In this document: one piece after another, positions 1 to 64,000 of the stretch
How positions within the stretch are numbered: the stretch's first letter is position 1
How the letters are laid out: every line of letters begins with the position of its first letter
Assembly (NCBI GenBank): GCA_017539565.1
Contig: JAFYCS010000077.1
Coordinates: 1 to 64,000 of the forward strand
DNA from: Lachnospiraceae bacterium
Lineage (GTDB): Bacteria; Bacillota; Clostridia; Lachnospirales; Lachnospiraceae
Direction of reading: 5' to 3'
Length of the DNA stretch: 64,000 bases
Translations under genes and position numbers: made by a program
Notes under the pieces: generated by a model
Seen by the model: only the letters and a program-made list of their open reading frames with translations
What the model was told of the DNA's origin: nothing
Database searches by the model: none

Positions 1-22
1 CCCCCATTATGTTCTTCTTCAT
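1..22 (-). CDS. Possible 5' end of a gene leaving the window
   Basis: An ATG at 22-20 on the minus strand opens a frame (M-K-K-N-I-M-G) that runs off the left edge. A TATAAT box lies upstream at 57-52, but no good -35 or ribosome site is visible. The lysine-rich start could be a signal peptide. Too short to identify; it may equally be non-coding. Confidence 0.2.
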
Positions 23-164
23 GCGCTCATTAGCGTCCCAATACGGTTTAAATTATATCATAAAAGGACTTTCTCTACACTAACAATATAGTGCCTCTAC
101 AGCACGCCATACCTGTTATAAAAGCCATATCCATAATCGACTATCAAGACCGTTCACCCGCAAC

Positions 165-199
165 AAAAAATCCCTCAAGCCGTTTGGCTTAAGGGATTT
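165..199 (-). terminator. Intrinsic terminator of tRNA-Gly
   Basis: On the minus strand, a 14-bp imperfect stem (AAATCCCTTAAGCC paired with GGCTTGAGGGATTT) with a 4-base loop is followed by a T run. It starts a few bases after the tRNA 3' end. Confidence 0.9.
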
Positions 200-205
200 C
201 GGTAG

Positions 206-276
206 AGCGGGTGAGGGGAATCGGACCCCCGTGTACAGCTTGGAAGGCTGTCATTCTACCATTGAACTACACCCGC
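206..276 (-). tRNA. tRNA-Gly (anticodon UCC)
   Basis: The minus strand folds into a 71-nt cloverleaf: acceptor stem GCGGGTG/CACCCGC with discriminator U, D arm GTTC/GAAT with the GG pair in the loop, anticodon stem ACAGC/GCTGT around loop CTTCCAA (anticodon TCC), 4-nt variable loop and T stem GGGGG/CCCCT. CCA is not encoded. The T loop reads TCCGATT, so position 55 is C instead of the nearly universal U. The gene stands alone between its own promoter and terminator. Confidence 0.93.
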
Positions 277-316
277 ATTTATATCTGCAGAAGTTTTCTG
301 CTCTCAACAGTTCGCC

Positions 317-344
317 ATTATACCAGAAAATACGGCATTGTCAA
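317..344 (-). promoter_or_regulatory. Sigma-A promoter of tRNA-Gly
   Basis: On the minus strand, perfect -35 TTGACA (344-339) and perfect -10 TATAAT (322-317) are separated by 16 bp, about 35 bp upstream of the tRNA 5' end. This is the strongest consensus promoter in the window, as expected for a stable RNA. Confidence 0.85.
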
Positions 345-748
345 GGGCTTTTGGGAAATTTCTTTGAGGCTTTTTGAGGCCCGTTTTCGGGGAAGAAAAC
401 GGGTTTTTCCCCAATTTTTTTCCCAATATAGCACAATCCTTCTCTCAAGGGGTGTCACACTCTCTTTTACGGTCACGTTGCAGTTATAAGCGCAGCCGTT
501 GATATAAGCAGTAATCTTAGCCTTGCCCTTTGCGACAGCCGTTACTGTACCGTCCTGTGCAACGGTGGCCACATCAGGTGCCGCACTGTAGTAAAGCACA
601 TCCAGATGCTCATCCTTTGTAAGCTTTATCTGATCACTTGCTGCAGTGCTTGGGGTCCAGAGGTGAATGGCCGGGCTCCGGACCGGGCGTTCCGATCTTA
701 GTCCATTTAGCAAAGATCACGGTATCAAATAAATGACGGGCTGTATAT
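318..748 (-). pseudogene. Remnant of a secreted InlB-repeat/Big_2 surface protein
   Basis: Only the 3' end of a larger gene is left. Around 700-748 one minus frame reads F-D-T-V-I-F-A-K-W-T-K-I-G, typical of the end of an InlB B-repeat (Listeria-Bacteroides repeat), and then stops. The next piece, a bacterial Ig-like group 2 domain (PDVATVAQDGTVTAVAKGKA to NCNVTVKE, about 470-590), is in another frame. No start codon, ribosome site or signal peptide precedes either piece, and the frame runs into the tRNA promoter. Domain families are recognised from known motifs; decay is inferred from the frame break. It lies just downstream of the sensor kinase gene on the same strand. Confidence 0.7.
380..408 (+). 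terminator. Hairpin with T run, plus strand
   Basis: CCCGTTTTC and GAAAACGGG form a 9-bp stem around GGGGAA, followed by TTTTT on the plus strand. No plus-strand gene feeds into it. It may be a bidirectional leftover terminator of the degraded surface-protein gene. Confidence 0.4.
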
Positions 749-799
749 CACCCGTTTGTACCATTTTATATATAAGCTGCAAACCTCCCTGCCCATATC

Positions 800-3577
800 T
801 CACATCAGCAGTTTTTTCAGCATTTCCATAATAGCCGGAATATCATACGGCTTTGCCAGATGTCCGTTCATTCCTGCGTCCATGGCGGTCTTCTTATCTT
901 CCTCAAAAGCATTTGCGGTAACAGCCACTATGGGAATGGAAGCCTTCTTCTCATCATCAAGGGAGCGTATCTGCTTTGCCGCCTCATATCCGTCCATCCG
1001 CGGCATCTGTATATCCATCAGTATAATGTCGTAATAACCGGCAGCCGTATTTTTGATCTTCTCGACAGCCTCTGCTCCGTCCCCGGCTATCTCCACATCA
1101 AGGCCGGCCTCAGTCAGGATAGCCTCCGCTATCATCTGGTTCATCTCATTGTCTTCCGCCAGGAGTACACGTTTACCGGAGAAATCCGGCAGTTCGGTCT
1201 GTGTCTTCTTCTTTTCGGAAATATCACATAAGCTGCAGGGCAGTTCAACAATGAATTCACTGCCTTTGCCTTCCTCCGAATCTACCGTGATCACGCCGCC
1301 CATCATGTCTACTATATTCTTTGTGATGGCCATGCCCAGTCCCGTTCCCTGGATACCGCTTACGGTACTGGTCCTCTCACGGGTAAAGGCATCAAATATG
1401 GTCTTCTTAAACTCTTCACTCATGCCTATACCGTTATCCCTGATACGGAATTCATAAACTGCCCGGCCTTCTTCCCCAGCCGGCTTTTCGCTTACACAAA
1501 AGCTTATCTTTCCGCCTTCCGGTGTAAACTTTATGGCATTGGAAAGGATATTCAGCAGTACCTGGTTCAGGCGCAGCTTGTCTGTAACTATATCCTCATG
1601 CTTAACACTCTTTGTATCAACCTGCAGTTCTAACTTCTTTGACTCAATGGCTGATTGCACTATCGTCTTAAGATCAGTGATCACTTCCGGCAGATGTACA
1701 TCCGTCTCTTCAACGGTCATCTTTCCGCTTTCTATGCGGCTCATGTCAAGCACGTCATTGATAAGCGACAGCAGATGCCTGCTGGATACCGATATCTTCC
1801 CCAGGTAATCCTTTACCTGCTCTTTATCATCTATATGCGACTCCGCCAATGCGGTGAAACCTACGATGGCGTTCATGGGAGTACGCATATCATGTGACAT
1901 ATTATTGAGAAACACAGTCTTTGCACGGTTGGCCTGATCCTTTTCCTTTATCTCTTTCCTTGTACGCATTACGTCACGCACCAGCAGATAACCTATCAGG
2001 GCTACTATAGCCAGGAGCACAGCGCTGAAAAGGAAGATATGATCCCTTATTACATCCACAAAATCATAGGAATATAAGCCTCCGGTATAGCGGAAAGAGA
2101 TGCTCTGCGCATAGTCGCTTCCAAGGACATTTATACCCCTGTTTAAAAGCTTGAGCAGTCCTTCGTTACCTATCTTAACTCCAAAACAGCGCGAATCATT
2201 ATAGCCCGTCTGATAGATGGACAGATCCTCATATTTCCTGTTCCTTAAGATATCATTTGCACGGAGACCGTTTAATGTAACGCATCCTGCCTTTCCTGCA
2301 AGCACTGCCGCCAGACAGTCTTCGCTTGAGGGATAGAATGTGATCTCCGCCTCCGGATAATTGGTCCGGATAAAGTAATACTGCATGCGGTTATTCTCGT
2401 TCACCGCAAAATGCGCCGTTGTAGCCTCACTGAACTCCCCTTTATATACAAGTTCCGCAGGAGATGAAGAAACTGCATTTGACTGGTAGATGCCGTTTTC
2501 TTCTGAATAATACAGTCCTCCGCCAACAGGAAATGCCACATCGACAGCTCCGCTGTTTATCCCCGCTATCATATCATCATAGCTTTTATAACCGGTATAA
2601 GTGACCGTCACATTCTGCATATCAACTCCGCTTAAGATAGCGGGGATGATATCTTTGATGATACCTGTCACCTCACCCTGGGCGTTTGTATCACTGTATG
2701 GCAGATAGTTTTCAAGATAGCCCACATGAAGTGTGTTATGACTGTTCATCCATTCACGTTCCGCCGCGGAAAAAGCCCTTGCCGTAACGCTGACAGAATA
2801 ATACTTGGAGCTTAAAGAATTAAGATAGTTGGGTTCTTCGGCAGCAAGAAGTGCCTGGGCGGTATTGAGCTCCGCCAGCAGGTCCTGCCTGTTCTTATTT
2901 ACACAAAGATAATAGTCCGATGTTCCGAATACCGTTAGTACCTCGGAATTCGCCCTGCCGTAGGCGCCGTCACTCTCTGCGGCAAGTATATCCACTTCAT
3001 GCAGGTCAAAATCATCGAAGAGCTGGATGTGCTCCGGATATGTGATTATTTCTGCCGTAATATTATTATCTTCAAGATAACGTTCCAGAACGCTGACCAT
3101 GGCGCTGTCCAGCACGCCTATCCTGCAGCCGTTCAAAGTAACGGGATCGGCAGAAATATTTATATCTGCTTCATGCTTTACAAGGTAATAGGATTCGTTA
3201 CCCATTATTTCTTTGGGATAACTTATCAGCGATGCGCGCTCTTCCCTCCAGGCCAGTCCTGCCAGCAGGTCTATCTCCCCGTCCAGGAGCATCTGATAGA
3301 GATCACCGAAACCGCCGTATACATACTCGTATTTCCAGCCGGTGTATTCTGACAGCTTGCAATAATACTCATATGCATATCCGGTCTTTACCGCGCCTTC
3401 CTCTGCCCCTTCTTCAAACACTTCATTCTCGTAATAGCCCACCCGAACAGTCTTTGTTTCATCATCTCCGGCATATACCATATCAGGTATTAACGCTGCC
3501 ATGAAAACGATCATACAAAAAAAGCAGACCAGCCTGCGACCTATCCTCTTATTTTCATTACCTGGTAACAGCTTCAT
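800..3577 (-). CDS. Hybrid sensor histidine kinase with two periplasmic-binding sensor domains
   Basis: Membrane signalling protein of 925 aa. A signal-anchor (about 13-35) is followed by two solute-binding SBP_bac_3-type domains (about 40-275 and 285-515), a membrane helix near 518-540, a dimerisation/phosphoacceptor domain ([11 protein letters not shown], His near 561), a HATPase_c domain ([20 protein letters not shown]) and a C-terminal receiver (LLAEDNEMN; phospho-Asp in [12 protein letters not shown], near 854). The layout matches BvgS/EvgS-type unorthodox kinases without an Hpt domain. Tandem binding domains suggest sensing of amino acids or similar small ligands outside the cell. No partner regulator or transporter is adjacent, so target and ligand are unknown. 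Confidence 0.9.
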
Positions 3578-3654
3578 GTATCATCTCCGCGAAATCGTAT
3601 ATCAGATTTTCCTGTTATCATATATATTACATATCCCCCCGCTTCTGTCAACAA

Positions 3655-3702
3655 AGATAAAGAAGCCGGAGATCCCGGATCTATGATCCGAAATCTCCGG
3701 CC
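3655..3702 (-). terminator. Terminator after hsp20
   Basis: On the minus strand a long stem (GCCGGAGAT...ATCTCCGGC, with an inner CGGATC/GATCCG stem) is followed by TTCTTTATCTTT. It begins about 35 bp after the hsp20 stop codon. Confidence 0.8.
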
Positions 3703-3735
3703 CCGTTATTTATTCTCTGATCATGCGCTTACGCG

Positions 3736-4179
3736 TTATTTGATGGCTATAAGCTTCTTTTCGGGAGCTTTTTCATCCTCTTTCTTGGGGATGTTAAGCT
3801 GCAGCACACCGTTATCGAATTTGGCATCTATCTCCTGCTCTGTAACTCCGTCGCCTACGTAGAAGCTTCTGGTCATGGATCCTGCATAGCGTTCCTGACG
3901 TATCAGTTTGCCCTTGCGGTCTTTCTTATCCTTATCCAGTCCCTTGGCAGCGTTAACTGTCAGGTAACCGTTCTCAAGTGTAAGGTTGATCTCGTCCTTC
4001 TTAAAGCCGGGCAGATCGATGTCTACTTCATAACCGTCATCGTGCTCACGGACATCCGTTTTCATCACATTGGCTGCATGCTTGCCATACAGTTTCCTGT
4101 CGATGTCGGGGAAATCCATCCTCGGGAAGTCCATCCAATCGTCCAACAGTCTCTCTCCAAAAATACTCGGTAGTAACAT
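3736..4179 (-). CDS. Small heat shock protein, Hsp20/alpha-crystallin family
   Basis: Cytoplasmic ATP-independent holdase of 147 aa that binds unfolding proteins during heat stress. The alpha-crystallin domain spans about residues 38-140, with DGYEVDIDLPGFKKDEINLT and the family's A-x-x-x-n-G-v-L motif as AKFDNGVLQLNIPK; the C-terminal IAIK tail replaces the usual I-x-I/V. Length is normal. The start is the ATG preceded by AAGGAGGG. The gene stands alone with its own promoter, CIRCE element and terminator. A roughly 110-nt 5' leader could fold over the ribosome site. Confidence 0.93.
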   Translation of the reverse strand: MLLPSIFGERLLDDWMDFPRMDFPDIDRKLYGKHAANVMKTDVREHDDGYEVDIDLPGFKKDEINLTLENGYLTVNAAKGLDKDKKDRKGKLIRQERYAGSMTRSFYVGDGVTEQEIDAKFDNGVLQLNIPKKEDEKAPEKKLIAIK

Positions 4180-4294
4180 AAGTCATCCCTCCTTTTACAT
4201 AAAAACTATAAACTATAGGTTTCATGAGCAAGGGGAAGGAGTGTTTGGATCCTTACCTTTTGGGGATCTTCTCTGTTTCCTTTGTTCTGACTAC

Positions 4295-4323
4295 GTTATA
4301 CTCCCGTTCATTAGCACTGTCAA
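4295..4323 (-). promoter_or_regulatory. Sigma-A promoter of hsp20
   Basis: On the minus strand, -35 TTGACA (4323-4318) and -10 TATAAC (4300-4295) have 17-bp spacing. The -35 box lies inside the CIRCE palindrome, so HrcA bound there should block RNA polymerase. Confidence 0.8.
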
Positions 4324-4337
4324 GAGGAGAGTGCTAA
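4311..4337. promoter_or_regulatory. CIRCE operator (HrcA binding site)
   Basis: TTAGCACTG, a 9-base spacer and GAGTGCTAA match the CIRCE consensus (TTAGCACTC-N9-GAGTGCTAA) with one mismatch. CIRCE is the operator of the heat-shock repressor HrcA, usually in front of groESL or hrcA-dnaKJ. Here it controls a lone hsp20, and it begins only 28 bp after the end of the polyamine operon. Confidence 0.9.
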
Positions 4338-4364
4338 TTATCACAGAATCTTCACAAATTATTA

Positions 4365-5240
4365 TCAGCCCGTTATATCACCGTACATCTCAGGCCTGCG
4401 GTCACGGAAAAGCCCCCAGTCCAGGCGTGCCTTAGCGGCTGCACCGGGATCGATCTCCGCTGTAATGATCTCATCTTTATCCCTCGAAGCCTGTGCAATG
4501 ATCCCGCCGGTCTCATCAGTGATAAAGGAGGATCCGTAAAATACCAGTTCCGAGCTCTGTCCGCCGTTCTCTGCAGAAGGCTCTACCTTCTCTCTTCCGT
4601 GACGGTTGGCTGCCACTACAGGTATTATATTGGCTGCGGCATGTCCCTGCATGGTCCGCTGCCAGTGGGGCATACTGTCGTTAAGCAATACGGGTTCCGA
4701 TCCTATGGCAGTGGGATACATTATAAGCTGTGCTCCTTTTATTGTCAGCGCCCTTGCCGTCTCCGGGAACCACTGATCCCAGCAGATGCCTATGCCCAGG
4801 CGTATGTAACGGGTGTCAAATACCATGAAGCCCGTATTTCCCGGAGTAAAATAAAACTTCTCCTGATAATAATGATCATCAGGTATATGGGTCTTGCGGT
4901 ATACGCCCAGTAGCTTACCATCTGCATCGATCACTGCGCAGCTGTTATAAAGTACGTTACCATCCTTTTCATAAAAGCTTATGGGCAGGACCACTTCAAG
5001 CTCTGCTGCCAGTTTTGAAAAATGTGCCACAGCATCATTTTCTGAAACAGGCTTTGCGAACTCATAATAATCATATCTGCGCTCCTGGCAGAAATACTGA
5101 CGTTCAAACAGCTCCGGAAACAGTATCACCTGCGCTCCTTCCGCTGCTGCCTTTCGTACCAACTTATCCGCTTTATCTATATTTTCCTGAACACTTCTGC
5201 TGCAGCTCATCTGTACTGCAGCGACTTTTACTATACTCAT
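4365..5240 (-). CDS. aguB: N-carbamoylputrescine amidase
   Basis: Cytoplasmic nitrilase-superfamily enzyme (291 aa) that hydrolyses N-carbamoylputrescine to putrescine, CO2 and ammonia, the last step of the agmatine route. The Glu-Lys-Cys triad is visible in ILFPELFE, YRKTHIPDD and GIGICWDQWFPE. The ATG at 5240 is chosen over an in-frame GTG two codons earlier because GGGGAGG is better spaced and it gives an ATGA overlap with the aguA stop. Last gene of a six-gene polyamine operon; no clear terminator separates it from the hsp20 promoter. Confidence 0.94.
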   Translation of the reverse strand: MSIVKVAAVQMSCSRSVQENIDKADKLVRKAAAEGAQVILFPELFERQYFCQERRYDYYEFAKPVSENDAVAHFSKLAAELEVVLPISFYEKDGNVLYNSCAVIDADGKLLGVYRKTHIPDDHYYQEKFYFTPGNTGFMVFDTRYIRLGIGICWDQWFPETARALTIKGAQLIMYPTAIGSEPVLLNDSMPHWQRTMQGHAAANIIPVVAANRHGREKVEPSAENGGQSSELVFYGSSFITDETGGIIAQASRDKDEIITAEIDPGAAAKARLDWGLFRDRRPEMYGDITG

Positions 5241-6304
5241 TTGCACCTCCCCGGTATCTGCTGTGTTATGCAGTGTATGTTACCACCGCCGACAATGATA
5301 TCCCGTGCCGGAACAGGAACTATCCTTCGCCTCGGGCACAGCTCTTTCATTATCGATACGGCACGTTTATCGCTCTCTTCGTTCTCTCCGCCAAACTGGG
5401 GCAGAATTACGGACTTATTTGTAAAATAGAAATTCACATAGCTGGCTGCCAGTCTTTCACCGGTTTCCCTGACATCCTCCCCCACCTCAAAAACATATCC
5501 TTCAAGGTCAGCGGGTGTGATGCATACGGGCACATCGGGTATGGGCAGCTTATGTACTTTGATCCCGGCGTTTTCTAGGATCTCCAGATCTTTCATTGAC
5601 AGCTCATACTGGGGATCGTCCTTTTTATCCGTCCAGCCAAGCACCACTTCACCCGGCGCGATAAAGGCACAGATATTATCAACATGCCCGTTGGTCTCAT
5701 CATTATATATGCCTTCAGGCAGCCATATCATGCGCTCCCCGCCAAGCTTATCAAGCAATGTATCCTCTATCTCCTGCTTCGTCATCTTAGGGTTCCTTCC
5801 CGGACTTAAAAGGCAGCACTCCGTGGTAAGGAGGGTACCCGCACCGTCTGTATGTATGGATCCGCCTTCAAGGACAAAGCCCTGCATATCTATGGTTTCA
5901 TACCCCAGCCTGTTACAGATAGCGGAAGCCAGGGCATTATCCCTGTCCCACTTAGCGTATAAGCCGTCGTACTCCCCGCCCCAGGCGTTAAAGCACCAGT
6001 CTATGCCTTTTAATGTGTCATCCTCATAAACGAAAGTGGGAGCCGTATCCCTGGCCCAGGCGTCATCGGTTTCTATATTATAAAAAAACACGCCTTCTGT
6101 TCCCTTAAGGAGAGCTCTAGCAGCATCCTCCGTACGGGGACTTACAACAACGTGCACTTCCTCATCCTTTGCTATCTCTTTTATGATACCGGCAAAAACT
6201 CTCTGCGCCTGCTTTGCCTGATAGGGCCAGGAGCCTTCCCTTTCGGGGAAGATCATTATAGTACCTCTGTGGGATTCAAATTCCGCGGGCATACGACGGG
6301 TCAT
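5237..6304 (-). CDS. aguA: Agmatine deiminase
   Basis: Converts agmatine to N-carbamoylputrescine and ammonia (porphyromonas-type peptidyl-arginine deiminase fold). The 355-aa protein is of normal length. It carries the family marks ARDTAPTFVY, the substrate loop NDETNGHVDNICAFI and the C-terminal nucleophile Cys in GGGNIHCITQQIP. It overlaps nspC by ATGA and aguB by 4 bp, so the three are surely co-translated. With SpeA upstream it makes an arginine to putrescine path that does not use ornithine decarboxylase. Confidence 0.95.
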   Translation of the reverse strand: MTRRMPAEFESHRGTIMIFPEREGSWPYQAKQAQRVFAGIIKEIAKDEEVHVVVSPRTEDAARALLKGTEGVFFYNIETDDAWARDTAPTFVYEDDTLKGIDWCFNAWGGEYDGLYAKWDRDNALASAICNRLGYETIDMQGFVLEGGSIHTDGAGTLLTTECCLLSPGRNPKMTKQEIEDTLLDKLGGERMIWLPEGIYNDETNGHVDNICAFIAPGEVVLGWTDKKDDPQYELSMKDLEILENAGIKVHKLPIPDVPVCITPADLEGYVFEVGEDVRETGERLAASYVNFYFTNKSVILPQFGGENEESDKRAVSIMKELCPRRRIVPVPARDIIVGGGNIHCITQQIPGRCK

Positions 6305-7425
6305 GAGAGTCTCTCCTTAAAATCTTCATAGCTGAAACGCTTTATAAGCTCGTAGCTTCCGTCTGCGTGTAAAAGTCCTATATCCGGCAGGGGCATACCG
6401 TTAAAGGTATTATTCTTTACCATGGAATAAATGGCCATATCCTGAAATACCAGTCTGTCTCCGATCTTAAGAGCTTCATCGAAGCTGTAATCACCGATGA
6501 TATCTCCCGCAAGGCAGGTCCTGGAAGCCAGGCGGTATGTATGTGCCTTCTCCCCCGCTTCTCCCGATAAATAAAGGGGCGGACGGTAAGGCATCTCCAG
6601 CACATCCGGCATATGGCAGGCCGCGGATGCGTCAAGTATGGCAATATCGATACCGTTGTGAACGATATCCATCACCTCACAGACCAGATAGCCTGCATTA
6701 AGGGCCACTGCCTCTCCCGGTTCGAGATATACTTCAGTCCCATATTTTTCCTTAAAATCCTTTATAAGCTTTATCAGCAGCTCCCTGTCATAATCATCCC
6801 TTGTGATATGATGGCCGCCGCCGAAGTTCACCCATTTAAGGCCTTTTAAGAACCTTCCGAATTTTTCTTCAAAAGCTTCAAGCGTGGCTTTTAACGCATC
6901 CGAGTTCTGCTCACAGAGGGTATGGAAATGCAACCCGTCTATGATGTCAAGCACGGACTCATCAAAGTCCTCTATACGCACACCAAGTCTTGAGCCTGCA
7001 GCACAGGGATCATAGATCGCCGTCTCCTGTGTGGAGCATTCGGGATTGACTCTCAAACCGATGCTGAGTCCCCTGCATTCATCTGCATACTTCTTAAGCT
7101 GTGCGATCGAATTAAAAACAATATGATCCGCTGTCTGCGATATCTCATCTATCTCCTCAGGCTTAAAGGCCGGCGCATATACATGCACTTCCTTTCCGAA
7201 ACACTCACGTCCAAGCCTGGCTTCATAAAGGCCGCTGGCTGTACTGCCGTCAAGTGTTCCCGCCAAAAGGGGATAAACCGAAAACATGGAGAAAGCTTTC
7301 TGGGCCAGCAGTATCTTACAGCCAGCCTTTTCCTTAACTTCCTCCAATATCTTCAGATTCTTTATGAGCGCCGCCTCGTCTGTCACGTAGGCAGGCGTTT
7401 TTATTTTCTTAAATACGTCAAACAT
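6301..7425 (-). CDS. nspC: Carboxynorspermidine/carboxyspermidine decarboxylase
   Basis: PLP-dependent alanine-racemase-fold decarboxylase (374 aa) that removes the carboxyl group from carboxyspermidine (or carboxynorspermidine) to give spermidine. The PLP lysine is in ILLAQKAFSMF near residue 43, the phosphate-binding stretch is WVNFGGGHHIT, and EPGEAVALNAGY and SAACHMPDVLEMPYRPPL are typical of the family. It overlaps the dehydrogenase gene by one base (TGATG), so the two steps are coupled. The related substrate carboxyaminopropylagmatine is possible, because agmatine is made in the same operon; sequence alone does not decide. Confidence 0.92.
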   Translation of the reverse strand: MFDVFKKIKTPAYVTDEAALIKNLKILEEVKEKAGCKILLAQKAFSMFSVYPLLAGTLDGSTASGLYEARLGRECFGKEVHVYAPAFKPEEIDEISQTADHIVFNSIAQLKKYADECRGLSIGLRVNPECSTQETAIYDPCAAGSRLGVRIEDFDESVLDIIDGLHFHTLCEQNSDALKATLEAFEEKFGRFLKGLKWVNFGGGHHITRDDYDRELLIKLIKDFKEKYGTEVYLEPGEAVALNAGYLVCEVMDIVHNGIDIAILDASAACHMPDVLEMPYRPPLYLSGEAGEKAHTYRLASRTCLAGDIIGDYSFDEALKIGDRLVFQDMAIYSMVKNNTFNGMPLPDIGLLHADGSYELIKRFSYEDFKERLS

Positions 7426-8678
7426 CAGTCTACCGGTACGGGATTCTCATCCACTACCCAGGGGAGTCCGTACTTGTTCAGTGCGTCCATATAAGGATCC
7501 GGATCGAACTCTTCCACGTTGAATACGCCGGGCCCCTTCCAGGTGCCGCCTGCTATCATCGCTGTTCCTATCATCGCAGGTACTCCGGTGGTATAGCTTA
7601 CAGCCTGTGCACCGGTCTCCTTATAGCTTTCCTGATGATCACATACATTATAGATATAGATGGTCTTTTCCTTACCGTCCTTTATGCCCTTGAAGATACA
7701 GCCGATATTGGTCTTTCCGACTGTGCGGGGTCCTAAGGATGCAGGGTCGGGAAGAAGCGCCTTAAGGAACTTGATGGGAACTATCTCATGGCCCTCAAAT
7801 TCAACAGGGGTCGTATTAAGCATTCCTACATTCTGCAGGCAGTTCATGTGCATTAAGTAGCTCTGTCCGAAGGTCATAAAGAAACGTATCCTCTTTATGC
7901 CGGGGATGTTCTTAGCCAGTGACTCTATCTCTTCATGATGCAGGAGGTACATATCCTTCTTTCCTACCTGGGCGAAGTCATACTCTCTCTTTATCTCCAT
8001 GGGCTTTGTCTCTACCCAGTGGCCGTCCTCCCAGTAAGAACCGTTGGCAGAAACTTCGCGCAGGTTTATCTCGGGATTGAAATTAGTAGCAAAAGGATAA
8101 CCGTGGTCACCGCCGTTGCAGTCGAGTATATCGATATAGTTTATCTCATCAAAATAGTGCTTGAGTGCATATGCCGAATAAACCTGGGTAACGCCGGGAT
8201 CGAAACCGGTTCCCAGAAGTGCCGTAAGTCCGGCCTTTTTGAACTTCTCATCATATGCCCACTGCCAGCTGTAGTCGAAATATGCGGTAAAGCCCAGCTC
8301 CTTGCAGCGCTTTTCATATACAGCTCTCCATGCCGGATCGTCGGTATCCTCTGCTTCATAGTTTGCTGTATCCACATAGTTGGCACCGCATTCAAGGCAG
8401 GCATCCATGATCACCAGATCCTGATAAGGAAGCGCCACATTCAGTACGGTGTGGGGCTTGAACTCCTTCATAAGTGCGGTAAGTGATTCAAAGTTGTCCG
8501 CATCTACGGTAGCCGTTGAAAGCTTTGCGCTGGTTTTGTCCTTAAGCTTTGCAACCAGTGCATCACACTTTGATACAGTCCTGCTGGCTATGCAGATCTC
8601 CGTGAACACGGGATTCTCACAGCATTTGTGGATCGCTACAGTGGCCACTCCTCCGCAGCCGATGACTAAAAGTTTCAT
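7425..8678 (-). CDS. Carboxynorspermidine/carboxyspermidine dehydrogenase (saccharopine dehydrogenase family)
   Basis: NAD(P)H-dependent enzyme (417 aa) that condenses a primary amine, usually putrescine, with aspartate beta-semialdehyde to give carboxyspermidine. It has a saccharopine-dehydrogenase-like fold with the Rossmann motif VIGCGGVATVAIHKC at the N-terminus, then VNVALPYQDLVIMDACLECG and the conserved YSWQWAYDEKFKKAGLTAL to GFDPGVTQVYSAYA region. It lies between speE (ATGA overlap) and nspC (1-bp overlap), which identifies it as the partner of the decarboxylase rather than a lysine-pathway enzyme. Confidence 0.93.
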   Translation of the reverse strand: MKLLVIGCGGVATVAIHKCCENPVFTEICIASRTVSKCDALVAKLKDKTSAKLSTATVDADNFESLTALMKEFKPHTVLNVALPYQDLVIMDACLECGANYVDTANYEAEDTDDPAWRAVYEKRCKELGFTAYFDYSWQWAYDEKFKKAGLTALLGTGFDPGVTQVYSAYALKHYFDEINYIDILDCNGGDHGYPFATNFNPEINLREVSANGSYWEDGHWVETKPMEIKREYDFAQVGKKDMYLLHHEEIESLAKNIPGIKRIRFFMTFGQSYLMHMNCLQNVGMLNTTPVEFEGHEIVPIKFLKALLPDPASLGPRTVGKTNIGCIFKGIKDGKEKTIYIYNVCDHQESYKETGAQAVSYTTGVPAMIGTAMIAGGTWKGPGVFNVEEFDPDPYMDALNKYGLPWVVDENPVPVD

Positions 8679-9550
8679 TTATTGCCTCCTTTCATTCTGC
8701 CTTCTTCCTCCTCCAGGAAATCTTCTACATACTTGGGGAGCATGAAAGCGCCGGTGTGAAGATTTGTCGTATAATACCAGGTCTCAATATTTCTTGCTTT
8801 CCATCTTGCTGCATTCAGATCATGCAGCGGATGGTATTTCTTGCTTGCGAATCCGAAAAGCCAGTAACCCGATGCGCTGGTAGGTATATGTGCCTGATAG
8901 ACACGGCTTATGGGAAAGCTTCTGAAGGCCTTCCTGTGCATGGCTCTGCAGGCTTCCTCGTCCTCATCGTAAAAAGGACTTCCGTGCTGATATACCATGA
9001 TGCCGTCATCCTTAAGGGCCTTATAACAGGATCCGTAAAACTCCTTGGTAAAGAGTCCCGCGGTATGTCCCAGAGGATCTGTGGAATCGCTGATTATCAG
9101 GTCATACTCATCTATCTTTCCCCGCAGGAAACGCAGGCCATCCCTGTAATGCAGCTTAACGCGCTTATCATCCAGCCCGCAGGCCTGATCGGGAAAGAAC
9201 TCACGGCAGGTCTTTACAAACAGTTCATCCGCCTCCACCACGTCTATGGATTCTATCTCATCATAGTGTCCCAGTTCCCTGGCGACACCTCCGTCGCCTC
9301 CGCCTATGACCAGTACATTTCTCACATTCGGATGGACCGCCATGGGCACATGCACTATCATCTCGTCATAGATGAACTCATCCTTATCGGAAAAGATAAC
9401 ATTTCCGTCAGATGTAAGGAAACGTCCGAACTCGATGGAATCAAAAACATCTATCCTCTGAAAATCACTGGTGGCGGAAAACAGCTGCTTCTCCACCCTG
9501 ATGGAGAGCTTTACGTTGTCCGTATGCATTTCGGAAAACCAGAAATTCAT
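8675..9550 (-). CDS. speE: Spermidine synthase (polyamine aminopropyltransferase)
   Basis: Methyltransferase-fold enzyme (291 aa) that transfers the aminopropyl group of decarboxylated S-adenosylmethionine to putrescine or a similar amine. Motifs: VIGGGDGGVARELGHY (cofactor), VVEADELFVKTCREFFP, the catalytic loop ISDSTDPLGHTAGLFTKEFY and QHGSPFYDED. It starts 3 bp after speA, with GGAG inside the speA end. Its donor needs an AdoMet decarboxylase (SpeD), which is not in the window, while the next two genes make spermidine by a route needing none. Redundancy or a different acceptor is therefore possible. Confidence 0.9.
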   Translation of the reverse strand: MNFWFSEMHTDNVKLSIRVEKQLFSATSDFQRIDVFDSIEFGRFLTSDGNVIFSDKDEFIYDEMIVHVPMAVHPNVRNVLVIGGGDGGVARELGHYDEIESIDVVEADELFVKTCREFFPDQACGLDDKRVKLHYRDGLRFLRGKIDEYDLIISDSTDPLGHTAGLFTKEFYGSCYKALKDDGIMVYQHGSPFYDEDEEACRAMHRKAFRSFPISRVYQAHIPTSASGYWLFGFASKKYHPLHDLNAARWKARNIETWYYTTNLHTGAFMLPKYVEDFLEEEEGRMKGGNK

Positions 9551-9553
9551 TTC

Positions 9554-11005
9554 CTACTCCTTTATAACATTGAGCTTCTCAAGGTTTCCGTCCTCAGGTC
9601 CCTGCATGGAGCAGCCTTTTTCCTTGGAATACAATGTGTAATCTATTATCTCTTTTGTTATCATCTCGCCGGGAGCTAAGATGGGTATTCCCGGAGGATA
9701 ACACATAACAAATTCCCCGCAGATACGTCCCGCAGTCTCCCTGATGGGTATCTGCTCCTTTTCCGCATAAAATGCGCGCTGCGGTGTGGTTGCCACAATG
9801 GGCGTGATGTATTCTGCGTTATGCATGGTGGATACGGGCTTTGACCACAGCCTCTTGATATCCTCCAATGCTCCCACCAGACGCTCTATCTCCTGTATCC
9901 TGTCACCGATGGAGATATATGCCAGGATATTTCCTATATCACCGAATTCTATCTGTATATCATATTCATCACGCAGAAGGTCATATACCTCGATACCTGT
10001 AAGACCGATATCCCTTGTATATATGGAAAGCTTGGTCACATCATAATCATAGATACTGCTGTTATTTACAAGCTCCTTACCGTATGCATAATAGCCGCCT
10101 ATTGAGTTGATCTCCGAGCGTGCATATTCAGCCAGGTTCTTTACCTTCTCAAAGGATTCATTACCGCGAAGGGCAAGGTTCCTTCGTGAGATATCAAGGC
10201 TTGAAAGCAGCAGATAGCTTGCAGAAGTCGTCTGTGTAAGATTGATTATCTGCTCCACATAACGGCTGTTAACGTTGGGGCCTAAAAGCAGTATGGAGCT
10301 CTGGGTCAGGCTTCCGCCGGATTTATGCATGCTTACCGCAGCCATATCAGCCCCGGTCTCCATGGCCGATACCGGAAGTGTATCATTAAAATACAGATGG
10401 GTACCGTGAGCCTCATCCACCAGCGCCAGCATGTTGTGATCATGTGCCAGCTTTACTATGGATCTGAGATCCGAGCATATGCCGTAGTAGGTAGGATTAT
10501 TCACGAACACCGCCGTAGCCTCGGGATGTTCCTTAATGGCACGCTCCACCTGTTCAAGCTCCATGCCCAGGGCTATGCCTATATGATTATCCACCTCCGG
10601 ATTAACATATACGGGCTCCGCACCGCATAGCACCAGAGCGTTGATCACGCTCTTATGCACGTTACGGGGAAGGATTATCTTATCTCCGGCCTTGCAGGCG
10701 CTCAGCACCATGCTCTGTACGGCAGACGTGGTACCGCCCACCATAAAATAAGCCTGCGCAGCGCCAAAGGCATCTGCAGCCAGCTTCTCTGCCTCATATA
10801 TTACCGATACAGGATGGCACAGGTTATCCAGAGGTTTCATGGAATTGACATCCAGGCTTACACACTTCTCACCAAGAAGCGTTACCAGCTCCGGATTGCC
10901 CCTTCCCCTCTTGTGTCCCGGCACATCAAAGGGTACCACCCTCTGCTTCCTGAACCGCTCCAGCGCCTCATAAAGCGGCGCCGATTTCTGCTTTTCTATA
11001 TCCAT
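9554..11005 (-). CDS. speA: Arginine decarboxylase (Orn/Lys/Arg decarboxylase, AAT fold)
   Basis: PLP enzyme (483 aa), first gene of the polyamine operon, most likely turning arginine into agmatine for AguA/AguB downstream. It has the fold-type I major domain (FDVPGHKRGRGNPE, MVGGTTSAVQSMVLSACK, LVDEAHGTHLYF), the PLP lysine in SMHKSGGSLTQSS (Lys228) and the C-terminal PPGIPILAPGE motif. At 483 aa it is the short Bacillus SpeA type without the N-terminal wing domain of the inducible enterobacterial enzymes. Lysine or ornithine specificity is formally possible, but the pathway context favours arginine. A weak promoter (TTGTGC, 18 bp, TATGAT) lies within 70 bp upstream. Confidence 0.9.
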   Translation of the reverse strand: MDIEKQKSAPLYEALERFRKQRVVPFDVPGHKRGRGNPELVTLLGEKCVSLDVNSMKPLDNLCHPVSVIYEAEKLAADAFGAAQAYFMVGGTTSAVQSMVLSACKAGDKIILPRNVHKSVINALVLCGAEPVYVNPEVDNHIGIALGMELEQVERAIKEHPEATAVFVNNPTYYGICSDLRSIVKLAHDHNMLALVDEAHGTHLYFNDTLPVSAMETGADMAAVSMHKSGGSLTQSSILLLGPNVNSRYVEQIINLTQTTSASYLLLSSLDISRRNLALRGNESFEKVKNLAEYARSEINSIGGYYAYGKELVNNSSIYDYDVTKLSIYTRDIGLTGIEVYDLLRDEYDIQIEFGDIGNILAYISIGDRIQEIERLVGALEDIKRLWSKPVSTMHNAEYITPIVATTPQRAFYAEKEQIPIRETAGRICGEFVMCYPPGIPILAPGEMITKEIIDYTLYSKEKGCSMQGPEDGNLEKLNVIKE

Positions 11006-11077
11006 TTATCCATACCTCAATAGGGTATAAAATATCATAAACCGCGTGAATAAACAAGCACAAAACGCTTAAGCTGT

Positions 11078-12199
11078 TTAACCGAAAACCATATCCCTTA
11101 AAGTCGGATGGATCGTATCATATGCCATACCGCAATTCCTTACATGCTGCGTATATACTATGCTTGTCCTTGAAGCCGTATCCATCTGTATGCAGCTGCC
11201 TGCCGCACCGTCCCAGCCAAATATTCCTGCAGCCGAGGTGGATCCTATCTTCTCCGGATGCATCAGTACCTGCATACCGCAGCCGTAACCGTATCCCTTA
11301 CGGCCCATATTTGCTGCTATCTCTTCAAGTCCTGCATCACACAAAAGATTCTTTTTAATGGTCTCCACAGTTTCTGCCTTAAGGATCCTGACTCCTTCCG
11401 CAGACTCCCCGCCGCAGGCTAAAGTATCTGCCAGCTTTGCATAATCTTCTGTGCAGCTTACCAGTCCCGCTCCGCCGCTCTCATATCTTTCCGACAGCTG
11501 ATAATTACAGCTCTGCTCCATTGGAACGATACCCTTTTCATTTGCTATATACTGCTGTGCCAGACGCTCAAGCCCGTCGTTCTGCGGCTTTGCAAAGAAG
11601 GTATCACTCATTTTTAGAGGCTTCCATATATTCTTATCCAGATATTCTGAAAAACTCATGCCTGATATCACTTCGATGACTGCCGCTATAACATCATGGC
11701 TTAAGCTGTAATGGAAATGAGTACCGGGTACGAACTCTAACGGTGATTCCACGAAGGAATCCACCAGCTCCCCGGTAGTGGCATTCTGTCCTTTTTCCTT
11801 AAGCACACGCACTATCCCCGGACGTCCCAGTTCATAATCCAGTCCCGACTGCATGGATGCCAGATGCCATATCTTCATCGGAGTCTTAAGCTCTCTTAAA
11901 CCTTCTTCATCATTAACAGTAAGCACTTTGTATGCCGGCAGGTACTTACCCACCTCATCTTCTAAAGACAGCTTCCCCTGTTCCACCAGCTGCATCATCG
12001 CAGTCATGGTCTGCACCTTGGTCATCGAAAACATAAGGTAACGCTGGTCCGGCTTTACCTTAACTGTCTTTTCCTTATCCACCGTTCCGTTCATATGCCT
12101 GTATATCTGCTTATGATCCTTATATACTATACAGTCTACAGAAGGTATCCCTTTCTCTATAAGGGAATCAAGATAAGCTGTCAGTTTTTCTTCGTTCAT
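11078..12199 (-). CDS. Serine hydrolase, beta-lactamase/class C family (copy 2)
   Basis: Serine hydrolase of 373 aa with the class C beta-lactamase/DD-peptidase/EstB fold. The active-site SxxK is SMTK (Ser58-Lys61, after YLMF), and the YxN-equivalent is in THFHYSLSHDV. No signal peptide, so it is probably cytoplasmic. It follows a paralogue by 11 bp. Members of this family are often esterases, so deacylation of imported xylan fragments or aromatic esters is a reasonable guess in this cluster; true beta-lactamase activity is unlikely. Confidence 0.85.
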   Translation of the reverse strand: MNEEKLTAYLDSLIEKGIPSVDCIVYKDHKQIYRHMNGTVDKEKTVKVKPDQRYLMFSMTKVQTMTAMMQLVEQGKLSLEDEVGKYLPAYKVLTVNDEEGLRELKTPMKIWHLASMQSGLDYELGRPGIVRVLKEKGQNATTGELVDSFVESPLEFVPGTHFHYSLSHDVIAAVIEVISGMSFSEYLDKNIWKPLKMSDTFFAKPQNDGLERLAQQYIANEKGIVPMEQSCNYQLSERYESGGAGLVSCTEDYAKLADTLACGGESAEGVRILKAETVETIKKNLLCDAGLEEIAANMGRKGYGYGCGMQVLMHPEKIGSTSAAGIFGWDGAAGSCIQMDTASRTSIVYTQHVRNCGMAYDTIHPTLRDMVFG

Positions 12200-12210
12200 T
12201 TTTTATCTCC

Positions 12211-13380
12211 CTATAACATTATTCCGTTGACTACCGCACGTACCCTGTGATGATGATAAAGCTCCTCATTGGGACGCATGTTATGCATATATGCTACCGC
12301 GAATCTGTCTACAGGATCCGCTTCCACCCAGATGCCGGTGCCTCCGGTCCATCCGAAATCTCCGATATGTCCGTTATGACCGTACTTCTGTGTCATCAGT
12401 GTACGGAAGCCCAGGCCGTATCCGTAGCCTGCCAGATAATCATTTTCAAAATCCGCCAGCTGAACCGGTCCCAGCTGGTTCTCATGAAGCATAGCAACCG
12501 TGCCGCTGCCAAGGAACTTCTTTCCCTTATAGGTGCCGCCGTTAGCCAGCATCTGCATGAACACCGCAAAATCATGCGCACTGATCAGAAGATTGGGGCG
12601 CGCACCCGCAGGTACTTTATCCGGATCGGTCGCCGCGAAGTTTTCCGTTGCCTCAAACTCTCCCGGCCCCTTCTTCGCATAATTGGTTACCAGACGGTCT
12701 TTATTCCCCGGCCGCTCCAGCGTATCCGCATCTTCAAGCTCAAGGGGATCTATCAGCCGGTCTTTAAACACATCACGTAAAGGCTTGCCTTCAAAATGCT
12801 CCACCAGTACACCGGTTATCTCAGACCCGAAACCGTAGAGCCAGTGCGATCCGGGTTCGAACATTACCGGCACTTCAGACATCGCACGCACTTCCTCTTC
12901 AATAGTGGTGGGTCCCTTCTTAAGGAGCTCCGCCATCTGTTTACTCATTGCAGCCAGCGTAGGTGTCGTGGGATTGATGGCAGGTACCATGCAGTAAGGC
13001 AGGCCGCACATCATCGCAACGGCATCACGTATGGTTATGGGCTTCTCAAGCGGAGCCACATCTATCTCACCGTTGGGCAGCTTTATATACTTCTTTGTAT
13101 CCTTCCACTCCGGAAGATAATAATACAGCGGATCACTGAAAAGGAATTTACCTTCTTCGTAGATCATCCCCAGTATGGCATAGGTGAACAGCTTGGTGGT
13201 GGATGCCTGGCTGAACATGCTGTGAACATCCACATTCCTGCCGGATGCTATATCTGCATATCCGGCCTCGCCGTGGTAGATCATCTCATCCCCCTGCATT
13301 ATCGCAACAGCGCATCCGGGGTTAGTCCCCTGTTCCACAAAAGTATTTAACAGCTTATCCAGTCTGCTGAAATCCTTCAT
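12211..13380 (-). CDS. Serine hydrolase, beta-lactamase/class C family (copy 1)
   Basis: 389-aa paralogue of the following gene. SxxK is STTK (Ser60-Lys63), followed by LFTYAILGMIYEEGKF; the Tyr motif is in HWLYGFGSEITGVL, and GHIGDFGWTGGTGIWV is the C-terminal substrate-binding stretch. No signal sequence. Tandem duplication followed by divergence probably gave two intracellular esterases with different acyl preferences. It lies about 35 bp after the GH10 xylanase gene on the same strand, so it is probably part of the xylan cluster. Substrate unknown. Confidence 0.85.
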   Translation of the reverse strand: MKDFSRLDKLLNTFVEQGTNPGCAVAIMQGDEMIYHGEAGYADIASGRNVDVHSMFSQASTTKLFTYAILGMIYEEGKFLFSDPLYYYLPEWKDTKKYIKLPNGEIDVAPLEKPITIRDAVAMMCGLPYCMVPAINPTTPTLAAMSKQMAELLKKGPTTIEEEVRAMSEVPVMFEPGSHWLYGFGSEITGVLVEHFEGKPLRDVFKDRLIDPLELEDADTLERPGNKDRLVTNYAKKGPGEFEATENFAATDPDKVPAGARPNLLISAHDFAVFMQMLANGGTYKGKKFLGSGTVAMLHENQLGPVQLADFENDYLAGYGYGLGFRTLMTQKYGHNGHIGDFGWTGGTGIWVEADPVDRFAVAYMHNMRPNEELYHHHRVRAVVNGIML

Positions 13381-13415
13381 ATAACCCTCCTCATTTCATA
13401 CACAGTTATGCAGGA

Positions 13416-14558
13416 TCAGTATCCCGCATACTCTTTTATCTGCATAGCACCATAGTAAGCATATTTGGGAAGCAGCTCATCATCAAAGAGCTGCGCTGTA
13501 TATTCCGATCTCCAGGAAGCCGCATCCGTAAAGCCCCAGAAGGTTATGGCATCCATATTGATCTTCCCCGCATCCGCAAGTTCAAACAGGCCGTTGATCA
13601 GTGTGTAATAAAACTGCCCCTGATACTTAAGACGGTCAAGCGTAGCCACATCCGGATACAGGTATTTGCCCAGCCCCACATCCACTTCCGTAAGCTGCAT
13701 CTTAAGACCGGTCTCTGCCAGCTTATCTACCTCTTCAAAATAAACGTCCAGATCATCGGAAGTAAAGAAATGCGCCTGCATCCCGATGCCGTCGATCAGT
13801 GACCTTCCGTCCTCATCCACCAGGGTCCGTGCAAGCTCGCATACATACTCTGCCTTATACTGCTCATTGTAATCGTTATAATACAGATCTACACTTTCCG
13901 GTGCATATTTGTCTGCATAATAAAAGGCATACCATATGTAATCGTCCCCGATAATATCTGACCAGTTGCTCTCACGTATGCTGCCGTCCTCCATGATGCC
14001 TTCGTTGACCACATCATAGGCATAAAACATATCCAGATAATCCAAGCGGTCAAGCTCCTCAAAGACCCCCTTTATGAAAGTCTCCATGCGTGAAAGCATC
14101 TCTTCCCTTCCGACATAGCCCAGGTTCTCATCAAAGCTCTGATGAAAGATCCACTCCGGTGTCTGGCTGTACCAGATAAGGGTATGCCCTCTCATGGCGT
14201 AGCCGTTCGCCTTAGCCCAGTTAAGAAGCTTAATGGTCTCGTCACTGAATTCCACAACGATATCGCCCTGTGCCCTGCTCTTTTCCTGACTTAGGATGGA
14301 ATCCGGCTTCATGGCATTTTCCGTGGTGACGGAGTTGAACTGTTCAAGGATCATCTTCTCCATGGCCTGTCCGTCAATGACCATGGAGGAGATGCAGGTA
14401 CCGGCCTTCATGCCATGCTCTGCAAAAACATCCTTAATATTTTTTTCCGTTATATCGCTTTTGGGCGGGAGCTTGCTTTTTCCGCTCTGTTCCGCCTGAG
14501 TACATCCTGTTAACAGCAGTATCGTCATGCAAAGGATCGTCAGAAAAGATCTTTTCAT
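13416..14558 (-). CDS. Endo-1,4-beta-xylanase, GH10, lipoprotein
   Basis: Secreted, lipid-anchored xylanase (380 aa) cutting the xylan backbone. The N-terminus is a lipoprotein signal (MKRSFLTILCMTILLLTGC, lipobox LLTGC). The GH10 catalytic barrel fills the rest: GHTLIWYSQTPEWIF, acid/base Glu in DVVNEGI (near 184), nucleophile Glu in LTEVDVG (near 289) and the late ITFWGFTDAASW motif. No carbohydrate-binding module. Together with the cytoplasmic GH39 upstream this gives outside cutting and inside trimming of xylo-oligosaccharides. Confidence 0.95.
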   Translation of the reverse strand: MKRSFLTILCMTILLLTGCTQAEQSGKSKLPPKSDITEKNIKDVFAEHGMKAGTCISSMVIDGQAMEKMILEQFNSVTTENAMKPDSILSQEKSRAQGDIVVEFSDETIKLLNWAKANGYAMRGHTLIWYSQTPEWIFHQSFDENLGYVGREEMLSRMETFIKGVFEELDRLDYLDMFYAYDVVNEGIMEDGSIRESNWSDIIGDDYIWYAFYYADKYAPESVDLYYNDYNEQYKAEYVCELARTLVDEDGRSLIDGIGMQAHFFTSDDLDVYFEEVDKLAETGLKMQLTEVDVGLGKYLYPDVATLDRLKYQGQFYYTLINGLFELADAGKINMDAITFWGFTDAASWRSEYTAQLFDDELLPKYAYYGAMQIKEYAGY

Positions 14559-14579
14559 AATTACCTGCCTTTCTGTATT

Positions 14580-16076
14580 TCAATGGAACGATATCACTCT
14601 GTCGTAGTCGTATCCTCTGTCGGGTGTGTATTTTCTCTTAGTCAGTGTAAAGTATACGACACCGTTCTTCTTCACGGGAACATTTATCACGGCCTTTCCG
14701 CCCTCTGCATTGATCACTGCGCTCTCTACCAGAGGCTGCGCCGAACTCTTTATAAGCTCTGTTTCCTCTTTTGAAGGATAAGCCGGCTCTCCCATATCAT
14801 GCCATACTTTAAGGGGATTGCAGCATCTCTCATCAACTGTCTTTGTGATCAGTGTGTATTCACCGTCTGCTTCAAGTTCCACTTCCTTAGCCACATCGTC
14901 ACCGTCTATATTCCAGAGTATGCCTGCATAACCCTTATCGTTCTTTACTATGACTGCGGTGTCATCCCTGTATATGCAGTCACTTCCGAAAAGCTTTAAC
15001 TGTTTATAGAAATAGAACGTCCAGAATGTGGGCTTGGGGATGTTGCCTGCTGCCACCATACCGAAACCGCCGTGGAAGAGCGAATCGGGAACGCCCTGCT
15101 CTTCAAACACATCACCGAAGGTCCAGTAGGAATATGCTTCGTTCACATCCCCCAGTCTTGATAACTGGCGTGCCAGATAAGCCGCATTTATGTTGGTATC
15201 ATGGATAACACCCTTAGGCGTATAAGAGGTGCTGAACTCCGTAAGATGTATCGGTGTTCCCTTAAACTCCTCAAAGGAATCCACTATATCACGGGTCGAT
15301 TGAAGGTTTGCGAAACGCATCTCCTGGTCTTCCAGCTTTGAATAATCACAGTGGCCTTTGCGCTCGGGGAATTCCACCGTATAATGATGCCTGGTGATCC
15401 TGTCGGGCTTAAGGCCTTCTTTCTTGCAGAACTCAAGGAACGCTTTGATCCACTCCGCATCCCTGACGCCGCAGATGGCAGGTCCGCCCACCTTAAAGCG
15501 GCTGTCATATTTCTTGATGGCATTAAATGATTCCTTAAAGAGCTTAAAGTATTCTTCCATATCAGCCTTGAACCAGAAGCCGGGAAGATTGGGCTCGTTC
15601 CATACTTCGATAGGCCAGGTAGTCACTTCTTCACCGTAACGCTCCTTAAGATGTGCCAGCAGCGCTACGATCATATCAGTCCAGAGACTGTAATCCTTAG
15701 GCGGGGTGGTATTACCCTTCCAGTAAAAGATGGTCTGCGTACCGCTCGCCATCTGCCCCGGCATAAAGCCCAGCTCCAGATAAGGACGTATGCCCAGCTT
15801 AAGATAACTGTCAAATATACGGTCTATATATGTGTAGTTATACTCTACCTTCTTTACACCGTCTTCTTCATATTCATGATAGATGGATACGTCATCGGAG
15901 AAGAGTCCGTGACCTCTGATATAGGAGAAGCCTATCAGATCCTGAACATAAGCCAGTTCCTTCAGATATTCCTCTGTGAGTGCCAGCCCCAGTCGTCCTG
16001 TACCGACACAGTAATCAACGTGATTGTTGAATACCACCCGGTTCTTACTGTCTGTTACGATCTTTTCTGTGTTCAT
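14580..16076 (-). CDS. xynB: Beta-xylosidase, GH39
   Basis: GH39 enzyme of 498 aa that releases xylose from xylo-oligosaccharides. The N-terminal barrel has the acid/base Glu in IEVWNEPNLPGFW (near 160) and the nucleophile Glu in IHLTEFSTSY (near 279); a beta-sandwich follows from about 390. No signal peptide, so it acts in the cytoplasm on imported oligosaccharides. It lies 21 bp upstream of the GH10 gene. No sugar transporter is in the cluster, so uptake must be encoded elsewhere. Confidence 0.94.
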   Translation of the reverse strand: MNTEKIVTDSKNRVVFNNHVDYCVGTGRLGLALTEEYLKELAYVQDLIGFSYIRGHGLFSDDVSIYHEYEEDGVKKVEYNYTYIDRIFDSYLKLGIRPYLELGFMPGQMASGTQTIFYWKGNTTPPKDYSLWTDMIVALLAHLKERYGEEVTTWPIEVWNEPNLPGFWFKADMEEYFKLFKESFNAIKKYDSRFKVGGPAICGVRDAEWIKAFLEFCKKEGLKPDRITRHHYTVEFPERKGHCDYSKLEDQEMRFANLQSTRDIVDSFEEFKGTPIHLTEFSTSYTPKGVIHDTNINAAYLARQLSRLGDVNEAYSYWTFGDVFEEQGVPDSLFHGGFGMVAAGNIPKPTFWTFYFYKQLKLFGSDCIYRDDTAVIVKNDKGYAGILWNIDGDDVAKEVELEADGEYTLITKTVDERCCNPLKVWHDMGEPAYPSKEETELIKSSAQPLVESAVINAEGGKAVINVPVKKNGVVYFTLTKRKYTPDRGYDYDRVISFH

Positions 16077-16099
16077 AATAACCCCTTTCTATGTTTATA

Positions 16100-16750
16100 T
16101 TAAAACTTCAGTTCATCCAGAGTCCTTATCACTCTTACTCCTTCTATATCCACTTCCCTGTCTCTGGAAATGTAGATGGGAGTTATGCCCATTTCTGCCG
16201 CCGGCTTTACATCCGATGTTATCGAATCCCCTATATGCACTGCTTCCTCCGGCGATATCCCGGCCATCTTAAGTGCCGCTTCAAATATAGATCTGTGAGG
16301 CTTGCATGCCCTTACCTCATCGGCAGATATCACGCCTGCGGGATGCAGTTCCTTCAGCTTAAGTGACTCGTCTATGTATACACGGTCATCATTGGAGATA
16401 ACATATACCGGAAGCTTAACCCTCTCAAAAAAGGGCTTCACATCTTCAAAGAGCGGTGCGTGTACCCAGATCTTCCTCCAGGTCTCGTGCATATAGTCAA
16501 GGTCACCCTTTAGCCCGTAATTCTGCACACAGTAGTCCAGTATCTTCCCTACTCTCTCATCGTTTACGATAAAGTTATCACCGTAACTTCCTGCTTCAAG
16601 CTCCTTAACCTTGCCCCAGACTGCTGCCAGTGCCTCGTCAGGGCTCTTCAGATCGCTGTGCTTTAAAAAGTAGCCCAGCAGTTCCCTTGTATACGGTTCA
16701 TCCTCTTTTACCATGGTACCCGTATAATCGATAAAAACAGCTTTTATCAT
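16100..16750 (-). CDS. HAD-family hydrolase (phosphatase)
   Basis: Cytoplasmic haloacid-dehalogenase phosphatase of 216 aa. Motif I is FIDYTGTMVK, where the usual second Asp is Tyr (D-x-Y instead of D-x-D); motif II is YVISNDDR, motif III Lys in RACKPHRSIF, and motif IV GDSITSDVKPAAEMG. A replaced second Asp is common in dehalogenase or phosphonatase branches, so simple phosphatase activity is not certain. It leads the xylan cluster, 23 bp before GH39, behind a good sigma-A promoter. Confidence 0.85.
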   Translation of the reverse strand: MIKAVFIDYTGTMVKEDEPYTRELLGYFLKHSDLKSPDEALAAVWGKVKELEAGSYGDNFIVNDERVGKILDYCVQNYGLKGDLDYMHETWRKIWVHAPLFEDVKPFFERVKLPVYVISNDDRVYIDESLKLKELHPAGVISADEVRACKPHRSIFEAALKMAGISPEEAVHIGDSITSDVKPAAEMGITPIYISRDREVDIEGVRVIRTLDELKF

Positions 16751-16825
16751 CTCTAAACTCCTTTATACGATCGAAATTTTATATCATTCTGCCGGACCCG
16801 GATGCAAATAAACACTAACCCTGGT

Positions 16826-16854
16826 ATTATAACATATTTCGCTTTTTCTGTCAG
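16826..16854 (-). promoter_or_regulatory. Sigma-A promoter of the HAD/xylan cluster
   Basis: On the minus strand, -35 CTGACA (16854-16849), 17-bp spacer and perfect -10 TATAAT (16831-16826), about 75 bp before the HAD gene. The -35 box lies 3 bp from the nearer LytTR-type repeat. Confidence 0.75.
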
Positions 16855-16857
16855 ATT

Positions 16858-16887
16858 ACCGTTCATATGTCCCCGGCGACCGTTCAT
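16858..16887 (+). promoter_or_regulatory. Tandem LytTR-type binding site
   Basis: ACCGTTCAT occurs twice, at 16858-16866 and 16879-16887, separated by 12 bp (21-bp period). Both fit the LytTR consensus [TA][AC][CA]GTTN[AG][TG], and the spacing is that of known LytTR direct repeats. The second copy ends 10 bp before the expected -35 of the ABC exporter promoter. A LytTR gene lies 1.7 kb downstream. Confidence 0.75.
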
Positions 16888-16897
16888 GTCAAAAATA

Positions 16898-16926
16898 TAT
16901 ACTTACCGTGCCCCGCCATCTATAGT
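16898..16926 (+). promoter_or_regulatory. Probable activator-dependent promoter of the ABC exporter
   Basis: -10 TATAGT at 16921-16926 has only a poor -35 (TATACT) at the expected 17-bp distance. A weak -35 just downstream of LytTR repeats is what a LytTR-activated promoter should look like. The exporter ATG is 44 bp further, with AAAGGA as ribosome site. Confidence 0.5.
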
Positions 16927-16969
16927 GTAGTCATAGCAGATAACCCGTACGAAAAGAAAGGAATTCATT

Positions 16970-17716
16970 ATGGAGAGTAAGCTGATAAGCCTCAATAACT
17001 TAAGCAAATCCTATGGAAGCAAGACCGCAGTCGACGGCATAGACTTAATCGTCAATGAAGGCGAGATGCTGGCACTGCTTGGCGTAAACGGAGCCGGTAA
17101 GACCACAACGATCAAGATGCTCTCCTGCCTTACCCGTCCAAGCGGCGGTACCGCGCAGGTATGCGGTTACGATGTTGTAAAGGATACAGATAAAGTAAAG
17201 AAACTGATAGGGATATCCACCCAGGAAACGGCTATCGCCAGAAACTTAAGCGTAGAAGAAAACTTAAGCTTCATGGCCGGCATATATATGGATCCGGATA
17301 AATACAGCAGGAAGGATATAAAAGACAGGATCGAAAAGATCATCGCGGATTTCAGGCTGGAGGAAGTAAGAAAGACCAAATCCTGCAAGCTCTCCGGCGG
17401 ATGGCAGCGCAAGCTTTCCATAGCCATGGCCATCATCGGGGATCCGAAGGTGATACTCCTTGACGAGCCCACACTGGGGCTTGACGTACTGGCCAGGAGG
17501 GAACTCTGGCGTGCCATTGAGAAGCTTAAAAAGAAACGCACCATCATCCTTACCACCCACTATATGGAAGAAGCCGAGGCCCTGGCTGACAGGATCGCGA
17601 TAATGATAAGCGGAAAGATAGTTATGACCGGGACACTCACTGAGCTTGAAGAAAAGACCGGACAGAAAGGACTTGAAAACGTATTTATATCAGTTGCCGA
17701 AGGAGGTACATTATGA
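16970..17716 (+). CDS. ABC transporter ATP-binding protein (ABC-2 exporter)
   Basis: ATPase subunit (248 aa) of a two-component exporter of the drug/bacteriocin/lipid ABC-2 group. Walker A GVNGAGKTTTIK, signature LSGGWQRKLSIAMA, Walker B VILLDEPTLGLD and the switch His in TTHYMEEAEAL are all intact. The signature has W where Q is usual (LSGGW). The permease gene overlaps its stop by 4 bp. Substrate unknown; the linked LytTR-DUF3021 genes are typical of peptide or stress-linked exporters in Firmicutes. Confidence 0.92.
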   Translation: MESKLISLNNLSKSYGSKTAVDGIDLIVNEGEMLALLGVNGAGKTTTIKMLSCLTRPSGGTAQVCGYDVVKDTDKVKKLIGISTQETAIARNLSVEENLSFMAGIYMDPDKYSRKDIKDRIEKIIADFRLEEVRKTKSCKLSGGWQRKLSIAMAIIGDPKVILLDEPTLGLDVLARRELWRAIEKLKKKRTIILTTHYMEEAEALADRIAIMISGKIVMTGTLTELEEKTGQKGLENVFISVAEGGTL

Positions 17717-18480
17717 ACAGGACTATCCAGTTTGCAAAAAGAAACTTTAAAGAGCTTTCCAGAGATCCCCTTGGATATATATTCTGCATAGCATTCCCCA
17801 TCGTTATGCTGATCATCATGTCGGTGGTTAATGAAAGCATACCTAAAGAAGCCGGCATGACAGTCTTTCGTATCGACAATCTGTCCGGCGGCATCATCGT
17901 ATTCGGCCAGACCTTCGTGATGCTCTTCACCGCCATACTGGTTGCAACAGATAAGGACACTTCATTCCTTATGCGCCTCTACTCTTCTCCCATGAGGAGC
18001 AGCAACTTTACCAACGGATACTTTATCCCCATGGTACTGATCAGCGTTGTTCAGTCCATCGTGACTATCATTGCTTCCGTGATCATCGCTCTTATAGGCG
18101 GTACAGAGCTCAAGCCCCTTGGCCTGCTGCTGTCAGTATTTACAAGTATACCTTCTGCTCTGATGTTCATTGCTATAGGTCTGATCTTCGGTACATTGTT
18201 TAATGAAAAGTCAGCTCCCGGCATGTGTTCCGTTCTCATCTCCCTGGGAAGCTTCCTTGGCGGTGTATTCTTCGACGCAGAAGCCACAGGCGGTGTAATA
18301 TACAAGATCTGCAAATGCATGCCCTTCATATACTGCACCAGGCTTACCCGCTCAAGCATCAAACTGGATCTGGACATGGAACACTTCGTATTATCATTCA
18401 TTATCATAACGGCTGTTGCCGCTGTTCTGATGCTGCTGGCTTCCGCCCTCTTTAAGAGCCGGATGAACGCAGATAAATAA
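17713..18480 (+). CDS. ABC-2 type exporter permease
   Basis: Membrane subunit (255 aa) with about six hydrophobic helices: IFCIAFPIVMLIIMSVV, the FGQTFVMLFTAILVA stretch, GYFIPMVLISVVQSIVTIIA, LLLSVFTSIPSALMFIAIG, SVLISLGSFLGGVFF and a last helix near 230-248. It starts inside the ATPase stop (GGAGG ribosome site), forming a two-gene transporter. Whether it exports or protects against a peptide or drug cannot be read from sequence. Confidence 0.88.
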   Translation: MNRTIQFAKRNFKELSRDPLGYIFCIAFPIVMLIIMSVVNESIPKEAGMTVFRIDNLSGGIIVFGQTFVMLFTAILVATDKDTSFLMRLYSSPMRSSNFTNGYFIPMVLISVVQSIVTIIASVIIALIGGTELKPLGLLLSVFTSIPSALMFIAIGLIFGTLFNEKSAPGMCSVLISLGSFLGGVFFDAEATGGVIYKICKCMPFIYCTRLTRSSIKLDLDMEHFVLSFIIITAVAAVLMLLASALFKSRMNADK

Positions 18481-18508
18481 CCTGGATAAGCACTTATCTG
18501 CAGCTTTC

Positions 18509-18537
18509 TTGCAAGGCATGCCCAAATGGATTATACT
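18509..18537 (+). promoter_or_regulatory. Sigma-A promoter of the LytTR gene
   Basis: -35 TTGCAA (18509-18514), 17-bp spacer and -10 TATACT (18532-18537), 32 bp before the LytTR ATG. No LytTR repeats here, so the regulator is probably made constitutively or controlled otherwise. Confidence 0.65.
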
Positions 18538-18569
18538 CGGGGAAGACCAGATTCACTTTAGGAGCCGTA

Positions 18570-19025
18570 ATGCAGATCAGATCCGAGATAAACAAGCGAT
18601 ATACGGAATTGGAAGTCCATGTATGTAATGACGAGATGACTGATGAAGTGCGGGATGTCATGGGACAGCTGCACAGCTTCTTTGACACTTCCCTCACCGG
18701 GACGGATGAGATCGGAAACCGCTGTCTACTCCGTCCTGCAGAGATCTACTCCTTCTATGCCGAAGGCCAGAAAGTCTTCGCACTGGACGCAACGAAAAAA
18801 TATACTGTTTCCGGTAAGCTCTACGAACTTGAGAAGGATTATGAGGATCTCTGCTTTGTAAGGATCTCTAAATCCGAGATCATCAATTATAAAAAGATAC
18901 GCAACCTGGACTTAAGCCTCACCGGTACCATTAAAGTAGTAATGAAGAACGGTTATGAAACTTTTTCTTCCAGAAGAAATGTTGCCAGACTTAAGGAACT
19001 GCTGTTAAAGGGAAAGAAAGGGTGA
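18570..19025 (+). CDS. LytTR-family DNA-binding regulator
   Basis: Single-domain transcription regulator (151 aa) with a LytTR DNA-binding domain over about residues 45-148: EIYSFYAEGQKVFALDATKK, LYELEKDYEDLCFVRISKSEIINYKKI and the final VVMKNGYETFSSRRNVARLKEL are all typical. No receiver domain, so it is not a classical response regulator. Such genes are nearly always followed by a DUF3021 membrane protein, as here 9 bp downstream, which probably controls it at the membrane. Likely target: the exporter upstream, which has two LytTR repeats in its promoter. Ribosome site AGGAG, 5 bp before ATG. Confidence 0.9.
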   Translation: MQIRSEINKRYTELEVHVCNDEMTDEVRDVMGQLHSFFDTSLTGTDEIGNRCLLRPAEIYSFYAEGQKVFALDATKKYTVSGKLYELEKDYEDLCFVRISKSEIINYKKIRNLDLSLTGTIKVVMKNGYETFSSRRNVARLKELLLKGKKG

Positions 19026-19034
19026 ATAGGGAAC

Positions 19035-19490
19035 ATGCTTAAGGAAACACTGAAAAAAGGCGCCATAAGCTTTGCCATATCTGCCTTCTGCGGACTGATC
19101 ATCAACCTGATCATAGATATCGTGATCAATGCCATGGGTTATACCGGCTTCTGTTCCATATCCCCGGATTTCCTGTCGCTCTTTCCTACCACTGCCATGG
19201 CTGCATATGTCAATCTGCTGCTTTACGGCGTGATAGGCGCCACCTTCTCGATGATGACCTTTGTTTATGACCTTGAAAAGATAGGCTTTGCTGTTCAGAG
19301 CATCATATATTTCGTGGTAACGGCTGCTGTCTGTATCCTGATCACCACGCTGCTCTGGCAACTGCACCGCTATCCCGCAGCCCTGATCAGTACCCTTTCC
19401 GGATATGCCGTAACACATATCATAATGTTCACGGTAAGCTACCGAAGGCTTAAGAACGATATAAATGAGATAAATACACAACTGGAGTAA
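19035..19490 (+). CDS. DUF3021 membrane protein
   Basis: 151 aa with four membrane helices (about 12-34, 54-78, 85-108 and 113-133) and short loops, as in DUF3021 proteins that accompany LytTR regulators. The family is thought to hold or inhibit the regulator at the membrane; this is known by association and not visible in the sequence. It forms an operon with the LytTR gene before and the small membrane protein after. Confidence 0.8.
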   Translation: MLKETLKKGAISFAISAFCGLIINLIIDIVINAMGYTGFCSISPDFLSLFPTTAMAAYVNLLLYGVIGATFSMMTFVYDLEKIGFAVQSIIYFVVTAAVCILITTLLWQLHRYPAALISTLSGYAVTHIIMFTVSYRRLKNDINEINTQLE

Positions 19491-19498
19491 ACACAGCC

Positions 19499-19705
19499 AT
19501 GAATACCGTTGTATTCTTCTTTATAACATGGATCTTATTATCGGGAGGCTCTGCTGCCGTAAGTATCTTTCTGCTGCAGTATGCCTTTACTTCAGAGCTT
19601 TTATCAAGCTGCCTTATCATATCCTGGATCATCGCCCTGATACTGGTAGTGATGCTGGCCATAGCAAAAGACGGCGGCAAAAAGGAAAATGTACCTACCG
19701 TCTGA
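19499..19705 (+). CDS. Small two-helix membrane protein
   Basis: 68 aa: helix at about 4-26 (VVFFFITWILLSGGSAAVSIF), short loop, helix at about 34-55, and a basic tail KDGGKKENV. I do not recognise a family. CTGGAG overlapping the DUF3021 stop serves as ribosome site, so it is the third gene of the LytTR unit and may be a further membrane partner. Confidence 0.6.
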   Translation: MNTVVFFFITWILLSGGSAAVSIFLLQYAFTSELLSSCLIISWIIALILVVMLAIAKDGGKKENVPTV

Positions 19706-19745
19706 TAATTATGATAACTTCCGACAGTTCAAAAGGATATTTAAA

Positions 19746-20363
19746 ATGAACGGATCATGCTTACTGATCTCCGGAGGCGAATACGCCGATATCCCGGAGG
19801 ATATAAAAAATGCAGACTTTGTTATCGCGTGCGATCGCGGATGGCAGCATGCTGTCCGGATGGGGATCCGCCCGGATCTGATCATGGGAGATTTTGACTC
19901 CGCTCCCGCTCCTGACACCGATATCCCCGTCATGCACTTCCCCTCACACAAGGACGATACAGACACTATGATCGCCGCACGTGAAGCACTAAGCCGGGGT
20001 TATAAGAACGTTGCGGTCTGTTGTGCCTTTGGTGCCCGCCTGGATCATACTATAGCCAATATACAGACGGCAGCCTTCCTTGTCTCTAACGGTGCCGAAG
20101 TCCGCCTGTACGGAAAAGATACCGAAGCATATGTATTTACGAAGGGCTCTGTGATACTGCCAGTGAAACCCGGATACTCTCTTTCGCTTTTTTCACTCAG
20201 TGATAAGTGTGAAGGTATATACATAAAAGGCACGGAATATGAGTGCGATGATGTAACGCTTTCCAATACCTATCCCCTTGGCGTAAGTAATGAATGGGCC
20301 TCCGGAGAAGCCCATATCAGTGTCGGCAGCGGCATCCTCATGGTGCTGTGCTCAGCTTTGTGA
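19746..20363 (+). CDS. thiN: Thiamine pyrophosphokinase
   Basis: Makes thiamine pyrophosphate from thiamine and ATP (205 aa). N-terminal catalytic domain: FVIACDRGWQHAVRMGIRPD, DLIMGDFDSAP, FPSHKDDTDTMIAARE and the CCAFGARLDHTIANIQ motif; the smaller C-terminal B1-binding domain ends in SNEWASGEAHISVGSGILMV. The ATG at 19746 is preferred over an upstream in-frame ATG because AAGGA lies 9 bp before it and the catalytic fold begins there. No TPP riboswitch is visible upstream. Confidence 0.9.
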   Translation: MNGSCLLISGGEYADIPEDIKNADFVIACDRGWQHAVRMGIRPDLIMGDFDSAPAPDTDIPVMHFPSHKDDTDTMIAAREALSRGYKNVAVCCAFGARLDHTIANIQTAAFLVSNGAEVRLYGKDTEAYVFTKGSVILPVKPGYSLSLFSLSDKCEGIYIKGTEYECDDVTLSNTYPLGVSNEWASGEAHISVGSGILMVLCSAL

Positions 20364-20373
20364 CCGGTAAATA

Positions 20374-21510
20374 CTACGTCCTGTCATACTCACCGTATTC
20401 ACAGCCCACATGTGTGGCTTCTATCTCATCCACCAGCGTCAGCTTATCACCGTATTTATCATAAAGTTTTACAGTACCGTAACCGGTACCGCCGTTGAAC
20501 AGCCTGTTGTGCTTCTTGCTGCCGTCCGGTGCCTCATAATTTACAAACAGCATTTCATCCTTTTTACAGAATATTTCCGTCTCCATAACGGCGCGGATGT
20601 TCTCCTGGCGGACATGCCATACCACCACATCTTCCTTCTCCTCAAATGAGAACTCCGTCTTTACACGCAGGTGCAGCTTTGAGAAGTTGAAATCGTACTC
20701 TTTTCCCTCATAGTAAAATACTCCAAGCAGGCGCCGGTCAAGGGGTACAAAGTATATCTTGGGCCTTCCGCCTCCTATATCGAACACACTGTTCTCAAGT
20801 TTCTTTCCTGTCTTTTTGCTTACCAGCGAATTGGAAGACAGCCATACCCACGGACTTGTAAAATCCCGTCCCCAGTTCTTATCCGCATAACCGTAGCATT
20901 TTTCCGGAGTCACGGTATATTTCCTGCCGTTGCAGATGATTGTCCCTTTGTACGCACTCTTCATGCCTTCCGCATGCCAGTACATCGCGAAAGCTTCTAT
21001 ATCCCTTAAGGGTTTGCTTGCCCCGTATCCCACGTTAAACGCTATCTGTTTATCTATACGCAGATCCCAGGACAGTTCACCCGCATCACACATCCATTCC
21101 GGATGCGCCGCTGCCTCCTCTTCCGATATGGAAATACTGCCTTTTATCCTCTTATCCGAAGCAGCACAGTTCCCGGCCTTTATCCTGTAAGGTGCATCCG
21201 GATGCATATGCACATCCCTCCATCCAAAGAAACGGTGCAGCTGGAAATGCTCCTCTCCCCAGGTACCTGCTTTCACCATCAGATACGAAGGCCGCTTGCC
21301 CGACTCCCTGTTTTCCTTAAGCTGGCCAAGTACAGGCTCATCCCGTCCCAATGCCGGATTACATACAAAGTATTCGATAAAAAAAGCTTTATCTTCTCCC
21401 GTCTCTTCATCCTGCGCCGTTAATGAATGCCACCACCAGTCATAGCCGCGCCATGCCAGCGGACCTCTCAGCATACATGCATTACGTGTAAGATCGTTTC
21501 GTGCAAACAT
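20374..21510 (-). CDS. DUF2804 protein
   Basis: 378-aa protein matching the DUF2804/tocopherol-cyclase-like group, with an early LAWRGYDWWWHSLTAQDEE and mid-protein GYADKNWGRDFTSPWVWLSS and FDIGGGRPKIYFVPLD. No signal peptide. These proteins have lipocalin-like beta-barrel pairs; their biochemical role is unknown. It stands alone on the minus strand, converging with thiN and starting just beyond the MCP terminator. Confidence 0.8.
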   Translation of the reverse strand: MFARNDLTRNACMLRGPLAWRGYDWWWHSLTAQDEETGEDKAFFIEYFVCNPALGRDEPVLGQLKENRESGKRPSYLMVKAGTWGEEHFQLHRFFGWRDVHMHPDAPYRIKAGNCAASDKRIKGSISISEEEAAAHPEWMCDAGELSWDLRIDKQIAFNVGYGASKPLRDIEAFAMYWHAEGMKSAYKGTIICNGRKYTVTPEKCYGYADKNWGRDFTSPWVWLSSNSLVSKKTGKKLENSVFDIGGGRPKIYFVPLDRRLLGVFYYEGKEYDFNFSKLHLRVKTEFSFEEKEDVVVWHVRQENIRAVMETEIFCKKDEMLFVNYEAPDGSKKHNRLFNGGTGYGTVKLYDKYGDKLTLVDEIEATHVGCEYGEYDRT

Positions 21511-21531
21511 CTCTTTTCTCCTCTCACCTTT

Positions 21532-21560
21532 AAAAAGCCACCCTTTGAAAGGGTGGCTTT
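21532..21560 (-). terminator. Terminator after the chemotaxis receptor
   Basis: Perfect 10-bp stem AAAGCCACCC/GGGTGGCTTT with a 7-base loop, followed on the minus strand by TTTTT; 16 bp after the MCP stop codon. Confidence 0.9.
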
Positions 21561-21576
21561 AAATATCCGTCCCGGA

Positions 21577-23049
21577 TCAATCCGCCAGTTCTTTAAGTTT
21601 GGACGATATTTTTGACATCACCTTAATGGACTCCTCTATCTTATCCATATTGTTCCTGCTGATATTGATGGTCTCCTGAGTACCTGCAGTGAATTCCTCA
21701 CTGGTAGCCAAAAGCGTAGATGTGGAATTGACCACCTGATCGTTGGACTTCTTTATCTTGGCCATGTCATCGTTCACTACCTGAAGTGTCTTTGCCAGCT
21801 TAAGCGAATGATCCCTTGATTCATTAAGCACAGTCTTTACCAGCTCAACCAGCTCTTTCTGTGCCCCTGCCATCTTCACTGTCTGTGAAGCCTTTTCGGA
21901 TACATCTCCCGCATTATCGGTAAGCTCATTTAAGATACGTGAGATCTGCTCTGTAGACTGCTTTGTCTGTTCCGCCAGATTGCTTATCTCACTTGCGACT
22001 ACAGCAAAGCCTCTGCCGGCTTCGCCTGCCCTGGCTGCTTCGATCGAAGCATTCAGTGCCAGCAGGTTTGTCTGTCCGGAAATATTAAGGATCATATCCG
22101 TGATGTTCCTTGCATCATCGGATGATTTCTGCTGTCTCTCCGCAGCTTCCTTCATCTTGTTGCCCACTTCGGTAGACTCTATGGCCTGTGCCACAAGGCT
22201 GTCTACATCCTGAAGGCTCTTTCCAAGTATATCAGACATCTGCCCTGATATCTCAACGGCTTCATTCGTGATGTTATTGGTTTCATAAAGGAGTTCCTGT
22301 ATCTCATTGGTCATATTGGTCTGAAGCTCGACAGCGTTTAAGTTCTCATTATTGCCCTGTCCGATCTCCTCAACCGAATCACATACCAGCTTGGAAGTCT
22401 CCCCTATCTCGTCAAGCTCGGATTTAAGGATATCAAAATCCGCCGAAACCTGATTTGTTACATTCAGGATGTTTTCGGATACTCTTGCGCGCTCAAGAGC
22501 CGCTTCTTCCATGCGTGAAAGATTCTCGCTGATGAAACGGATGAGCAGCTTCGATCCCATAACCGTAGCTATCATCGAAAGTATAGAAATGATGATCATT
22601 ATCATCGAGATCTCTATAACCTCCTGGGGATCGTAAGTTACCATATTCATGATAACGCGGATGATATTAAGAACGATAAATGCTATACCCATTCCCCTTA
22701 TGGTGGCATGGTCAAGATAAAGCATTATCATTACCATTATCGGGATCAGATACGGAAAGACCTGTCCGTTCAATGACAGCATAAGCATAAATGCATATAC
22801 TACCGTATAACCTACGGCTACGTATTTATGTAATAACGACGCATCAGCAGCACGGCTTACAAAGATCGCAATGATAAGATTAACGACCGTAACAGCAGCC
22901 GGAATGATACTCTTATATTTTTCAATACTGGCATCTGTAAGCTGTGACAGCACCCCCATTACACCGAAAAAACTCGTGATGACCAATACGACCATTAACA
23001 GTTTATTGATCTGTTTTACTTGCTTTTCCTCCAAAATAGAACTCTTCAT
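21577..23049 (-). CDS. Methyl-accepting chemotaxis protein
   Basis: Chemoreceptor (490 aa). The first 190 residues hold about six membrane helices with almost no outside loop (from [19 protein letters not shown] to [17 protein letters not shown]), so it lacks the usual periplasmic ligand domain and must sense in or near the membrane. No clear HAMP domain. The cytoplasmic coiled-coil signalling part (about 200-490) carries the conserved hairpin tip [19 protein letters not shown] and [27 protein letters not shown] -10 is seen upstream. No che genes are nearby. Confidence 0.92.
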
Positions 23050-23182
23050 AGTAAATGCCTCCTTAAGGAATTGTTAAAGGATTTGAGTAGAACGAGTAAA
23101 GCAAGTATTATTATATCATTTCTACAACTTTTCGTCCATAAGGAGTTTGTTTTTGTTCAATTTGTCCTATCCGGGATAGCTG

Positions 23183-24241
23183 CTACTCATTGTTCTTATC
23201 ATAAGTTATCTGCTTAAACAGATTGTATATGCCGCTCTGGATAGCATTGTTGTCGTGATCCGCGCCGTTTATCTCATACCAGATATGCTCCACTCCGTTG
23301 GCTTCAAACAGTTCATGGTATGACCTGGGGAAAGACCCTACCACGGAATCCTTCGTCCCACAGCAGATGATAAATACCTCAGGCTCTACAGCGCCATCCG
23401 CAAAGCGCATATCACTCTCTTCTATCTGTCCGGGATGTTCCATATACATATCTTTGGACGGTACTACCCCGGGAGCTGCCGATATGGCGCATACATATCC
23501 GAAGAGTTCAGGTCTCTGAAGGGTAATATAGATAGTCTCACGTCCTCCCATCGAGAAGCCGGCTAGATATGTATTCTCCCTGCCTGTAAGCACCGGATAC
23601 TCACTTTCTATAAAGGGCATAAGGTCATTTACCAGATCGTAGATGAAATTATCATAAGGCAGACATGCCTGTGCATCAAAACCGGGCTGCTGGGCCGGAT
23701 CGGTCTTAGCGTACATATCCGGACATACGACAATGGTCTCCTCAATGATACCGTCGGCAGCCATATTTCCGACTATCTCTTTGATCTTATTCCCCTGATC
23801 ATTTGAAAATGAATATTCGTCTCCGAAAATCCCGTGCAGCAGATAAAGCACGGGATACTGCTTATCCTTACTGTAATCTGCGGGAAGAAGGATGCTGTAT
23901 CCTCTTTCCATGCCGCAATATTCCGAATAATAGGTACCGTGGGTATATTCCCCGTAATTAACATATGAATGGCTCGAAGTATAGTTTAACGGGCAGCGCT
24001 CTTCTATCTCATTATTAAGAACGAACTCTGCTTCCTGCTCCTTTGCTTCCTCTGTGGGAGTTGCCACAGGCTCCTGTTCCTCAGTATTCTTTCCTGCCGC
24101 AAAAGAGCTTTTTTCTTCTTCGCTCATCTCCGTTATATTTTCATCTGCCATATTATTTTCCTCCTGTATTTCTTTTCCGCATGCACATAGTATCGCAGAT
24201 ATCATAAATGCACTCGAAATAGTTCTGATCCGGTTCTTCAA
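23183..24241 (-). CDS. Secreted lipoprotein esterase (esterase D/feruloyl-esterase type)
   Basis: Alpha/beta-hydrolase of 352 aa anchored outside the cell. The TTG at 24241 is the likely start: GGAGG sits 8 bp before it, the upstream ATG overlaps that ribosome site, and the product then begins with a compact lipoprotein signal ending in the lipobox SAILCAC. After a Glu/Thr-rich linker (to about 80) comes the catalytic domain with LYLLHGIFGDEYS, nucleophile Ser in LAGFSMGGRET and a late His in NGADHDNNA. It resembles CE1-type feruloyl/acetylxylan esterases, which would fit the xylanases in the window. Confidence 0.85.
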   Translation of the reverse strand: MKNRIRTISSAFMISAILCACGKEIQEENNMADENITEMSEEEKSSFAAGKNTEEQEPVATPTEEAKEQEAEFVLNNEIEERCPLNYTSSHSYVNYGEYTHGTYYSEYCGMERGYSILLPADYSKDKQYPVLYLLHGIFGDEYSFSNDQGNKIKEIVGNMAADGIIEETIVVCPDMYAKTDPAQQPGFDAQACLPYDNFIYDLVNDLMPFIESEYPVLTGRENTYLAGFSMGGRETIYITLQRPELFGYVCAISAAPGVVPSKDMYMEHPGQIEESDMRFADGAVEPEVFIICCGTKDSVVGSFPRSYHELFEANGVEHIWYEINGADHDNNAIQSGIYNLFKQITYDKNNE

Positions 24242-24267
24242 AGCTTTTTCCTCCATAACAAAAGCTT

Positions 24268-24273
24268 ATTATA
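24268..24273 (-). promoter_or_regulatory. -10 box of the esterase gene
   Basis: Perfect TATAAT on the minus strand, 26 bp before the TTG start. The -35 region is an AT-rich T run without a clear hexamer. From the upstream ATG the leader would be almost absent, which also favours the TTG start. Confidence 0.5.
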
Positions 24274-24289
24274 ACACAATTTCAGAAAT

Positions 24290-24324
24290 AAAAAAGAACC
24301 GCATATATCCAAAGTATATGCGGT
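24290..24324 (-). terminator. Terminator after the MBL-fold gene
   Basis: Stem ACCGCATATA/TATATGCGGT with a 7-base loop, followed on the minus strand by TCTTTTTT; it starts 6 bp after the stop codon. Confidence 0.88.
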
Positions 24325-24329
24325 CAATC

Positions 24330-24968
24330 TCAGTACTGCATCTTTATCTCAACACGTACCGGTTCTTTTACAAGGCTCTTAAACTCTTCTGCATCCTCAG
24401 GCTTGCCGATGACCGATCCGTAATGCGTAGGGATTGCGATCTCGGGCCGGATCTCGTTTATCAGCTTCGCTGCCTGCTTAGCGTTCATCGTATAGAAACC
24501 TCCGATGGGTATCATGGCGATATCACATCTGACCGCACGTGCTTCTTTTATAGCATCTATATCGCCCGATACATATATACGCTTACCGTCTACCGTAATG
24601 ATATAACCCAGCCATCCCATCATCTTCAAATGAAATGTTTTAAAGATATTGTATGCCGGTACCGCCTCGATCTTAAGCTGCCCTATCTCCGTGATCCCGC
24701 CGGCCTTCATCGTTTTTATCCCGCCAACATAAGCTTCAAGATGCTTAGCCTTAATCTTCACACTCTCCGGCACGATCAGTACCGTCTTATCACAGCTGAC
24801 CTTTATGATATCCTTCGGGGACATATGGTCATAATGAGGGTGCGTTATCAATACAACTGCCGCATCATGCGGTTTATCCTTCATCTTAAACGGATCGATA
24901 TACACCGGCCCCATGTCCGTTGCGATCCTTATACTGTTGTTTATAAACAATTCAATATCAAAAGCCAT
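24330..24968 (-). CDS. MBL-fold metal-dependent hydrolase (UlaG-like)
   Basis: Cytoplasmic metallo-beta-lactamase-fold protein of 212 aa. The metal motif is LITHPHYDHMSPKDI (HxHxDH form H-P-H-Y-D-H); further ligands are the Asp in IYVSGDIDAI and the His in IPTHYGSVIGKPEDA. Short UlaG-like proteins of this type are usually annotated only as Zn-dependent hydrolases. Substrate unknown. The next gene upstream ends 28 bp before it. Confidence 0.88.
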   Translation of the reverse strand: MAFDIELFINNSIRIATDMGPVYIDPFKMKDKPHDAAVVLITHPHYDHMSPKDIIKVSCDKTVLIVPESVKIKAKHLEAYVGGIKTMKAGGITEIGQLKIEAVPAYNIFKTFHLKMMGWLGYIITVDGKRIYVSGDIDAIKEARAVRCDIAMIPIGGFYTMNAKQAAKLINEIRPEIAIPTHYGSVIGKPEDAEEFKSLVKEPVRVEIKMQY

Positions 24969-24996
24969 CCGGTCTCCCTGTCTTCTATGATCCGTA

Positions 24997-25311
24997 TCAG
25001 TTCTGCTGTGTCTGGTTTTTGTGAAGATAGATTATCAGCATCGTTACACAGATACCTATCATCACTGCAGCCAGTACCAGACCGATACCTCCAATGACCG
25101 AAAATATATTTCCCACCTTAGTAGCATATTCAACAGACTCTGCTCCCTCCAGTAATCTTCCGTTTACCGTGATCTTTACTTTATCGGGAGCTGCAGAAAA
25201 AATACCGCCCAGGATAGAGAATAAAAGCCCTATCAATCCGAATATAGATGCCGGTATTCCAGGAACGATACCTAACGCCAGCCAACCGTCGTTATTTCTG
25301 TTTGTTCTCAT
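24997..25311 (-). CDS. Small two-helix membrane protein
   Basis: 104 aa with hydrophobic segments at about 11-34 (LGIVPGIPASIFGLIGLLFS) and 66-93 (VGNIFSVIGGIGLVLAAVMI) flanking a hydrophilic, probably external loop with VKITVNGRLLEGAESVE. Gln/Asn-rich C-terminus. I do not recognise the family. It is probably in one transcript with the MBL gene after it. Confidence 0.6.
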   Translation of the reverse strand: MRTNRNNDGWLALGIVPGIPASIFGLIGLLFSILGGIFSAAPDKVKITVNGRLLEGAESVEYATKVGNIFSVIGGIGLVLAAVMIGICVTMLIIYLHKNQTQQN

Positions 25312-25375
25312 GATCTTACCTCCCGATCTTTCTATTATACTCTATGCTTTCCTTTTTTTCCACCTCCGGCCGGTT

Positions 25376-25417
25376 CGGAAAAACCGGCTCCTTCCTGTAT
25401 ATGGATAAGAGCCGGCC
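25376..25417 (-). terminator. Terminator after the calcineurin-type phosphoesterase
   Basis: CCGGCTC and GAGCCGG form a stem on the minus strand, followed by TTTTT. It lies 110 bp beyond the phosphoesterase stop. I see no gene in the 215-bp gap (25312-25526). Confidence 0.65.
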
Positions 25418-25526
25418 AAAAGGGGAATATAAAGGGTAAAACGTTTAGCATGATCATATTGTATTCGGAACCGCTGCTGTTTACCAGCAATTACTCATTA
25501 CATTTATTCTACTTTCAGGTGCGGCT

Positions 25527-26471
25527 TCATCCCTGCTGCCGCTCCCAGATCTCATAAGCTTTCTCCCAGGTATCAACAGCAAACGGCCTTCTCTCATCTC
25601 CTGTTTTTTCCGCATAATGCGTAACAAAAGCCAGAAAGAAATACATATGTTCAATAGCCGTCTCCTGCTCCCTCATTATCACTTTGCTCCAGACATTAGC
25701 TTCCCTGTATTGCCCGGAGCGGGTCATTTTTTCTATATAATCCTCTTTGTCAAAAGCTATCCTCTTCTCTTCGATATCCACCGATCCGTCATCACCGATC
25801 TCAAGAACCGTATATGGTACACTGTCCTTTATCCCGTCAAGCGGAAGACCGCATGATCCCGGATTGATCAGATATATATCCTTATCTTCATCCCTGTATG
25901 ACCATTGGATATGTGAGTGGCCGAACACATATATTCCCTTTTCAAGCTTTTCTACCGCCTCCAGGAATTCCTTATCCTGCTCTCTCTCCTCTGACATAGC
26001 GGAAAGCACCGTATGAGGATCAGTGCCGGCCTGCCTGCTTCTTTCCGCCACAGTAACCGAATTCCATGTATAAAAGGGATGTGTGCCCAGAAAATCCACA
26101 GAAGAATGTGCCATATGTATCTTTATCCCATTGCACTCAAGACCGGCTGTATAAGGAAGCGACAGAAGATAATCCAGGTTATCACGGCTTACATTCTTAT
26201 AACACCAATATGAAACCTGCATCTGTCCGTCGTTCCACAGCGTTTGATCCTTTCCGATCAGGTTTTCAAGATACTTTTCTTCATTTCCCCTGATGACATA
26301 TTTATCCGGGATCTCTTTTATCGCTGTGATACACTCATCCGGCCACGGCCCGCTGATGCAGTAATCTCCGGCAAAGAGATAAGCTGTTATCCCCTGCTCT
26401 TTTGCATCCTTAAGCACTGCCTGCAATGCCGGCAGATTACCATGTATATCTGATATGATCGCAAATTTCAT
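25527..26471 (-). CDS. Calcineurin-like phosphoesterase (YfcE/MJ0936-like)
   Basis: Metallophosphoesterase of 314 aa, cytoplasmic. Metal-binding motifs are MKFAIISDIHGNLPAL (D-x-H), LFAGDYCISG (G-D), the VIRGNEEKYL loop with Glu in the usual His position of GNHD/E, and VFGHSHIQW. A C-terminal extension beyond 240 is helical. The family includes cyclic-nucleotide phosphodiesterases and protein phosphatases; substrate unknown. A 21-codon ORF with a strong ribosome site ends 31 bp upstream. Confidence 0.85.
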   Translation of the reverse strand: MKFAIISDIHGNLPALQAVLKDAKEQGITAYLFAGDYCISGPWPDECITAIKEIPDKYVIRGNEEKYLENLIGKDQTLWNDGQMQVSYWCYKNVSRDNLDYLLSLPYTAGLECNGIKIHMAHSSVDFLGTHPFYTWNSVTVAERSRQAGTDPHTVLSAMSEEREQDKEFLEAVEKLEKGIYVFGHSHIQWSYRDEDKDIYLINPGSCGLPLDGIKDSVPYTVLEIGDDGSVDIEEKRIAFDKEDYIEKMTRSGQYREANVWSKVIMREQETAIEHMYFFLAFVTHYAEKTGDERRPFAVDTWEKAYEIWERQQG

Positions 26472-26502
26472 AATATAAACCGCTCCTTAAGACTCTGTGA
26501 TC

Positions 26503-26568
26503 CTAATTTGCATCATCGTACGGATCCAGGCCGATATCCGCGATCTCTATAGTATCTGTATTGTTCAT
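26503..26568 (-). CDS. Mini-ORF, 21-aa acidic peptide
   Basis: ATG at 26568 follows AAAGGAGGTATTTTT, one of the strongest ribosome sites in the window. The 21-residue peptide starts MNNTDTIEIADIG and ends DPYDDAN, is strongly acidic, and stops at TAG (26505-26503). I know no family. It may be a translated leader of the phosphoesterase gene 31 bp downstream or a free-standing small peptide. A TTGACA lies about 70 bp upstream, without a convincing -10. Confidence 0.5.
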   Translation of the reverse strand: MNNTDTIEIADIGLDPYDDAN

Positions 26569-26661
26569 AAAAATACCTCCTTTTGTTCATCATCATCCTG
26601 TTTTCTATACGGATAATGTCAACATAAGAAGGTTTATTGCAGATATCATATTAAGTTATTC

Positions 26662-27297
26662 TTACTCCAGGTTTAGGACATCAAGAACATTTTCAAGGAC
26701 CAGATCACAATAACGCATATCTTCGTCTGTGGGCCGTGTCAGATCAGGTATCATAACAGTGTAGAACCCGGCTGCTTTTGCACTCTTTATACCGTTAGGT
26801 GAATCTTCGACAGCGATCGCTTCCCCGGCGCTGCAGCCCGCAAGCTTAAGTGCCTCCAGATAAACATCCGGATATGGCTTTCCGCGTGATACACTTTTGG
26901 TCGATATAACACGTGACAGATCAAGGCTTAATCCGGCATCTTTGGTGTATCGTTCCACTCTGGATAATGGTGAAGCCGTAACGATATAATAAGCCCGCTT
27001 TATCCTTTCGATCTCTTTAAGCACTTCGGCTGCGCCGTTTTTGGCCCTGACCGGATACTCTGTGCGGTATTCCTCCATCAGCTTCTTTCTCATCTCCCGC
27101 ACCGTATCATAGATATCAGCGCCGAACCTTTCCTTAAACCATGCCCTTGAAAGCGCTGCATCAAGGCTTCTTAACGAAAGCGCTTCTTCATCTTTTATCG
27201 TATATCCGTACTCTGCTGCCGCCTCTTTCCAGAACCTGCGGTAAAGCGGCTCTGTATCGAGCAATACTCCGTCCAGGTCAAAAAAAACCGTTCTCAT
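26662..27297 (-). CDS. HAD-family hydrolase (beta-phosphoglucomutase-like)
   Basis: 211-aa subfamily IA phosphatase. Motif I FFDLDGVLLDTEPLY, motif II YIVTASPLSR, motif III Lys in SRGKPYPDVYLEA, motif IV AVEDSPNGIKSAKAAGF; a helical cap covers about 15-85. The pattern is that of beta-phosphoglucomutase/sugar-phosphate phosphatases. It follows the HD-domain gene by 13 bp and may be the last gene of the Bce-like cluster. Confidence 0.88.
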   Translation of the reverse strand: MRTVFFDLDGVLLDTEPLYRRFWKEAAAEYGYTIKDEEALSLRSLDAALSRAWFKERFGADIYDTVREMRKKLMEEYRTEYPVRAKNGAAEVLKEIERIKRAYYIVTASPLSRVERYTKDAGLSLDLSRVISTKSVSRGKPYPDVYLEALKLAGCSAGEAIAVEDSPNGIKSAKAAGFYTVMIPDLTRPTDEDMRYCDLVLENVLDVLNLE

Positions 27298-27310
27298 GAT
27301 CTCTGTCCCT

Positions 27311-28075
27311 TTAATACTTTATCTTCATTTTCTTTGCCAGTTCTTTTTCCAATTCATCATACTGTGCCTTCAGCCGCATGTCTTTCATATCATGTTTAAA
27401 GATGACATCAAAGTATCCCTGTTCCCTGGTTATGGCTATACTTTCGTCATAGACCAGCTCAAAAGCAAAACAGCACTTGGCGATCCAGTTTTCAAACATA
27501 TTCTTTTCCATTTTACCCGGAAGGCAGCGGTGAGCCCTGACATATTCCATCACTTCTTCACGTGCAGGCGCAGTAAGAGTGTCAACAAGTTTATTGCGCT
27601 CATCATACGGCGGCTCGGTCAGTACACGGAAGATATCGATCTTATCCGCATCCCTTAGGATATTGCAATACATTACAGTAGTCTCATCAAGCCCCTCCGG
27701 TATCACCAGTTTATTATGAGCCCTTATAGCAGTCTCTGCTATCTTCTCATAACCATCATGTGTAAAGCCAGGAAACGCACGCATCAGCATCTCCTCACCA
27801 AACAGTATATCTGCTCCCAACTCCGCATGATCGACCGACTCCGCATCCTTAAAAGTCCCATACCTTTTAAGCTGTTCAAAGCGTCCGATATCATGAAGCA
27901 GCCCCAATAGCCATGCAAGATCCGCATCGGCAGCTATACTCTTCGCTATCCTCTCCGCTATATCAGCCACACGGTATGTATGGTCTATCTTGAGCCTGAC
28001 TCTTATCTCTGTGCTGTCATATCTGTTTGTATATTCTTCAAATGCTGCTTTCGCTTTATCTCTGTCCATTATCAT
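27311..28075 (-). CDS. HD-domain hydrolase
   Basis: 254-aa HD-superfamily metal-dependent phosphohydrolase. The first His is in DHTYRVADIAERI, the HD pair in WLLGLLHDIGRFEQL, later ligands in EAHGA-like DHAELGADIL and AIRAHNKL, and an Asp in ILRDADKIDIFRVL. Substrate is not predictable; relatives act on nucleotides. It is 24 bp downstream of the sensor kinase and 13 bp upstream of the HAD gene. Confidence 0.85.
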   Translation of the reverse strand: MIMDRDKAKAAFEEYTNRYDSTEIRVRLKIDHTYRVADIAERIAKSIAADADLAWLLGLLHDIGRFEQLKRYGTFKDAESVDHAELGADILFGEEMLMRAFPGFTHDGYEKIAETAIRAHNKLVIPEGLDETTVMYCNILRDADKIDIFRVLTEPPYDERNKLVDTLTAPAREEVMEYVRAHRCLPGKMEKNMFENWIAKCCFAFELVYDESIAITREQGYFDVIFKHDMKDMRLKAQYDELEKELAKKMKIKY

Positions 28076-28099
28076 TTTAGCATCCTGTTGGTCCGTATC

Positions 28100-29068
28100 T
28101 TAAACATATAACGAGATCATAAACTTACTCCCCTTACCCACTTCACTCTCGACTTCGATCCTGCCGCCATGGGAGTTGATGATCTGCTTAGCCATTGCCA
28201 GACCTATGCCTACGCTGTTTGGCGATGAATTCCCCGCCTTATAGAAACGTTCGAATATATGAGGGAGATGTTCTTTATCAATGCCCTTTCCGTTATCTTC
28301 AATGACCAGGCTTGTATATATATTATTCTGGGTGGCACTTATTTTTACATGACCGCCTGCCGGCGTATGTTCGATACAGTTCTTGATTATGTTTGACAAC
28401 GCTTCTCTTAACCAGTGCTTATCGGCCTTTATCTTTATCATCCCGGGCACGCTGAATTCCGTTTCCACCTCTGCCACTTCCGCCAGTACGCTCAGCGAAT
28501 CCGAAATGTCATCCATCATATCTTTAAGCACAACCTGCTCCGCCTTCATCTCCAGCACTCCGGCTTCCAGCTGTGACAGTGTCAGAAGATTCCTGATCAG
28601 CCAGGTCATCTTGTTTATCTGCGAGTCTATCTTACCCGCATATTCCAGGCGCTGTTCTTCGCTCACTCCCGGTGCCATAAGAAGTTCTGTCATCAGAGAT
28701 ATGGCAGTAAGCGGTGTCTTGAACTGATGCGATATATCAGACATCATATCCGACATATATTTCTTCTGCTTATGCTCGGAGGAATACTGTTCACGCAGTA
28801 TGGTGACCACCTTGTATATCTCACTCTGCAGTATCCCTATGCTGCCCTCTGTTATCTCCGCGATCTCAGGAAGGGCGGCATGATCCTGTACTTTGGTGAT
28901 GTAATCCGTCAGCTCCCTGATCTGCTTTTCCAGTTTTCTCTTTTCTGTTATATCAACGATCATCAGCGCTGCTATACACACTGCCAGCACCGCCGTCATC
29001 CACAGCGGTTCCCTGATGATAAGGCATATTACTGCGGCCAGCGCTATGATCACAATCTTAAGCTTCAT
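28100..29068 (-). CDS. Sensor histidine kinase, intramembrane-sensing (Bce-like)
   Basis: 322-aa kinase with two close helices (about 4-20 and 23-41) joined by only a few residues, so it has no outside sensor domain. Linker coiled coil (45-105), phosphoacceptor His in MSDISHQFKTPLTAIS, N box NIIKNCIEH, G boxes VIEDNGKGI and VGIGLAMAKQI. Such BceS/intramembrane-sensing kinases are usually informed by a partner FtsX-type ABC transporter, which lies two genes upstream here. Confidence 0.92.
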   Translation of the reverse strand: MKLKIVIIALAAVICLIIREPLWMTAVLAVCIAALMIVDITEKRKLEKQIRELTDYITKVQDHAALPEIAEITEGSIGILQSEIYKVVTILREQYSSEHKQKKYMSDMMSDISHQFKTPLTAISLMTELLMAPGVSEEQRLEYAGKIDSQINKMTWLIRNLLTLSQLEAGVLEMKAEQVVLKDMMDDISDSLSVLAEVAEVETEFSVPGMIKIKADKHWLREALSNIIKNCIEHTPAGGHVKISATQNNIYTSLVIEDNGKGIDKEHLPHIFERFYKAGNSSPNSVGIGLAMAKQIINSHGGRIEVESEVGKGSKFMISLYV

Positions 29069-29088
29069 ACAATACTTTCATCCGTTCC

Positions 29089-29823
29089 TTATTCTGCATC
29101 CATACGGTATCCTATACCGCGCACAGTCTGTATCACCGGCTCGTCCCCTTCCTCTTCCAGCTTCTTCCTGAGTCTTCTTACATATACAGTAAGGGTATTG
29201 TCGTTAACAAAATCCCCTGCGCTGTCCCACATATCCGTAAGGATCTTTTGTCTGGTAAGAAGCTGCCCCCTGCTGCCTGCAAAGGTTAACAACAGTCTGT
29301 ACTCCACTGCCGATAAGAATATCTCTTCTGTACCGCGCATAACCTTTCCCGTACGGATATTGAGTTCATTCCTGCCTATCTTAATGATATCCGCATTTGC
29401 CGCCGGAGCTGCATCTGCTGTCTGACCGTCTGCCGCATCATTCTCTGCTACGCTTCTGCCGCTTCTTCTGATCACGGCCTTTATCCTGGCTATCAGTTCC
29501 CTAATGCGGAAAGGCTTGGAAATATAATCATCCGCCCCCTGTTCCAGTGCCAGCACAGTATGTATCTCATCATCACAGGCCGTAAGGAAGATGATCGGCA
29601 CTTCTGACTTTTCCCTGATAGCCTTGCAGATCTGATAGCCGTCACCATCCGGCAGATTAATATCAAGAAGGCACACATCAAAGTGTACCTCCTTTGAACC
29701 TCCTACCGCATCCAGCGCATCTTTCATACATCCGAAGGCGGTTGTCTCATAATTTTCCTGGGTAAGGGCCACCTTAAGCCCTTCAACTATTATCGGGTCA
29801 TCCTCAACTATAAGTACTCTCAT
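29089..29823 (-). CDS. Response regulator, OmpR/PhoB family
   Basis: 244-aa regulator: receiver domain 1-118 (VEDDPIIVEGL, phospho-Asp in VCLLDINLPDGDGY, Lys in YISKPFRIREL), an Ala/Asp-rich linker at about 128-150, and a winged-helix DNA-binding domain with LSAVEYRLLLTFAGS and VNDNTLTVYVRRLRKKLEEE to TVRGIGYRMD. The ATG at 29823 overlaps the permease stop as ATGA; longer in-frame starts lie inside the permease. Probable targets are the TGTCA repeats before the ABC genes. Confidence 0.93.
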   Translation of the reverse strand: MRVLIVEDDPIIVEGLKVALTQENYETTAFGCMKDALDAVGGSKEVHFDVCLLDINLPDGDGYQICKAIREKSEVPIIFLTACDDEIHTVLALEQGADDYISKPFRIRELIARIKAVIRRSGRSVAENDAADGQTADAAPAANADIIKIGRNELNIRTGKVMRGTEEIFLSAVEYRLLLTFAGSRGQLLTRQKILTDMWDSAGDFVNDNTLTVYVRRLRKKLEEEGDEPVIQTVRGIGYRMDAE

Positions 29824-32768
29824 ACCACTTCTGTTCTCACTTCGTCTATAAGTTCGTTCTTTCTCTTTTCGCTGTAGCAGACTGCGGTAAAGGTCAGCAG
29901 TCCCCCGCAGCTTATGACTATCGTCAGGACTATCATCCATACCGGAAGCGTAAATACCATCCTGCCGAATCTGTTATTTAATACCACCCGTAAGAATACC
30001 ACAAATGCCGCCGTTATCAAAGCAGAATATATAAAGGATTTTGCCAGCAGCCTTATGTTTTCCCACATGAGCATTTGCGCTTTCTGCTTCTTTGTGATAC
30101 CCATGGAATCCAGAACGGAGAGTTCACGGTGTCTTGCCAGTCTTCTGCCCATCACTGAATTATACAGGTTAAGCAGGCATATTATCGCGATCAGGATCGT
30201 AAAACATACGGAAACTATCGAAAGGATATTAAGTGCGGCAGTTTTAAAATCCGTATATTCACTTAACATTGATGCAGATGAAAGCGCGCTGTCTCCGTAT
30301 TCATTCTTTATCTGTGACAATCTCCTTATCAGTGATGAGTCATCATTGTTTACGTTAAAGAGGATATAACGTACGCCTATATCAGCCATGCCATCATCGG
30401 GCGTATTGTTTCTTAAATACTCATATGTTTCTTCGGGAACAAAGAGCCAGAAGGCCTTTCCGTGAAAGCTGCCGTATTCTTCCAGATCCCCTGCCGTTAA
30501 GTAACCCGCAAAAGTAACAGGTATATCAACTTCCAGTATTTCTTCATTTTCCGCATCGTAATCTGTTGTGAGCATGTTAAAACTCATTCCTTCCTTTACA
30601 TCAAGGACACGCTTAAGCTGGTAATTCGTATAATCCGGCGTTACTGCTCCTTCAAACGCAAACTTGTATTCATCCGTAGTAAGCTCCACCGTATCATATG
30701 CCAGAACAGGATTCTTAAGTCCTTCTGTTTTGATGCCCGCTTTATCCGCCAGTTCGGCAAATTCCTCATCTGAGATCGTGAGCATGTTCACTTCCGGATT
30801 CCCCCATACCGAATCCGGTTCAAGATAATTAGATACTATCAGTTCCGGGATACCGCCGGGAAAATACATTTCCAGCAGCGTTTTAAGTGTGTTATAGAAT
30901 TCATCCGTAAAATCCCCTATCGCAATGTTGTATTTAAAGTAACTGTAATTCATCACCGTGTAGCCGTCCAGCTCATCGGAAGTCAAAATATCATTTACTC
31001 CTGAATAAAACTGCAGATCATCATCCACACCGAATGAATATGCATACCCCTGATATTTTTCTCCGGGTATAAACTCTTCCCTGTTTGCTTTACTCCTGAA
31101 TATATCCGAAAAGCTGCGTACCGCAAAGGCTGTGACAAGGGTGAGTACCGTAAAGGCAGTGATGCTTCTTACTATACCCTTTGTGGAATAGCGGTTCCGG
31201 CTTACGGAAGCTGCAGCCAGGAGCTGTTCCGGCATGCCTTTTTTCATGTATGATAATAATGTCCTGAATCCTTTCTTTTTCTTAACAGTAGTGATCTCTC
31301 CGCTGCGTATGCTTTCCACAGGGCCCACCTTGCTGATCTTTATCGCAGGTATCAGAGCCGACAGCCACACTGCTATGATCGAAAAGAGTATTATAAAGAT
31401 GATGTTTACGGGATTTACCACCAGATTGCATTCTATCTCACAGCTCCTTCCGGTGATCACGTTGGTGGCGATCATACTGATGATATCTGCAAAGTGGGGA
31501 TACAGCAGGCTCATACCGCCTTTTACCACCAGGAGCCCCAGTATGATACCGGCAGGCAGTGCAGGAATGAGCAGAGAGAACACTTCATAATAAACACTCC
31601 ATCTCTTCTGTTTTCCGGTAGCCCCTACCGATGAAAGCATCCCAAGGTAACGCGCCCTCTCATTATAAGAGATACTGAACACATTATAGATCAGGACAAG
31701 GGAAGCTGCCGTGATCAGGACTATGAAGAATGCCTGGGCAAAGATCATCAGTGAATTCAGGTTTCCGTCCGTCCCTTTTGATGCAAAGGTCAGCAGCATA
31801 CCGTTCGACACTATCCTTCCGTCCTCTATAGGGATATGCGTACCGTATTCCGTCACATATGCAGCGCCTGAACTCCTGACCTTTTCTCTCTCCTCTTCAC
31901 TCCTGTGGCTGTCCAGGATCATAGCGATCTTTGCGAAAGCATCATCTTTTGACTTAAGATCTGTTGTTAAAACGATATTTACCTGCTCATCTTCTGCAAC
32001 TGCCATGTCAGTCTTCATCAGAGCCATGTAACCTGCCTGGCCCTCTGACTCATAGTAAGGAGCCTCCATTATTCCGACAACAGTGACCGTCTTCTTTAAA
32101 CCGGCGGGAACGTGGATCACTTCAAAATCCGCATTGGTAAACAGATACCCGAAATGATCGGGAAGTTTTACCGTATCCCCATGCATTACGGTAAAGCCTG
32201 AGAAAAACGTGATACCACCGGGCTCGCTGCCCTGTGCGATCTTTTCTTCCTCCCCTTCTTTGTAGAAAGCATGGATATATCTGTCAAAGGTATCTATATC
32301 GATGGTATCACCGATCTTTATATCTGATCCTTCCTTTATGGCCCGCTCACTGATAAGGATCTCACTATCATTCTGAGGCACGCGGCCTTCCTTAACATTT
32401 ATGTTCATCCAGTCAAAGAGTTTATCGGAATAACCCTTGATCTCGAGGAAAGGCGTGTTATCCGGATTACCGCTCTTATTAAACTCCGTATATCCCAGTG
32501 GTCTGGAAACGCCTATTGTATCAACACAGTCAAGTGCTGCTATCTCATTAACGATATTACCGTCAACATCGTATACCTGATAATGCCAGCTGCCCTGATC
32601 CGCTTCCACGGCCCTCCTAATAAAATCCATGACCGTGTCTTTACCGATAAAAACAGCTGTCATCAGGATCACCATTACCAGTATTCCTGCAAAAGTTATG
32701 ACAGTGCGCTTTTTATTCCTGCGCATATATGTTCCTGTTACTTTAAAAACTATCTTCTTATTATTCAT
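29820..32768 (-). CDS. ABC transporter permease, FtsX/MacB type, large
   Basis: 982-aa membrane protein with two FtsX-type units: helix near 20-42, a large outside domain (about 50-330), three helices (about 340-470), then a second N-terminal helix, a second outside domain (about 560-830) and three final helices ending at 960. Each half looks like a MacB permease, so it is a fused double permease. With its ATPase and two-component system it resembles antimicrobial-peptide sensing/resistance modules. The actual substrate is not visible. Confidence 0.9.
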   Translation of the reverse strand: MNNKKIVFKVTGTYMRRNKKRTVITFAGILVMVILMTAVFIGKDTVMDFIRRAVEADQGSWHYQVYDVDGNIVNEIAALDCVDTIGVSRPLGYTEFNKSGNPDNTPFLEIKGYSDKLFDWMNINVKEGRVPQNDSEILISERAIKEGSDIKIGDTIDIDTFDRYIHAFYKEGEEEKIAQGSEPGGITFFSGFTVMHGDTVKLPDHFGYLFTNADFEVIHVPAGLKKTVTVVGIMEAPYYESEGQAGYMALMKTDMAVAEDEQVNIVLTTDLKSKDDAFAKIAMILDSHRSEEEREKVRSSGAAYVTEYGTHIPIEDGRIVSNGMLLTFASKGTDGNLNSLMIFAQAFFIVLITAASLVLIYNVFSISYNERARYLGMLSSVGATGKQKRWSVYYEVFSLLIPALPAGIILGLLVVKGGMSLLYPHFADIISMIATNVITGRSCEIECNLVVNPVNIIFIILFSIIAVWLSALIPAIKISKVGPVESIRSGEITTVKKKKGFRTLLSYMKKGMPEQLLAAASVSRNRYSTKGIVRSITAFTVLTLVTAFAVRSFSDIFRSKANREEFIPGEKYQGYAYSFGVDDDLQFYSGVNDILTSDELDGYTVMNYSYFKYNIAIGDFTDEFYNTLKTLLEMYFPGGIPELIVSNYLEPDSVWGNPEVNMLTISDEEFAELADKAGIKTEGLKNPVLAYDTVELTTDEYKFAFEGAVTPDYTNYQLKRVLDVKEGMSFNMLTTDYDAENEEILEVDIPVTFAGYLTAGDLEEYGSFHGKAFWLFVPEETYEYLRNNTPDDGMADIGVRYILFNVNNDDSSLIRRLSQIKNEYGDSALSSASMLSEYTDFKTAALNILSIVSVCFTILIAIICLLNLYNSVMGRRLARHRELSVLDSMGITKKQKAQMLMWENIRLLAKSFIYSALITAAFVVFLRVVLNNRFGRMVFTLPVWMIVLTIVISCGGLLTFTAVCYSEKRKNELIDEVRTEVV

Positions 32769-32780
32769 CTCCCTGTCCCC

Positions 32781-33470
32781 TTATACGATATTTCTTACCT
32801 TTTCGTTCTTTATGATCCTGCCGTCCTCTATGCTTATCACTCTGTCTGCCTGCATTGCCAGGCCTTCGTCATGTGTTATGAGTATCAGTGTCTGCTCGTT
32901 TTTCTTATTTGATTCTTTCAGCAGCTCTATTATCTCTTCTCCGGTCTTCCGATCCAGATTGCCGGTGGGTTCATCCGCCAGGAGTATCGCCGGATGGCTG
33001 TATAATGCACGTCCTATGGATACACGTTGCTGCTGTCCGCCTGATAACTGACTGGGAAGGTTACCTCTCCTGTCTGTCAGACCCAGATGCTCTACCACAC
33101 TATCCAGCCTTTCTTTATCAAGTGGCCTGCCGTCCAGTAAATGCGGCAGTGCTATATTCTCGTCTATATTCAGCACCGGCATCAGATTGTAGAACTGATA
33201 GACCAGGCCGATCTGTCGTCTTCTGAATATCGCCAGCTTGTCTTCGCTTAAGCTGTGTATATCCGTTCCGTCTATAAAGACCTTTCCTTCCGTGGGCTTA
33301 TCCACACCACCCAGGATATGCAGCAGGGTTGACTTGCCGCTTCCCGAAGGGCCAATGATGGATACGAACTCGCCTTTCTCCACCGTAAAGCTTACCTTGT
33401 CCAGAGCCCTTACTTCCGTCTCTCCGGCACCGTATATCTTTGATATGTTTTCGCATTTGAGTATTTCCAT
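32781..33470 (-). CDS. ABC transporter ATP-binding protein (LolD/MacB/BceA type)
   Basis: 229-aa ATPase for the FtsX permease 12 bp downstream. Walker A IIGPSGSGKSTLLHIL, Q loop LVYQFYNLMP, signature LSGGQQQRVSIGRAL, Walker B ILLADEPTGNLDRKTG, switch His LITHDEGL. First gene of the cluster ATPase-permease-regulator-kinase, possibly continuing to HD and HAD. Three TGTCA repeats lie within 90 bp upstream. Confidence 0.93.
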   Translation of the reverse strand: MEILKCENISKIYGAGETEVRALDKVSFTVEKGEFVSIIGPSGSGKSTLLHILGGVDKPTEGKVFIDGTDIHSLSEDKLAIFRRRQIGLVYQFYNLMPVLNIDENIALPHLLDGRPLDKERLDSVVEHLGLTDRRGNLPSQLSGGQQQRVSIGRALYSHPAILLADEPTGNLDRKTGEEIIELLKESNKKNEQTLILITHDEGLAMQADRVISIEDGRIIKNEKVRNIV

Positions 33471-33532
33471 TATTCCATCCTCTCATTCTTATGTTTCTGT
33501 CTTCTGACATTTACCACTATATCACAGTATCA

Positions 33533-33570
33533 TGACAACACGATGACAATTAAGGTGACAGTTTAGTCAC
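33533..33570 (-). promoter_or_regulatory. Direct-repeat operator before the ABC/two-component cluster
   Basis: TGTCA occurs three times on the minus strand (at 33560-33556, 33548-33544 and 33537-33533) with 12- and 11-bp periods, as expected for an OmpR-type regulator bound on one helix face. The outermost copy is also half of an inverted repeat GTGAC-N6-GTCAC. A -10 like TATAGT lies about 12 bp downstream. Confidence 0.5.
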
Positions 33571-33620
33571 ATTCAGGCGCTGCGGCGTGGCTGCAGATCA
33601 CCTTACGCGGACATATGCAC

Positions 33621-33650
33621 AAAAAAAAGAGCTGCATATCTGCAGCTCTC
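33621..33650 (-). terminator. Terminator after the RelA/SpoT-like gene
   Basis: Minus-strand stem GAGCTGCA/TGCAGCTC with a TATC-type loop, followed by eight T. It lies about 60 bp after the stop codon. Confidence 0.92.
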
Positions 33651-33711
33651 ATAATACCTGTATAGGAATACTTTATGATCTTGTGATCAGTTTTTGTTTT
33701 GGATACTATCC

Positions 33712-34692
33712 TCATATCAGATCGTTCTGAAATCTCGATAAGTGTTCATAAGGTAATATCAGCCTGCCCCTGTACAGCCCGCATCCGTCATTGATCAGGT
33801 TATTGTTCACCGCGCCGAACATGTTGACATCCACCTTGTTCAGTTCGAGCTGCTGCAAAAGCATGCCGCGTTCAAAAGCATCGTCAAAGTATATATTCTC
33901 TCCTACCGGTATGGCTTCACGCCTTGCCCGCTCTTCCTCCTGCCGCTTTTCATAGCCCAGATGATTGGCAGGACCTATCTCGGCATTGTCATCCATTTCC
34001 TTGGTACGGATCTGCACCTCGATATCGCTTCTGGACGTATTGTCAAAGAAGGATATATGCAGCGACTTATATCCGAAAAAGTTGGGATTCTCGATATAAT
34101 CCCTGTAATACTGTCTGTATCTTTCACCTATCGTTTTGCTATATATGTCTATTCCCGATATCTCCGGTTTGAACCCGCGCTCTTCAAGAAAATCCGGCAA
34201 TGCATCAGCTATCTCATACAGATAGCCCAGTTCCCGCTCCTGCCTGTTTTCCCCTGACTTCAAATGACACTGCGGCAGTGATATGACGATCCTGTAAGCA
34301 ATAAGGTCTTTTATCCTTCCTATCCGGTCCTTTATCTCAGCCTCCGAAGGATATCCCCCGGTCCTGCAATGATAATCATAGATGAACTCGACTATATTTC
34401 CGTTAATCTTTTCTTCAAGGCGTATGAGTGACTTGATCCTGCCCTTAAACGTAAATGCCAGATACGGATATCTATCTGCCATATACTTATAGAATTCCCT
34501 TATCTTCTGGGACTGCGCGGTAAGGAAATCATTATGCTCCAGCAGATCTATCATCATGAGCAGGCAGTTACTGTGAGCCAGGTCTATACCGTTGTCATTC
34601 TCTATCGCACTGTTCTTAAGATCCTGCGAATAACAATGCAGTATCTTGACTACAGTATCACCTTTATACAGGTAATCGTTAAGTGTTATCAT
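33712..34692 (-). CDS. RelA/SpoT synthetase-domain protein (lone alarmone synthetase-like)
   Basis: 326-aa protein with a RelA/SpoT nucleotidyltransferase domain over about 85-265: FKGRIKSLIRLEEKI, IKDLIAYRIVI, NPNFFGYKSLHISF and DIEVQIRTKEMDDNAEIGPA match the (p)ppGpp synthetase motifs, including the metal-binding Asp (KDLIAYR) and Glu (EVQIRT). No HD hydrolase, TGS or ACT domain, so it would be a lone synthetase, longer than small alarmone synthetases, with an extra N-terminal helical part. The ATG at 34692 has GAAGGAG 6 bp before it. A terminator-like hairpin ends 18 bp upstream. Confidence 0.82.
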   Translation of the reverse strand: MITLNDYLYKGDTVVKILHCYSQDLKNSAIENDNGIDLAHSNCLLMMIDLLEHNDFLTAQSQKIREFYKYMADRYPYLAFTFKGRIKSLIRLEEKINGNIVEFIYDYHCRTGGYPSEAEIKDRIGRIKDLIAYRIVISLPQCHLKSGENRQERELGYLYEIADALPDFLEERGFKPEISGIDIYSKTIGERYRQYYRDYIENPNFFGYKSLHISFFDNTSRSDIEVQIRTKEMDDNAEIGPANHLGYEKRQEEERARREAIPVGENIYFDDAFERGMLLQQLELNKVDVNMFGAVNNNLINDGCGLYRGRLILPYEHLSRFQNDLI

Positions 34693-34710
34693 ATCTTCTC
34701 CTTCATAATA

Positions 34711-34749
34711 CAAAAAAGGCAAAGACACCTGTCCGGGCGCCTTTGCCTT
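34711..34749 (-). terminator. Terminator after the iron alcohol dehydrogenase (hairpin family copy 1)
   Basis: On the minus strand AAGGCAAAGGCGCC pairs with GGTGTCTTTGCCTT (G-U pairs allowed), followed by TTTTTT. It closes the 12-gene amine operon. It also lies only 18 bp before the RelA-like ATG, so that gene is read through it or from a start upstream of it; a TTGACA overlaps the dehydrogenase stop. Confidence 0.8.
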
Positions 34750-34776
34750 ACAACAAAGCTATGATATCACATTCTG

Positions 34777-35940
34777 TCAATAAAGGCAATTTCTGTATAT
34801 CTGCTCCACATCGGAAGCATCCAGCTTAACATATGCCCTGGTCTTAAGCGTGCTCGTCCTTACTGCCTCGGCCGCCATTTCCGCAAGCCGCGAATCGTCG
34901 ATCCCCACATCAGATAATCTTGATGGAAGCCCTAAGGACTTAAAAAATCCTTCCGTCAGTTCTATTCCTTTTACAGCCGCCTTTAGGTCATCCTCTTCTA
35001 TTACATCCCAGACGTTTTTGGCATACATTGCAAATCTCTTTTTCGTATCATCATTCAGTATATATCTCATCCACGCGGGAGTCAGTATTGCAAGTCCGAC
35101 ACCGTGGGTAATGTCATAAAAAGCTGACAGTTCATGCTCCATGGGATGAACACTCCACCCTCCGCCTTTGCCGAAGGTCAGCAGATGATTAAGGGCTATA
35201 CTGCTGCACCACATAAGATTTGACCTTGCTTCATAGTTATCCGGCTCCTTCATGGCTATAGGCCCGTATTTAAAGCAGGTCTTCAGTGCCGCTTCACTGA
35301 AACGGTCCGTTAAGTAGGCCCCGTCATTGGGCTGGAAATACTGCTCAAATATATGAGATATGATATCCGCTGTTCCCGCAGCTGTCTGGGAAGCCGGCAG
35401 GGTAAACAGATATGTCGGATCGCATACGGAAAGTGTGGGATACAAAAGCGGATGATTGATCTCCAGCTTCTCTTTAGTCATCTCATTGCTTATGACCGCC
35501 CCCGGGTTCATCTCCGAACCTGTGGCACAGATAGTCAATACCGTAAATACCGGAAGCGCCTTAGTTACCAGAGATCTGTCCAATACCATATCCCAGGGAT
35601 CACCGTCGTAAAAGGTCCCGCAGGCTATATGCTTGGATGCATCGATGACACTTCCTCCTCCTACCGCCAGTATTACATCTATCCCTTTTTCTTTACATAT
35701 CTCTACACCTTTTCTTACGGATGTGATCTTAGGGTTAGGTTCTATGCCCGGAAGCTCATATATCTCATGATCTTTGAGCACTTCATAAACCTTATCATAC
35801 AGCCCGGTCTTTTTGATACTCCCTCCTCCATATACCAGAAGCACTTTCCTGCCGTATTTTCCTATTTCTTTATCCAGGCATTCTATCTGCCCTCTTCCGA
35901 ATCTTATGTCCGTAGGTACACAAAATGCATAATCATTCAT
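34777..35940 (-). CDS. Iron-containing alcohol dehydrogenase (BdhA/YqdH-like)
   Basis: 387-aa type III alcohol dehydrogenase, probably NADPH-dependent, interconverting an aldehyde and alcohol. GGGSIKKTGLYDKV and AVGGGSVIDASKHIA form the nucleotide site; the iron ligands are Asp/His in AGTADIISHIFEQYF and the His residues in WSVHPMEHELSAFYDITHG. Last gene of the amine operon, 14 bp after the DadA-like gene. It could reduce an aldehyde released by amine oxidation; this is inferred from position. Confidence 0.9.
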   Translation of the reverse strand: MNDYAFCVPTDIRFGRGQIECLDKEIGKYGRKVLLVYGGGSIKKTGLYDKVYEVLKDHEIYELPGIEPNPKITSVRKGVEICKEKGIDVILAVGGGSVIDASKHIACGTFYDGDPWDMVLDRSLVTKALPVFTVLTICATGSEMNPGAVISNEMTKEKLEINHPLLYPTLSVCDPTYLFTLPASQTAAGTADIISHIFEQYFQPNDGAYLTDRFSEAALKTCFKYGPIAMKEPDNYEARSNLMWCSSIALNHLLTFGKGGGWSVHPMEHELSAFYDITHGVGLAILTPAWMRYILNDDTKKRFAMYAKNVWDVIEEDDLKAAVKGIELTEGFFKSLGLPSRLSDVGIDDSRLAEMAAEAVRTSTLKTRAYVKLDASDVEQIYRNCLY

Positions 35941-35954
35941 ATCTGCGTCCTCCT

Positions 35955-37085
35955 TCAGATCTTCGCCTTAAACCTGTCATACCTTAAGGAAGAAAGATCG
36001 ACATCCGTCTTTCCCGTGGCTATCAGCTGCGCCAACTGGTGACCTGCTGCCGGTCCTATCCCGAAGCCGTGTCCGGACATAGCACAGGATGTATACAGTC
36101 CCGGCACTTCATCTATCGCTCCCACTACTGCCACCCCGTCCGCGCATTTATCACTCCAGCCGGCCCAGGTACGTACGATCTTTGCATCTGCCAGATCCGG
36201 AAAATACTTCATGATACCCCTGCATATACAGGGAGCCGTCTTTGCATTTGATACAGGCGTTCCGTTATCCTTATTGCAGCCTTCATAGCCTGACGATCCG
36301 CCGAACACGAAAGATCCGTGCTTGGTCTGATGTCCGTAAAAATCCGCTTCCGCAGTTCCAAGCATCTGATCGAACATATGGGGCTGCGCCTCGGTAACAA
36401 GACACTCAAGCAGCGAACGGGTCATTGGAATATCAACTCCCACGGTTCCCAGTATCGCTCTGCTGTCAAAACCTGCAGCTACCAGAATATTTTCGCCTTC
36501 AAACACATCGCCTGATGCACAGACCACCTTTCTTACTTTACCCCTGACCATCTTCAGCTCCGTGACACGCTCTCCCGATATAAACCTCACTCCCAGCCTC
36601 CTGGCCATTTTATAATATCCCAGTGTCGTGGTAAGAGGATTTGCATGACCGTCTGTAGGGCACCAGCTTGCACAGGTCACTTCATCCGAAAGATAGGGAT
36701 TGATACGCTTTACTTCATCCGCATCTATCATCCTTACATCAAGCCCGCAGGCTTTAGCATTCTCTGCCAGTTTAGTAAGTATAGCCTTATGCTTCTCATT
36801 CTTTCCCAGACGCAGGTTACCGTCCTGATGATATTCACAGTCGGTTTCCAGCTCCTCCGAAAGCGTGGGCCATATATTCTTTATCCCATACATTACAAGC
36901 GGCAGTTCCCGCACATCACGTCCGGACTGTCTTACACCACCGCCGTTACGGCTCGATCCGCCGTTTCCTATATGATCGCTGCCCTCCAGGCTTATGACGC
37001 TTAAGCCTCTTTTTGCCAGATAATATGCGGCAGCATTTCCTATCACTCCGCCGCCTATAACTACTACGTCCGCACTATTTTTCAT
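35955..37085 (-). CDS. FAD-dependent amine/amino acid oxidoreductase (DadA/HcnC-like)
   Basis: 376-aa D-amino-acid-oxidase-fold flavoprotein with the dinucleotide motif VVIGGGVIGNAAAYYLAKRG, RNGGGVRQSGRD, and a late GHGFGIGPAAGHQLAQLIA. The ATG at 37085 is chosen because GGAGGTG lies 7 bp before it. It corresponds to the HcnC/OoxB catalytic subunit of complexes that oxidise the C-N bond of glycine, opines or secondary amines. It overlaps the BFD-like gene by 11 bp, which supports one complex. Confidence 0.88.
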   Translation of the reverse strand: MKNSADVVVIGGGVIGNAAAYYLAKRGLSVISLEGSDHIGNGGSSRNGGGVRQSGRDVRELPLVMYGIKNIWPTLSEELETDCEYHQDGNLRLGKNEKHKAILTKLAENAKACGLDVRMIDADEVKRINPYLSDEVTCASWCPTDGHANPLTTTLGYYKMARRLGVRFISGERVTELKMVRGKVRKVVCASGDVFEGENILVAAGFDSRAILGTVGVDIPMTRSLLECLVTEAQPHMFDQMLGTAEADFYGHQTKHGSFVFGGSSGYEGCNKDNGTPVSNAKTAPCICRGIMKYFPDLADAKIVRTWAGWSDKCADGVAVVGAIDEVPGLYTSCAMSGHGFGIGPAAGHQLAQLIATGKTDVDLSSLRYDRFKAKI

Positions 37086-37416
37086 CTGCGTCCACCTCCT
37101 CTGCTTCGTTTGCAAAGATACGCATTTCGATGGGTCTCATGGGAACCCTGCTGGTAGCCGGCTCTATCTCTGCAGGCGATACTCCCAGCTCTCTTGCAAC
37201 TATTCCCTTAACAAGCCTGGAGCAGGTCTGGCCCTGGCATAATCCCATTCCGGCTCTTAAATATCTTCTTATCTCTGTCATGGTCCACATACCGTCATGT
37301 ACCGCACGCCGTATTTCTCCTTTGGTTATCTCCTCACAACGGCATACAAGCATATCATCATCGGCTCCCGGTAAAAACGGTCCTATATCCCTTGATCTGT
37401 CATTTACACTGTTCAT
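37075..37416 (-). CDS. BFD-like [2Fe-2S] protein
   Basis: 113-aa protein with a bacterioferritin-associated-ferredoxin-like cluster site: LVCRCEEITKGEI and GMGLCQGQTCSRLV give four Cys (C-x-C...C-x4-C). In HcnB/OoxA proteins this module is the C-terminal domain of the NAD/FAD subunit; here it is a separate gene. ATGA overlap with the upstream flavoprotein gene and 11-bp overlap with the DadA-like gene put it in the complex as an electron carrier. Confidence 0.88.
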   Translation of the reverse strand: MNSVNDRSRDIGPFLPGADDDMLVCRCEEITKGEIRRAVHDGMWTMTEIRRYLRAGMGLCQGQTCSRLVKGIVARELGVSPAEIEPATSRVPMRPIEMRIFANEAEEVDADEK

Positions 37417-39008
37417 CTTGATACCTCCTGCTCTGCTTCTTTGAAAAACCTTGCCGTCATCGCATATTCTTTAGGAACACGCATAGTGAGTAAATGGGTT
37501 TTATCAAACGCCGTTGCACTCTTTACCGAAACAACTTCCGCCTCACATACCATCCGGCCGTTCCTGCCAAGTGCCACTCCTTTAGTCCCTTCCTTAGGCA
37601 GCGGCAGGAATTCATAGGGGATCGTAACCGTTGCCGTTCCGTCTCCGCAGTCTTCATCTACCAGAAAGATTGCCTGTCCCGAACAGCTGGCCACACACAT
37701 TCCGCAGCCGATACAATCGCCTTCATACACCGCTATCGGAAGAGAAGTTATATTATCGCCTATGGAGATACACTTCTTGGGACATGCATCCTGGCAGGGA
37801 TTGCAGGGAATATTCTGTGTGCATTCTATTACGGGATGGATCCCCTTCTTATGTGTAACACCGGGGAAGCGTTCTATCTCATCATCAGACACATATCCTT
37901 TCTTCAGCAGATTTGAAGATATATCGATACCTTCTTCGGTCTTTTCTATAGCCTTTCCCCTGTTTGCCGGAGCAAACATTCCCTGACGAAGGCCGTCAAG
38001 CGCTTTATCAAGAACCGCCAGTTCCTTATCCAGCTCCGCTTTATCTATGTATCCCAGGAATTCCGCTGCGGCCACTCCTGCCATACGTCCCTCTATCATT
38101 GCAGAGGAAGCTTCTTCTATTCCGGAAACATCACCTGCTGCAAATACCCCCGGTATTGATGTACGTCCGTATTCGTCGCAGACAGGTACCTGGCCTCCGC
38201 GTTTGGGATCATCCGTCATTTCCGCACCCGCCATCTTAAGCAGTTGTGACATGGGTGATAAGCCTACCGCCATGCATATGGTATCAACTTCAAAGTGCTT
38301 TTCCGTACCGGGGATGAACTTAAACTTATCATCCACCTCTGCTATGGTCACACCCTTAACACAGTCTTCACCTTCTGCTTCTACTATGGTATGCGAAAGA
38401 TAAAAAGGTACTCCGCACCTTGCCACCTTTGATGCATGTACTCCGTATCCGCCTACTCTAGGAGCCGCATCAACAAGTGCAACCACCTCGCAGCCGCACT
38501 GCATGAGCTGGAAGGATACGACCAGTCCCACATTTCCGGATCCCAGCATAAGGATCTTCTTTCCCGGCAGTATCCCGTGCAGGTTCATCATGGTCTGTGC
38601 AGCACCTGCCCCTATTACTCCCGGCAGTGTCCATCCGGGGAACAGTACCATATTCTCTGCAGCTCCCGTTGCTATAACAACCGAATCTGCCTTGTAATGT
38701 TTTATCCTTGCCCCCTGCTTTACCACCACTTCTTTATCCTGATAAAGCCCTATTACCGTAGCATTAAGCTTAACCGATACACCGGCCTCTGCCGCTTCTT
38801 CAAGCAGCTGGCGGCCTATCACAAATCCCCTTACTTTTGCCCTGTGTTCTTTTGATCCGAAGAACTTATGTATCTGCTTGAAAAGCTGGCCTCCCGGTTT
38901 TTCGTTCTCATCAAAAACGATAACGTTTAATCCTCTCTTCGCCGCTTCTATAGCTGCTGATAAGCCCGAAGGTCCCGCACCAACAATGATCAGATCGTAT
39001 CTTTTCAT
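37413..39008 (-). CDS. NAD(P)/FAD oxidoreductase with two C-terminal [4Fe-4S] sites
   Basis: 531-aa flavoprotein. FAD motif LIIVGAGPSGLSAAIEAAKR, ATGAAENMVLFPGW, second Rossmann motif LMLGSGNVGLVVSFQLMQ, FAAGDVSGIEEASSAMIEGR; then from about 420 a ferredoxin part with CTQNIPCNPCQDACP and CIGCGMCVASC (two 4Fe-4S sites). It corresponds to HcnB/OoxA, but with ferredoxin sites in place of the BFD domain, which is a separate gene. This suggests electrons leave to ferredoxin or NAD in an anaerobe rather than to oxygen. Confidence 0.9.
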   Translation of the reverse strand: MKRYDLIIVGAGPSGLSAAIEAAKRGLNVIVFDENEKPGGQLFKQIHKFFGSKEHRAKVRGFVIGRQLLEEAAEAGVSVKLNATVIGLYQDKEVVVKQGARIKHYKADSVVIATGAAENMVLFPGWTLPGVIGAGAAQTMMNLHGILPGKKILMLGSGNVGLVVSFQLMQCGCEVVALVDAAPRVGGYGVHASKVARCGVPFYLSHTIVEAEGEDCVKGVTIAEVDDKFKFIPGTEKHFEVDTICMAVGLSPMSQLLKMAGAEMTDDPKRGGQVPVCDEYGRTSIPGVFAAGDVSGIEEASSAMIEGRMAGVAAAEFLGYIDKAELDKELAVLDKALDGLRQGMFAPANRGKAIEKTEEGIDISSNLLKKGYVSDDEIERFPGVTHKKGIHPVIECTQNIPCNPCQDACPKKCISIGDNITSLPIAVYEGDCIGCGMCVASCSGQAIFLVDEDCGDGTATVTIPYEFLPLPKEGTKGVALGRNGRMVCEAEVVSVKSATAFDKTHLLTMRVPKEYAMTARFFKEAEQEVSR

Positions 39009-39020
39009 AACCCTGTCCTC

Positions 39021-39347
39021 CTACTGTTCATCAAATGCTTTATCTGAAACCCCATACTGTGTCCTGACCGTCATTCCCTCTTTAAGCGGCGTTATACAGG
39101 TCCTCACATTAGGCACGCCGTCTACTATCATCACACAGTCAGTGCACCGGCCTATCGCACAGAATATGCCTCTCGGCTTATGCTCTTTCTGGGTATATCT
39201 GTGAACCATCACACCGGCGGCTTTAAGGGCAGCTGCTATAGGTTCTCCTTCATATCCTTCGATCTCTTTCCCGTCAAAGATGAAGCTTACTTTACGTCCT
39301 TTTTCAACCACACCGAGTATCGGATGTTCCGCTATCCTATCTGCCAT
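39021..39347 (-). CDS. [2Fe-2S] ferredoxin-like subunit (HcnA-like)
   Basis: 108-aa Fer2_4-type protein like HcnA and the N-terminal domain of sarcosine oxidase alpha. The cluster Cys residues are in GIFCAIGRCTDCVMIVDG and RTC (C-x4-C-x2-C-x11-C). The ATG at 39347 is preferred because GGAG lies 9 bp before it; the longer frame begins inside the previous gene. 12 bp before the flavoprotein gene. Together the four genes make a split HcnABC-type complex. Confidence 0.88.
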   Translation of the reverse strand: MADRIAEHPILGVVEKGRKVSFIFDGKEIEGYEGEPIAAALKAAGVMVHRYTQKEHKPRGIFCAIGRCTDCVMIVDGVPNVRTCITPLKEGMTVRTQYGVSDKAFDEQ

Positions 39348-39385
39348 GATCATGATCTCCTCTCTGTCTGTATCCGTCTCAGTCC

Positions 39386-40519
39386 TTAACACATATCCGG
39401 ACTGTCCCATAAATGTAACTTTGTTCCCAGTCCCAGTTTCTTTGCTTTTTCATAACATACCTTTCCCCAGGCCACATCCTCCACCGGCATACCGCCTACG
39501 GAATAAACAAATACCTGATCCTCACTGACTCTCCCGGGTTTCTTCCCGAAAATGATATCTCCCAGATCCGTTATATCATCCATTGATATCAGTCCGTCAT
39601 GTGCCATATCGGTGAACTTCGATCCTATGATGTTATTTATTCCGAATGAAGGATAAGGGAACTCTTCCGCCCAGGCCTCATACAGCTTGATATTGTCCAC
39701 TACCAGACTGCAGCTTTTAAGTTCCTCCGAATCCATATCAAAGGCACTTACGCCTATCAGTACCGCCCCCGGCTTTATCCACTGCTTCTTTACGAAGGGA
39801 TAAAATGCCGGATCCGTTCCTCCCGAGTTGGAAAAGGATATAACATCCGTATCCCTGACCAGTTCCTCTATACTGTCTGCCGCTTCGATCTTTTTCAGAT
39901 TCGGATATTTATCTTTTACATAGGCCATGAACTTCTCCAGTGAACTCTTTCCTCTTCCTTTAACCTTGAGTGTATCTATATCCGGGCAGGCTGCCATTAT
40001 CGCCGCCAGCGAAGTCTTTCCCATAACACCGGGGCCGCAGATACCGCAGATCTTTGCTCCTTTATTTACCAGATACTTTGCTCCGACACCAGGTATAGCG
40101 CCTGTTCTGTACGCACTCAAAAGATTTGCACTCATAAGAGCCAGAGGCGCGCCTGTATCCTTATCGTTAAGCATCACTGTCAATATCGATCTGGGCAGCC
40201 CTTTTTCCCTGTTGGCCATGTTTGATCCGTACCACTTCATTCCCATCAGATCAAAGGGGCCTCCGATATATGCCGGCATCGCCATAAACCTGCGGTCATC
40301 GCCGACATCCAGCGGCATCTTAGGAAATGGTGAAGTCTTTGGAAATGATACCTGGCTTCCGTGCGAGTTATGGTTCTCGCCACCCATCACATAATCCCCG
40401 GAATTTAAGCATTTGATAACCTCTTCCATTGCTTCTATACAGGCCGGCATATCCTTAACGCCGGCTTTTATCATGTCTTCCTCACTCAGAAACAGAAAAT
40501 CGATTGCCGGATAGCTCAT
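39386..40519 (-). CDS. Ornithine cyclodeaminase/mu-crystallin family protein (copy 2)
   Basis: 377-aa NAD(P)-binding protein of the OCD/mu-crystallin/ketimine-reductase family. The catalytic-site Lys is in MGMKWYGSNMANREKG, followed by LNDKDTGAPLALMSANLLSAYRTGA and the Rossmann turn ICGPGVMGKTSLAAI. Members are ornithine cyclodeaminases, ketimine reductases or opine-related enzymes; some databases call close relatives tyramine oxidase subunit B. Paralogue of the preceding gene. In octopine/nopaline operons an ocd gene also accompanies the oxidase genes. Confidence 0.85.
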   Translation of the reverse strand: MSYPAIDFLFLSEEDMIKAGVKDMPACIEAMEEVIKCLNSGDYVMGGENHNSHGSQVSFPKTSPFPKMPLDVGDDRRFMAMPAYIGGPFDLMGMKWYGSNMANREKGLPRSILTVMLNDKDTGAPLALMSANLLSAYRTGAIPGVGAKYLVNKGAKICGICGPGVMGKTSLAAIMAACPDIDTLKVKGRGKSSLEKFMAYVKDKYPNLKKIEAADSIEELVRDTDVISFSNSGGTDPAFYPFVKKQWIKPGAVLIGVSAFDMDSEELKSCSLVVDNIKLYEAWAEEFPYPSFGINNIIGSKFTDMAHDGLISMDDITDLGDIIFGKKPGRVSEDQVFVYSVGGMPVEDVAWGKVCYEKAKKLGLGTKLHLWDSPDMC

Positions 40520-40546
40520 TTTATCAACTCCCTTCTAATAGCCTGT

Positions 40547-41695
40547 CTATCTCATATATGGTTCGTCCCAAAGGTTTAACTTGGTACCTATACCGTTTTC
40601 TGCAGCATTTCTGTAACAGTCATATCCCCAGGCCACATCTTCTATCGGCATCCCGCCGCTGCTGCATAGTACTATCTCGTCTTCAGAAGTCCTTCCCTGC
40701 GATATACCGTTCACAATATCGCAAAGATTTATCACCTGCTCTCTTTTTATCTTTCCTTCCCTTACCAGATGAATGAAGTGTATTCCCATGATCACCCATT
40801 CCCTCTTATTTCCAAGCTCATCCACAGGGCCTCTGGCTATAAAGTTGTTCATGTATTTGTCATACATGCCGTAGTTATCTACTACCATCGTAGTGCCTGT
40901 CAGTTTATCGAATTCCCTGAAGAGAAAACTTCCCATCGAAAACACCGATGCACCTTTCTTAAACCATTCAAGGTGAAATTCCTCCGCTTTATCGGGACTT
41001 ACGGACATCGCCTCACTCACAACATCCGCATCCCGGCAGGCCTGCTCAAGACTCCCGCATATCTCGATCTCCTTTACCTGAGGATATTTTTCTTCGACAA
41101 ACTTCTTAAACGCCAGCGTTGATGCGGATACCGGAGAACTTCCCTTTATCTTTATCTTTTTTATCTGAGGAAGAACCGCCATATAGCTCATCAATGCACA
41201 TTTATTGATCACTCCGGGTCCAAGTATCGAAAGCACTTCCGAATCAGCGTTTGCAAGATAACTTGCTGCCATTGCGGGCATGGAGCCCGTCCTCATGGCA
41301 CTTAAGAGGTTTGCCGACATATAGGCTATGGGAGCACCGGTATCCACATCATTAAGTGTGGCCATAAGGATCGATCTGGGCAGCCCCTTCTTTATATTGT
41401 CATGATTCGATCCGTACCATTTCTGCCCCGCTATATGAAACCTTCCGCCCAGATATGCAGGCATTGCATTAAACCTTCTGTCAGGGCCGTTATCCAGAGG
41501 AAAGTTTTCAATATCCTTAGCTTTGGGGAAATTTATCTGAAGGCCATGCTCATCACCCTTAGGCCCTCCCATGATATAATCCCCCTTTCCGAAAAGGCTC
41601 ATCACATCCCTCATGGTCTCAACGCAGGCTTTGGCGTTAAGCACTCCGGCGTCGATCATGTCTTTTTCACTCAGATATAAAAAATCAATTGCCAT
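40547..41695 (-). CDS. Ornithine cyclodeaminase/mu-crystallin family protein (copy 1)
   Basis: 382-aa paralogue: Lys in IAGQKWYGSNHDNIKKG, LNDVDTGAPIAYMSANLLSAMRTGS and the nucleotide turn LSILGPGVINKCALMSYM. The glycine pattern in the turn differs from copy 2 (GPGVINK against GPGVMGK), so cofactor use may differ. The two proteins clearly align along their length, so this is a tandem duplication with divergence, perhaps a heterodimer. A strong hairpin separates it from potD. Confidence 0.85.
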   Translation of the reverse strand: MAIDFLYLSEKDMIDAGVLNAKACVETMRDVMSLFGKGDYIMGGPKGDEHGLQINFPKAKDIENFPLDNGPDRRFNAMPAYLGGRFHIAGQKWYGSNHDNIKKGLPRSILMATLNDVDTGAPIAYMSANLLSAMRTGSMPAMAASYLANADSEVLSILGPGVINKCALMSYMAVLPQIKKIKIKGSSPVSASTLAFKKFVEEKYPQVKEIEICGSLEQACRDADVVSEAMSVSPDKAEEFHLEWFKKGASVFSMGSFLFREFDKLTGTTMVVDNYGMYDKYMNNFIARGPVDELGNKREWVIMGIHFIHLVREGKIKREQVINLCDIVNGISQGRTSEDEIVLCSSGGMPIEDVAWGYDCYRNAAENGIGTKLNLWDEPYMR

Positions 41696-41721
41696 AATCT
41701 CATCTCCCTTTTAAACCAAAA

Positions 41722-41749
41722 CCCGGGACAGATCCGTGTCCGTCCCGGG
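41722..41749 (-). repeat. Intercistronic palindrome between potD and ocd copy 1
   Basis: CCCGGGAC and GTCCCGGG form an 8-bp perfect stem, followed on the minus strand by TTTTGGTTT. It may act as a partial terminator or mRNA 3' end protector, giving more importer than catabolic mRNA. Its GGGACGG...TGTCCC core resembles the palindromes at 47063-47095 and 49715-49731. Confidence 0.6.
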
Positions 41750-41783
41750 CCCCTTTGCCCTGTTATCAAAATGATACTTAAGG

Positions 41784-42869
41784 CTATTCTTTTAACTTAG
41801 TCCACATATCACTGTACAGTTCCAGAATGTCGCTGTCCAGGTTCTCAACAAAACTACCCTTTGCGATAGCATCCGCAGGCGGATTCTTTGCCGGATTGCT
41901 GCTGTATTCCTCACCCATGATCGCAATAGCATCTGTATTTGCACAAAGGTAAGGGAATTCCTCCAGTACCATCGCCATGTTTTCAGGATCCATCATAAAG
42001 TTCATCCACTCCATTGCGTTGTCATAATTGGGCGAATCCTTGGTAACTACCCAGTTATCAAAGAAGAGGTATGCACCTTCATCCGGATATATGACTTTTA
42101 TCGAAGGTACTTCCGCCATAGCCATTGCTATCTCTGCGCTCCATATCATTCCCGCATAGCAGTCACCGGATATCAATGCACTCTTGGGTGAATCCGAATC
42201 ATACAGAGCCACATTTTTCTTAAGCTCCATAAGCTTATCCGATACCAGAGCAAGCTTTGCCGGATCCTTTTCACTTAAGTCATAACCCATTGCTTTATTT
42301 GTCATACCTATGACAGCACGGAAATCATCCAGCACTACCAGCTTTCCTTCCAGGGAAGGATCGAAAAGATCTTCATAGGATGTTATATCAAGGTCCACCT
42401 TATCGGTATTTACCGCTATAGCTCCGGCGCCTCCCATGTAAGGTACCGAATATACATTACCCGGATCATAGCTGGGATCCTTATAGCTCTCACCTATGTG
42501 TGAGAAATTCGGAAGCCTTTCAAAATCAAGTTCCTTAAGCATTCCCTGCGCTATAAGCTGTGCCACCATATAATCACTGGGCTGGAGTACATCATAAGCA
42601 CCTGCCGCCTCTGATCTGACTTTTGCCAGCATATCCTCATTGGATGAATAAGTCGAAACATTTACCTTTATACCGGTTTCCTTTTCAAACTTTTCCACCA
42701 CCGAATCCGGCAGATACTCTGTCCATACGAACAGGTTCAATTCACCTTTATCACCGGCAGCTTCTCCTCCTGCCGCATTAGCCTGCCCGGCTCCTGTTTC
42801 TCCGCATCCTGCCATACACATTACCGCAAATGATAATGCCGATACCAAAACCATTAATCTCTTCTTCAT
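41784..42869 (-). CDS. potD: Spermidine/putrescine-type ABC importer, binding lipoprotein
   Basis: 361-aa solute-binding lipoprotein (signal MKKRLMVLVSALSFAVMCMAGC, lipobox CMAGC; Glu/Ala/Gly-rich spacer). The mature part has LNLFVWTEYLPDSVVEKFEK, LQPSDYMVAQLI and VPYMGGAGAIAVNTDKV, as in PotD/PotF. The acidic and aromatic residues lining PotD pockets are partly present (WTEY, SDYM), so a polyamine or related amine is likely; exact ligand open. Last of the four transport genes. Confidence 0.88.
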   Translation of the reverse strand: MKKRLMVLVSALSFAVMCMAGCGETGAGQANAAGGEAAGDKGELNLFVWTEYLPDSVVEKFEKETGIKVNVSTYSSNEDMLAKVRSEAAGAYDVLQPSDYMVAQLIAQGMLKELDFERLPNFSHIGESYKDPSYDPGNVYSVPYMGGAGAIAVNTDKVDLDITSYEDLFDPSLEGKLVVLDDFRAVIGMTNKAMGYDLSEKDPAKLALVSDKLMELKKNVALYDSDSPKSALISGDCYAGMIWSAEIAMAMAEVPSIKVIYPDEGAYLFFDNWVVTKDSPNYDNAMEWMNFMMDPENMAMVLEEFPYLCANTDAIAIMGEEYSSNPAKNPPADAIAKGSFVENLDSDILELYSDMWTKLKE

Positions 42870-42896
42870 ACTTCTTTCCTCCTATTCCCGTCTTAT

Positions 42897-43703
42897 TCAG
42901 ACTTTATTATGCTTTCCGGATAATATGCCGCTCTGCGTTATGAACACCAGGCCGATCGTACCCAGTAATAAAAGCGCCGACAGTGCATTAACATCCGGCG
43001 AAACACCGCTTTTGATGCTTTCCATTACCTTCAACGGATAAGTCTTAGTCTGTCCGTTAACGAAGTAGCTTATGATCACATCATCTATGGAAAGCGTAAA
43101 TGCCAGCAAGGCTCCTCCTGCTATTCCGGGTGCAAGTACCGGTAAAATGATCTCAAAAAATGTAACTATACGGTTCGCACCCAGATCCATACTTGCCTCT
43201 TCGATCGATGCATCATATCCCGAAAGCCTGGCTCTGACATTAAAGATCACATACGGCACACAAAAACTTACGTGTGAAAGGATCAATGTAAGCATCCCGC
43301 GCGGGACCCCGGTGTTTGAAAAGATAGTCAACAGTGCTATACCTATTACTATTTCCGGGATGACCACCGGTATATATAAAAGTCCGTTTATTATCCCTTT
43401 ACCCTTAAACTTGTATCTGTATATTCCCACAGCTCCCAGAGTCCCGATGACTGTCGAAAGCAGAGTACTGAGCAGCGCTATCAACATGGTATTTCCGAAG
43501 GATTCCAGCAGTGACGAATTACTCCAGAGTTTTGCGTACCAGTCCAGGGTAAATCCCTTCCAGCTAAGATAAGGTTTTGTGGTGGTTGCGTTAAATGAGT
43601 TTGCCACTACCACAAAGATCGGAAGGAACAAAAACAGATAAACCGCTGAGCAAAATACTATCCCTATACCTTTATTTCTTTTTTCTTTAACCGTTCTTTT
43701 CAT
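42897..43703 (-). CDS. potC: Polyamine-type ABC importer permease
   Basis: 268-aa inner-membrane permease with six helices; EAA loop EEASMDLGANRIVTFFEIILP, then GALLAFTLSIDDVIISYFV, as in PotC. The ATG at 43703 follows AGAGG; a GTG two codons earlier is the alternative. 9 bp after potB. Confidence 0.9.
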   Translation of the reverse strand: MKRTVKEKRNKGIGIVFCSAVYLFLFLPIFVVVANSFNATTTKPYLSWKGFTLDWYAKLWSNSSLLESFGNTMLIALLSTLLSTVIGTLGAVGIYRYKFKGKGIINGLLYIPVVIPEIVIGIALLTIFSNTGVPRGMLTLILSHVSFCVPYVIFNVRARLSGYDASIEEASMDLGANRIVTFFEIILPVLAPGIAGGALLAFTLSIDDVIISYFVNGQTKTYPLKVMESIKSGVSPDVNALSALLLLGTIGLVFITQSGILSGKHNKV

Positions 43704-43712
43704 AGGCACCTC

Positions 43713-44591
43713 TCATACTCCCAGACTATCCATATCCCCGCCAAGTTTCTGATAGATCTTTACAAGGAGCAGTGTTACAAGTATCAGTATGATCGAAAGC
43801 GCTGCTCCAAGCGGCCAGTTATTAGCACTTTTGAACTGCCTCTCTATCAGATTACCGATCATATCGGTATTACCACCACCAAGTATGTTTGATACAAAGA
43901 AGTAACCAAGGCAGGGGATAAATACCATTATGCATCCGGAAAATATCCCGCCTGATGTAAGAGGAAGTATCACTTCAAACAATGTACGCAGCGGCCTTGC
44001 TCCCAGATCACTCGACGCCTCCAGAAGGCTTCCGTCCAGCTTTTCTATAGCTGTATATAGCGGCAGTACCATAAACGGAACAAAGCAGTATACCATGCCT
44101 AATATCGTAGTCCCGGTCTTATAGAGAAGATCCACGGAGCCGTCCGCAATATGCAGAAATGTCAGGATCTTTATAAGCCAGCCGCTGTTTCCAAGAAAGC
44201 TCCTCCATCCGTATATCCTTATCAGTGAATTGGTCCAGAAAGGAATGATCACCAGCATATATAAGAGCTTTTTCTTTTTGCTCTTTGTCCTTGCTATGAT
44301 ATATGCAAAGGGATATCCGATAAGCACACAGATAAGAGTTGTTGTAAAGGATATCAAAAGTGATCTGGCATATATCTTCAGATAATCGACGGATAAAAGC
44401 TTTCCGTAATTTGCAGCGGTAAAGTCATATACCACATTGTAGTACTCATCGGTCTTGCAGAAGCTCATCACCGCTACCAGGATCAGCGGAGCTACCACCA
44501 GGAACAGAAGGAGCAGCGCCACCGGACCGACTGTCACAAGAGCCGGCAGAGTATTTGATCTGAATTCATGTTTTGATGTTTTCCCGCTCAT
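43713..44591 (-). CDS. potB: Polyamine-type ABC importer permease
   Basis: 292-aa permease with six helices; EAA loop LEASSDLGARPLRTLFEVILP, the GGIFSGCIMVFIPCLGYF stretch and the C-terminal LVTLLLVKIYQKLGG. The ATG at 44591 is chosen because GGAGGG lies 7 bp before it; the longer frame starts inside a repeat element and lacks a ribosome site. Partner of PotC; the two form the channel. Confidence 0.9.
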   Translation of the reverse strand: MSGKTSKHEFRSNTLPALVTVGPVALLLLFLVVAPLILVAVMSFCKTDEYYNVVYDFTAANYGKLLSVDYLKIYARSLLISFTTTLICVLIGYPFAYIIARTKSKKKKLLYMLVIIPFWTNSLIRIYGWRSFLGNSGWLIKILTFLHIADGSVDLLYKTGTTILGMVYCFVPFMVLPLYTAIEKLDGSLLEASSDLGARPLRTLFEVILPLTSGGIFSGCIMVFIPCLGYFFVSNILGGGNTDMIGNLIERQFKSANNWPLGAALSIILILVTLLLVKIYQKLGGDMDSLGV

Positions 44592-44613
44592 ATTCTTCCC
44601 TCCGCTCCCTTTT

Positions 44614-44645
44614 GTCATCCTGAGGGCTTTAGCCCGAAGGATCTT
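44614..44645. repeat. Dispersed-type intergenic hairpin repeat between potA and potB
   Basis: TGTCATCCTGAGGGC, a TTTA loop and GCCCGAAGGATCT form a stem with one internal mismatch. The TGTCATCCTGAG...GAAGGATC pattern is known as a short interspersed intergenic repeat in many bacteria. Here it overlaps the end of potA. Confidence 0.6.
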
Positions 44646-44648
44646 TTC

Positions 44649-45758
44649 CTACGCAAGCTTTATCTCATCTAATATCTTAAATATCTTATAGCTGTCATTA
44701 TGTATCAGTACTGCATCTTCCGGCTCCCAGTATGGATAGATCCTGCTTCCTATAGGTGGAAGCTCCTGACCTGCAAGCCTTTCAATCTTTAATTCATTTC
44801 CGTTTGGCAGTGATACGATGCACTTAAGCACTGCTCCCACATAGATATAATCCTTAACTATCGCTACCAGTTCAAAACCATCATGGGGCTTTGTCTGAAA
44901 GCGCATCTTCTCGGGCCTTACAGAAATGGTTGCATATTCCAGTATTGAGAAACTGTCATCACACTTAACCTTTACCGCACCGTTTTCCAGTGTTACCGTG
45001 GCTACACCTTCATGGATGCTGGTAACGCAGCCGTCATAGATATTGGTCTCTCCTATAAAGGTTGCTACAAACCTCGTAGCCGGATGCTCATATATCTCAG
45101 TGGGTGTATCCAGCTGATCCACTATACCGTCATGCATTATCGCTATCCTGTCGCTCATGGTCAGTGCTTCTTCCTGATCGTGCGTTACATATATGAATGT
45201 GATGTTCAGCTTTTTCTGCAGCCTTTTAAGCTCCAGCTGCATCTGCTTCCTGAGCTTAAGATCCAGCGCTCCCAACGGCTCGTCCAGGAGAAGTACTCTC
45301 GGGCGGTTGATCAGCGCTCTGGCTATGGCAACTCTCTGCTTCTGTCCTCCGGAAAGCTGTGAGGGATATCTTTTTTCAAATCCCGAAAGCTGAACCATTT
45401 CCATCATTTCAAGCACCCGTTCCTTTATCTCCGGCTTGGGGACCTTCTTCATCTTCAGCCCGTATGCTATATTGTCAAAGATCGTTTTATGAGGAAACAA
45501 TGCATATGTCTGGAACACTGTATTTACGTTTCTTTCATAAGGTTCCTTTTCCTCGACCGGAACACCCTCCACTTTGATGGTCCCGGTACTGGGTTCTTCG
45601 AATCCTGCTATCATTCTCAGTGTGGTGGTCTTTCCGCATCCGGAAGATCCCAGGAGTGTAAGGAACTCGCCTTCATTCACTGTCAGGTTCAGATCTTTGA
45701 CCACATGATTAGAACCGTATTTTTTATTGACTCCTATCATCTCAACTATAGTACCCAT
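44649..45758 (-). CDS. potA: Polyamine-type ABC importer ATPase
   Basis: 369-aa ATPase: Walker A LLGSSGCGKTTTLRM, signature LSGGQKQRVAIARAL, Walker B LLLDEPLGALDLKLR, switch His VTHDQEEAL, then a C-terminal TOBE/OB regulatory domain (about 240-355) as in PotA. It starts 14 bp after the PII gene and heads the potABCD block. Confidence 0.92.
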   Translation of the reverse strand: MGTIVEMIGVNKKYGSNHVVKDLNLTVNEGEFLTLLGSSGCGKTTTLRMIAGFEEPSTGTIKVEGVPVEEKEPYERNVNTVFQTYALFPHKTIFDNIAYGLKMKKVPKPEIKERVLEMMEMVQLSGFEKRYPSQLSGGQKQRVAIARALINRPRVLLLDEPLGALDLKLRKQMQLELKRLQKKLNITFIYVTHDQEEALTMSDRIAIMHDGIVDQLDTPTEIYEHPATRFVATFIGETNIYDGCVTSIHEGVATVTLENGAVKVKCDDSFSILEYATISVRPEKMRFQTKPHDGFELVAIVKDYIYVGAVLKCIVSLPNGNELKIERLAGQELPPIGSRIYPYWEPEDAVLIHNDSYKIFKILDEIKLA

Positions 45759-45772
45759 ATAAGTACCTCCGG

Positions 45773-46129
45773 CTATAATGCCTTTACTCCTCTTTCTCCG
45801 GTACGGATCCTCACCGCATCTTCCACATCCTTAATGAATATCTTTCCGTCTCCCACATGATCGGTAGCACACACTTCACAGATATTCGATATCACGGTTT
45901 CAACATCCTTATCATTTACCACTACTTCCACCTTTACTTTAGGAAGGAGATTAATGGTAGTTTTATAACCCTTTATCTCGTTTACACTTCCTTCATCAGA
46001 TACTCCCTTCTGGGTTCCGCAGCCCATACAGGTCGAAAGCGTCATTCCTCCGCAATGGATCTTATCCAATACTGCCTTAACATCCTCAAGCTTCTCCGGT
46101 CGTATAAATATATTTAATTCCTTCATCAC
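45773..46129 (-). CDS. PII-family signal protein, atypical T loop
   Basis: 118-aa GlnB/GlnK-fold protein. The nucleotide-binding B loop (TDHVGDGKIFI) and C loop (AVRIRTGERG) are conserved, so it should bind ATP/ADP. The T loop (MGCGTQKGVSDEGSVNEIKG) differs from GlnB, and the uridylylated Tyr51 position aligns with Thr (GYKTTINLLPKVKVEVVV). No amtB or glnA is nearby; it heads the pot/amine operon instead. It probably senses energy state and regulates the importer, the complex or transcription; partner unknown. Confidence 0.88.
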   Translation of the reverse strand: MMKELNIFIRPEKLEDVKAVLDKIHCGGMTLSTCMGCGTQKGVSDEGSVNEIKGYKTTINLLPKVKVEVVVNDKDVETVISNICEVCATDHVGDGKIFIKDVEDAVRIRTGERGVKAL

Positions 46130-46160
46130 TCATACCTCCTTATCTTCTTACTTCAAAACA

Positions 46161-46195
46161 GAAAAGGCGCCGTATCACCGATACAGCGCCCTTGC
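46161..46195 (-). terminator. Hairpin with T run in the PII operon leader (hairpin family copy 2)
   Basis: On the minus strand GGCGCTGTATC pairs with GATACGGCGCC around GGT, followed by TTTTCTGTTTT. It ends the luxR-type transcript but also lies 31 bp before the PII ATG, downstream of the best PII promoter, so it may act as an attenuator. Confidence 0.65.
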
Positions 46196-46229
46196 CTAAT
46201 TTGTATAATATAGGACTTCTTTTATGTGC

Positions 46230-46258
46230 AATATAAACTATTCATCAATACAATTCAA
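46230..46258 (-). promoter_or_regulatory. Candidate promoter of the PII/pot/amine operon
   Basis: On the minus strand, -35 TTGAAT (46258-46253), 17 bp, -10 TATATT (46235-46230), about 100 bp before the PII ATG. A second candidate is TTGCAC/TATACA at 46231-46202. Both lie upstream of the leader hairpin. Confidence 0.45.
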
Positions 46259-46299
46259 CTGATCATAAATACCATTTTTCTACTCCTTTTTAAGTAGTC

Positions 46300-47049
46300 T
46301 CACTCCTTTTCAAGTATCATTTTAAACAATCCTACCCTGTTGTTGATCCCCAGCTTCCGGTAAAGATTGAGAATATGTTTCTTAAGTGTGTTTTCCGTGA
46401 TCATCATGATATCGCAGATCTCTGTATTACTCTTGCCTTCCATAAGATGCTTAAGCACAGCTTCCTCTCTTCTTGTCAGTTCAAACTTTTCTGCAGCAGC
46501 ATGTACTGAAAGCTTCTCGATCGAAGGATCGTTACTCTTCTTCTGCTGATACAGGCGGTATGCAAGATGATCTTTTAACAGATCAAGAATAAAGATGTCA
46601 TCGTAAACAAAGTCATCTTTCCCGATGGTTCTGTAAAAAGTCACCACCCCTACAAATTCCTTCTTTCTTGCAAGCACCATCTGCAGTGCATAATGCCAGT
46701 TATTGGCTTTATAAACTTTCTTGTAATAATCCGTCTCAACTCTTTTTTCATCAGTTATTATATCGGTTTCACGATAGATCAGAGTTTTCCCGCCATACAA
46801 TATTCCCCTGCTGTAATCCATATCATCATATACCATGGACATATCTTCTTCGCAGTTATAGAGAACAGGTGATATGAGCTTTTTTTCTCCATCCGGTGAT
46901 GCAAGATGAAAATCCGCACTGTCATAATCGATCAGCATTTTCATCTGCTCCAGAAACTGCGCACGCATATCATCAATATTGTTCATCGTATATATTTTAT
47001 AGATTATACTGTTCAGAAAAATCCAGTCATTTGTCTCCAGCGTTCTCAT
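46300..47049 (-). CDS. LuxR-family transcription regulator
   Basis: 249-aa regulator with an N-terminal GAF-like sensor part (about 15-160) and a C-terminal LuxR helix-turn-helix: LTRREEAVLKHLMEGKSNTE, ICDIMMITENTLKKHILNLY and RKLGINNRVGL. No receiver domain, so it probably binds a small molecule or protein. Directly upstream of the PII/pot/amine operon in the same direction, it is the natural candidate for its regulator. Confidence 0.88.
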   Translation of the reverse strand: MRTLETNDWIFLNSIIYKIYTMNNIDDMRAQFLEQMKMLIDYDSADFHLASPDGEKKLISPVLYNCEEDMSMVYDDMDYSRGILYGGKTLIYRETDIITDEKRVETDYYKKVYKANNWHYALQMVLARKKEFVGVVTFYRTIGKDDFVYDDIFILDLLKDHLAYRLYQQKKSNDPSIEKLSVHAAAEKFELTRREEAVLKHLMEGKSNTEICDIMMITENTLKKHILNLYRKLGINNRVGLFKMILEKE

Positions 47050-47062
47050 ACCTTCTCCTTCC

Positions 47063-47095
47063 GTGAGGACACGGTGACGGTCATTTTGTCCTCAC
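47063..47095. repeat. Palindrome between the PEP-binding gene and luxR-type gene
   Basis: GTGAGGACA and TGTCCTCAC form a perfect 9-bp stem around a 15-base loop containing GACGGTC. It overlaps the stop codon of the PEP/pyruvate-binding gene and lies just before the luxR ribosome site. Related in core to the palindromes at 41722 and 49715. Confidence 0.6.
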
Positions 47096-49674
47096 ACATC
47101 GTTCTTAAAACACAGGATCCTTTCTTTCTTCATATCGTTACATAGCATGAATCCCTTATCCGATACATATGTGACTGAAACGATATCCTTAAGATCCTCA
47201 AGTCTCTGATCAAAATCGCACAGATGATTTTCATATCCGTTTAGCATATCGCGGTCAAACTTTACTGTCTTCTCGTTTTCGAATATTGCATTATAAAGTA
47301 TTCCCGCTTCTACCAGATCCTGAAAGAAATGGCTTCCGTAGGACAGTTCCGGATTGTATCCTGCCCTGGAGTCAGCTATCTCGCATATTGCTTCAAATTC
47401 ACTGATATCGGAGAACAACGCAGGTACTCCCAGTTCCGGTGATGAAGTCCCTATCCTTCCTGGCACCATCAAAAGCATCTTTTTATTCTTGCCGCGCATT
47501 GCCCAGTTCACGGTTCCTACAGCCTGTCCCACTCTGTACTTGTCCTTGTAGGGCATATTGTAATACTTAACGGGATCTACACTGACGATCATATCGAGCT
47601 TTTCATATCGCGAGAGTCCCATGGATGACCCCCTGCACTCAAAGAAGATCTTCTCACTCTCCACTTCCTCCGGGAACTCCATATCCCCGCTGTCCTGATA
47701 TACCTGCAGCGGCCTGCACTGCAGCAGGTTTATGACATAATCACCGTCTTCCGACAGATTAATTGTAAACTCCGTATCTACCGGATAATCATATTCTTTT
47801 TGTATAGCAGCTAACAGCTCCATCATCTGCTGCATCAATGCACTTTTTTCGACTATTCCCTGGCATGAGACAAATTCTATATCGCGCTGCTGCCCCCTCT
47901 CCATGAACATCCTTTCCGTATCATAGTCGTGTTCAAATAACAGTCTCTTCATAAAATACGGCAGATAAGGCTTTACCTGATCGGGATCCAGCTGTTCCAG
48001 CTTTCTGGTGGCACGGTTCATCAATTCCAGCCTGCGCTGTGAATACTGATGTTTCTCCTGTGAATTCCTTGCCGTGGTCGCCTTGGGTTTATCCAGATTG
48101 ACCAGTCTGGGATATGAGCCTTCCGTCCTGTCTACCGCCGATGTTCCCAGTCCCATTACCAGCCTCAGCATACCTGCAGCAGGATCAAGATCATCCATAA
48201 ACCTGTACGGACTGAATGAATAACCTACGCCTGCAACGCAGGGCATATAATATTCGCCGTAATAGGAGCCTGACACTCTCTGCACCAGTAATGCCATCTG
48301 TTCATCACGTGCCTGCAGGCCCCTGCGGCTTCTGTAATCAAGCGCCGACTTGCTCATGGTACTGGCGTATACCGTACGCACCGCATTTTCCAGTTCCTCA
48401 AGACGCTGGTCCATATCACCTGAATTTGAACAGAATACCGACTCGTATTTTCCCGCAAATGCATTGCCGAAGCCGTCTTCCAGTATGGAACTGGATCTTA
48501 CGATGATAGGATCCTGTCCGTAATACTCAAGCAGCTTGACAAACTGTTCCTCCATATCCCGTGAAAAGCTTCCTGATAACAGCTTCTGCGCAAACTCATC
48601 TGCAACCGTAAAGTATTCTTCTTCACTCCTCTGCCTGATACGCAGATCCCAGAAATTATTCTCTACGATAAATGAATAGAACACATCCGATCCGATATAG
48701 AAAGAATCGTGAGGCTCAAGTTTTTTATATATTTCCGGGCATTTATTCTCGATGATCTTTCTGGCCAGCAGCATGCCGCAGGCCTTGCCTCCTATCATGC
48801 CCGTTCCTATCATCCGCTTGCGGACCGTGAAGTAATCCTTGGGCTTAAAGTTAGCCTTGATCATCTTCCTCATCCGCTCATCCCTGCTCATCATGATATT
48901 ACACATGCGGTTACAGGCTTCCGTAACATCCATGCCGTTTTCATACATAAGCTCCGTCGCGTTATAGAACCTGTCCCAGCTGTCCATATTACCGCGGTCC
49001 GGGGTCGCCGTATTCTCTCCCAGCACCTGATAGAAATGGCTGGCCATAACTCCGTCCAGTATAGGCTTAAAGGCTCCTGTCGCGGGAACATAGCGATGCG
49101 GCAGGAACATGGTCTCCGAGTATCTGTTCCAGACCTTATCCGGCCTTACAAAAACGTTTTCGCCATCCGCATAAACATCCAGGAACAGCTGGGTGGTATC
49201 CCTAATCTTTGCTATAGCCTGGAAGGAATGCTTGCCCCTGATGAGCGGGAAAAATGCCACAGTATCAAGTATGAACAGGTAAGGACAGGTGACACGGAAG
49301 AAATTTCCCATCATAAGATCCGTTGCCCAGGCCGTCTGCAGTTCGGAAAGGCAGTCAAATACATAAAAGGCGTCTTTTCCTTCCTTTCTGATCAGTTCAT
49401 GTATCTCAACCGTAAAGTTCTCAAAGCGGTGATTAAGTTCTACTTCGATTATTTTTAAACCTTCCCTGGGTTCAAGTAAGGGAGGATGGGCAGCAAAACG
49501 CACATAGATCAGATTCCTTCTGTCTTTTATGGCCTGATCCACATAAGGTTCCACAAAGAGCTTAAACTGCTCCAGATCATCAACACGCCAGACCACATTA
49601 TCACCCAGACGGATATTATCGATGTTCTCGTCCATCTGTGGTATTCCTGATAACACTCTGTCAAAAGCTGCCAT
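47092..49674 (-). CDS. PEP/pyruvate-binding (PPDK N-terminal-like) protein with KaiC-like front domain
   Basis: 860-aa cytoplasmic protein. Residues 1-200 resemble a KaiC/RecA ATPase (SGIPQMDENIDNIRLGDNVV) but with no Walker A lysine (GDNVVW in place of GxxGxGKT). From about 300 comes an ATP-grasp domain of PPDK/PEP synthase type: IGTGMIGGKACGMLLAR, PIIVRSSSILEDGFGNAFAG and later FTINLSEDGDYVINLLQCRP. The phospho-His swivelling domain and PEP barrel are absent, so it cannot carry out the full PEP synthase reaction. It might phosphorylate a partner or act as a sensor. It is upstream of the luxR gene by 42 bp. Confidence 0.8.
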   Translation of the reverse strand: MAAFDRVLSGIPQMDENIDNIRLGDNVVWRVDDLEQFKLFVEPYVDQAIKDRRNLIYVRFAAHPPLLEPREGLKIIEVELNHRFENFTVEIHELIRKEGKDAFYVFDCLSELQTAWATDLMMGNFFRVTCPYLFILDTVAFFPLIRGKHSFQAIAKIRDTTQLFLDVYADGENVFVRPDKVWNRYSETMFLPHRYVPATGAFKPILDGVMASHFYQVLGENTATPDRGNMDSWDRFYNATELMYENGMDVTEACNRMCNIMMSRDERMRKMIKANFKPKDYFTVRKRMIGTGMIGGKACGMLLARKIIENKCPEIYKKLEPHDSFYIGSDVFYSFIVENNFWDLRIRQRSEEEYFTVADEFAQKLLSGSFSRDMEEQFVKLLEYYGQDPIIVRSSSILEDGFGNAFAGKYESVFCSNSGDMDQRLEELENAVRTVYASTMSKSALDYRSRRGLQARDEQMALLVQRVSGSYYGEYYMPCVAGVGYSFSPYRFMDDLDPAAGMLRLVMGLGTSAVDRTEGSYPRLVNLDKPKATTARNSQEKHQYSQRRLELMNRATRKLEQLDPDQVKPYLPYFMKRLLFEHDYDTERMFMERGQQRDIEFVSCQGIVEKSALMQQMMELLAAIQKEYDYPVDTEFTINLSEDGDYVINLLQCRPLQVYQDSGDMEFPEEVESEKIFFECRGSSMGLSRYEKLDMIVSVDPVKYYNMPYKDKYRVGQAVGTVNWAMRGKNKKMLLMVPGRIGTSSPELGVPALFSDISEFEAICEIADSRAGYNPELSYGSHFFQDLVEAGILYNAIFENEKTVKFDRDMLNGYENHLCDFDQRLEDLKDIVSVTYVSDKGFMLCNDMKKERILCFKNDV

Positions 49675-49714
49675 GATAGCCTCCTTTCATACAGTGAGAA
49701 TGGCAAGGGCAAAA

Positions 49715-49731
49715 GGACCGTCCACCTGTCC
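49715..49731. repeat. Short palindrome upstream of the PEP-binding gene
   Basis: GGACCGTCCACCTGTCC, a short GGAC...GTCC inverted repeat whose core GACCGTC-ACC-TGTCC recurs in the palindrome at 47063-47095. Confidence 0.4.
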
Positions 49732-49740
49732 CCGGAAAAC

Positions 49741-49785
49741 AAAAAAAGCAAAAGCACCAATGCGGCGCCTTTGCCTCTTATTGAA
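49741..49785 (-). terminator. Strong hairpin with T run (hairpin family copy 3)
   Basis: On the minus strand AGGCAAAGGCGCC, GCATT loop, GGTGCTTTTGCT followed by seven T. It ends transcripts from the small-ORF region and lies 66 bp before the PEP-binding gene ATG. Confidence 0.75.
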
Positions 49786-49822
49786 ATATAATATCACATT
49801 CATCCCATAAGTGGAAGTCCCT

Positions 49823-49963
49823 TTATGCGTTCGGTACCGTAATAAAAGAAGCTTTGTGCGTAAGCAATTTGTGGTTTACATAATATTTTAGCCCTTCGAA
49901 ATAACACCGCTGAACACCCCTGATATATACGAAAAGATTCTTCCAGGAACCCAGCATGCTCAT
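49823..49963 (-). CDS. Possible small protein, 46 aa
   Basis: The only ORF with a good ribosome site (GGGGAG, 5 bp before ATG) in the 650-bp stretch between the PEP-binding gene and the nitroreductase. Basic and aromatic, starting MSMLGSWKNLFVYIRGVQ and ending FITVPNA; no signal peptide or clear membrane helix. A promoter-like pair lies about 200 bp upstream and a strong terminator 40 bp downstream, so this could be its own small unit. No family recognised; an overlapping 92-codon frame in another phase lacks a ribosome site. Confidence 0.35.
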   Translation of the reverse strand: MSMLGSWKNLFVYIRGVQRCYFEGLKYYVNHKLLTHKASFITVPNA

Positions 49964-50169
49964 TTTTGCTCCCCTCTATCATATGTGCATAATGACAGGA
50001 TCCCAAGTTATGTATACAATTGACCCAAATAGTCTCTGTTTTTATGTTTACTAAATCAGGTTTTCGGGCTGTTTTCACCGCTCTTTCCGGATCTTTTTCT
50101 TCTTCCGGTCACACCCAGGTCCCCTCTGCAGAATTTTATATGTCCTCCGTGACCGCCCGGATCCGTGTT

Positions 50170-50199
50170 TATATATCTGAATATTTTCAGTCATATCAA
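50170..50199 (-). promoter_or_regulatory. Candidate promoter of the small-ORF unit
   Basis: On the minus strand, TTGATA (50199-50194) and TATATA (50175-50170) with 18-bp spacing. The transcript would run about 420 nt to the hairpin at 49741-49785. Confidence 0.35.
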
Positions 50200-50268
50200 T
50201 AATATTATGTAAACCAGTCCTCACACTGTGATTACCGATAATATTATTATGTCTATCCTGCTCTCTCC

Positions 50269-50298
50269 AAAAAAAGAGGCCCCCTTCCGGAGACCTCT
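50269..50298 (-). terminator. Terminator after nitroreductase
   Basis: Minus-strand stem AGAGGTCTCC/GGGGGCCTCT with a GGAA loop and seven T, 30 bp after the stop codon. Confidence 0.9.
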
Positions 50299-50328
50299 GA
50301 ACCATCGATATCAGTTTAGATCTCAATA

Positions 50329-50853
50329 TCAGATGTAATATACATAATTTTCTTTACGGGGAGTAGCCTCTTTTGCCGGCTCTGCCGCATAGCCGAGTGC
50401 ACAGTGTCCTATGCCCTCATATTCATCTTCTATTCCCAGTTTCTTAAGTATTTCCTTACCGAAATCCGACTCAAACTCTTCCTTGGCCCTGTGTATCCAG
50501 ATGCTCGCAACCCCCAGGCTCTCTGCTGCATTCATAAGATTGCCCATAACAAGCGATCCGTCATAGACATGGGTAGATATATCCTTTTTAGCCAATACGA
50601 TGAGTATCACCGGTGCACCGTAGAAAGGATCGAAATCCTTATTCCAGCCTCCTATCCTTCTGTTGGCATCTACCAGTGCCGCCCTCTGTTCCTTATCGCT
50701 CACCGCGATGATTATGGGGCTCTGCTTTCCCATGCCTGTGGCTGCATATGTTCCTGCCTTTATGATGGCCTTAAGCTCATCATCCTTTACCATATCAGGC
50801 TTAAACTTCCTGCAGCTTCTCCTTGTCTCCAATACCTTTAATGTCTCGTTCAT
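50329..50853 (-). CDS. Nitroreductase-family flavoprotein
   Basis: 174-aa FMN-dependent, NAD(P)H-using oxidoreductase. TRRSCRKFKPDMV is the N-terminal FMN-binding motif, GSLVMGNLMNAAESLGVASIWI the central helix and IGHCALGYAAEPAKEATPRK the C-terminal motif. Natural substrate unknown. Single gene with its own terminator; the ATG follows GGAGG. Confidence 0.92.
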   Translation of the reverse strand: MNETLKVLETRRSCRKFKPDMVKDDELKAIIKAGTYAATGMGKQSPIIIAVSDKEQRAALVDANRRIGGWNKDFDPFYGAPVILIVLAKKDISTHVYDGSLVMGNLMNAAESLGVASIWIHRAKEEFESDFGKEILKKLGIEDEYEGIGHCALGYAAEPAKEATPRKENYVYYI

Positions 50854-50965
50854 TGCTATACCTCCGATCTACTGTTAAAACAACTGCAAGACCATAGTAT
50901 CATCGACAGGGCTTATATACTTCTTATAATTTGATGCAGGACATATCATGTTTTGACACGTCCTC

Positions 50966-51982
50966 TCAATAATCTTCCTCCTCTTCCTGGGAGATGATAT
51001 CACCCTCCAGTGCCTTAAAGCGCATAAAGAATTCATCAAGAAGCCTGTAATCCGCATTCGAATATTCCTTATACTCTTCCAGACGGATGCTGACCTTTTC
51101 TCCCGTATTATTATCCTTATATGCTATCGAAACGTTCCAGGGGCTGTAATCAGTCATGAACAGATCACTGTCCGGCCGGTTCTCCATCGTATCAAACTTT
51201 GCAGACTGTAAGAAGAGCGAAAAATCAACGATATCTTCCTGAGAAACCTCATAGATCGTTGTAATAAAGGGTTCACCTATTCCTTCACAATCGCTGCTTT
51301 CAATATACCAGTCACCGTTATCGTCCTTAAAAAGGCTCCGGTTGTGGCTTTCCCCGTTCATATCGCCGTATCCCGGATGATAATAGATATAGTCAAGTTC
51401 TATGCACAGGTCGTCTTCCGTAAGCCCCGGTGTTACACCTTCCACCTCACTGCCTGCCTTTTCGGCCAGTTCAACACAGTAATCCACGAACTTATCTGCC
51501 TGCTTCTTCGATGCAAAGGAGAATTCCTGATACTTATCCTTATCGCCTTTCCAGTACAGATAATACCAGGGACCGCTGTCACCGGAATCCGCATTATCCG
51601 CTCTTTCCCGTACCTCGCCGTCAAGTATCAGATCATAAAAATCTTCCCATTCCTTATCACTGAGTTCCAGCGTCCCGCGGGCAGTAGCATCTTCTTCGGT
51701 AGTGGGGCCATAATCATCCTTACGTTCCCTGGTCTCGTGGAAGAAATAATACTTACCGTCCTCCGCATAGAATTTATATCTCTGGTAAAAAGCATCGTAG
51801 TTGATATTTTCAACGGTATAGTAAAACTCTTTGATGTCACTCATCTGTATAGCTTTACCGACAACTTTATCATCACCGCCGTTAAACGGCCCTCTTCCGC
51901 TGTTCACGCCATCACCCCCTCCTTCGCAGCCGCTCATCACAAGCATTATCAGTACTAACGCAAATAACAGATACTTTTTCAT
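50966..51982 (-). CDS. Lipoprotein of unknown function
   Basis: 338-aa exported lipoprotein: signal MKKYLLFALVLIMLVMSGC with lipobox VMSGC and a Gly-rich spacer. The mature part is very acidic (many DD, ED and EE pairs), with FYYTVENINYDAFYQRYKF and two regions of similar layout (YxFxDDNGDWY and the Asp/Glu tail). No known domain recognised. It starts 10 bp after the PHP-family gene and could share its transcript. Confidence 0.75.
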   Translation of the reverse strand: MKKYLLFALVLIMLVMSGCEGGGDGVNSGRGPFNGGDDKVVGKAIQMSDIKEFYYTVENINYDAFYQRYKFYAEDGKYYFFHETRERKDDYGPTTEEDATARGTLELSDKEWEDFYDLILDGEVRERADNADSGDSGPWYYLYWKGDKDKYQEFSFASKKQADKFVDYCVELAEKAGSEVEGVTPGLTEDDLCIELDYIYYHPGYGDMNGESHNRSLFKDDNGDWYIESSDCEGIGEPFITTIYEVSQEDIVDFSLFLQSAKFDTMENRPDSDLFMTDYSPWNVSIAYKDNNTGEKVSIRLEEYKEYSNADYRLLDEFFMRFKALEGDIISQEEEEDY

Positions 51983-51992
51983 TTTTCTCCCC

Positions 51993-52859
51993 TTATGCCT
52001 TAAGCTTTTCTACTATTTCACGGACGATACCTGCCGGCTGGGAATCCTTATCATTTCCCGCAGCACCGGCCTCACGCACCCATTCCATTATCTCCGCCAC
52101 ATCCATATCTTCCCAGCGTCCGCCGCGGCGTATCTCCACAGGAAGCTTGATATTGATCCCCTTCATATCCTTAAAAAAATCTTCATTGAAAAAGATCTTC
52201 GGTCTCTCACGCTTAAGAAGACGCTGTGCATAATCCGTCTCCGACTCTATAGGCGTATCATAGAGTATACCGCCGTTCATATCATTTATCATATGGGTAT
52301 GATGAGTGTCGGAACCTGCCTGGATCATCAGTCCGTAATGCAGTGCATAGCATAACGCCGCCAGGTTATCATTAGCCGTATTGGCTGTATTTATTCCCTC
52401 TATGCCTTCGATATCTTCCGGATAGAGATGTATCTTTTTGATGTAATCACGGTCCCTGAAGGGATGTGCCTGCATTACCGCGCCACCGGCCTCGTGTACC
52501 CACTTTATCATCTCTTCCCTGGTCCAATGGGGTATGGTGGGATGTGCCAGAAGGAACTCCCTGTCAACACCGTATATCAGATATTCATCACCTTCGAAAT
52601 TCTCCTCTATCCCGAAGAATACTTTGAAACCAATTTTGTCTCCTGCCTTCTTGGCTTCCTCATAGCCCTTCATATATGCATCAACATATTCACGCCAGGG
52701 CAGTTCCCTTGAAGGTCTTGTGTTCCCGTGAAAGAAATGATCGGTAATGAATATGCCGTCGTAGCCTCTCTCCTTATATATCGCGGGATACTCCGCTCCC
52801 GGTGTAAATCCGCATGCACTTCCTTCTACAGTGTGTAAGTGTGTTTCGTAACGGTACAT
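51993..52859 (-). CDS. PHP-domain phosphoesterase
   Basis: 288-aa metal-dependent phosphoesterase of the PHP family (histidinol-phosphatase/polymerase-associated). Metal motifs: YETHLHTVEGSACGF (HxH), FITDHFFHGNT, AHPFRDRDY and GSDTHHTHMI. No other domain. It may act on a sugar or nucleoside phosphate. It begins 4 bp after the remains of a GGDEF gene. Confidence 0.88.
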   Translation of the reverse strand: MYRYETHLHTVEGSACGFTPGAEYPAIYKERGYDGIFITDHFFHGNTRPSRELPWREYVDAYMKGYEEAKKAGDKIGFKVFFGIEENFEGDEYLIYGVDREFLLAHPTIPHWTREEMIKWVHEAGGAVMQAHPFRDRDYIKKIHLYPEDIEGIEGINTANTANDNLAALCYALHYGLMIQAGSDTHHTHMINDMNGGILYDTPIESETDYAQRLLKRERPKIFFNEDFFKDMKGINIKLPVEIRRGGRWEDMDVAEIMEWVREAGAAGNDKDSQPAGIVREIVEKLKA

Positions 52860-52863
52860 TGTT

Positions 52864-53386
52864 TTACTCTCCCTCTCTACCGGCCTTGTGTGCCAGCATT
52901 TTTATCTTATACATTTCATTATCCGCCCGGCTGAACACATTATCCAGGTTCAGATCTCCGGATAAAACATCAACGCAGCATCCCATACTGGCCTTGACCA
53001 CATACGGTTTATCTAAAGGTCCTGAAATTTCCTCAAGTGTCTTATTAAAAGCCGTAATACGCTTATCTATATCTTTCTCCGTGTATCTTCCAACACCGGC
53101 TATAAAGAACTCATCACCGCCTGCGCGTACGCATATCTCTCCGGGATGTGCACTCTCTTTCACAGCCCTGCTTAAGATCATGATCGCAGCATCGCCTTCC
53201 GCATGACCGTATATATCATTGATCTGCTTCAATCCGTCCATGTCGATGACAGCCACAAATACCCTGTCATCCTTGTCTGCAGCAGAACACAGCTCATCAA
53301 GCCTGATCCGCTACTCCCTGTATGATCCTTCTTTCATGCGCAGCTTCCGGCTGTGCTGTAAATAAGGCTATCTTCTTTCGTTTCAA
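52864..53386 (-). pseudogene. Internally deleted LacI-type sensor/GGDEF protein
   Basis: A TTG at 53386 with GAGG upstream opens MKRKKIALFTAQPEAAHERR and IIQGVADQA, the start of a LacI-type periplasmic-binding sensor domain as found fused to GGDEF domains in Lachnospiraceae, then meets TGA TGA at 53299-53294. The next piece, in another frame, is a GGDEF domain missing its first part (D-x-LTxLxNR) but keeping VAVIDMDGLKQIND and the catalytic motif RAGGDEFF. About 800 or more bases between the two parts are gone. An intact protein would make cyclic di-GMP; this one cannot. Confidence 0.75.
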
Positions 53387-53406
53387 TCCCTTATCCTCTT
53401 AATATA

Positions 53407-54375
53407 TCAATACAATACGGGAAGCTTATCCTTAGTGATCGCGTAGGGACTGTCATATACACGCTTCATCACATCAAAATTACTGTACTGCTCGGTCAGG
53501 CAGAATTCCTTTGACCATATCATAAAGGAAGCCCATCCGATATGCTCATCGTGGATAGCATCCACATCGGGATATACGCCCGTCTCTCCTAACAGGATGA
53601 CCTTGGGCAGTGCGGAGATCTTCTCCATATTAAGATATTCTTCCTTTCTGGACGTATGCTCATGTGCAGGCGGATAAAGGTCTACCGATACTATATCTAC
53701 CACTTCATCACCGGGATAGAATTCCGGCTTGCCTGCATTCCATACCCATATCAGATTGGTAAGGTCATGAACCTTTGTATAGCGTTCATACATGATATGC
53801 CAGAGCTTCTTAGCAGGCTCTGCACCTTTTGCTCCCCACCAGAACCAGGTACCGTCCATTTCATGAAAAGGTCTCCAAAGGATGGGAATGGACTTTTCGC
53901 AGAAAGGCTTAAGTATCTCTGCCATATGGTCCATATCGGAGATAAGCGCCTCATATTCGGGCGTACCGGGCGTCACAGCTTTCTCTGCATCATAATCCGT
54001 GTGCTCGGCGTAGAATGCCTTAGAACGGCCGCCAAGGGGTGAAAACCAGTGCCAGGTAAAAGTGATAAGGCCTTTCTTCTCAGCCCAGTCATATGCGCAT
54101 TTAAGAGTATCACGGTTCTCTATGACCTCTGTCATGCAGGGTTCGTCCGTATCTTCTTCATTGATGTTGGGGGAATAGGAAAGCAACTCAAATCCCAGCA
54201 GTGCAGGTTCTTTTCCTGTCACTTCTTTTATCTTCTGCAGTTCTTCCATCGGTATGGTCTGCGTATGCTGTCCCGTAACGATGCTGTCTCCCGCGATATC
54301 CGCAAGATACTTCATTACACTCTTTACACAATCCTGTGCTCTTTCATTTGTCGGGGTTATGTACCTTTCTGTCAT
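53407..54375 (-). CDS. Beta-mannanase, GH26
   Basis: 322-aa endo-beta-1,4-mannanase-type enzyme. The barrel has LGFELLSYSP, ITFTWHWFSPLGG, acid/base Glu in WRPFHEMDGTWFWWG (near 171) and nucleophile Glu in VILLGETGVYPD (near 262). No signal peptide, so it should act on imported manno-oligosaccharides. It lies between two broken cyclic-di-GMP genes, and its 5' end runs into one of them, which suggests it was inserted. Ribosome site AAAGGA, 10 bp before ATG. Confidence 0.92.
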   Translation of the reverse strand: MTERYITPTNERAQDCVKSVMKYLADIAGDSIVTGQHTQTIPMEELQKIKEVTGKEPALLGFELLSYSPNINEEDTDEPCMTEVIENRDTLKCAYDWAEKKGLITFTWHWFSPLGGRSKAFYAEHTDYDAEKAVTPGTPEYEALISDMDHMAEILKPFCEKSIPILWRPFHEMDGTWFWWGAKGAEPAKKLWHIMYERYTKVHDLTNLIWVWNAGKPEFYPGDEVVDIVSVDLYPPAHEHTSRKEEYLNMEKISALPKVILLGETGVYPDVDAIHDEHIGWASFMIWSKEFCLTEQYSNFDVMKRVYDSPYAITKDKLPVLY

Positions 54376-54808
54376 AGCTCTGTTTTCCTTTCGTTTTATA
54401 CAGAATTAACATGTCCTTATATTTGTTATGGCGGTCTGGTATCCGGTAATTGCCATATTGATCCACAATGACCCCCATGATCTGCATGGGAAACTGTGCA
54501 AGTGAAAGTACAAGCGCAACGAACATACCGGCTTTGCGGTAAAGCACCACCATGATGATGATACAGATATTGGAAAGGGCTGTAAAAACTCCCGAAAAGG
54601 CCGTAACAGGCAGCTGATTCCCGCCTATCGTCAGAACGGCGCCGTTGCGTGATGCACTGGATACTACATAAGAAAAGATCTCGTAGATCAGCACCGGGAT
54701 TATTATGGTGATCCTGGGCACCCCGCTGCGGTCGGTCATGAATTTCCATAACCGCTTAAGAGCGCCCTCCTCTTTCATATTGTTATTTAATATATGATCT
54801 CCGGTCAA
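54344..54808 (-). pseudogene. N-terminal fragment of a membrane GGDEF/sensor protein
   Basis: 154-residue frame from a TTG (AGGAG 10 bp upstream) with MTDRSGVPRITIIIPVLIYE, IFSYVVSSAS and three hydrophobic helices up to FPMQIMGVIV, as in the membrane sensor of Lachnospiraceae GGDEF proteins. It then changes into YKDMLILYKTKG-type sequence that is simply the GH26 upstream region in another frame. The later helices and the GGDEF domain are missing. Confidence 0.65.
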
Positions 54809-54885
54809 AACGGTATCACTCCTTAATAACAATTATTATAAATGCTATCACAGCAGATGGTATAATTCAACAGGTTTAAAGCCGC

Positions 54886-56927
54886 TCAGTACGTCTTAAG
54901 CCTCTTATCCGCAGGCACATAATATGTGCTGCTCGCGTCTATATCATAGATCTCATAGAAGATATCAAACTGCGCAAGTATATAATCGATCCTGAGCTTC
55001 CCGGTAAGATGCTCATCTTCAAGCGCGCGGTCAATATCACTTTCAGCCACATAATGCGCCATATTTTCTGCCCAGCAGCGGAAGAAAAGATCGTAATCCG
55101 GATCTTCTTTTTTAGCAAGGAGATTCAGGCATACCTTCATTCCCAGCAGATCAGCAAAGGTTTCGTTCTCCACATCCCAGCCGGTCAGGTATTTTCCGTC
55201 GGCTATCTCCACATTGTCAAAGAAATCAGCTATCGCCCACGCACGATTCCAGAGCTCTTCCTCCTCTTCCGTACTCAGCTGCATATCGTAATATCCCTGC
55301 TCATCATAATAAACCGCATCGGGTGTAAGGGTATGTGACATTTCATGCGCCATTATCGTGACAAGATGTGCCAGCTGCTCCTCATATGCTGCATCTTTAC
55401 TGCATGCAGGATCAACCAAGGCCCCGTGCTAAGTACAAACATATTACTCTTGGGAAAATACCTTCCGTTCACCGTAAGCATATCAACCCCGAAAGGCTGC
55501 CGTTTATCATCTTCATACTGCGTCTGTGAATACGCAAAGCTTCTGTTAAGCGTAATAAGATCGATACAGTCTTCTATATAATTCCCGCCGGGATAAAAGC
55601 CGGGACAATCATTAACATGTCCGTTGGAACCCAGGAAATAAGTCATCCTGGCGATCTTTGCCTTTAACGATCTTCTGGAATTTTCTCCCATCCAGTCTGC
55701 TTCTCCCAGGATCGCCATGAGCTCGGTTTTTATCTCGTCTGCCAGGATCTCCGCGTTTTCATACATCCCTTCTTCCAGGTATCTGTTTCTGTATTCTTCA
55801 GCCAGGATATCACCTGCCATAGAGCTTAACAGCAGTCTTACCGAAGCCTCGTATTCCTCCCGGTCCCAGCCTGCATCTTCATAAAGAGACGGATATGCCG
55901 AAAAATCATACAGATCCATCGCCGCGCAAAAAAGATAATGATCCCTGAGCATTTCCGTATTTTCCTTTGTATATAGCGTATTGAGCAAGCTGATCATTGC
56001 ATCGGGAGCATATATATCCTCATACCTTGCCAAAGCATTTAATCCGCGAAGTATATCAATAACCGGAACATTCAGCCCCGCTTTATCCAGATGATCCTGA
56101 TCCCAATAATACCATTCAAAACTGCTTCCTTCCTCTTCAATCGGTTCTTCTTCAAGACTGTAGAACTTTTCTATAAGTTCCGAAACTTTCTTTGCATTAT
56201 CCGTGATCTGCACTAAGCGGTCTTCCGGGTATCCCAGTTCTTTCCAATAGGCCAGGATAATTTCTTTCTTTTCCGGATCTTCATCCCCTTCTAAAAGCTC
56301 CTGCATGCGCGTTATCTGCTGAATATTGCTGAAAGGTTTAAATATCGGCGTATTATATCCGTTTTCATCATTCTTAATAGAAAATCTGACAATATAATCA
56401 AAAACATCGTATCTTTCCTGAGCGTACAGATCATAGAGATCATCAAGGCTTTTCGCATTGGCAATTGGTTTAAGATATTCACTTATAGTCTTTACACGTT
56501 CATCTATATCATCGGTGCGGATCGCTTCGCGGTATAATGATATGATCTTTACAAGATCATCATCCTCAGGACGTTCTGATATATCCGTATTCTCCAGTAT
56601 ATCCCTGACTCTCTCCTGTATCAGTTCTTCTGTCTCCCCTGAGGCCGTCACGGATCCGGAACCGTTTCCTTCCTGTTCCTTAAGCCATTCTCCGTTTACG
56701 AATTCATCAAAATCGGCAATAGGCTTACCGTTATCATCTATCTTTGAAGGTGCCGGTTCCGGAATAGGTTCAGCTTCAACGGGAGCCTGTGTGGGCGCAG
56801 CCTCTGCTTCTGCTGCCGGCTGCTCATTCTGTCCCTTATCGGTGCATCCGCTCATGGGCAGGATCAGGGATACACTTAATGCACCTGCCATGATCCGTGT
56901 TAAAACGCGCACTGCCTTTACTTTCAT
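54886..56927 (-). pseudogene. M13-family metallopeptidase lipoprotein (PepO-like) with frameshift
   Basis: Two overlapping frames form one protein of about 680 aa. The upstream frame begins with a lipoprotein signal (lipobox LPMSGC), a Glu/Pro/Ala linker, IADFDEFVNGEWLKEQEGNG and the M13 N-terminal domain up to NMFVLSTG. The downstream frame continues ALVDPACSKDAAYEEQLAHL and carries HEMSH (HExxH zinc site) and ENETFADLLG (third ligand). They join if the GGGG at 55425-55422 is read as five G: a one-base deletion in a homopolymer. It is either a real null allele, a phase-variable tract or a sequencing error. Outer-surface peptide degradation would be the intact function. Confidence 0.82.
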
Positions 56928-56937
56928 AATAATCTCC

Positions 56938-57831
56938 TCACTGTGGTGCCGTCAGATCTATGATCACCAGCTCCGGCGGGTTATATAAACGCGGAACGAC
57001 GGTAGATTCCCTTGCAAGTCCGCGGCTTACTATCATCGGTGTTTCCAGATCGTCATACATGCCTCCGGCACGCTTCGGGAACAGCCCCTGGTCCGGGGCA
57101 AACAATCCGTTCAGTATCCCCGGTATCCTCCACTGCCCACCGTGGGCGTGCCCTGACAGGATCAGGTCAAAACCGTATCTCTGATAGTCCTCGTACAATT
57201 CCGGTCTGTGGGAAAGGAGGAGCGTAAATGTATCATCCTCCGTCTCTTTCTTAAGCTCTGTCATCTGCTGCAGGAAAGTGCTGTATTCATCATCACTGTA
57301 AGCTGTCCTTACCATAAACAGGTCGGGATCATCCACGCCGCAGATCTTTATCTGCTGCGTACCCACTGTCAGTATCTGCGCTTCCCCGCGCAGACGCTTT
57401 ATACCATAGGCCTCTATTTTATCCATCTTGGCCTTGTGTTCCTCAGCGCTGCACCAGCATTCGTGATTACCGGTCACGTAATAACAGGGATATTTATCCA
57501 CGATCCCTGCCAGAAATTTATCCGTATTGTCATCCGGGCGTTCATCATCATAGATATCCCCGCCCAGAAGCACCACATCCGGCTTCTGTTCATATAACGC
57601 TTCCAGCAGGCGCTTCTGGTCCTTTCCGTAACGGCAGGAATGCAGGTCCGTCACCAGCGCTATCCTGATGCCTTCTTTAAATCTGTTATCTTCTATCGTG
57701 TAGTGCTTTATGCCCAGTCCGCAATATAAGCCCGGCAATATAAGTACTGCCAGGATGATCAGCACGATAAGTAAAACCTTTTTGCTCTTCTTCACGTCAA
57801 TGATCCTTCTTAAACTCTTCCCCCGGTGCAT
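56938..57831 (-). CDS. Membrane-anchored metallophosphoesterase (YaeI-like)
   Basis: 297-aa calcineurin-type phosphoesterase with an N-terminal membrane helix (about 16-36). Metal motifs: IALVTDLHSCRYG, VVLLGGDIYDDE, YVTGNHECW, LLSHRPELYEDY and LSGHAHGGQWRI, all intact. Resembles YaeI/YkuE enzymes thought to act on lipid or lipid-linked pyrophosphates at the membrane. It lies 11 bp before the M13 gene on the same strand. Confidence 0.9.
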   Translation of the reverse strand: MHRGKSLRRIIDVKKSKKVLLIVLIILAVLILPGLYCGLGIKHYTIEDNRFKEGIRIALVTDLHSCRYGKDQKRLLEALYEQKPDVVLLGGDIYDDERPDDNTDKFLAGIVDKYPCYYVTGNHECWCSAEEHKAKMDKIEAYGIKRLRGEAQILTVGTQQIKICGVDDPDLFMVRTAYSDDEYSTFLQQMTELKKETEDDTFTLLLSHRPELYEDYQRYGFDLILSGHAHGGQWRIPGILNGLFAPDQGLFPKRAGGMYDDLETPMIVSRGLARESTVVPRLYNPPELVIIDLTAPQ

Positions 57832-57873
57832 GACACCGCTATATATTTTACCAAAAAACAGCCTTTTTAGCCA

Positions 57874-57903
57874 TTGTTTTTAGCTAAACAAATAGGTTAT
57901 ACT
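57874..57903 (+). promoter_or_regulatory. Promoter of the LRR protein gene
   Basis: -35 TTGTTT (57874-57879), 18 bp, -10 TATACT (57898-57903), 21 bp before the ATG. A 10-bp palindrome TTTAGCTAAA lies in the spacer. Confidence 0.5.
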
Positions 57904-57924
57904 CTTATGTGTCGGAGAACAGTC

Positions 57925-58710
57925 ATGAATGAAATAATACCTGCAAAACTTCATCTTGGGGATAAGACGCTCCTGTCTGATGTCATACCTGCCGGTACTG
58001 CCGGGATAGGCGACTGGGCGTATGCCCATTGCAGCTCGCTTAAATGGCTGGCCATGCCTGTTTCCGTTCAGGATATCGGAAAGGAAGTCTTCATCGGCTG
58101 CCCCGGCCTTAAGCATATCTTTGTCTATGATACCCCCGAATTTACCGCCGGCAGTCTGCCGGATGATAAAGATGCTCCGGTATACATGGCTTCCCGTCTG
58201 AACGCCCTTGCCATGCAGGAATTTAGTGATCCGCTTAAAGCCCTGATCTGCGGTGCCGGTAACCGGTCCCTTAACCGCTGGGATGAAGAATGCCTTAAGT
58301 ACCTCTCCGTCCCCGATGAACACGGCTTTGATCCTTTTCTTGCAGGCGGTGAGGAAGACTACGGCGACCACGACGATCAGCTGAAGCAGCATATCCATGT
58401 ACGCCGGCTTTGCAAAGCAAACATCATCTATACGCGCCTGCTTAGTAATATAACAGCCGGATTCCCCCTCTCCCCGGAAGCAGAGTCGGTATATCTTGCC
58501 CTGTTCCGTGAGAATCCTGCTGCCATAGCGCTGCTTGATGAGATCGGTTCCCACTATACTCAGGCGGCAGATATATATGCAAAAGCAGGACTCCTGACTA
58601 CAGAAGCCCTGCCCTCCATACTTTCCTCTCTTAAACCCGACCGCATCGAGATCCGTTCCGCCCTGATAGGGCGTGAACGTGACTCCGTATTAAGCAGTCT
58701 GGCGCTCTAG
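57925..58710 (+). CDS. Leucine-rich-repeat (BspA-like) protein
   Basis: 261 aa. The ATG at 57925 is chosen because GGAG lies 7 bp before it. Residues about 8-75 form two to three BspA/LRR_5-type repeats (IPAGTAGIGDWAYAHCSSLK, MPVSVQDIGKEVFIGCPGLK, HIFVYD). The rest is helical, of unknown fold. No signal peptide, so an intracellular role. The only plus-strand gene in the right third of the window. Confidence 0.7.
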   Translation: MNEIIPAKLHLGDKTLLSDVIPAGTAGIGDWAYAHCSSLKWLAMPVSVQDIGKEVFIGCPGLKHIFVYDTPEFTAGSLPDDKDAPVYMASRLNALAMQEFSDPLKALICGAGNRSLNRWDEECLKYLSVPDEHGFDPFLAGGEEDYGDHDDQLKQHIHVRRLCKANIIYTRLLSNITAGFPLSPEAESVYLALFRENPAAIALLDEIGSHYTQAADIYAKAGLLTTEALPSILSSLKPDRIEIRSALIGRERDSVLSSLAL

Positions 58711-58723
58711 AAGCCTGTCATTT

Positions 58724-59407
58724 TCAGCCGCATAAGAATCCCGCGCAGGGAAATTTAAAAAGCTTTACTTTATTGCCAAACATATCTACTTCTTCTGCCA
58801 CAGCTCTGCCGTTCCTTATCTCCTTCGCTGCATCTATAAGTTCCTCTATTATGGAGGGCTTAACGGGAAGGGTTCCGTGGGAAGGATAGATCTCATCAAA
58901 ACGCTCTTTATATGTGAGAAGCTTCTGCATACTGGGAACGTAAGCATCTATATTCCTGAACTGTCCGAACATGAAGATATGTCCGTCCTGTAACGAATCT
59001 CCGGAAATCAGCACTCTGTTATTTATGTCAAGTATAGCGATGCTTCCCGGCGTATGTCCGGGAATGTCAATGATCTCAAGCACCCTCTCGCCAAGATCTA
59101 TCGTATCACCTTCTTTAACCGGTACTACGGTTCCCTTACCGCCTGCAGCACGGTAATTCTCTTCCTCCGCAGGACTCATGTAAAAACTTTCAAATGCCCC
59201 GTTACCCGAAATATGATCGCGGTCCGCATGTGTATTGAGCAATTCAAGTGGTTTGGATGTAAGCTGTTTTGCGATCTCTGCCGCGTCCGGGGTGTTCATG
59301 CCGCTGTCGATCATAAGAGCTTTCTGCGTACCTTCCAGCACAAAGAAACGTACCATACTGTCTTCTATACGCCAGCTGTGCTCATCGATCTGAATAATCT
59401 CTGCCAT
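58724..59407 (-). CDS. MBL-fold hydrolase
   Basis: 227-aa metallo-beta-lactamase-fold protein. Metal motif NTHADRDHISGNGAF (H-A-D-R-D-H), next His in IIDIPGHTPGSIAIL, Asp in RVLISGDSLQDG and the final His in IYPSHGTLPVKPSI. The complete di-metal set points to an active hydrolase of the glyoxalase II/lactonase type. Cytoplasmic, substrate unknown. Confidence 0.9.
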   Translation of the reverse strand: MAEIIQIDEHSWRIEDSMVRFFVLEGTQKALMIDSGMNTPDAAEIAKQLTSKPLELLNTHADRDHISGNGAFESFYMSPAEEENYRAAGGKGTVVPVKEGDTIDLGERVLEIIDIPGHTPGSIAILDINNRVLISGDSLQDGHIFMFGQFRNIDAYVPSMQKLLTYKERFDEIYPSHGTLPVKPSIIEELIDAAKEIRNGRAVAEEVDMFGNKVKLFKFPCAGFLCG

Positions 59408-59460
59408 AACACTACCTCCGTTTCATTGAGCCTTACATAACATCCCCTGTATTTTAGCAG

Positions 59461-59504
59461 AAATAAAGACCGGCTTCAAATCATAAATGATCAAGCCGGT
59501 CTTT
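59461..59504 (-). terminator. Terminator after the sigma/anti-sigma operon
   Basis: 12-bp stem AAAGACCGGCTT/AAGCCGGTCTTT with a 16-base loop, followed on the minus strand by TTTATTTC. About 40 bp after the stop codon of the anti-sigma-like gene. Confidence 0.8.
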
Positions 59505-59545
59505 GCATGTAATAAACTATACTTTCAGACTTAATGTTTTACCTG

Positions 59546-60262
59546 TCAGTCCTCTGATATGGTTGTATATGTTCCTACACATTCATTATCGGGACGCGTC
59601 ACCGCTTCACCTTCAGTGGAGAGACCTGCAGCATCCAGCTCTATATACTCTGCTCCCGGCTCGGGCTGGTCAAGCGAATAAGCACCATATGATCCGTCAG
59701 GGGTTATATTCTCAAAACCAAAATAGGTATAGGGATTTAAAGGATCCGCGATGTGTACTCTGAGGGTACCGTCTTCGTTTACCATATCGGTCACATCGTA
59801 GGAAAGATTCTTATAACTTAAGTTAAGTCTTCCGTCTGACGCCTTGATCTCACATCCGGTATTCCATACTTCCGCCAGTTCTTCTGCAGTCATCGCTACT
59901 TCGTTTCCGTCCTCATCAACGGTCACGCCGCCAAAGCCGTATTCCTCTCCGTCCTCATCGGTCCAGCTGTAACCCATGCCGTCTTCGTCTACTTCCACTT
60001 CCGTCTTTTCCCCGTTCATCCACAGTTCAACCCTGGTACGTATGCCTCCAAGGTCTGCGGCGTAACATACACCACCAACGCCCAGTGTAACGGCACATGC
60101 GGTAATTGCAGCGGCTATACGGCTAAAACCATGTAATGTGTTAGAATTCATTTTGTTTTCCTCCCTTTCGTCATTCAGGCGCGCCTCCAGGCGCTCCGAA
60201 AAGTCCTCGGAGAGATGCAGTGTGTTAAAGCTTCTTTTATATTCTTTTTCGTTTTTATTCAT
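59546..60262 (-). CDS. Putative anti-sigma factor, membrane
   Basis: 238 aa. N-terminal cytoplasmic helical part (1-45, KRSFNTLHLSEDFSERLEAR), one membrane helix (about 48-70, IAAAITACAVTLGVGGVCYA) and an acidic outside domain (EVEVDEDGMGYSWTDEDG and on) ending in TTISED. This is the usual layout of anti-sigma factors encoded with ECF sigma genes; it has no zinc-finger His/Cys motif. Its start overlaps the sigma gene by 8 bp, so the two are coupled. Confidence 0.75.
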   Translation of the reverse strand: MNKNEKEYKRSFNTLHLSEDFSERLEARLNDEREENKMNSNTLHGFSRIAAAITACAVTLGVGGVCYAADLGGIRTRVELWMNGEKTEVEVDEDGMGYSWTDEDGEEYGFGGVTVDEDGNEVAMTAEELAEVWNTGCEIKASDGRLNLSYKNLSYDVTDMVNEDGTLRVHIADPLNPYTYFGFENITPDGSYGAYSLDQPEPGAEYIELDAAGLSTEGEAVTRPDNECVGTYTTISED

Positions 60263-60731
60263 TTTCCCATCCCTCCAGCTTGGCTTTCAGTATCTTGCGG
60301 CTGTTAAGCAGCCTGGTTTTTACTGTGTTTTCGGAGAGCTCCAGTATATCCGCGATCTCCCGCGTCTTGTATCCTTCATAGTAATAAAGGTGTACGACTA
60401 TGCGGTACTTTTCCGGTAATCTCAGGACGGCATCCATCAAACTTCTGTCAGACGGTTCTTCAAATATGAGGCTGTCCATATACTCTTCATAAGATGTCCT
60501 GTTCCTGTTCCAGAACGAACGGCACATGCTCTTTGCTGCGTTGACCGTGACCCTGAAAAGCCATGCTTTCAAATGTTCTTCCGACTCAAACTCCGTTTCG
60601 CTGCGGTAGAGTCTTATCAGGCCTTCCTGCACTGCATCTTCCGCATCCTCGCGCTGCCGGCATATGTTAAATGCCGCAGCGTATAAGCGGTCGCCGTATT
60701 TTCTGCAGATTTCCTTCAAATCCGTGGTCAT
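60255..60731 (-). CDS. ECF-type RNA polymerase sigma factor
   Basis: 158-aa sigma-70 family member of the extracytoplasmic-function class. Region 2: YAAAFNICRQREDAEDAVQE, then RLYRSETEFESEEHLKAWLF; region 4: VHLYYYEGYKTREIADILEL with SENTVKTRLLNSRKILKAKL as the DNA-binding helix-turn-helix. It is held by the membrane anti-sigma factor encoded next. A palindrome CTCCCGGGAG lies 37-46 bp before the ATG. Regulon and stress signal unknown. Confidence 0.93.
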   Translation of the reverse strand: MTTDLKEICRKYGDRLYAAAFNICRQREDAEDAVQEGLIRLYRSETEFESEEHLKAWLFRVTVNAAKSMCRSFWNRNRTSYEEYMDSLIFEEPSDRSLMDAVLRLPEKYRIVVHLYYYEGYKTREIADILELSENTVKTRLLNSRKILKAKLEGWENE

Positions 60732-60818
60732 TGGTAAGCTCCCTAAAAGACGTCTTTGATAATAATACTCCCGGGAGCGGGAAAAGGTTTTGTGAAAAGA
60801 GAAAAATTTTAAAAATCT

Positions 60819-61607
60819 TCAAAACATCATCTCATCCATGATGGGGATATCATCCCGGATCATGCGTACGGGGAAAACTTTCATATCATCCAGGCGGAGG
60901 AACAAAGCCCCGCATTCCATGCCAAAACGGCACAGATAAGCGCAGCCTCCGTCTATGTCTATCATATTACCTACCGTGAAGGTTTCAAGCCTGTTGAAAT
61001 CCTCCTCGGCACCGTAATCCCTCCTGGCTTTATGCACAGGGACGTGTCCCGTGATAAAGGTATAGGGAAGATCTTTATATATATTATCGGCCCTTGTACT
61101 CCTGTCCTCGCGGAACATGGATTTCCACACAATGTCCCAGGCATCGTCATATTCAAGTTCACTGCATCGTTTATTGACACATTTTTCAGTATAAAAGGAG
61201 TGTGTGAGGCAGAAATTCTTTCCGTTCACCTCTATGGTTTTTACTACATATCTGTTATTCAGCCATGAGAATAATCTCTTCCTGCTTTTCGGTGTCAGAT
61301 CCAGATATTTTTCGTATGTCTGGAGTCCGCCGTTCAAATATATCCAGAGGTCCGTATCAATACCGCGGCACTCTTCCCCGCCAAACGGATCCACGGAATT
61401 GAGCATCATATGCTCATGATTTCCCAGAAGCAGATCCATGTTCTTATGACGTCGGATATACTCCAGTATCTTGATGCCATCGTTGCCCCTGTCTATAACA
61501 TCACCGATGACATATAAAAAATCATCGTCCTTAAGATCTATATCTTTTAATCCCTGCTTAAATATCCTGTACTGTCCATGCAGATCTGATACAACATAAG
61601 TCGCCAT
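60819..61607 (-). CDS. Calcineurin-like phosphoesterase (serine/threonine-phosphatase type)
   Basis: 262-aa PPP-type metallophosphoesterase: TYVVSDLHGQYRIF (DxH), YVIGDVIDRGNDGI (GDxxDRG), LLLGNHEHMML (GNHE), ITGHVPVHKARRDY and the late IDGGCAYLCRFG. These signatures match bacterial PPP phosphatases such as PrpA/PrpE or diadenosine tetraphosphatase. Single gene with GAGGAAAA ribosome site; protein or dinucleotide substrate cannot be told. Confidence 0.9.
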   Translation of the reverse strand: MATYVVSDLHGQYRIFKQGLKDIDLKDDDFLYVIGDVIDRGNDGIKILEYIRRHKNMDLLLGNHEHMMLNSVDPFGGEECRGIDTDLWIYLNGGLQTYEKYLDLTPKSRKRLFSWLNNRYVVKTIEVNGKNFCLTHSFYTEKCVNKRCSELEYDDAWDIVWKSMFREDRSTRADNIYKDLPYTFITGHVPVHKARRDYGAEEDFNRLETFTVGNMIDIDGGCAYLCRFGMECGALFLRLDDMKVFPVRMIRDDIPIMDEMMF

Positions 61608-61659
61608 TTTTCCTCAAGCTCCTCCCACATGGAGAGTTTATCAAAAAAGAATTCAAAAA

Positions 61660-61700
61660 AAAACACAATAAAAACCATATTTTTTCATGGTAAATTATTG
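61660..61700 (-). terminator. Terminator after the YdcF gene
   Basis: Minus-strand stem ACCAT/ATGGT, extended by flanking CAATAA/TTATTG, followed by T-rich sequence TTTTATTGTGTTTTTTTT. It overlaps the stop codon region. Confidence 0.6.
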
Positions 61701-62555
61701 TTTGAGCATAAATTCAACAACACCGAAGAATTCCCGCACCACATAGTGGATGCCTACCGGCAGGAGTGTCGTGGCCGGCACCTTGCTGACATTTTTATAT
61801 CCGGCGTTCTGTGCTATGCACATAGCCCTGTATTCATGAAAGCTGTTGGTTATTATACCTGTCGAAGCATGCGGATCGCCTATAATCTCCATGCTGTATT
61901 TCAGGTTCTCTATCGTACTCGTGGATCTGTCTTCAAGCAATATGCGGCTGTCGTCTATACCGTACACCCCGGTCAGCTGGCGGCGGATACACTCTGCCTC
62001 GCTTATCAGCTCATCCGCGCCCTGTCCTCCGGAAGCTATCAGTACAGTATCCGGATTTGCTTTCATATACTCTGCGCCTTTTATGATACGTGCCCTTAAG
62101 GTGTTGGTGGGCTCATCTCCCTTAAGCCCGGCTCCCAGCACTATAACATATTCCAGGCCATCGGGCGGCACTGCCGTCATCCCCTTTACTACCAGGCTCT
62201 CGATATAGAGAAAGAACACCAGTCCGGCTGCAAAGCATATCCTGTAGATCACGGTCAGAGCCTTAGGCACACGCAGGTGTACGCTCTCTTCCAGCCTGGC
62301 CTTCAGCATGATGATCCTGACTATACAGAAAGCAGCTATAAGCGGCCACAGCCAGACCCATGAAAGGCGTAATCCCGCATAGCTCACACAGACAAAAAAA
62401 TACACCACCGACCAGATTGCGGCCGGTGTGTATACATAGACCATCAACACATCAAAAAAAGTGTGTTTCTTAACTTTCTTAAGCAGCATATGCGCGGTGA
62501 TCATGCCTGCGACAGCTATCACAAACGAAGCTGCCAGCATTATTATCTTTATCAT
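61695..62555 (-). CDS. YdcF/ElyC/SanA-family membrane protein (DUF218)
   Basis: 286 aa with four N-terminal membrane helices (about 3-22, 38-60, 63-82, 103-125) and a DUF218 domain from about 135: YVIVLGAGLKGDEPTNTLRA, VLIASGGQGADELISEAECI, LEDRSTSTIENLKYSMEII and IITNSFHEYRAMCIAQNAG. Relatives are linked to envelope and peptidoglycan precursor metabolism. The next gene upstream ends 24 bp before it. Confidence 0.88.
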   Translation of the reverse strand: MIKIIMLAASFVIAVAGMITAHMLLKKVKKHTFFDVLMVYVYTPAAIWSVVYFFVCVSYAGLRLSWVWLWPLIAAFCIVRIIMLKARLEESVHLRVPKALTVIYRICFAAGLVFFLYIESLVVKGMTAVPPDGLEYVIVLGAGLKGDEPTNTLRARIIKGAEYMKANPDTVLIASGGQGADELISEAECIRRQLTGVYGIDDSRILLEDRSTSTIENLKYSMEIIGDPHASTGIITNSFHEYRAMCIAQNAGYKNVSKVPATTLLPVGIHYVVREFFGVVEFMLKQ

Positions 62556-62579
62556 AAGTATTGCTATCCTCAGTCTTAC

Positions 62580-62900
62580 TTATACTGCAAAAGCGGGGAA
62601 CAACCAGATCAGGCGGTATGCAATGCGGCGTACCAGCTTGTCTCCGTTATCCTCAAGATCTACACCGTCAGAAACGCTCTTATAAAGGCTCTTAAAAGCT
62701 TTCTTACCTTTAAGAAAAGAAGGCACAAAACGGAAATTGTAATATACATAAGCATGTGCGAATATCTCGCATGACAGCTGGCTTAAGCTCATTCCGCTGA
62801 TCTTGCCATCCTCAGCGATTTCTTTTGCCATATCCCTGCAGTATTTTCTGCTGTATAATTTCTTCTCCATAGGGATCTTCATTGTCTTCTTATCACTCAT
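62580..62900 (-). CDS. Conserved hypothetical protein
   Basis: 106 aa, basic, with KKTMKIPMEKKLYSRKYC at the start, a central YVYYNFRFVPSFLKGKKAFK and a C-terminal hydrophobic segment (LVRRIAYRLIWLFPAFAV). I do not recognise the family. AGGAGGA ribosome site. It precedes the YdcF gene in the same direction and probably shares its transcript. Confidence 0.6.
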   Translation of the reverse strand: MSDKKTMKIPMEKKLYSRKYCRDMAKEIAEDGKISGMSLSQLSCEIFAHAYVYYNFRFVPSFLKGKKAFKSLYKSVSDGVDLEDNGDKLVRRIAYRLIWLFPAFAV

Positions 62901-62997
62901 TGCCGTATCCTCCTGTCAGGTTTTGTTCAACCTTGTGATCTTAGGATACCATCCGGGATCATTTGATACCATTTGATAAGCTTACAATCCGCTCCCC

Positions 62998-63021
62998 AAA
63001 ACTTACATTTGTGTAAGTTTT
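62998..63021. repeat. Perfect palindrome, possible operator or hairpin
   Basis: AAAACTTACA and TGTAAGTTTT form a perfect 10-bp inverted repeat with a TTTG loop. It lies between the GGDEF gene terminator and the promoter region of the hypothetical gene. A tandem repeat ATTTGATACC/ATTTGATA lies 30 bp to its left. Confidence 0.5.
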
Positions 63022-63054
63022 GATAAAAAGCCCGTGCTGCAGGCTCTTATCCCT

Positions 63055-63084
63055 AAAAAACACAGGGGGTACTGCCCCCTGTGT
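63055..63084 (-). terminator. Terminator after the GGDEF-type gene
   Basis: Minus-strand stem ACACAGGGGG/CCCCCTGTGT followed by TTTTTT; 27 bp after the stop codon. Confidence 0.93.
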
Positions 63085-63110
63085 CAATAAAACATAATGA
63101 TGTATGCAGC

Positions 63111-64000
63111 TTAGCCGCGGATATCCTTAACGTAGATCTGAAGGTGGATATTCTTGCCTGACATATTGGCTTCGTAATCACCTACGATACGGTCTACAAC
63201 GGGCTGTATCTGAACATCCCCGTTATAAGGCAGTGCCACCAGCATCTGTCTGTTGGAGTAACGTGCGCAGACATCGCTTCTTCTTAAGCAGCTGAAGAGG
63301 GTCTGGTCCAGAACACCGATCGCCTTCTCCATATCATCTGCTGAAGGCAGATAACCCTCATCGGGAAGAAGATTGAGCAGCAGTGCCTCGAGCTTGATCT
63401 CTCCACGCTCAGCCTGACGGCAGAGATAATTGAATACATACTGGAATGCATAATAGTCAAGGACATAAGCACCTGTCTCAACATCGGTCCTGCGCAGCTT
63501 GTCATACAGCTCGTCAAGGCTGGCTATGCCGCCCTTTGCGGAAGCGCTCTGTGAGCTGAAGAAATGGTAGGAATTCTTACCGTTCTGCTTAACATGATAG
63601 AGAGCTTTGTCTGCCGCATTGTAAAGCAGGGGCAGGTTGTCACCGTCTTCGGGTGCCATAGCGATACCTGCTGAAACAGAGGTATTACCTTCAAGCCTGA
63701 ATGCTGCCAGCTTGGAATGCATTTCCTGAATGATGCCCTTTGCCTTACGGCCGATGGCATCCTTATCTTTCATAATGTCGATATATACGAGGAAGCAGTC
63801 ACCGCCGATCCTGCAGAGTACATCTTCGGAATCGGTAAACATCTTGATGACATCCGCAAGTGTCTTGATAACATTATCACCGGTGGTCATACCGAAGTTT
63901 AAGTTAACTGCCTTTAAGTTATCCACACCAAACAGCATCAGTGTTCCTTCGCTGCCTGCCTGGATCTTGCTGTCTATAAGTCCCCAGCCTGATTCTGCAT
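63111..64000 (-). CDS. Degenerate GGDEF-domain protein, 5' end outside the window
   Basis: The last 296 codons of a signalling protein; the frame continues past the right edge (AESGWGLIDSKIQAGSEGTL precedes the first internal Met). A GGDEF domain spans about 63520-63960 with LMLFGVDNLKAVNLNFGMTT and YNAADKALYHVKQNGKN, but the signature reads IGGDCF: the catalytic Glu/Asp is Cys. A second, more diverged GGDEF-like part (about 63115-63500) has LFSCLRRSDVCARYSNRQML. It probably binds rather than makes cyclic di-GMP, or has lost activity. Confidence 0.85.
   Translation of the reverse strand, partial: AESGWGLIDSKIQAGSEGTLMLFGVDNLKAVNLNFGMTTGDNVIKTLADVIKMFTDSEDVLCRIGGDCFLVYIDIMKDKDAIGRKAKGIIQEMHSKLAAFRLEGNTSVSAGIAMAPEDGDNLPLLYNAADKALYHVKQNGKNSYHFFSSQSASAKGGIASLDELYDKLRRTDVETGAYVLDYYAFQYVFNYLCRQAERGEIKLEALLLNLLPDEGYLPSADDMEKAIGVLDQTLFSCLRRSDVCARYSNRQMLVALPYNGDVQIQPVVDRIVGDYEANMSGKNIHLQIYVKDIRG

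Follow-up and report, generated by a model that had tools for sequence, protein, structure and literature searches.

A PII-headed gene block in Lachnospiraceae with a probable role in polyamine import and putrescine nitrogen scavenging

Introduction

What does a Lachnospiraceae bacterium take up and oxidize with a gene block that encodes a PII-family signal protein, a Pot-type importer, two proteins of the OCD/mu-crystallin family and a split flavoprotein complex? The block lies on contig JAFYCS010000077.1, of which we analysed positions 1 to 64,000. This whole stretch of 64,000 nucleotides is called the window, and all features given below by their window positions are on the minus strand. 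An earlier note on this DNA had proposed amine uptake coupled to anaerobic C–N bond oxidation, with a polyamine-, opine- or Amadori-like substrate. We judge the uptake and oxidation part to be right, the chemistry being predicted from sequence, and we consider it likely (probability about 0.7) that the block is a PII-linked unit that scavenges nitrogen from putrescine (and agmatine) with OCD and flavoprotein enzymes.

Gene order and conservation

The ORF list places twelve minus-strand ORFs between 46129 and 34777 and, together with the family matches, bears out the order given in the earlier note: PII, potABCD, the OCD pair, the oxidase genes and an alcohol dehydrogenase (adh). The twelve genes in this order are real. 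From PII to adh, the intergenic gaps are 14, 30, 3, 27, 88 and 27 bp, an overlap, 12 bp, two overlaps and 14 bp. The spacing had been described as mostly 4–30 bp, which is fair for most gaps with the exception of the 88 bp between potD and ocd1, the widest, inside which a GC-rich hairpin was seen by eye. A LuxR-type regulator (46300..47049; PF00196) stands at the head of the conserved block, and in each of the two operon types described here luxR comes before PII at most loci.

Among the best 80 of 155 related loci, ocd1 is present in 46 and absent from 34. All twelve genes are found in the same order on one strand in 29 of the 46 ocd1 loci, and 16 are slices ended by contig borders. Gene order is kept as far as the contigs extend in 45/46, the remainder being L012, where the ocd1 match is split into two tblastn pieces. 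Given this conservation among related loci, the arrangement is more than chance. Neighbourhoods in relatives that split the pot genes from the oxidase genes had been named as evidence against a single system. The objection holds in part, such neighbourhoods being seen in an aminotransferase type of operon, in APC-permease-type relatives (e.g. L080 and L142), and in L031, L034 and L051, which have a close ocd2 (77–78%) without ocd1 or pot genes adjoining; loci with ocd1 retain the order to the extent given above. In G384, ocd2 and pot-ocd1 are on different contigs. The arrangements in G384 and in L031, L034 and L051 therefore indicate that the two halves of the block are separable.

The PII protein

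The first gene, pii (45773..46129, start codon GTG at 46129 or ATG at 46126), encodes a 118-aa protein that matches PF00543 at 90.7 bits against a gathering score of 25. Its T-loop is five residues longer than that of 2eg1 and carries NEIKG where other PII proteins read YRG. In GlnB and GlnK, Tyr51 of the T-loop is the uridylylation site. An alignment of 75 PII sequences with that of the window showed that the position of this tyrosine is replaced in the window protein. PII lies directly 5' of potA in 17/17 testable loci across both operon types. The earlier view that a PII gene at the head of such an operon is unusual is upheld. In the literature covered, mostly from outside subscription journals and including parts of PMC9397018 and PMC10606097, we saw neither a PII-pot nor a PII-OCD operon described. 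As a comparison, PII is reported to control ABC importers of nitrogen sources in Synechocystis, the cyanobacterial importers being NrtABCD and UrtABCDE (PMC6603209). Both cases join a PII protein to ABC-type import of a nitrogen source; in the window, by contrast, the importer is of the polyamine type, the PII gene is inside the block, the organism belongs to the Lachnospiraceae and the interaction is putative.

The importer and its substrate

PotA (44649..45758) passes the subfamily cut-off of TIGR01187 (381.9 vs 355.6 bits). PotB (43713..44618) and PotC (42897..43709) have the PotB and PotC models as their top matches, and PotD (41784..42869) matches the PotD model and E. coli PotD chains, but all four fall under the E. 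coli-type equivalog cut-offs (429.8/482, 272/348, 265.3/326 and 222.3/582 for PotA to PotD). Gene set, gene order and most acidic and aromatic pocket residues are those of the PotABCD polyamine importer, from which the window differs by the missed cut-offs, by PII in front and by the pocket. PotD keeps W49, E51, E246, D182 and D271, whereas E171/E185 is replaced by Ala and Q327/L348 by Val, the third box position is F, L or M, and the distal pocket is altered to D182/A185/V341. Thirteen of 15 pocket positions are identical in 35/35 sequences from both operon types; in a larger set of 42, four further positions deviate, each in single sequences. This pocket is unlike that of E. coli PotD and of 23 other, more distant PotDs, in none of which the D182/A185 pair occurs. 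The S232/D247-to-Glu change was dropped as a special trait, with Asp or Glu at that place in 22 of the 23 distant PotDs from the loci. Given these differences, the ligand of PotD is a putative one.

A search with PotD alone across 397 genomes of the family found close relatives in 18. Downstream of luxR-PII-potABCD, nine of these loci continue with ocd genes, eight with a putrescine aminotransferase and an aldehyde dehydrogenase (ALDH), and one with an aldehyde dehydrogenase alone; both modules together occur in 0/18. Genome-wide, PatA (E up to 1e-100) is found in 9/9 genomes of the aminotransferase/ALDH group and 0/9 of the OCD group, and an OCD1-type match in 9/9 of the OCD group and 0/9 of the other. 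The aminotransferase of L138 passes NF008570 (682 vs 612) and misses the TIGR03372 cut-off (487 vs 659); in G050, the aminotransferase is at a distance of about 16 kb. The aminotransferase-type pot blocks sit in other genera of the family. A tree groups the OCD-type loci on one branch, the base of which is weakly supported (0.14). The swap may therefore have happened just once, and the 9:9 split does not amount to 18 independent observations. These data suggest that the OCD/flavoprotein module probably replaces the putrescine transaminase. It shares with the putrescine aminotransferase/aminobutyraldehyde dehydrogenase pathway (presumably YgjG/PatD) the same place behind luxR-PII-potABCD, but the enzymes are unrelated: there is neither an aldehyde dehydrogenase nor a PLP enzyme in the twelve-gene block of the window, and an alcohol dehydrogenase takes the place of the aldehyde dehydrogenase. 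Aminotransferases of the PatA class may accept other diamines.

AguA and AguB are encoded within the cluster in ten relatives, either between ocd1 and ocd2 (L028, L033, L035, L037 and L168) or directly 3' of adh (L036, L040, L043, L044 and L163), and exceed their cut-offs (AguB 456/410, AguA 542/382). PuuA-type gamma-glutamylation was also considered; a PuuD-like gene occurs in 5 of the best 80 of 155 loci, too rarely to support an argument, and four matches to PF00120 are present in the own genome. Because PatA and ALDH stand behind the same PII-pot genes, the PotD pocket is common to both types and AguA/AguB occur in the cluster, putrescine or agmatine is a more likely substrate than an opine.

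The oxidizing enzymes and alternative substrates

OCD1 (40547..41695) and OCD2 (39386..40519) score 442 and 542 bits against NF004848 (cut-off 362). This model is named tyramine oxidase subunit B, a link to tyramine that consists of the name only; tynA/tynB tyramine oxidase is mentioned in PMC10850344 and PMC12027173. Against NF005762, a model of ornithine cyclodeaminase, both proteins stay far below the cut-off (63.6 and 55.4 vs 350 bits). Lys95 and Arg138 of OCD2, for which an AlphaFold2 model has a mean pLDDT of 94.1, are invariant in 79/79 sequences. The Arg, which we take to be a carboxylate site, is likewise invariant in OCD1 (43/43), and OCD1 is without an Asp that many OCD2 proteins carry.

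The oxidase genes encode a [2Fe-2S] gamma-type subunit (39021..39410; PF13510, Fer2_4), an alpha-type subunit in two genes and a beta-type DAO/SoxB-like flavoprotein (35955..37115; PF01266, 221 bits). The gamma subunit has CX4CX2CX12C, within the CX4CX2CX11-12C of the family, and 55/56 sequences have CX4CX2CX10-13C. One alpha gene (37413..39008) encodes the FAD/NAD part (a piece of TIGR01372) with a 4Fe-4S dicluster, the Cys motif of which is present in 58/58 sequences; the other (37075..37416; PF04324, Fer2_BFD, and PF17806) encodes the BFD-like [2Fe-2S] part, with its motif in 42/42. The beta protein scores 143 bits with the SoxB model and 86 with the D-amino acid dehydrogenase model, has 1y56_B as its top solved chain, and carries the FAD motif GGGVIG at 21 and RTW at 315 (RxWAG in 49/50 sequences). 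These shared beta, gamma and alpha motifs support the proposed kinship with HcnABC and opine dehydrogenases. A beta DAO protein with RxW, a gamma [2Fe-2S] protein and an alpha FAD/NAD protein with a BFD-type [2Fe-2S] domain are common to flavin-containing opine and D-hydroxyproline dehydrogenases, HCN synthase and archaeal L-proline dehydrogenase. The window differs from these in that alpha is not a single chain: one gene encodes its FAD part and another its BFD part, and a 4Fe-4S dicluster is added. The block further adds the OCD pair and the polyamine importer, and its substrate is probably a diamine. The last gene, adh (34777..35940; PF00465), encodes an Fe-containing alcohol dehydrogenase, probably an aldehyde reductase, whose nearest NCBIfam model is NF011717 (308 bits, below the cut-off of 645), presumably that of YqhD.

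Oxidation of another amine (cadaverine, spermidine or a tyramine-like compound) by the same logic is unlikely. It draws on the name of NF004848 and on the OCD2 homologues of Rhizobium and Nitrincola (L075, L077, L078 and L083), each followed by a DAO protein, with an aldehyde dehydrogenase 6–8 kb away in three of the four; the one scored, from L075, resembles StyD, with 702 bits against a cut-off of 850 that it does not reach. However, both the inserted AguAB genes and the exchange with PatA favour C4 diamines, and the aerobic homologues are just 56–58% identical to OCD2, with no ocd1 in the stretch examined. The aerobic pairs resemble the window in having an OCD protein beside a DAO flavoprotein; the window has a second OCD paralogue, and electrons would pass along iron-sulfur centres instead of through a single-chain flavoprotein.

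We give a similarly low chance to the idea of a later role for the OCD pair, in which it would follow the oxidase and dispose of electrons by reducing 1-pyrroline (cyclized 4-aminobutanal) or a different cyclic imine. Solved OCD-fold relatives include pyrroline-2-carboxylate reductase (6t3e) and thiomorpholine-carboxylate dehydrogenase (4bv8), which would fit this idea, but 1-pyrroline has no carboxylate to meet the invariant Arg, and in other lineages OCD and DAO proteins co-occur with no such ADH. In true opine or Amadori catabolism, an N-substituted amino acid would enter through PotABCD and be cleaved by the flavin dehydrogenase, with OCD processing ornithine. This reading is improbable: the oxidase subunits do share motifs with flavin-containing opine dehydrogenases and occ operons likewise contain ocd (PMC4575208), but the PotD family and its pocket common to aminotransferase-type operons, the low NF005762 scores and the AguAB genes inside the cluster all argue against it. 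The occ/noc opine operons of Ti plasmids resemble the block in combining an importer, an HcnABC-type oxidase and an OCD-family gene; the window differs in importer class (Pot-type), OCD class and PII, and its relatives add AguAB.

The leader hairpin and other candidate signals

A conserved, terminator-like hairpin precedes PII (46151..46205). A strict hairpin pattern missed most leaders, so a covariance model (R1) was used instead. In the own genome, where 150 of 1351 candidates were scored, R1 gave two matches below E 0.01, the PII leader and one 5' of an Amt-PII gene, which makes it less likely that the hairpin is nothing more than a general terminator. Weaker own-genome matches resemble ordinary terminators by eye. 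Three leader matches were named AguB by BLAST, one of which (L029:1487) is probably NAD synthase. No Rfam family was found in the window at gathering scores, and relaxed searches with the leaders of the window, L163, L166, L172 and L178 gave matches solely below those scores.

Upstream lie a promoter-like TTGAAT-17-TATATT (46230..46258; 9/12 positions), such sites numbering 30 in the region as a whole against 26.9 by chance, and a candidate regulator site (46272..46298), an inverted repeat ACTACTT..GGAGTAG followed by AAAAATGG. The strict pattern of this repeat is present in 17/54 PII leaders (the 54 count seven contigs twice), and another 12 matches turned up across 3.78 Mb of strands. In 13 ocd1-type or close relatives, ocd2 has a leader-type hairpin directly 5' of it, which suggests a second transcription start there; the ocd1-ocd2 gap of the window is just 27 bp. 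After adh, where a terminator had been noted, lies a terminator-like hairpin (34716..34749) with a weak R1 match (34703-34756, E 0.015; absent at E 0.02 from a larger search). A promoter-like TTGACA..TATCAT stands directly before it, however, so this hairpin may, instead of being a terminator, serve as leader to rel, the gene that follows.

Proposed function and its meaning

The sequences provide the gene order, its conservation, the module replacement, the common PotD pocket, the AguAB insertions and the leader hairpin; from these we infer the substrate, reaction order, product, PII target and any hairpin effect. Agmatine would be converted by AguA/AguB, and PotABCD would import the diamine. 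The flavoprotein complex, of the split opine/proline-dehydrogenase type, would act with the OCD pair to take off one amino nitrogen and leave 4-aminobutanal, which the Fe-alcohol dehydrogenase would reduce to the alcohol, maintaining the redox balance of the anaerobe. Gating of the transporter is the most likely task of the dedicated PII, and LuxR and the leader hairpin may play a part in expression.

A more tentative extension of the putrescine reading, which we rate as possible but doubtful, is that the OCD pair and the flavin dehydrogenase form a PLP-free "redox transaminase" and that the block is one unit of a nitrogen regulon that centres on PII and bears the leader hairpin as its mark. 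OCD would reductively couple putrescine and a 2-oxo acid to an N-alkyl amino acid, and the SoxB-like complex would oxidize the other C–N bond to give 4-aminobutanal and an amino acid, with electrons returned to NAD. SbnB-type OCDs carry out such coupling in reverse. The net outcome would be the same as with putrescine aminotransferase, and this would account for the exchange of one module for the other. A common promoter-proximal leader hairpin, also 5' of the Amt-PII gene, would identify the regulon.

Putrescine scavenging would give a concrete and testable function to an unassigned set of genes that occurs across Lachnospiraceae of the rumen and gut, and a possible route by which strict anaerobes take nitrogen from polyamines without a transaminase. 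PII gating of polyamine import is suggested, and the candidate leader element would link polyamine use with ammonium transport. The OCD and DAO pair may be a sign of an amine-deamination chemistry of general use. Gut polyamine levels are important for host and microbes alike.

Two enzyme modules occur with the same importer genes

To avoid choosing loci by their OCD genes, we searched 397 family genomes with PotD only (E up to 1e-90) and classified each match by the gene content of its surroundings, to a maximum of about 20 kb. This yielded 20 loci in 18 genomes. Nine were OCD-type, with luxR-PII-potABCD followed by ocd genes; those of genomes G384 and G105 were cut by contig ends, with ocd2 of G384 on another contig. 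Eight carried a putrescine aminotransferase and an aldehyde dehydrogenase; in L165 and L167, from two genomes in the same genus, the two genes are separated by about 3 kb. G050 had the aldehyde dehydrogenase alone, with the aminotransferase about 16 kb further on, and in the last two loci potD lay near AguA/AguB and the full block was missing. The two enzyme sets did not occur together in any of the 20 loci. In L138, the aminotransferase passed the cut-off of NF008570 (682 bits; cut-off 612) and was below that of TIGR03372 (487 bits; cut-off 659).

The same separation was seen genome-wide. The aminotransferase (E up to 1e-100) was found in 9/9 genomes of the aminotransferase/aldehyde dehydrogenase group and 0/9 OCD-type genomes, and OCD1-type matches in 9/9 OCD-type genomes and 0/9 of the other group. 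In a PotABCD tree, rooted on L173 by choice, the OCD-type loci group together on a branch whose base is weakly supported (0.14), and seven of nine aminotransferase-type loci fall in another (0.93). Replacement between the two modules may have been a single event. The parts of the block are individually of known kinds. Among the papers listed by our literature search for such operons, we found no description of PII combined with a polyamine importer, an NF004848 OCD pair and a split opine-dehydrogenase-type complex, nor of a swap of the OCD/oxidase module with putrescine aminotransferase.

Block proteins and proposed chemistry

The ORF listing of the window contained twelve minus-strand genes (46129 to 34777), arranged as reported in the earlier note. 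Family scans bore out the names proposed there, with adjustments to the OCD pair and to the protein called DadA-like. The latter (DAO) scored higher with the SoxB model (143 bits) than with the D-amino acid dehydrogenase model (86 bits), and its best solved chain is 1y56_B. OCD1 (442 bits) and OCD2 (542 bits) both fall within the NCBIfam family NF004848 (cut-off 362), which is named "tyramine oxidase subunit B". Among sequences of 340 aa or more, Lys95 and Arg138 are invariant in 79/79 OCD2 and 43/43 OCD1; we take Arg138 to be a carboxylate site, after OCD structures. Asp261 occurs in 45/79 OCD2 and is absent from OCD1 and 34/79 OCD2, at a position where the alignment is uncertain.

Consecutive segments of the SoxA model TIGR01372 are matched by the Fer2, FAD and BFD proteins. 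Motifs of the oxidase proteins agree with those that PMC4575208 describes for flavin-containing opine dehydrogenase in its gamma and alpha subunits. Unlike the enzyme described there, the alpha subunit in the window is divided over two genes and there is an added 4Fe-4S dicluster. A single-chain DAO protein follows OCD2 in L075, L077, L078 and L083. We propose that OCD and DAO would be the catalytic pair, that Fer2/FAD/BFD would stand in for oxygen as acceptor and that ADH would dispose of the aldehyde. The data are compatible with direct oxidative deamination and also with a shuttle of the opine type; only the shuttle uses the carboxylate site.

Conservation and alternative layouts

Named genomes were scanned with OCD2, and the best 80 of 155 confirmed loci, mostly titled as rumen and gut Lachnospiraceae, were taken. 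Of these 80, 46 have ocd1: 29 hold the complete twelve-gene set in window order, 16 are slices cut by contig ends and one (L012) has ocd1 in two pieces. Some of the 34 loci without ocd1 are also contig-end cuts (for example L041 and L050). Contig ends do not account for its absence from L031, L034 and L051, where ocd2 is close (77-78%). L031 has ocd2 to adh and 3.5 kb upstream without ocd1, L034 has 1.8 kb upstream without it, and in L051 ocd2 follows luxR-PII and the pot genes are missing.

PII is present in 16 of the 34 ocd1-less loci. A second layout, fer2-fad-bfd-dao-ocd2-AraC-PII-APC permease, recurs in more distant loci (Roseburia faecis L080, Anaerostipes L063). L055, from a genome titled Eggerthella, has Amt-PII-ocd2-fer2-fad-bfd-dao; L064, L066, L072 and L082 have ocd2-PII-permease, with the oxidase genes absent from the fetched stretch. 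A more distant OCD2 (53-55%) is encoded elsewhere in two genomes of the aminotransferase/aldehyde dehydrogenase group, so the second layout may serve another amine.

Several neighbouring genes were also recorded. Beside OCD2 and oxidase genes, one frame of about 890 aa (L054:11774-14452) fuses an APC permease to an iron alcohol dehydrogenase, and L059 and L061 have a similar frame. An Amt-PII fusion gene (L052:6184-7890) lies near an OCD2 homologue. A RelA/SpoT-domain gene adjoins the block in pot and permease layouts alike (window 33712-34728; L142, L023, L030, L010). An 860-aa PPDK_N-domain protein is encoded upstream of luxR (window 47092-49674), and such a gene adjoins some related blocks (L018, L030, L013).

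AguB (456 bits; cut-off 410) and AguA (542 bits; cut-off 382) lie between ocd1 and ocd2 in L028, L033, L035, L037 and L168, directly 3' of adh in L036, L040, L043, L044 and L163, and in convergent orientation in L026. Contigs that appear under two ids, recognised by matching lengths and coordinates, were counted once for these loci (L160=L018, L161=L023, L162=L026, L164=L044, L139=L004, L140=L010, L141=L025). In the window, AguB and AguA (4365-6304, minus strand) belong to an apparent polyamine biosynthesis operon (4365-11005, minus strand); AguA is a 47% match and AguB was named by eye, as were the minus-strand frames that follow, resembling carboxynorspermidine decarboxylase, saccharopine dehydrogenase, spermidine synthase and Orn/Arg decarboxylase.

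PII and its leader hairpin

PII lies directly 5' of potA in 17/17 testable loci of both types (G384 is cut). In L134 (G046), where PotD is more distant (36%), it lies between potD and potA. PII matched twice in the window genome, at the block PII and in the final part of an Amt-like frame. The block PII keeps the Gln/Lys at the T-loop base, the K of LLPK, GDGK and RIRTGE, residues that presumably serve ATP and 2-oxoglutarate binding. In aligned pot-linked PIIs the T-loop is longer and Ile, Leu or Phe takes the Tyr51 position, except in L134, where the motif is missing. The simplest inference, by analogy with the Synechocystis precedent (PMC6603209), is that PII would control transport.

A first scan found a hairpin in 51/54 PII leaders (44/47 with seven duplicated contigs counted once), ending mostly 18-65 nt before PII. 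In a 25-sequence alignment, 9/11 pairs had at least one sequence altered on both sides. The covariance model R1 gave 95 rows in 89 sources (E up to 0.02), or 82 places after removal of 13 opposite-strand duplicates; these counts are biased, since the sources were selected for this system and 25 of these leaders went into the model. By BLAST, the gene that follows is PII at 45 places, ocd2 at 17, luxR at 5, AguB at 3 (one of which, L029:1487, is probably NAD synthase instead), Amt, fer2, rel and ppdk at 1 each, and some other gene at the remaining 8. A promoter-like site lies within 75 nt upstream at 55/82 places, compared with 12.7 expected from shuffles.

The window's own genome served as an unbiased test, with 150 of 1351 candidates scored. 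The PII leader was the best match (1.2e-8), followed by a place (6.7e-4) that precedes the Amt-PII gene by 85-140 nt; all others were above 0.01. No Rfam family matched the hairpin at gathering scores. It could serve as a terminator or attenuator, or as a stabilising hairpin. The GC[AG]A-plus-hairpin element lies before PII at window 46151-46205 and before the Amt-PII gene at L178:1501-1556; in the window, rel and the PPDK_N gene are each preceded by a weak match (34703-34756 and 49738-49784, respectively). Other matches precede an aspartate ammonia-lyase-like gene, named by eye (L059:12871-12957, L061:11513-11599). This leader is possibly a nitrogen regulon signal.

PotD pocket and likely ligand

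At E up to 1e-5, PotD matched once in the window genome. Pocket positions were mapped by alignment to E. coli PotD with the residue list in PMC8666671. Thirteen of 15 positions are identical in 35/35 PotDs from both operon types, and in a larger set of 42, four further positions each have one deviating sequence. None of the 23 more distantly related PotDs retrieved along with loci carries the D182/A185 pair. OCD-type and aminotransferase-type PotDs are therefore likely to share a ligand, and the aminotransferase-type operons point to putrescine.
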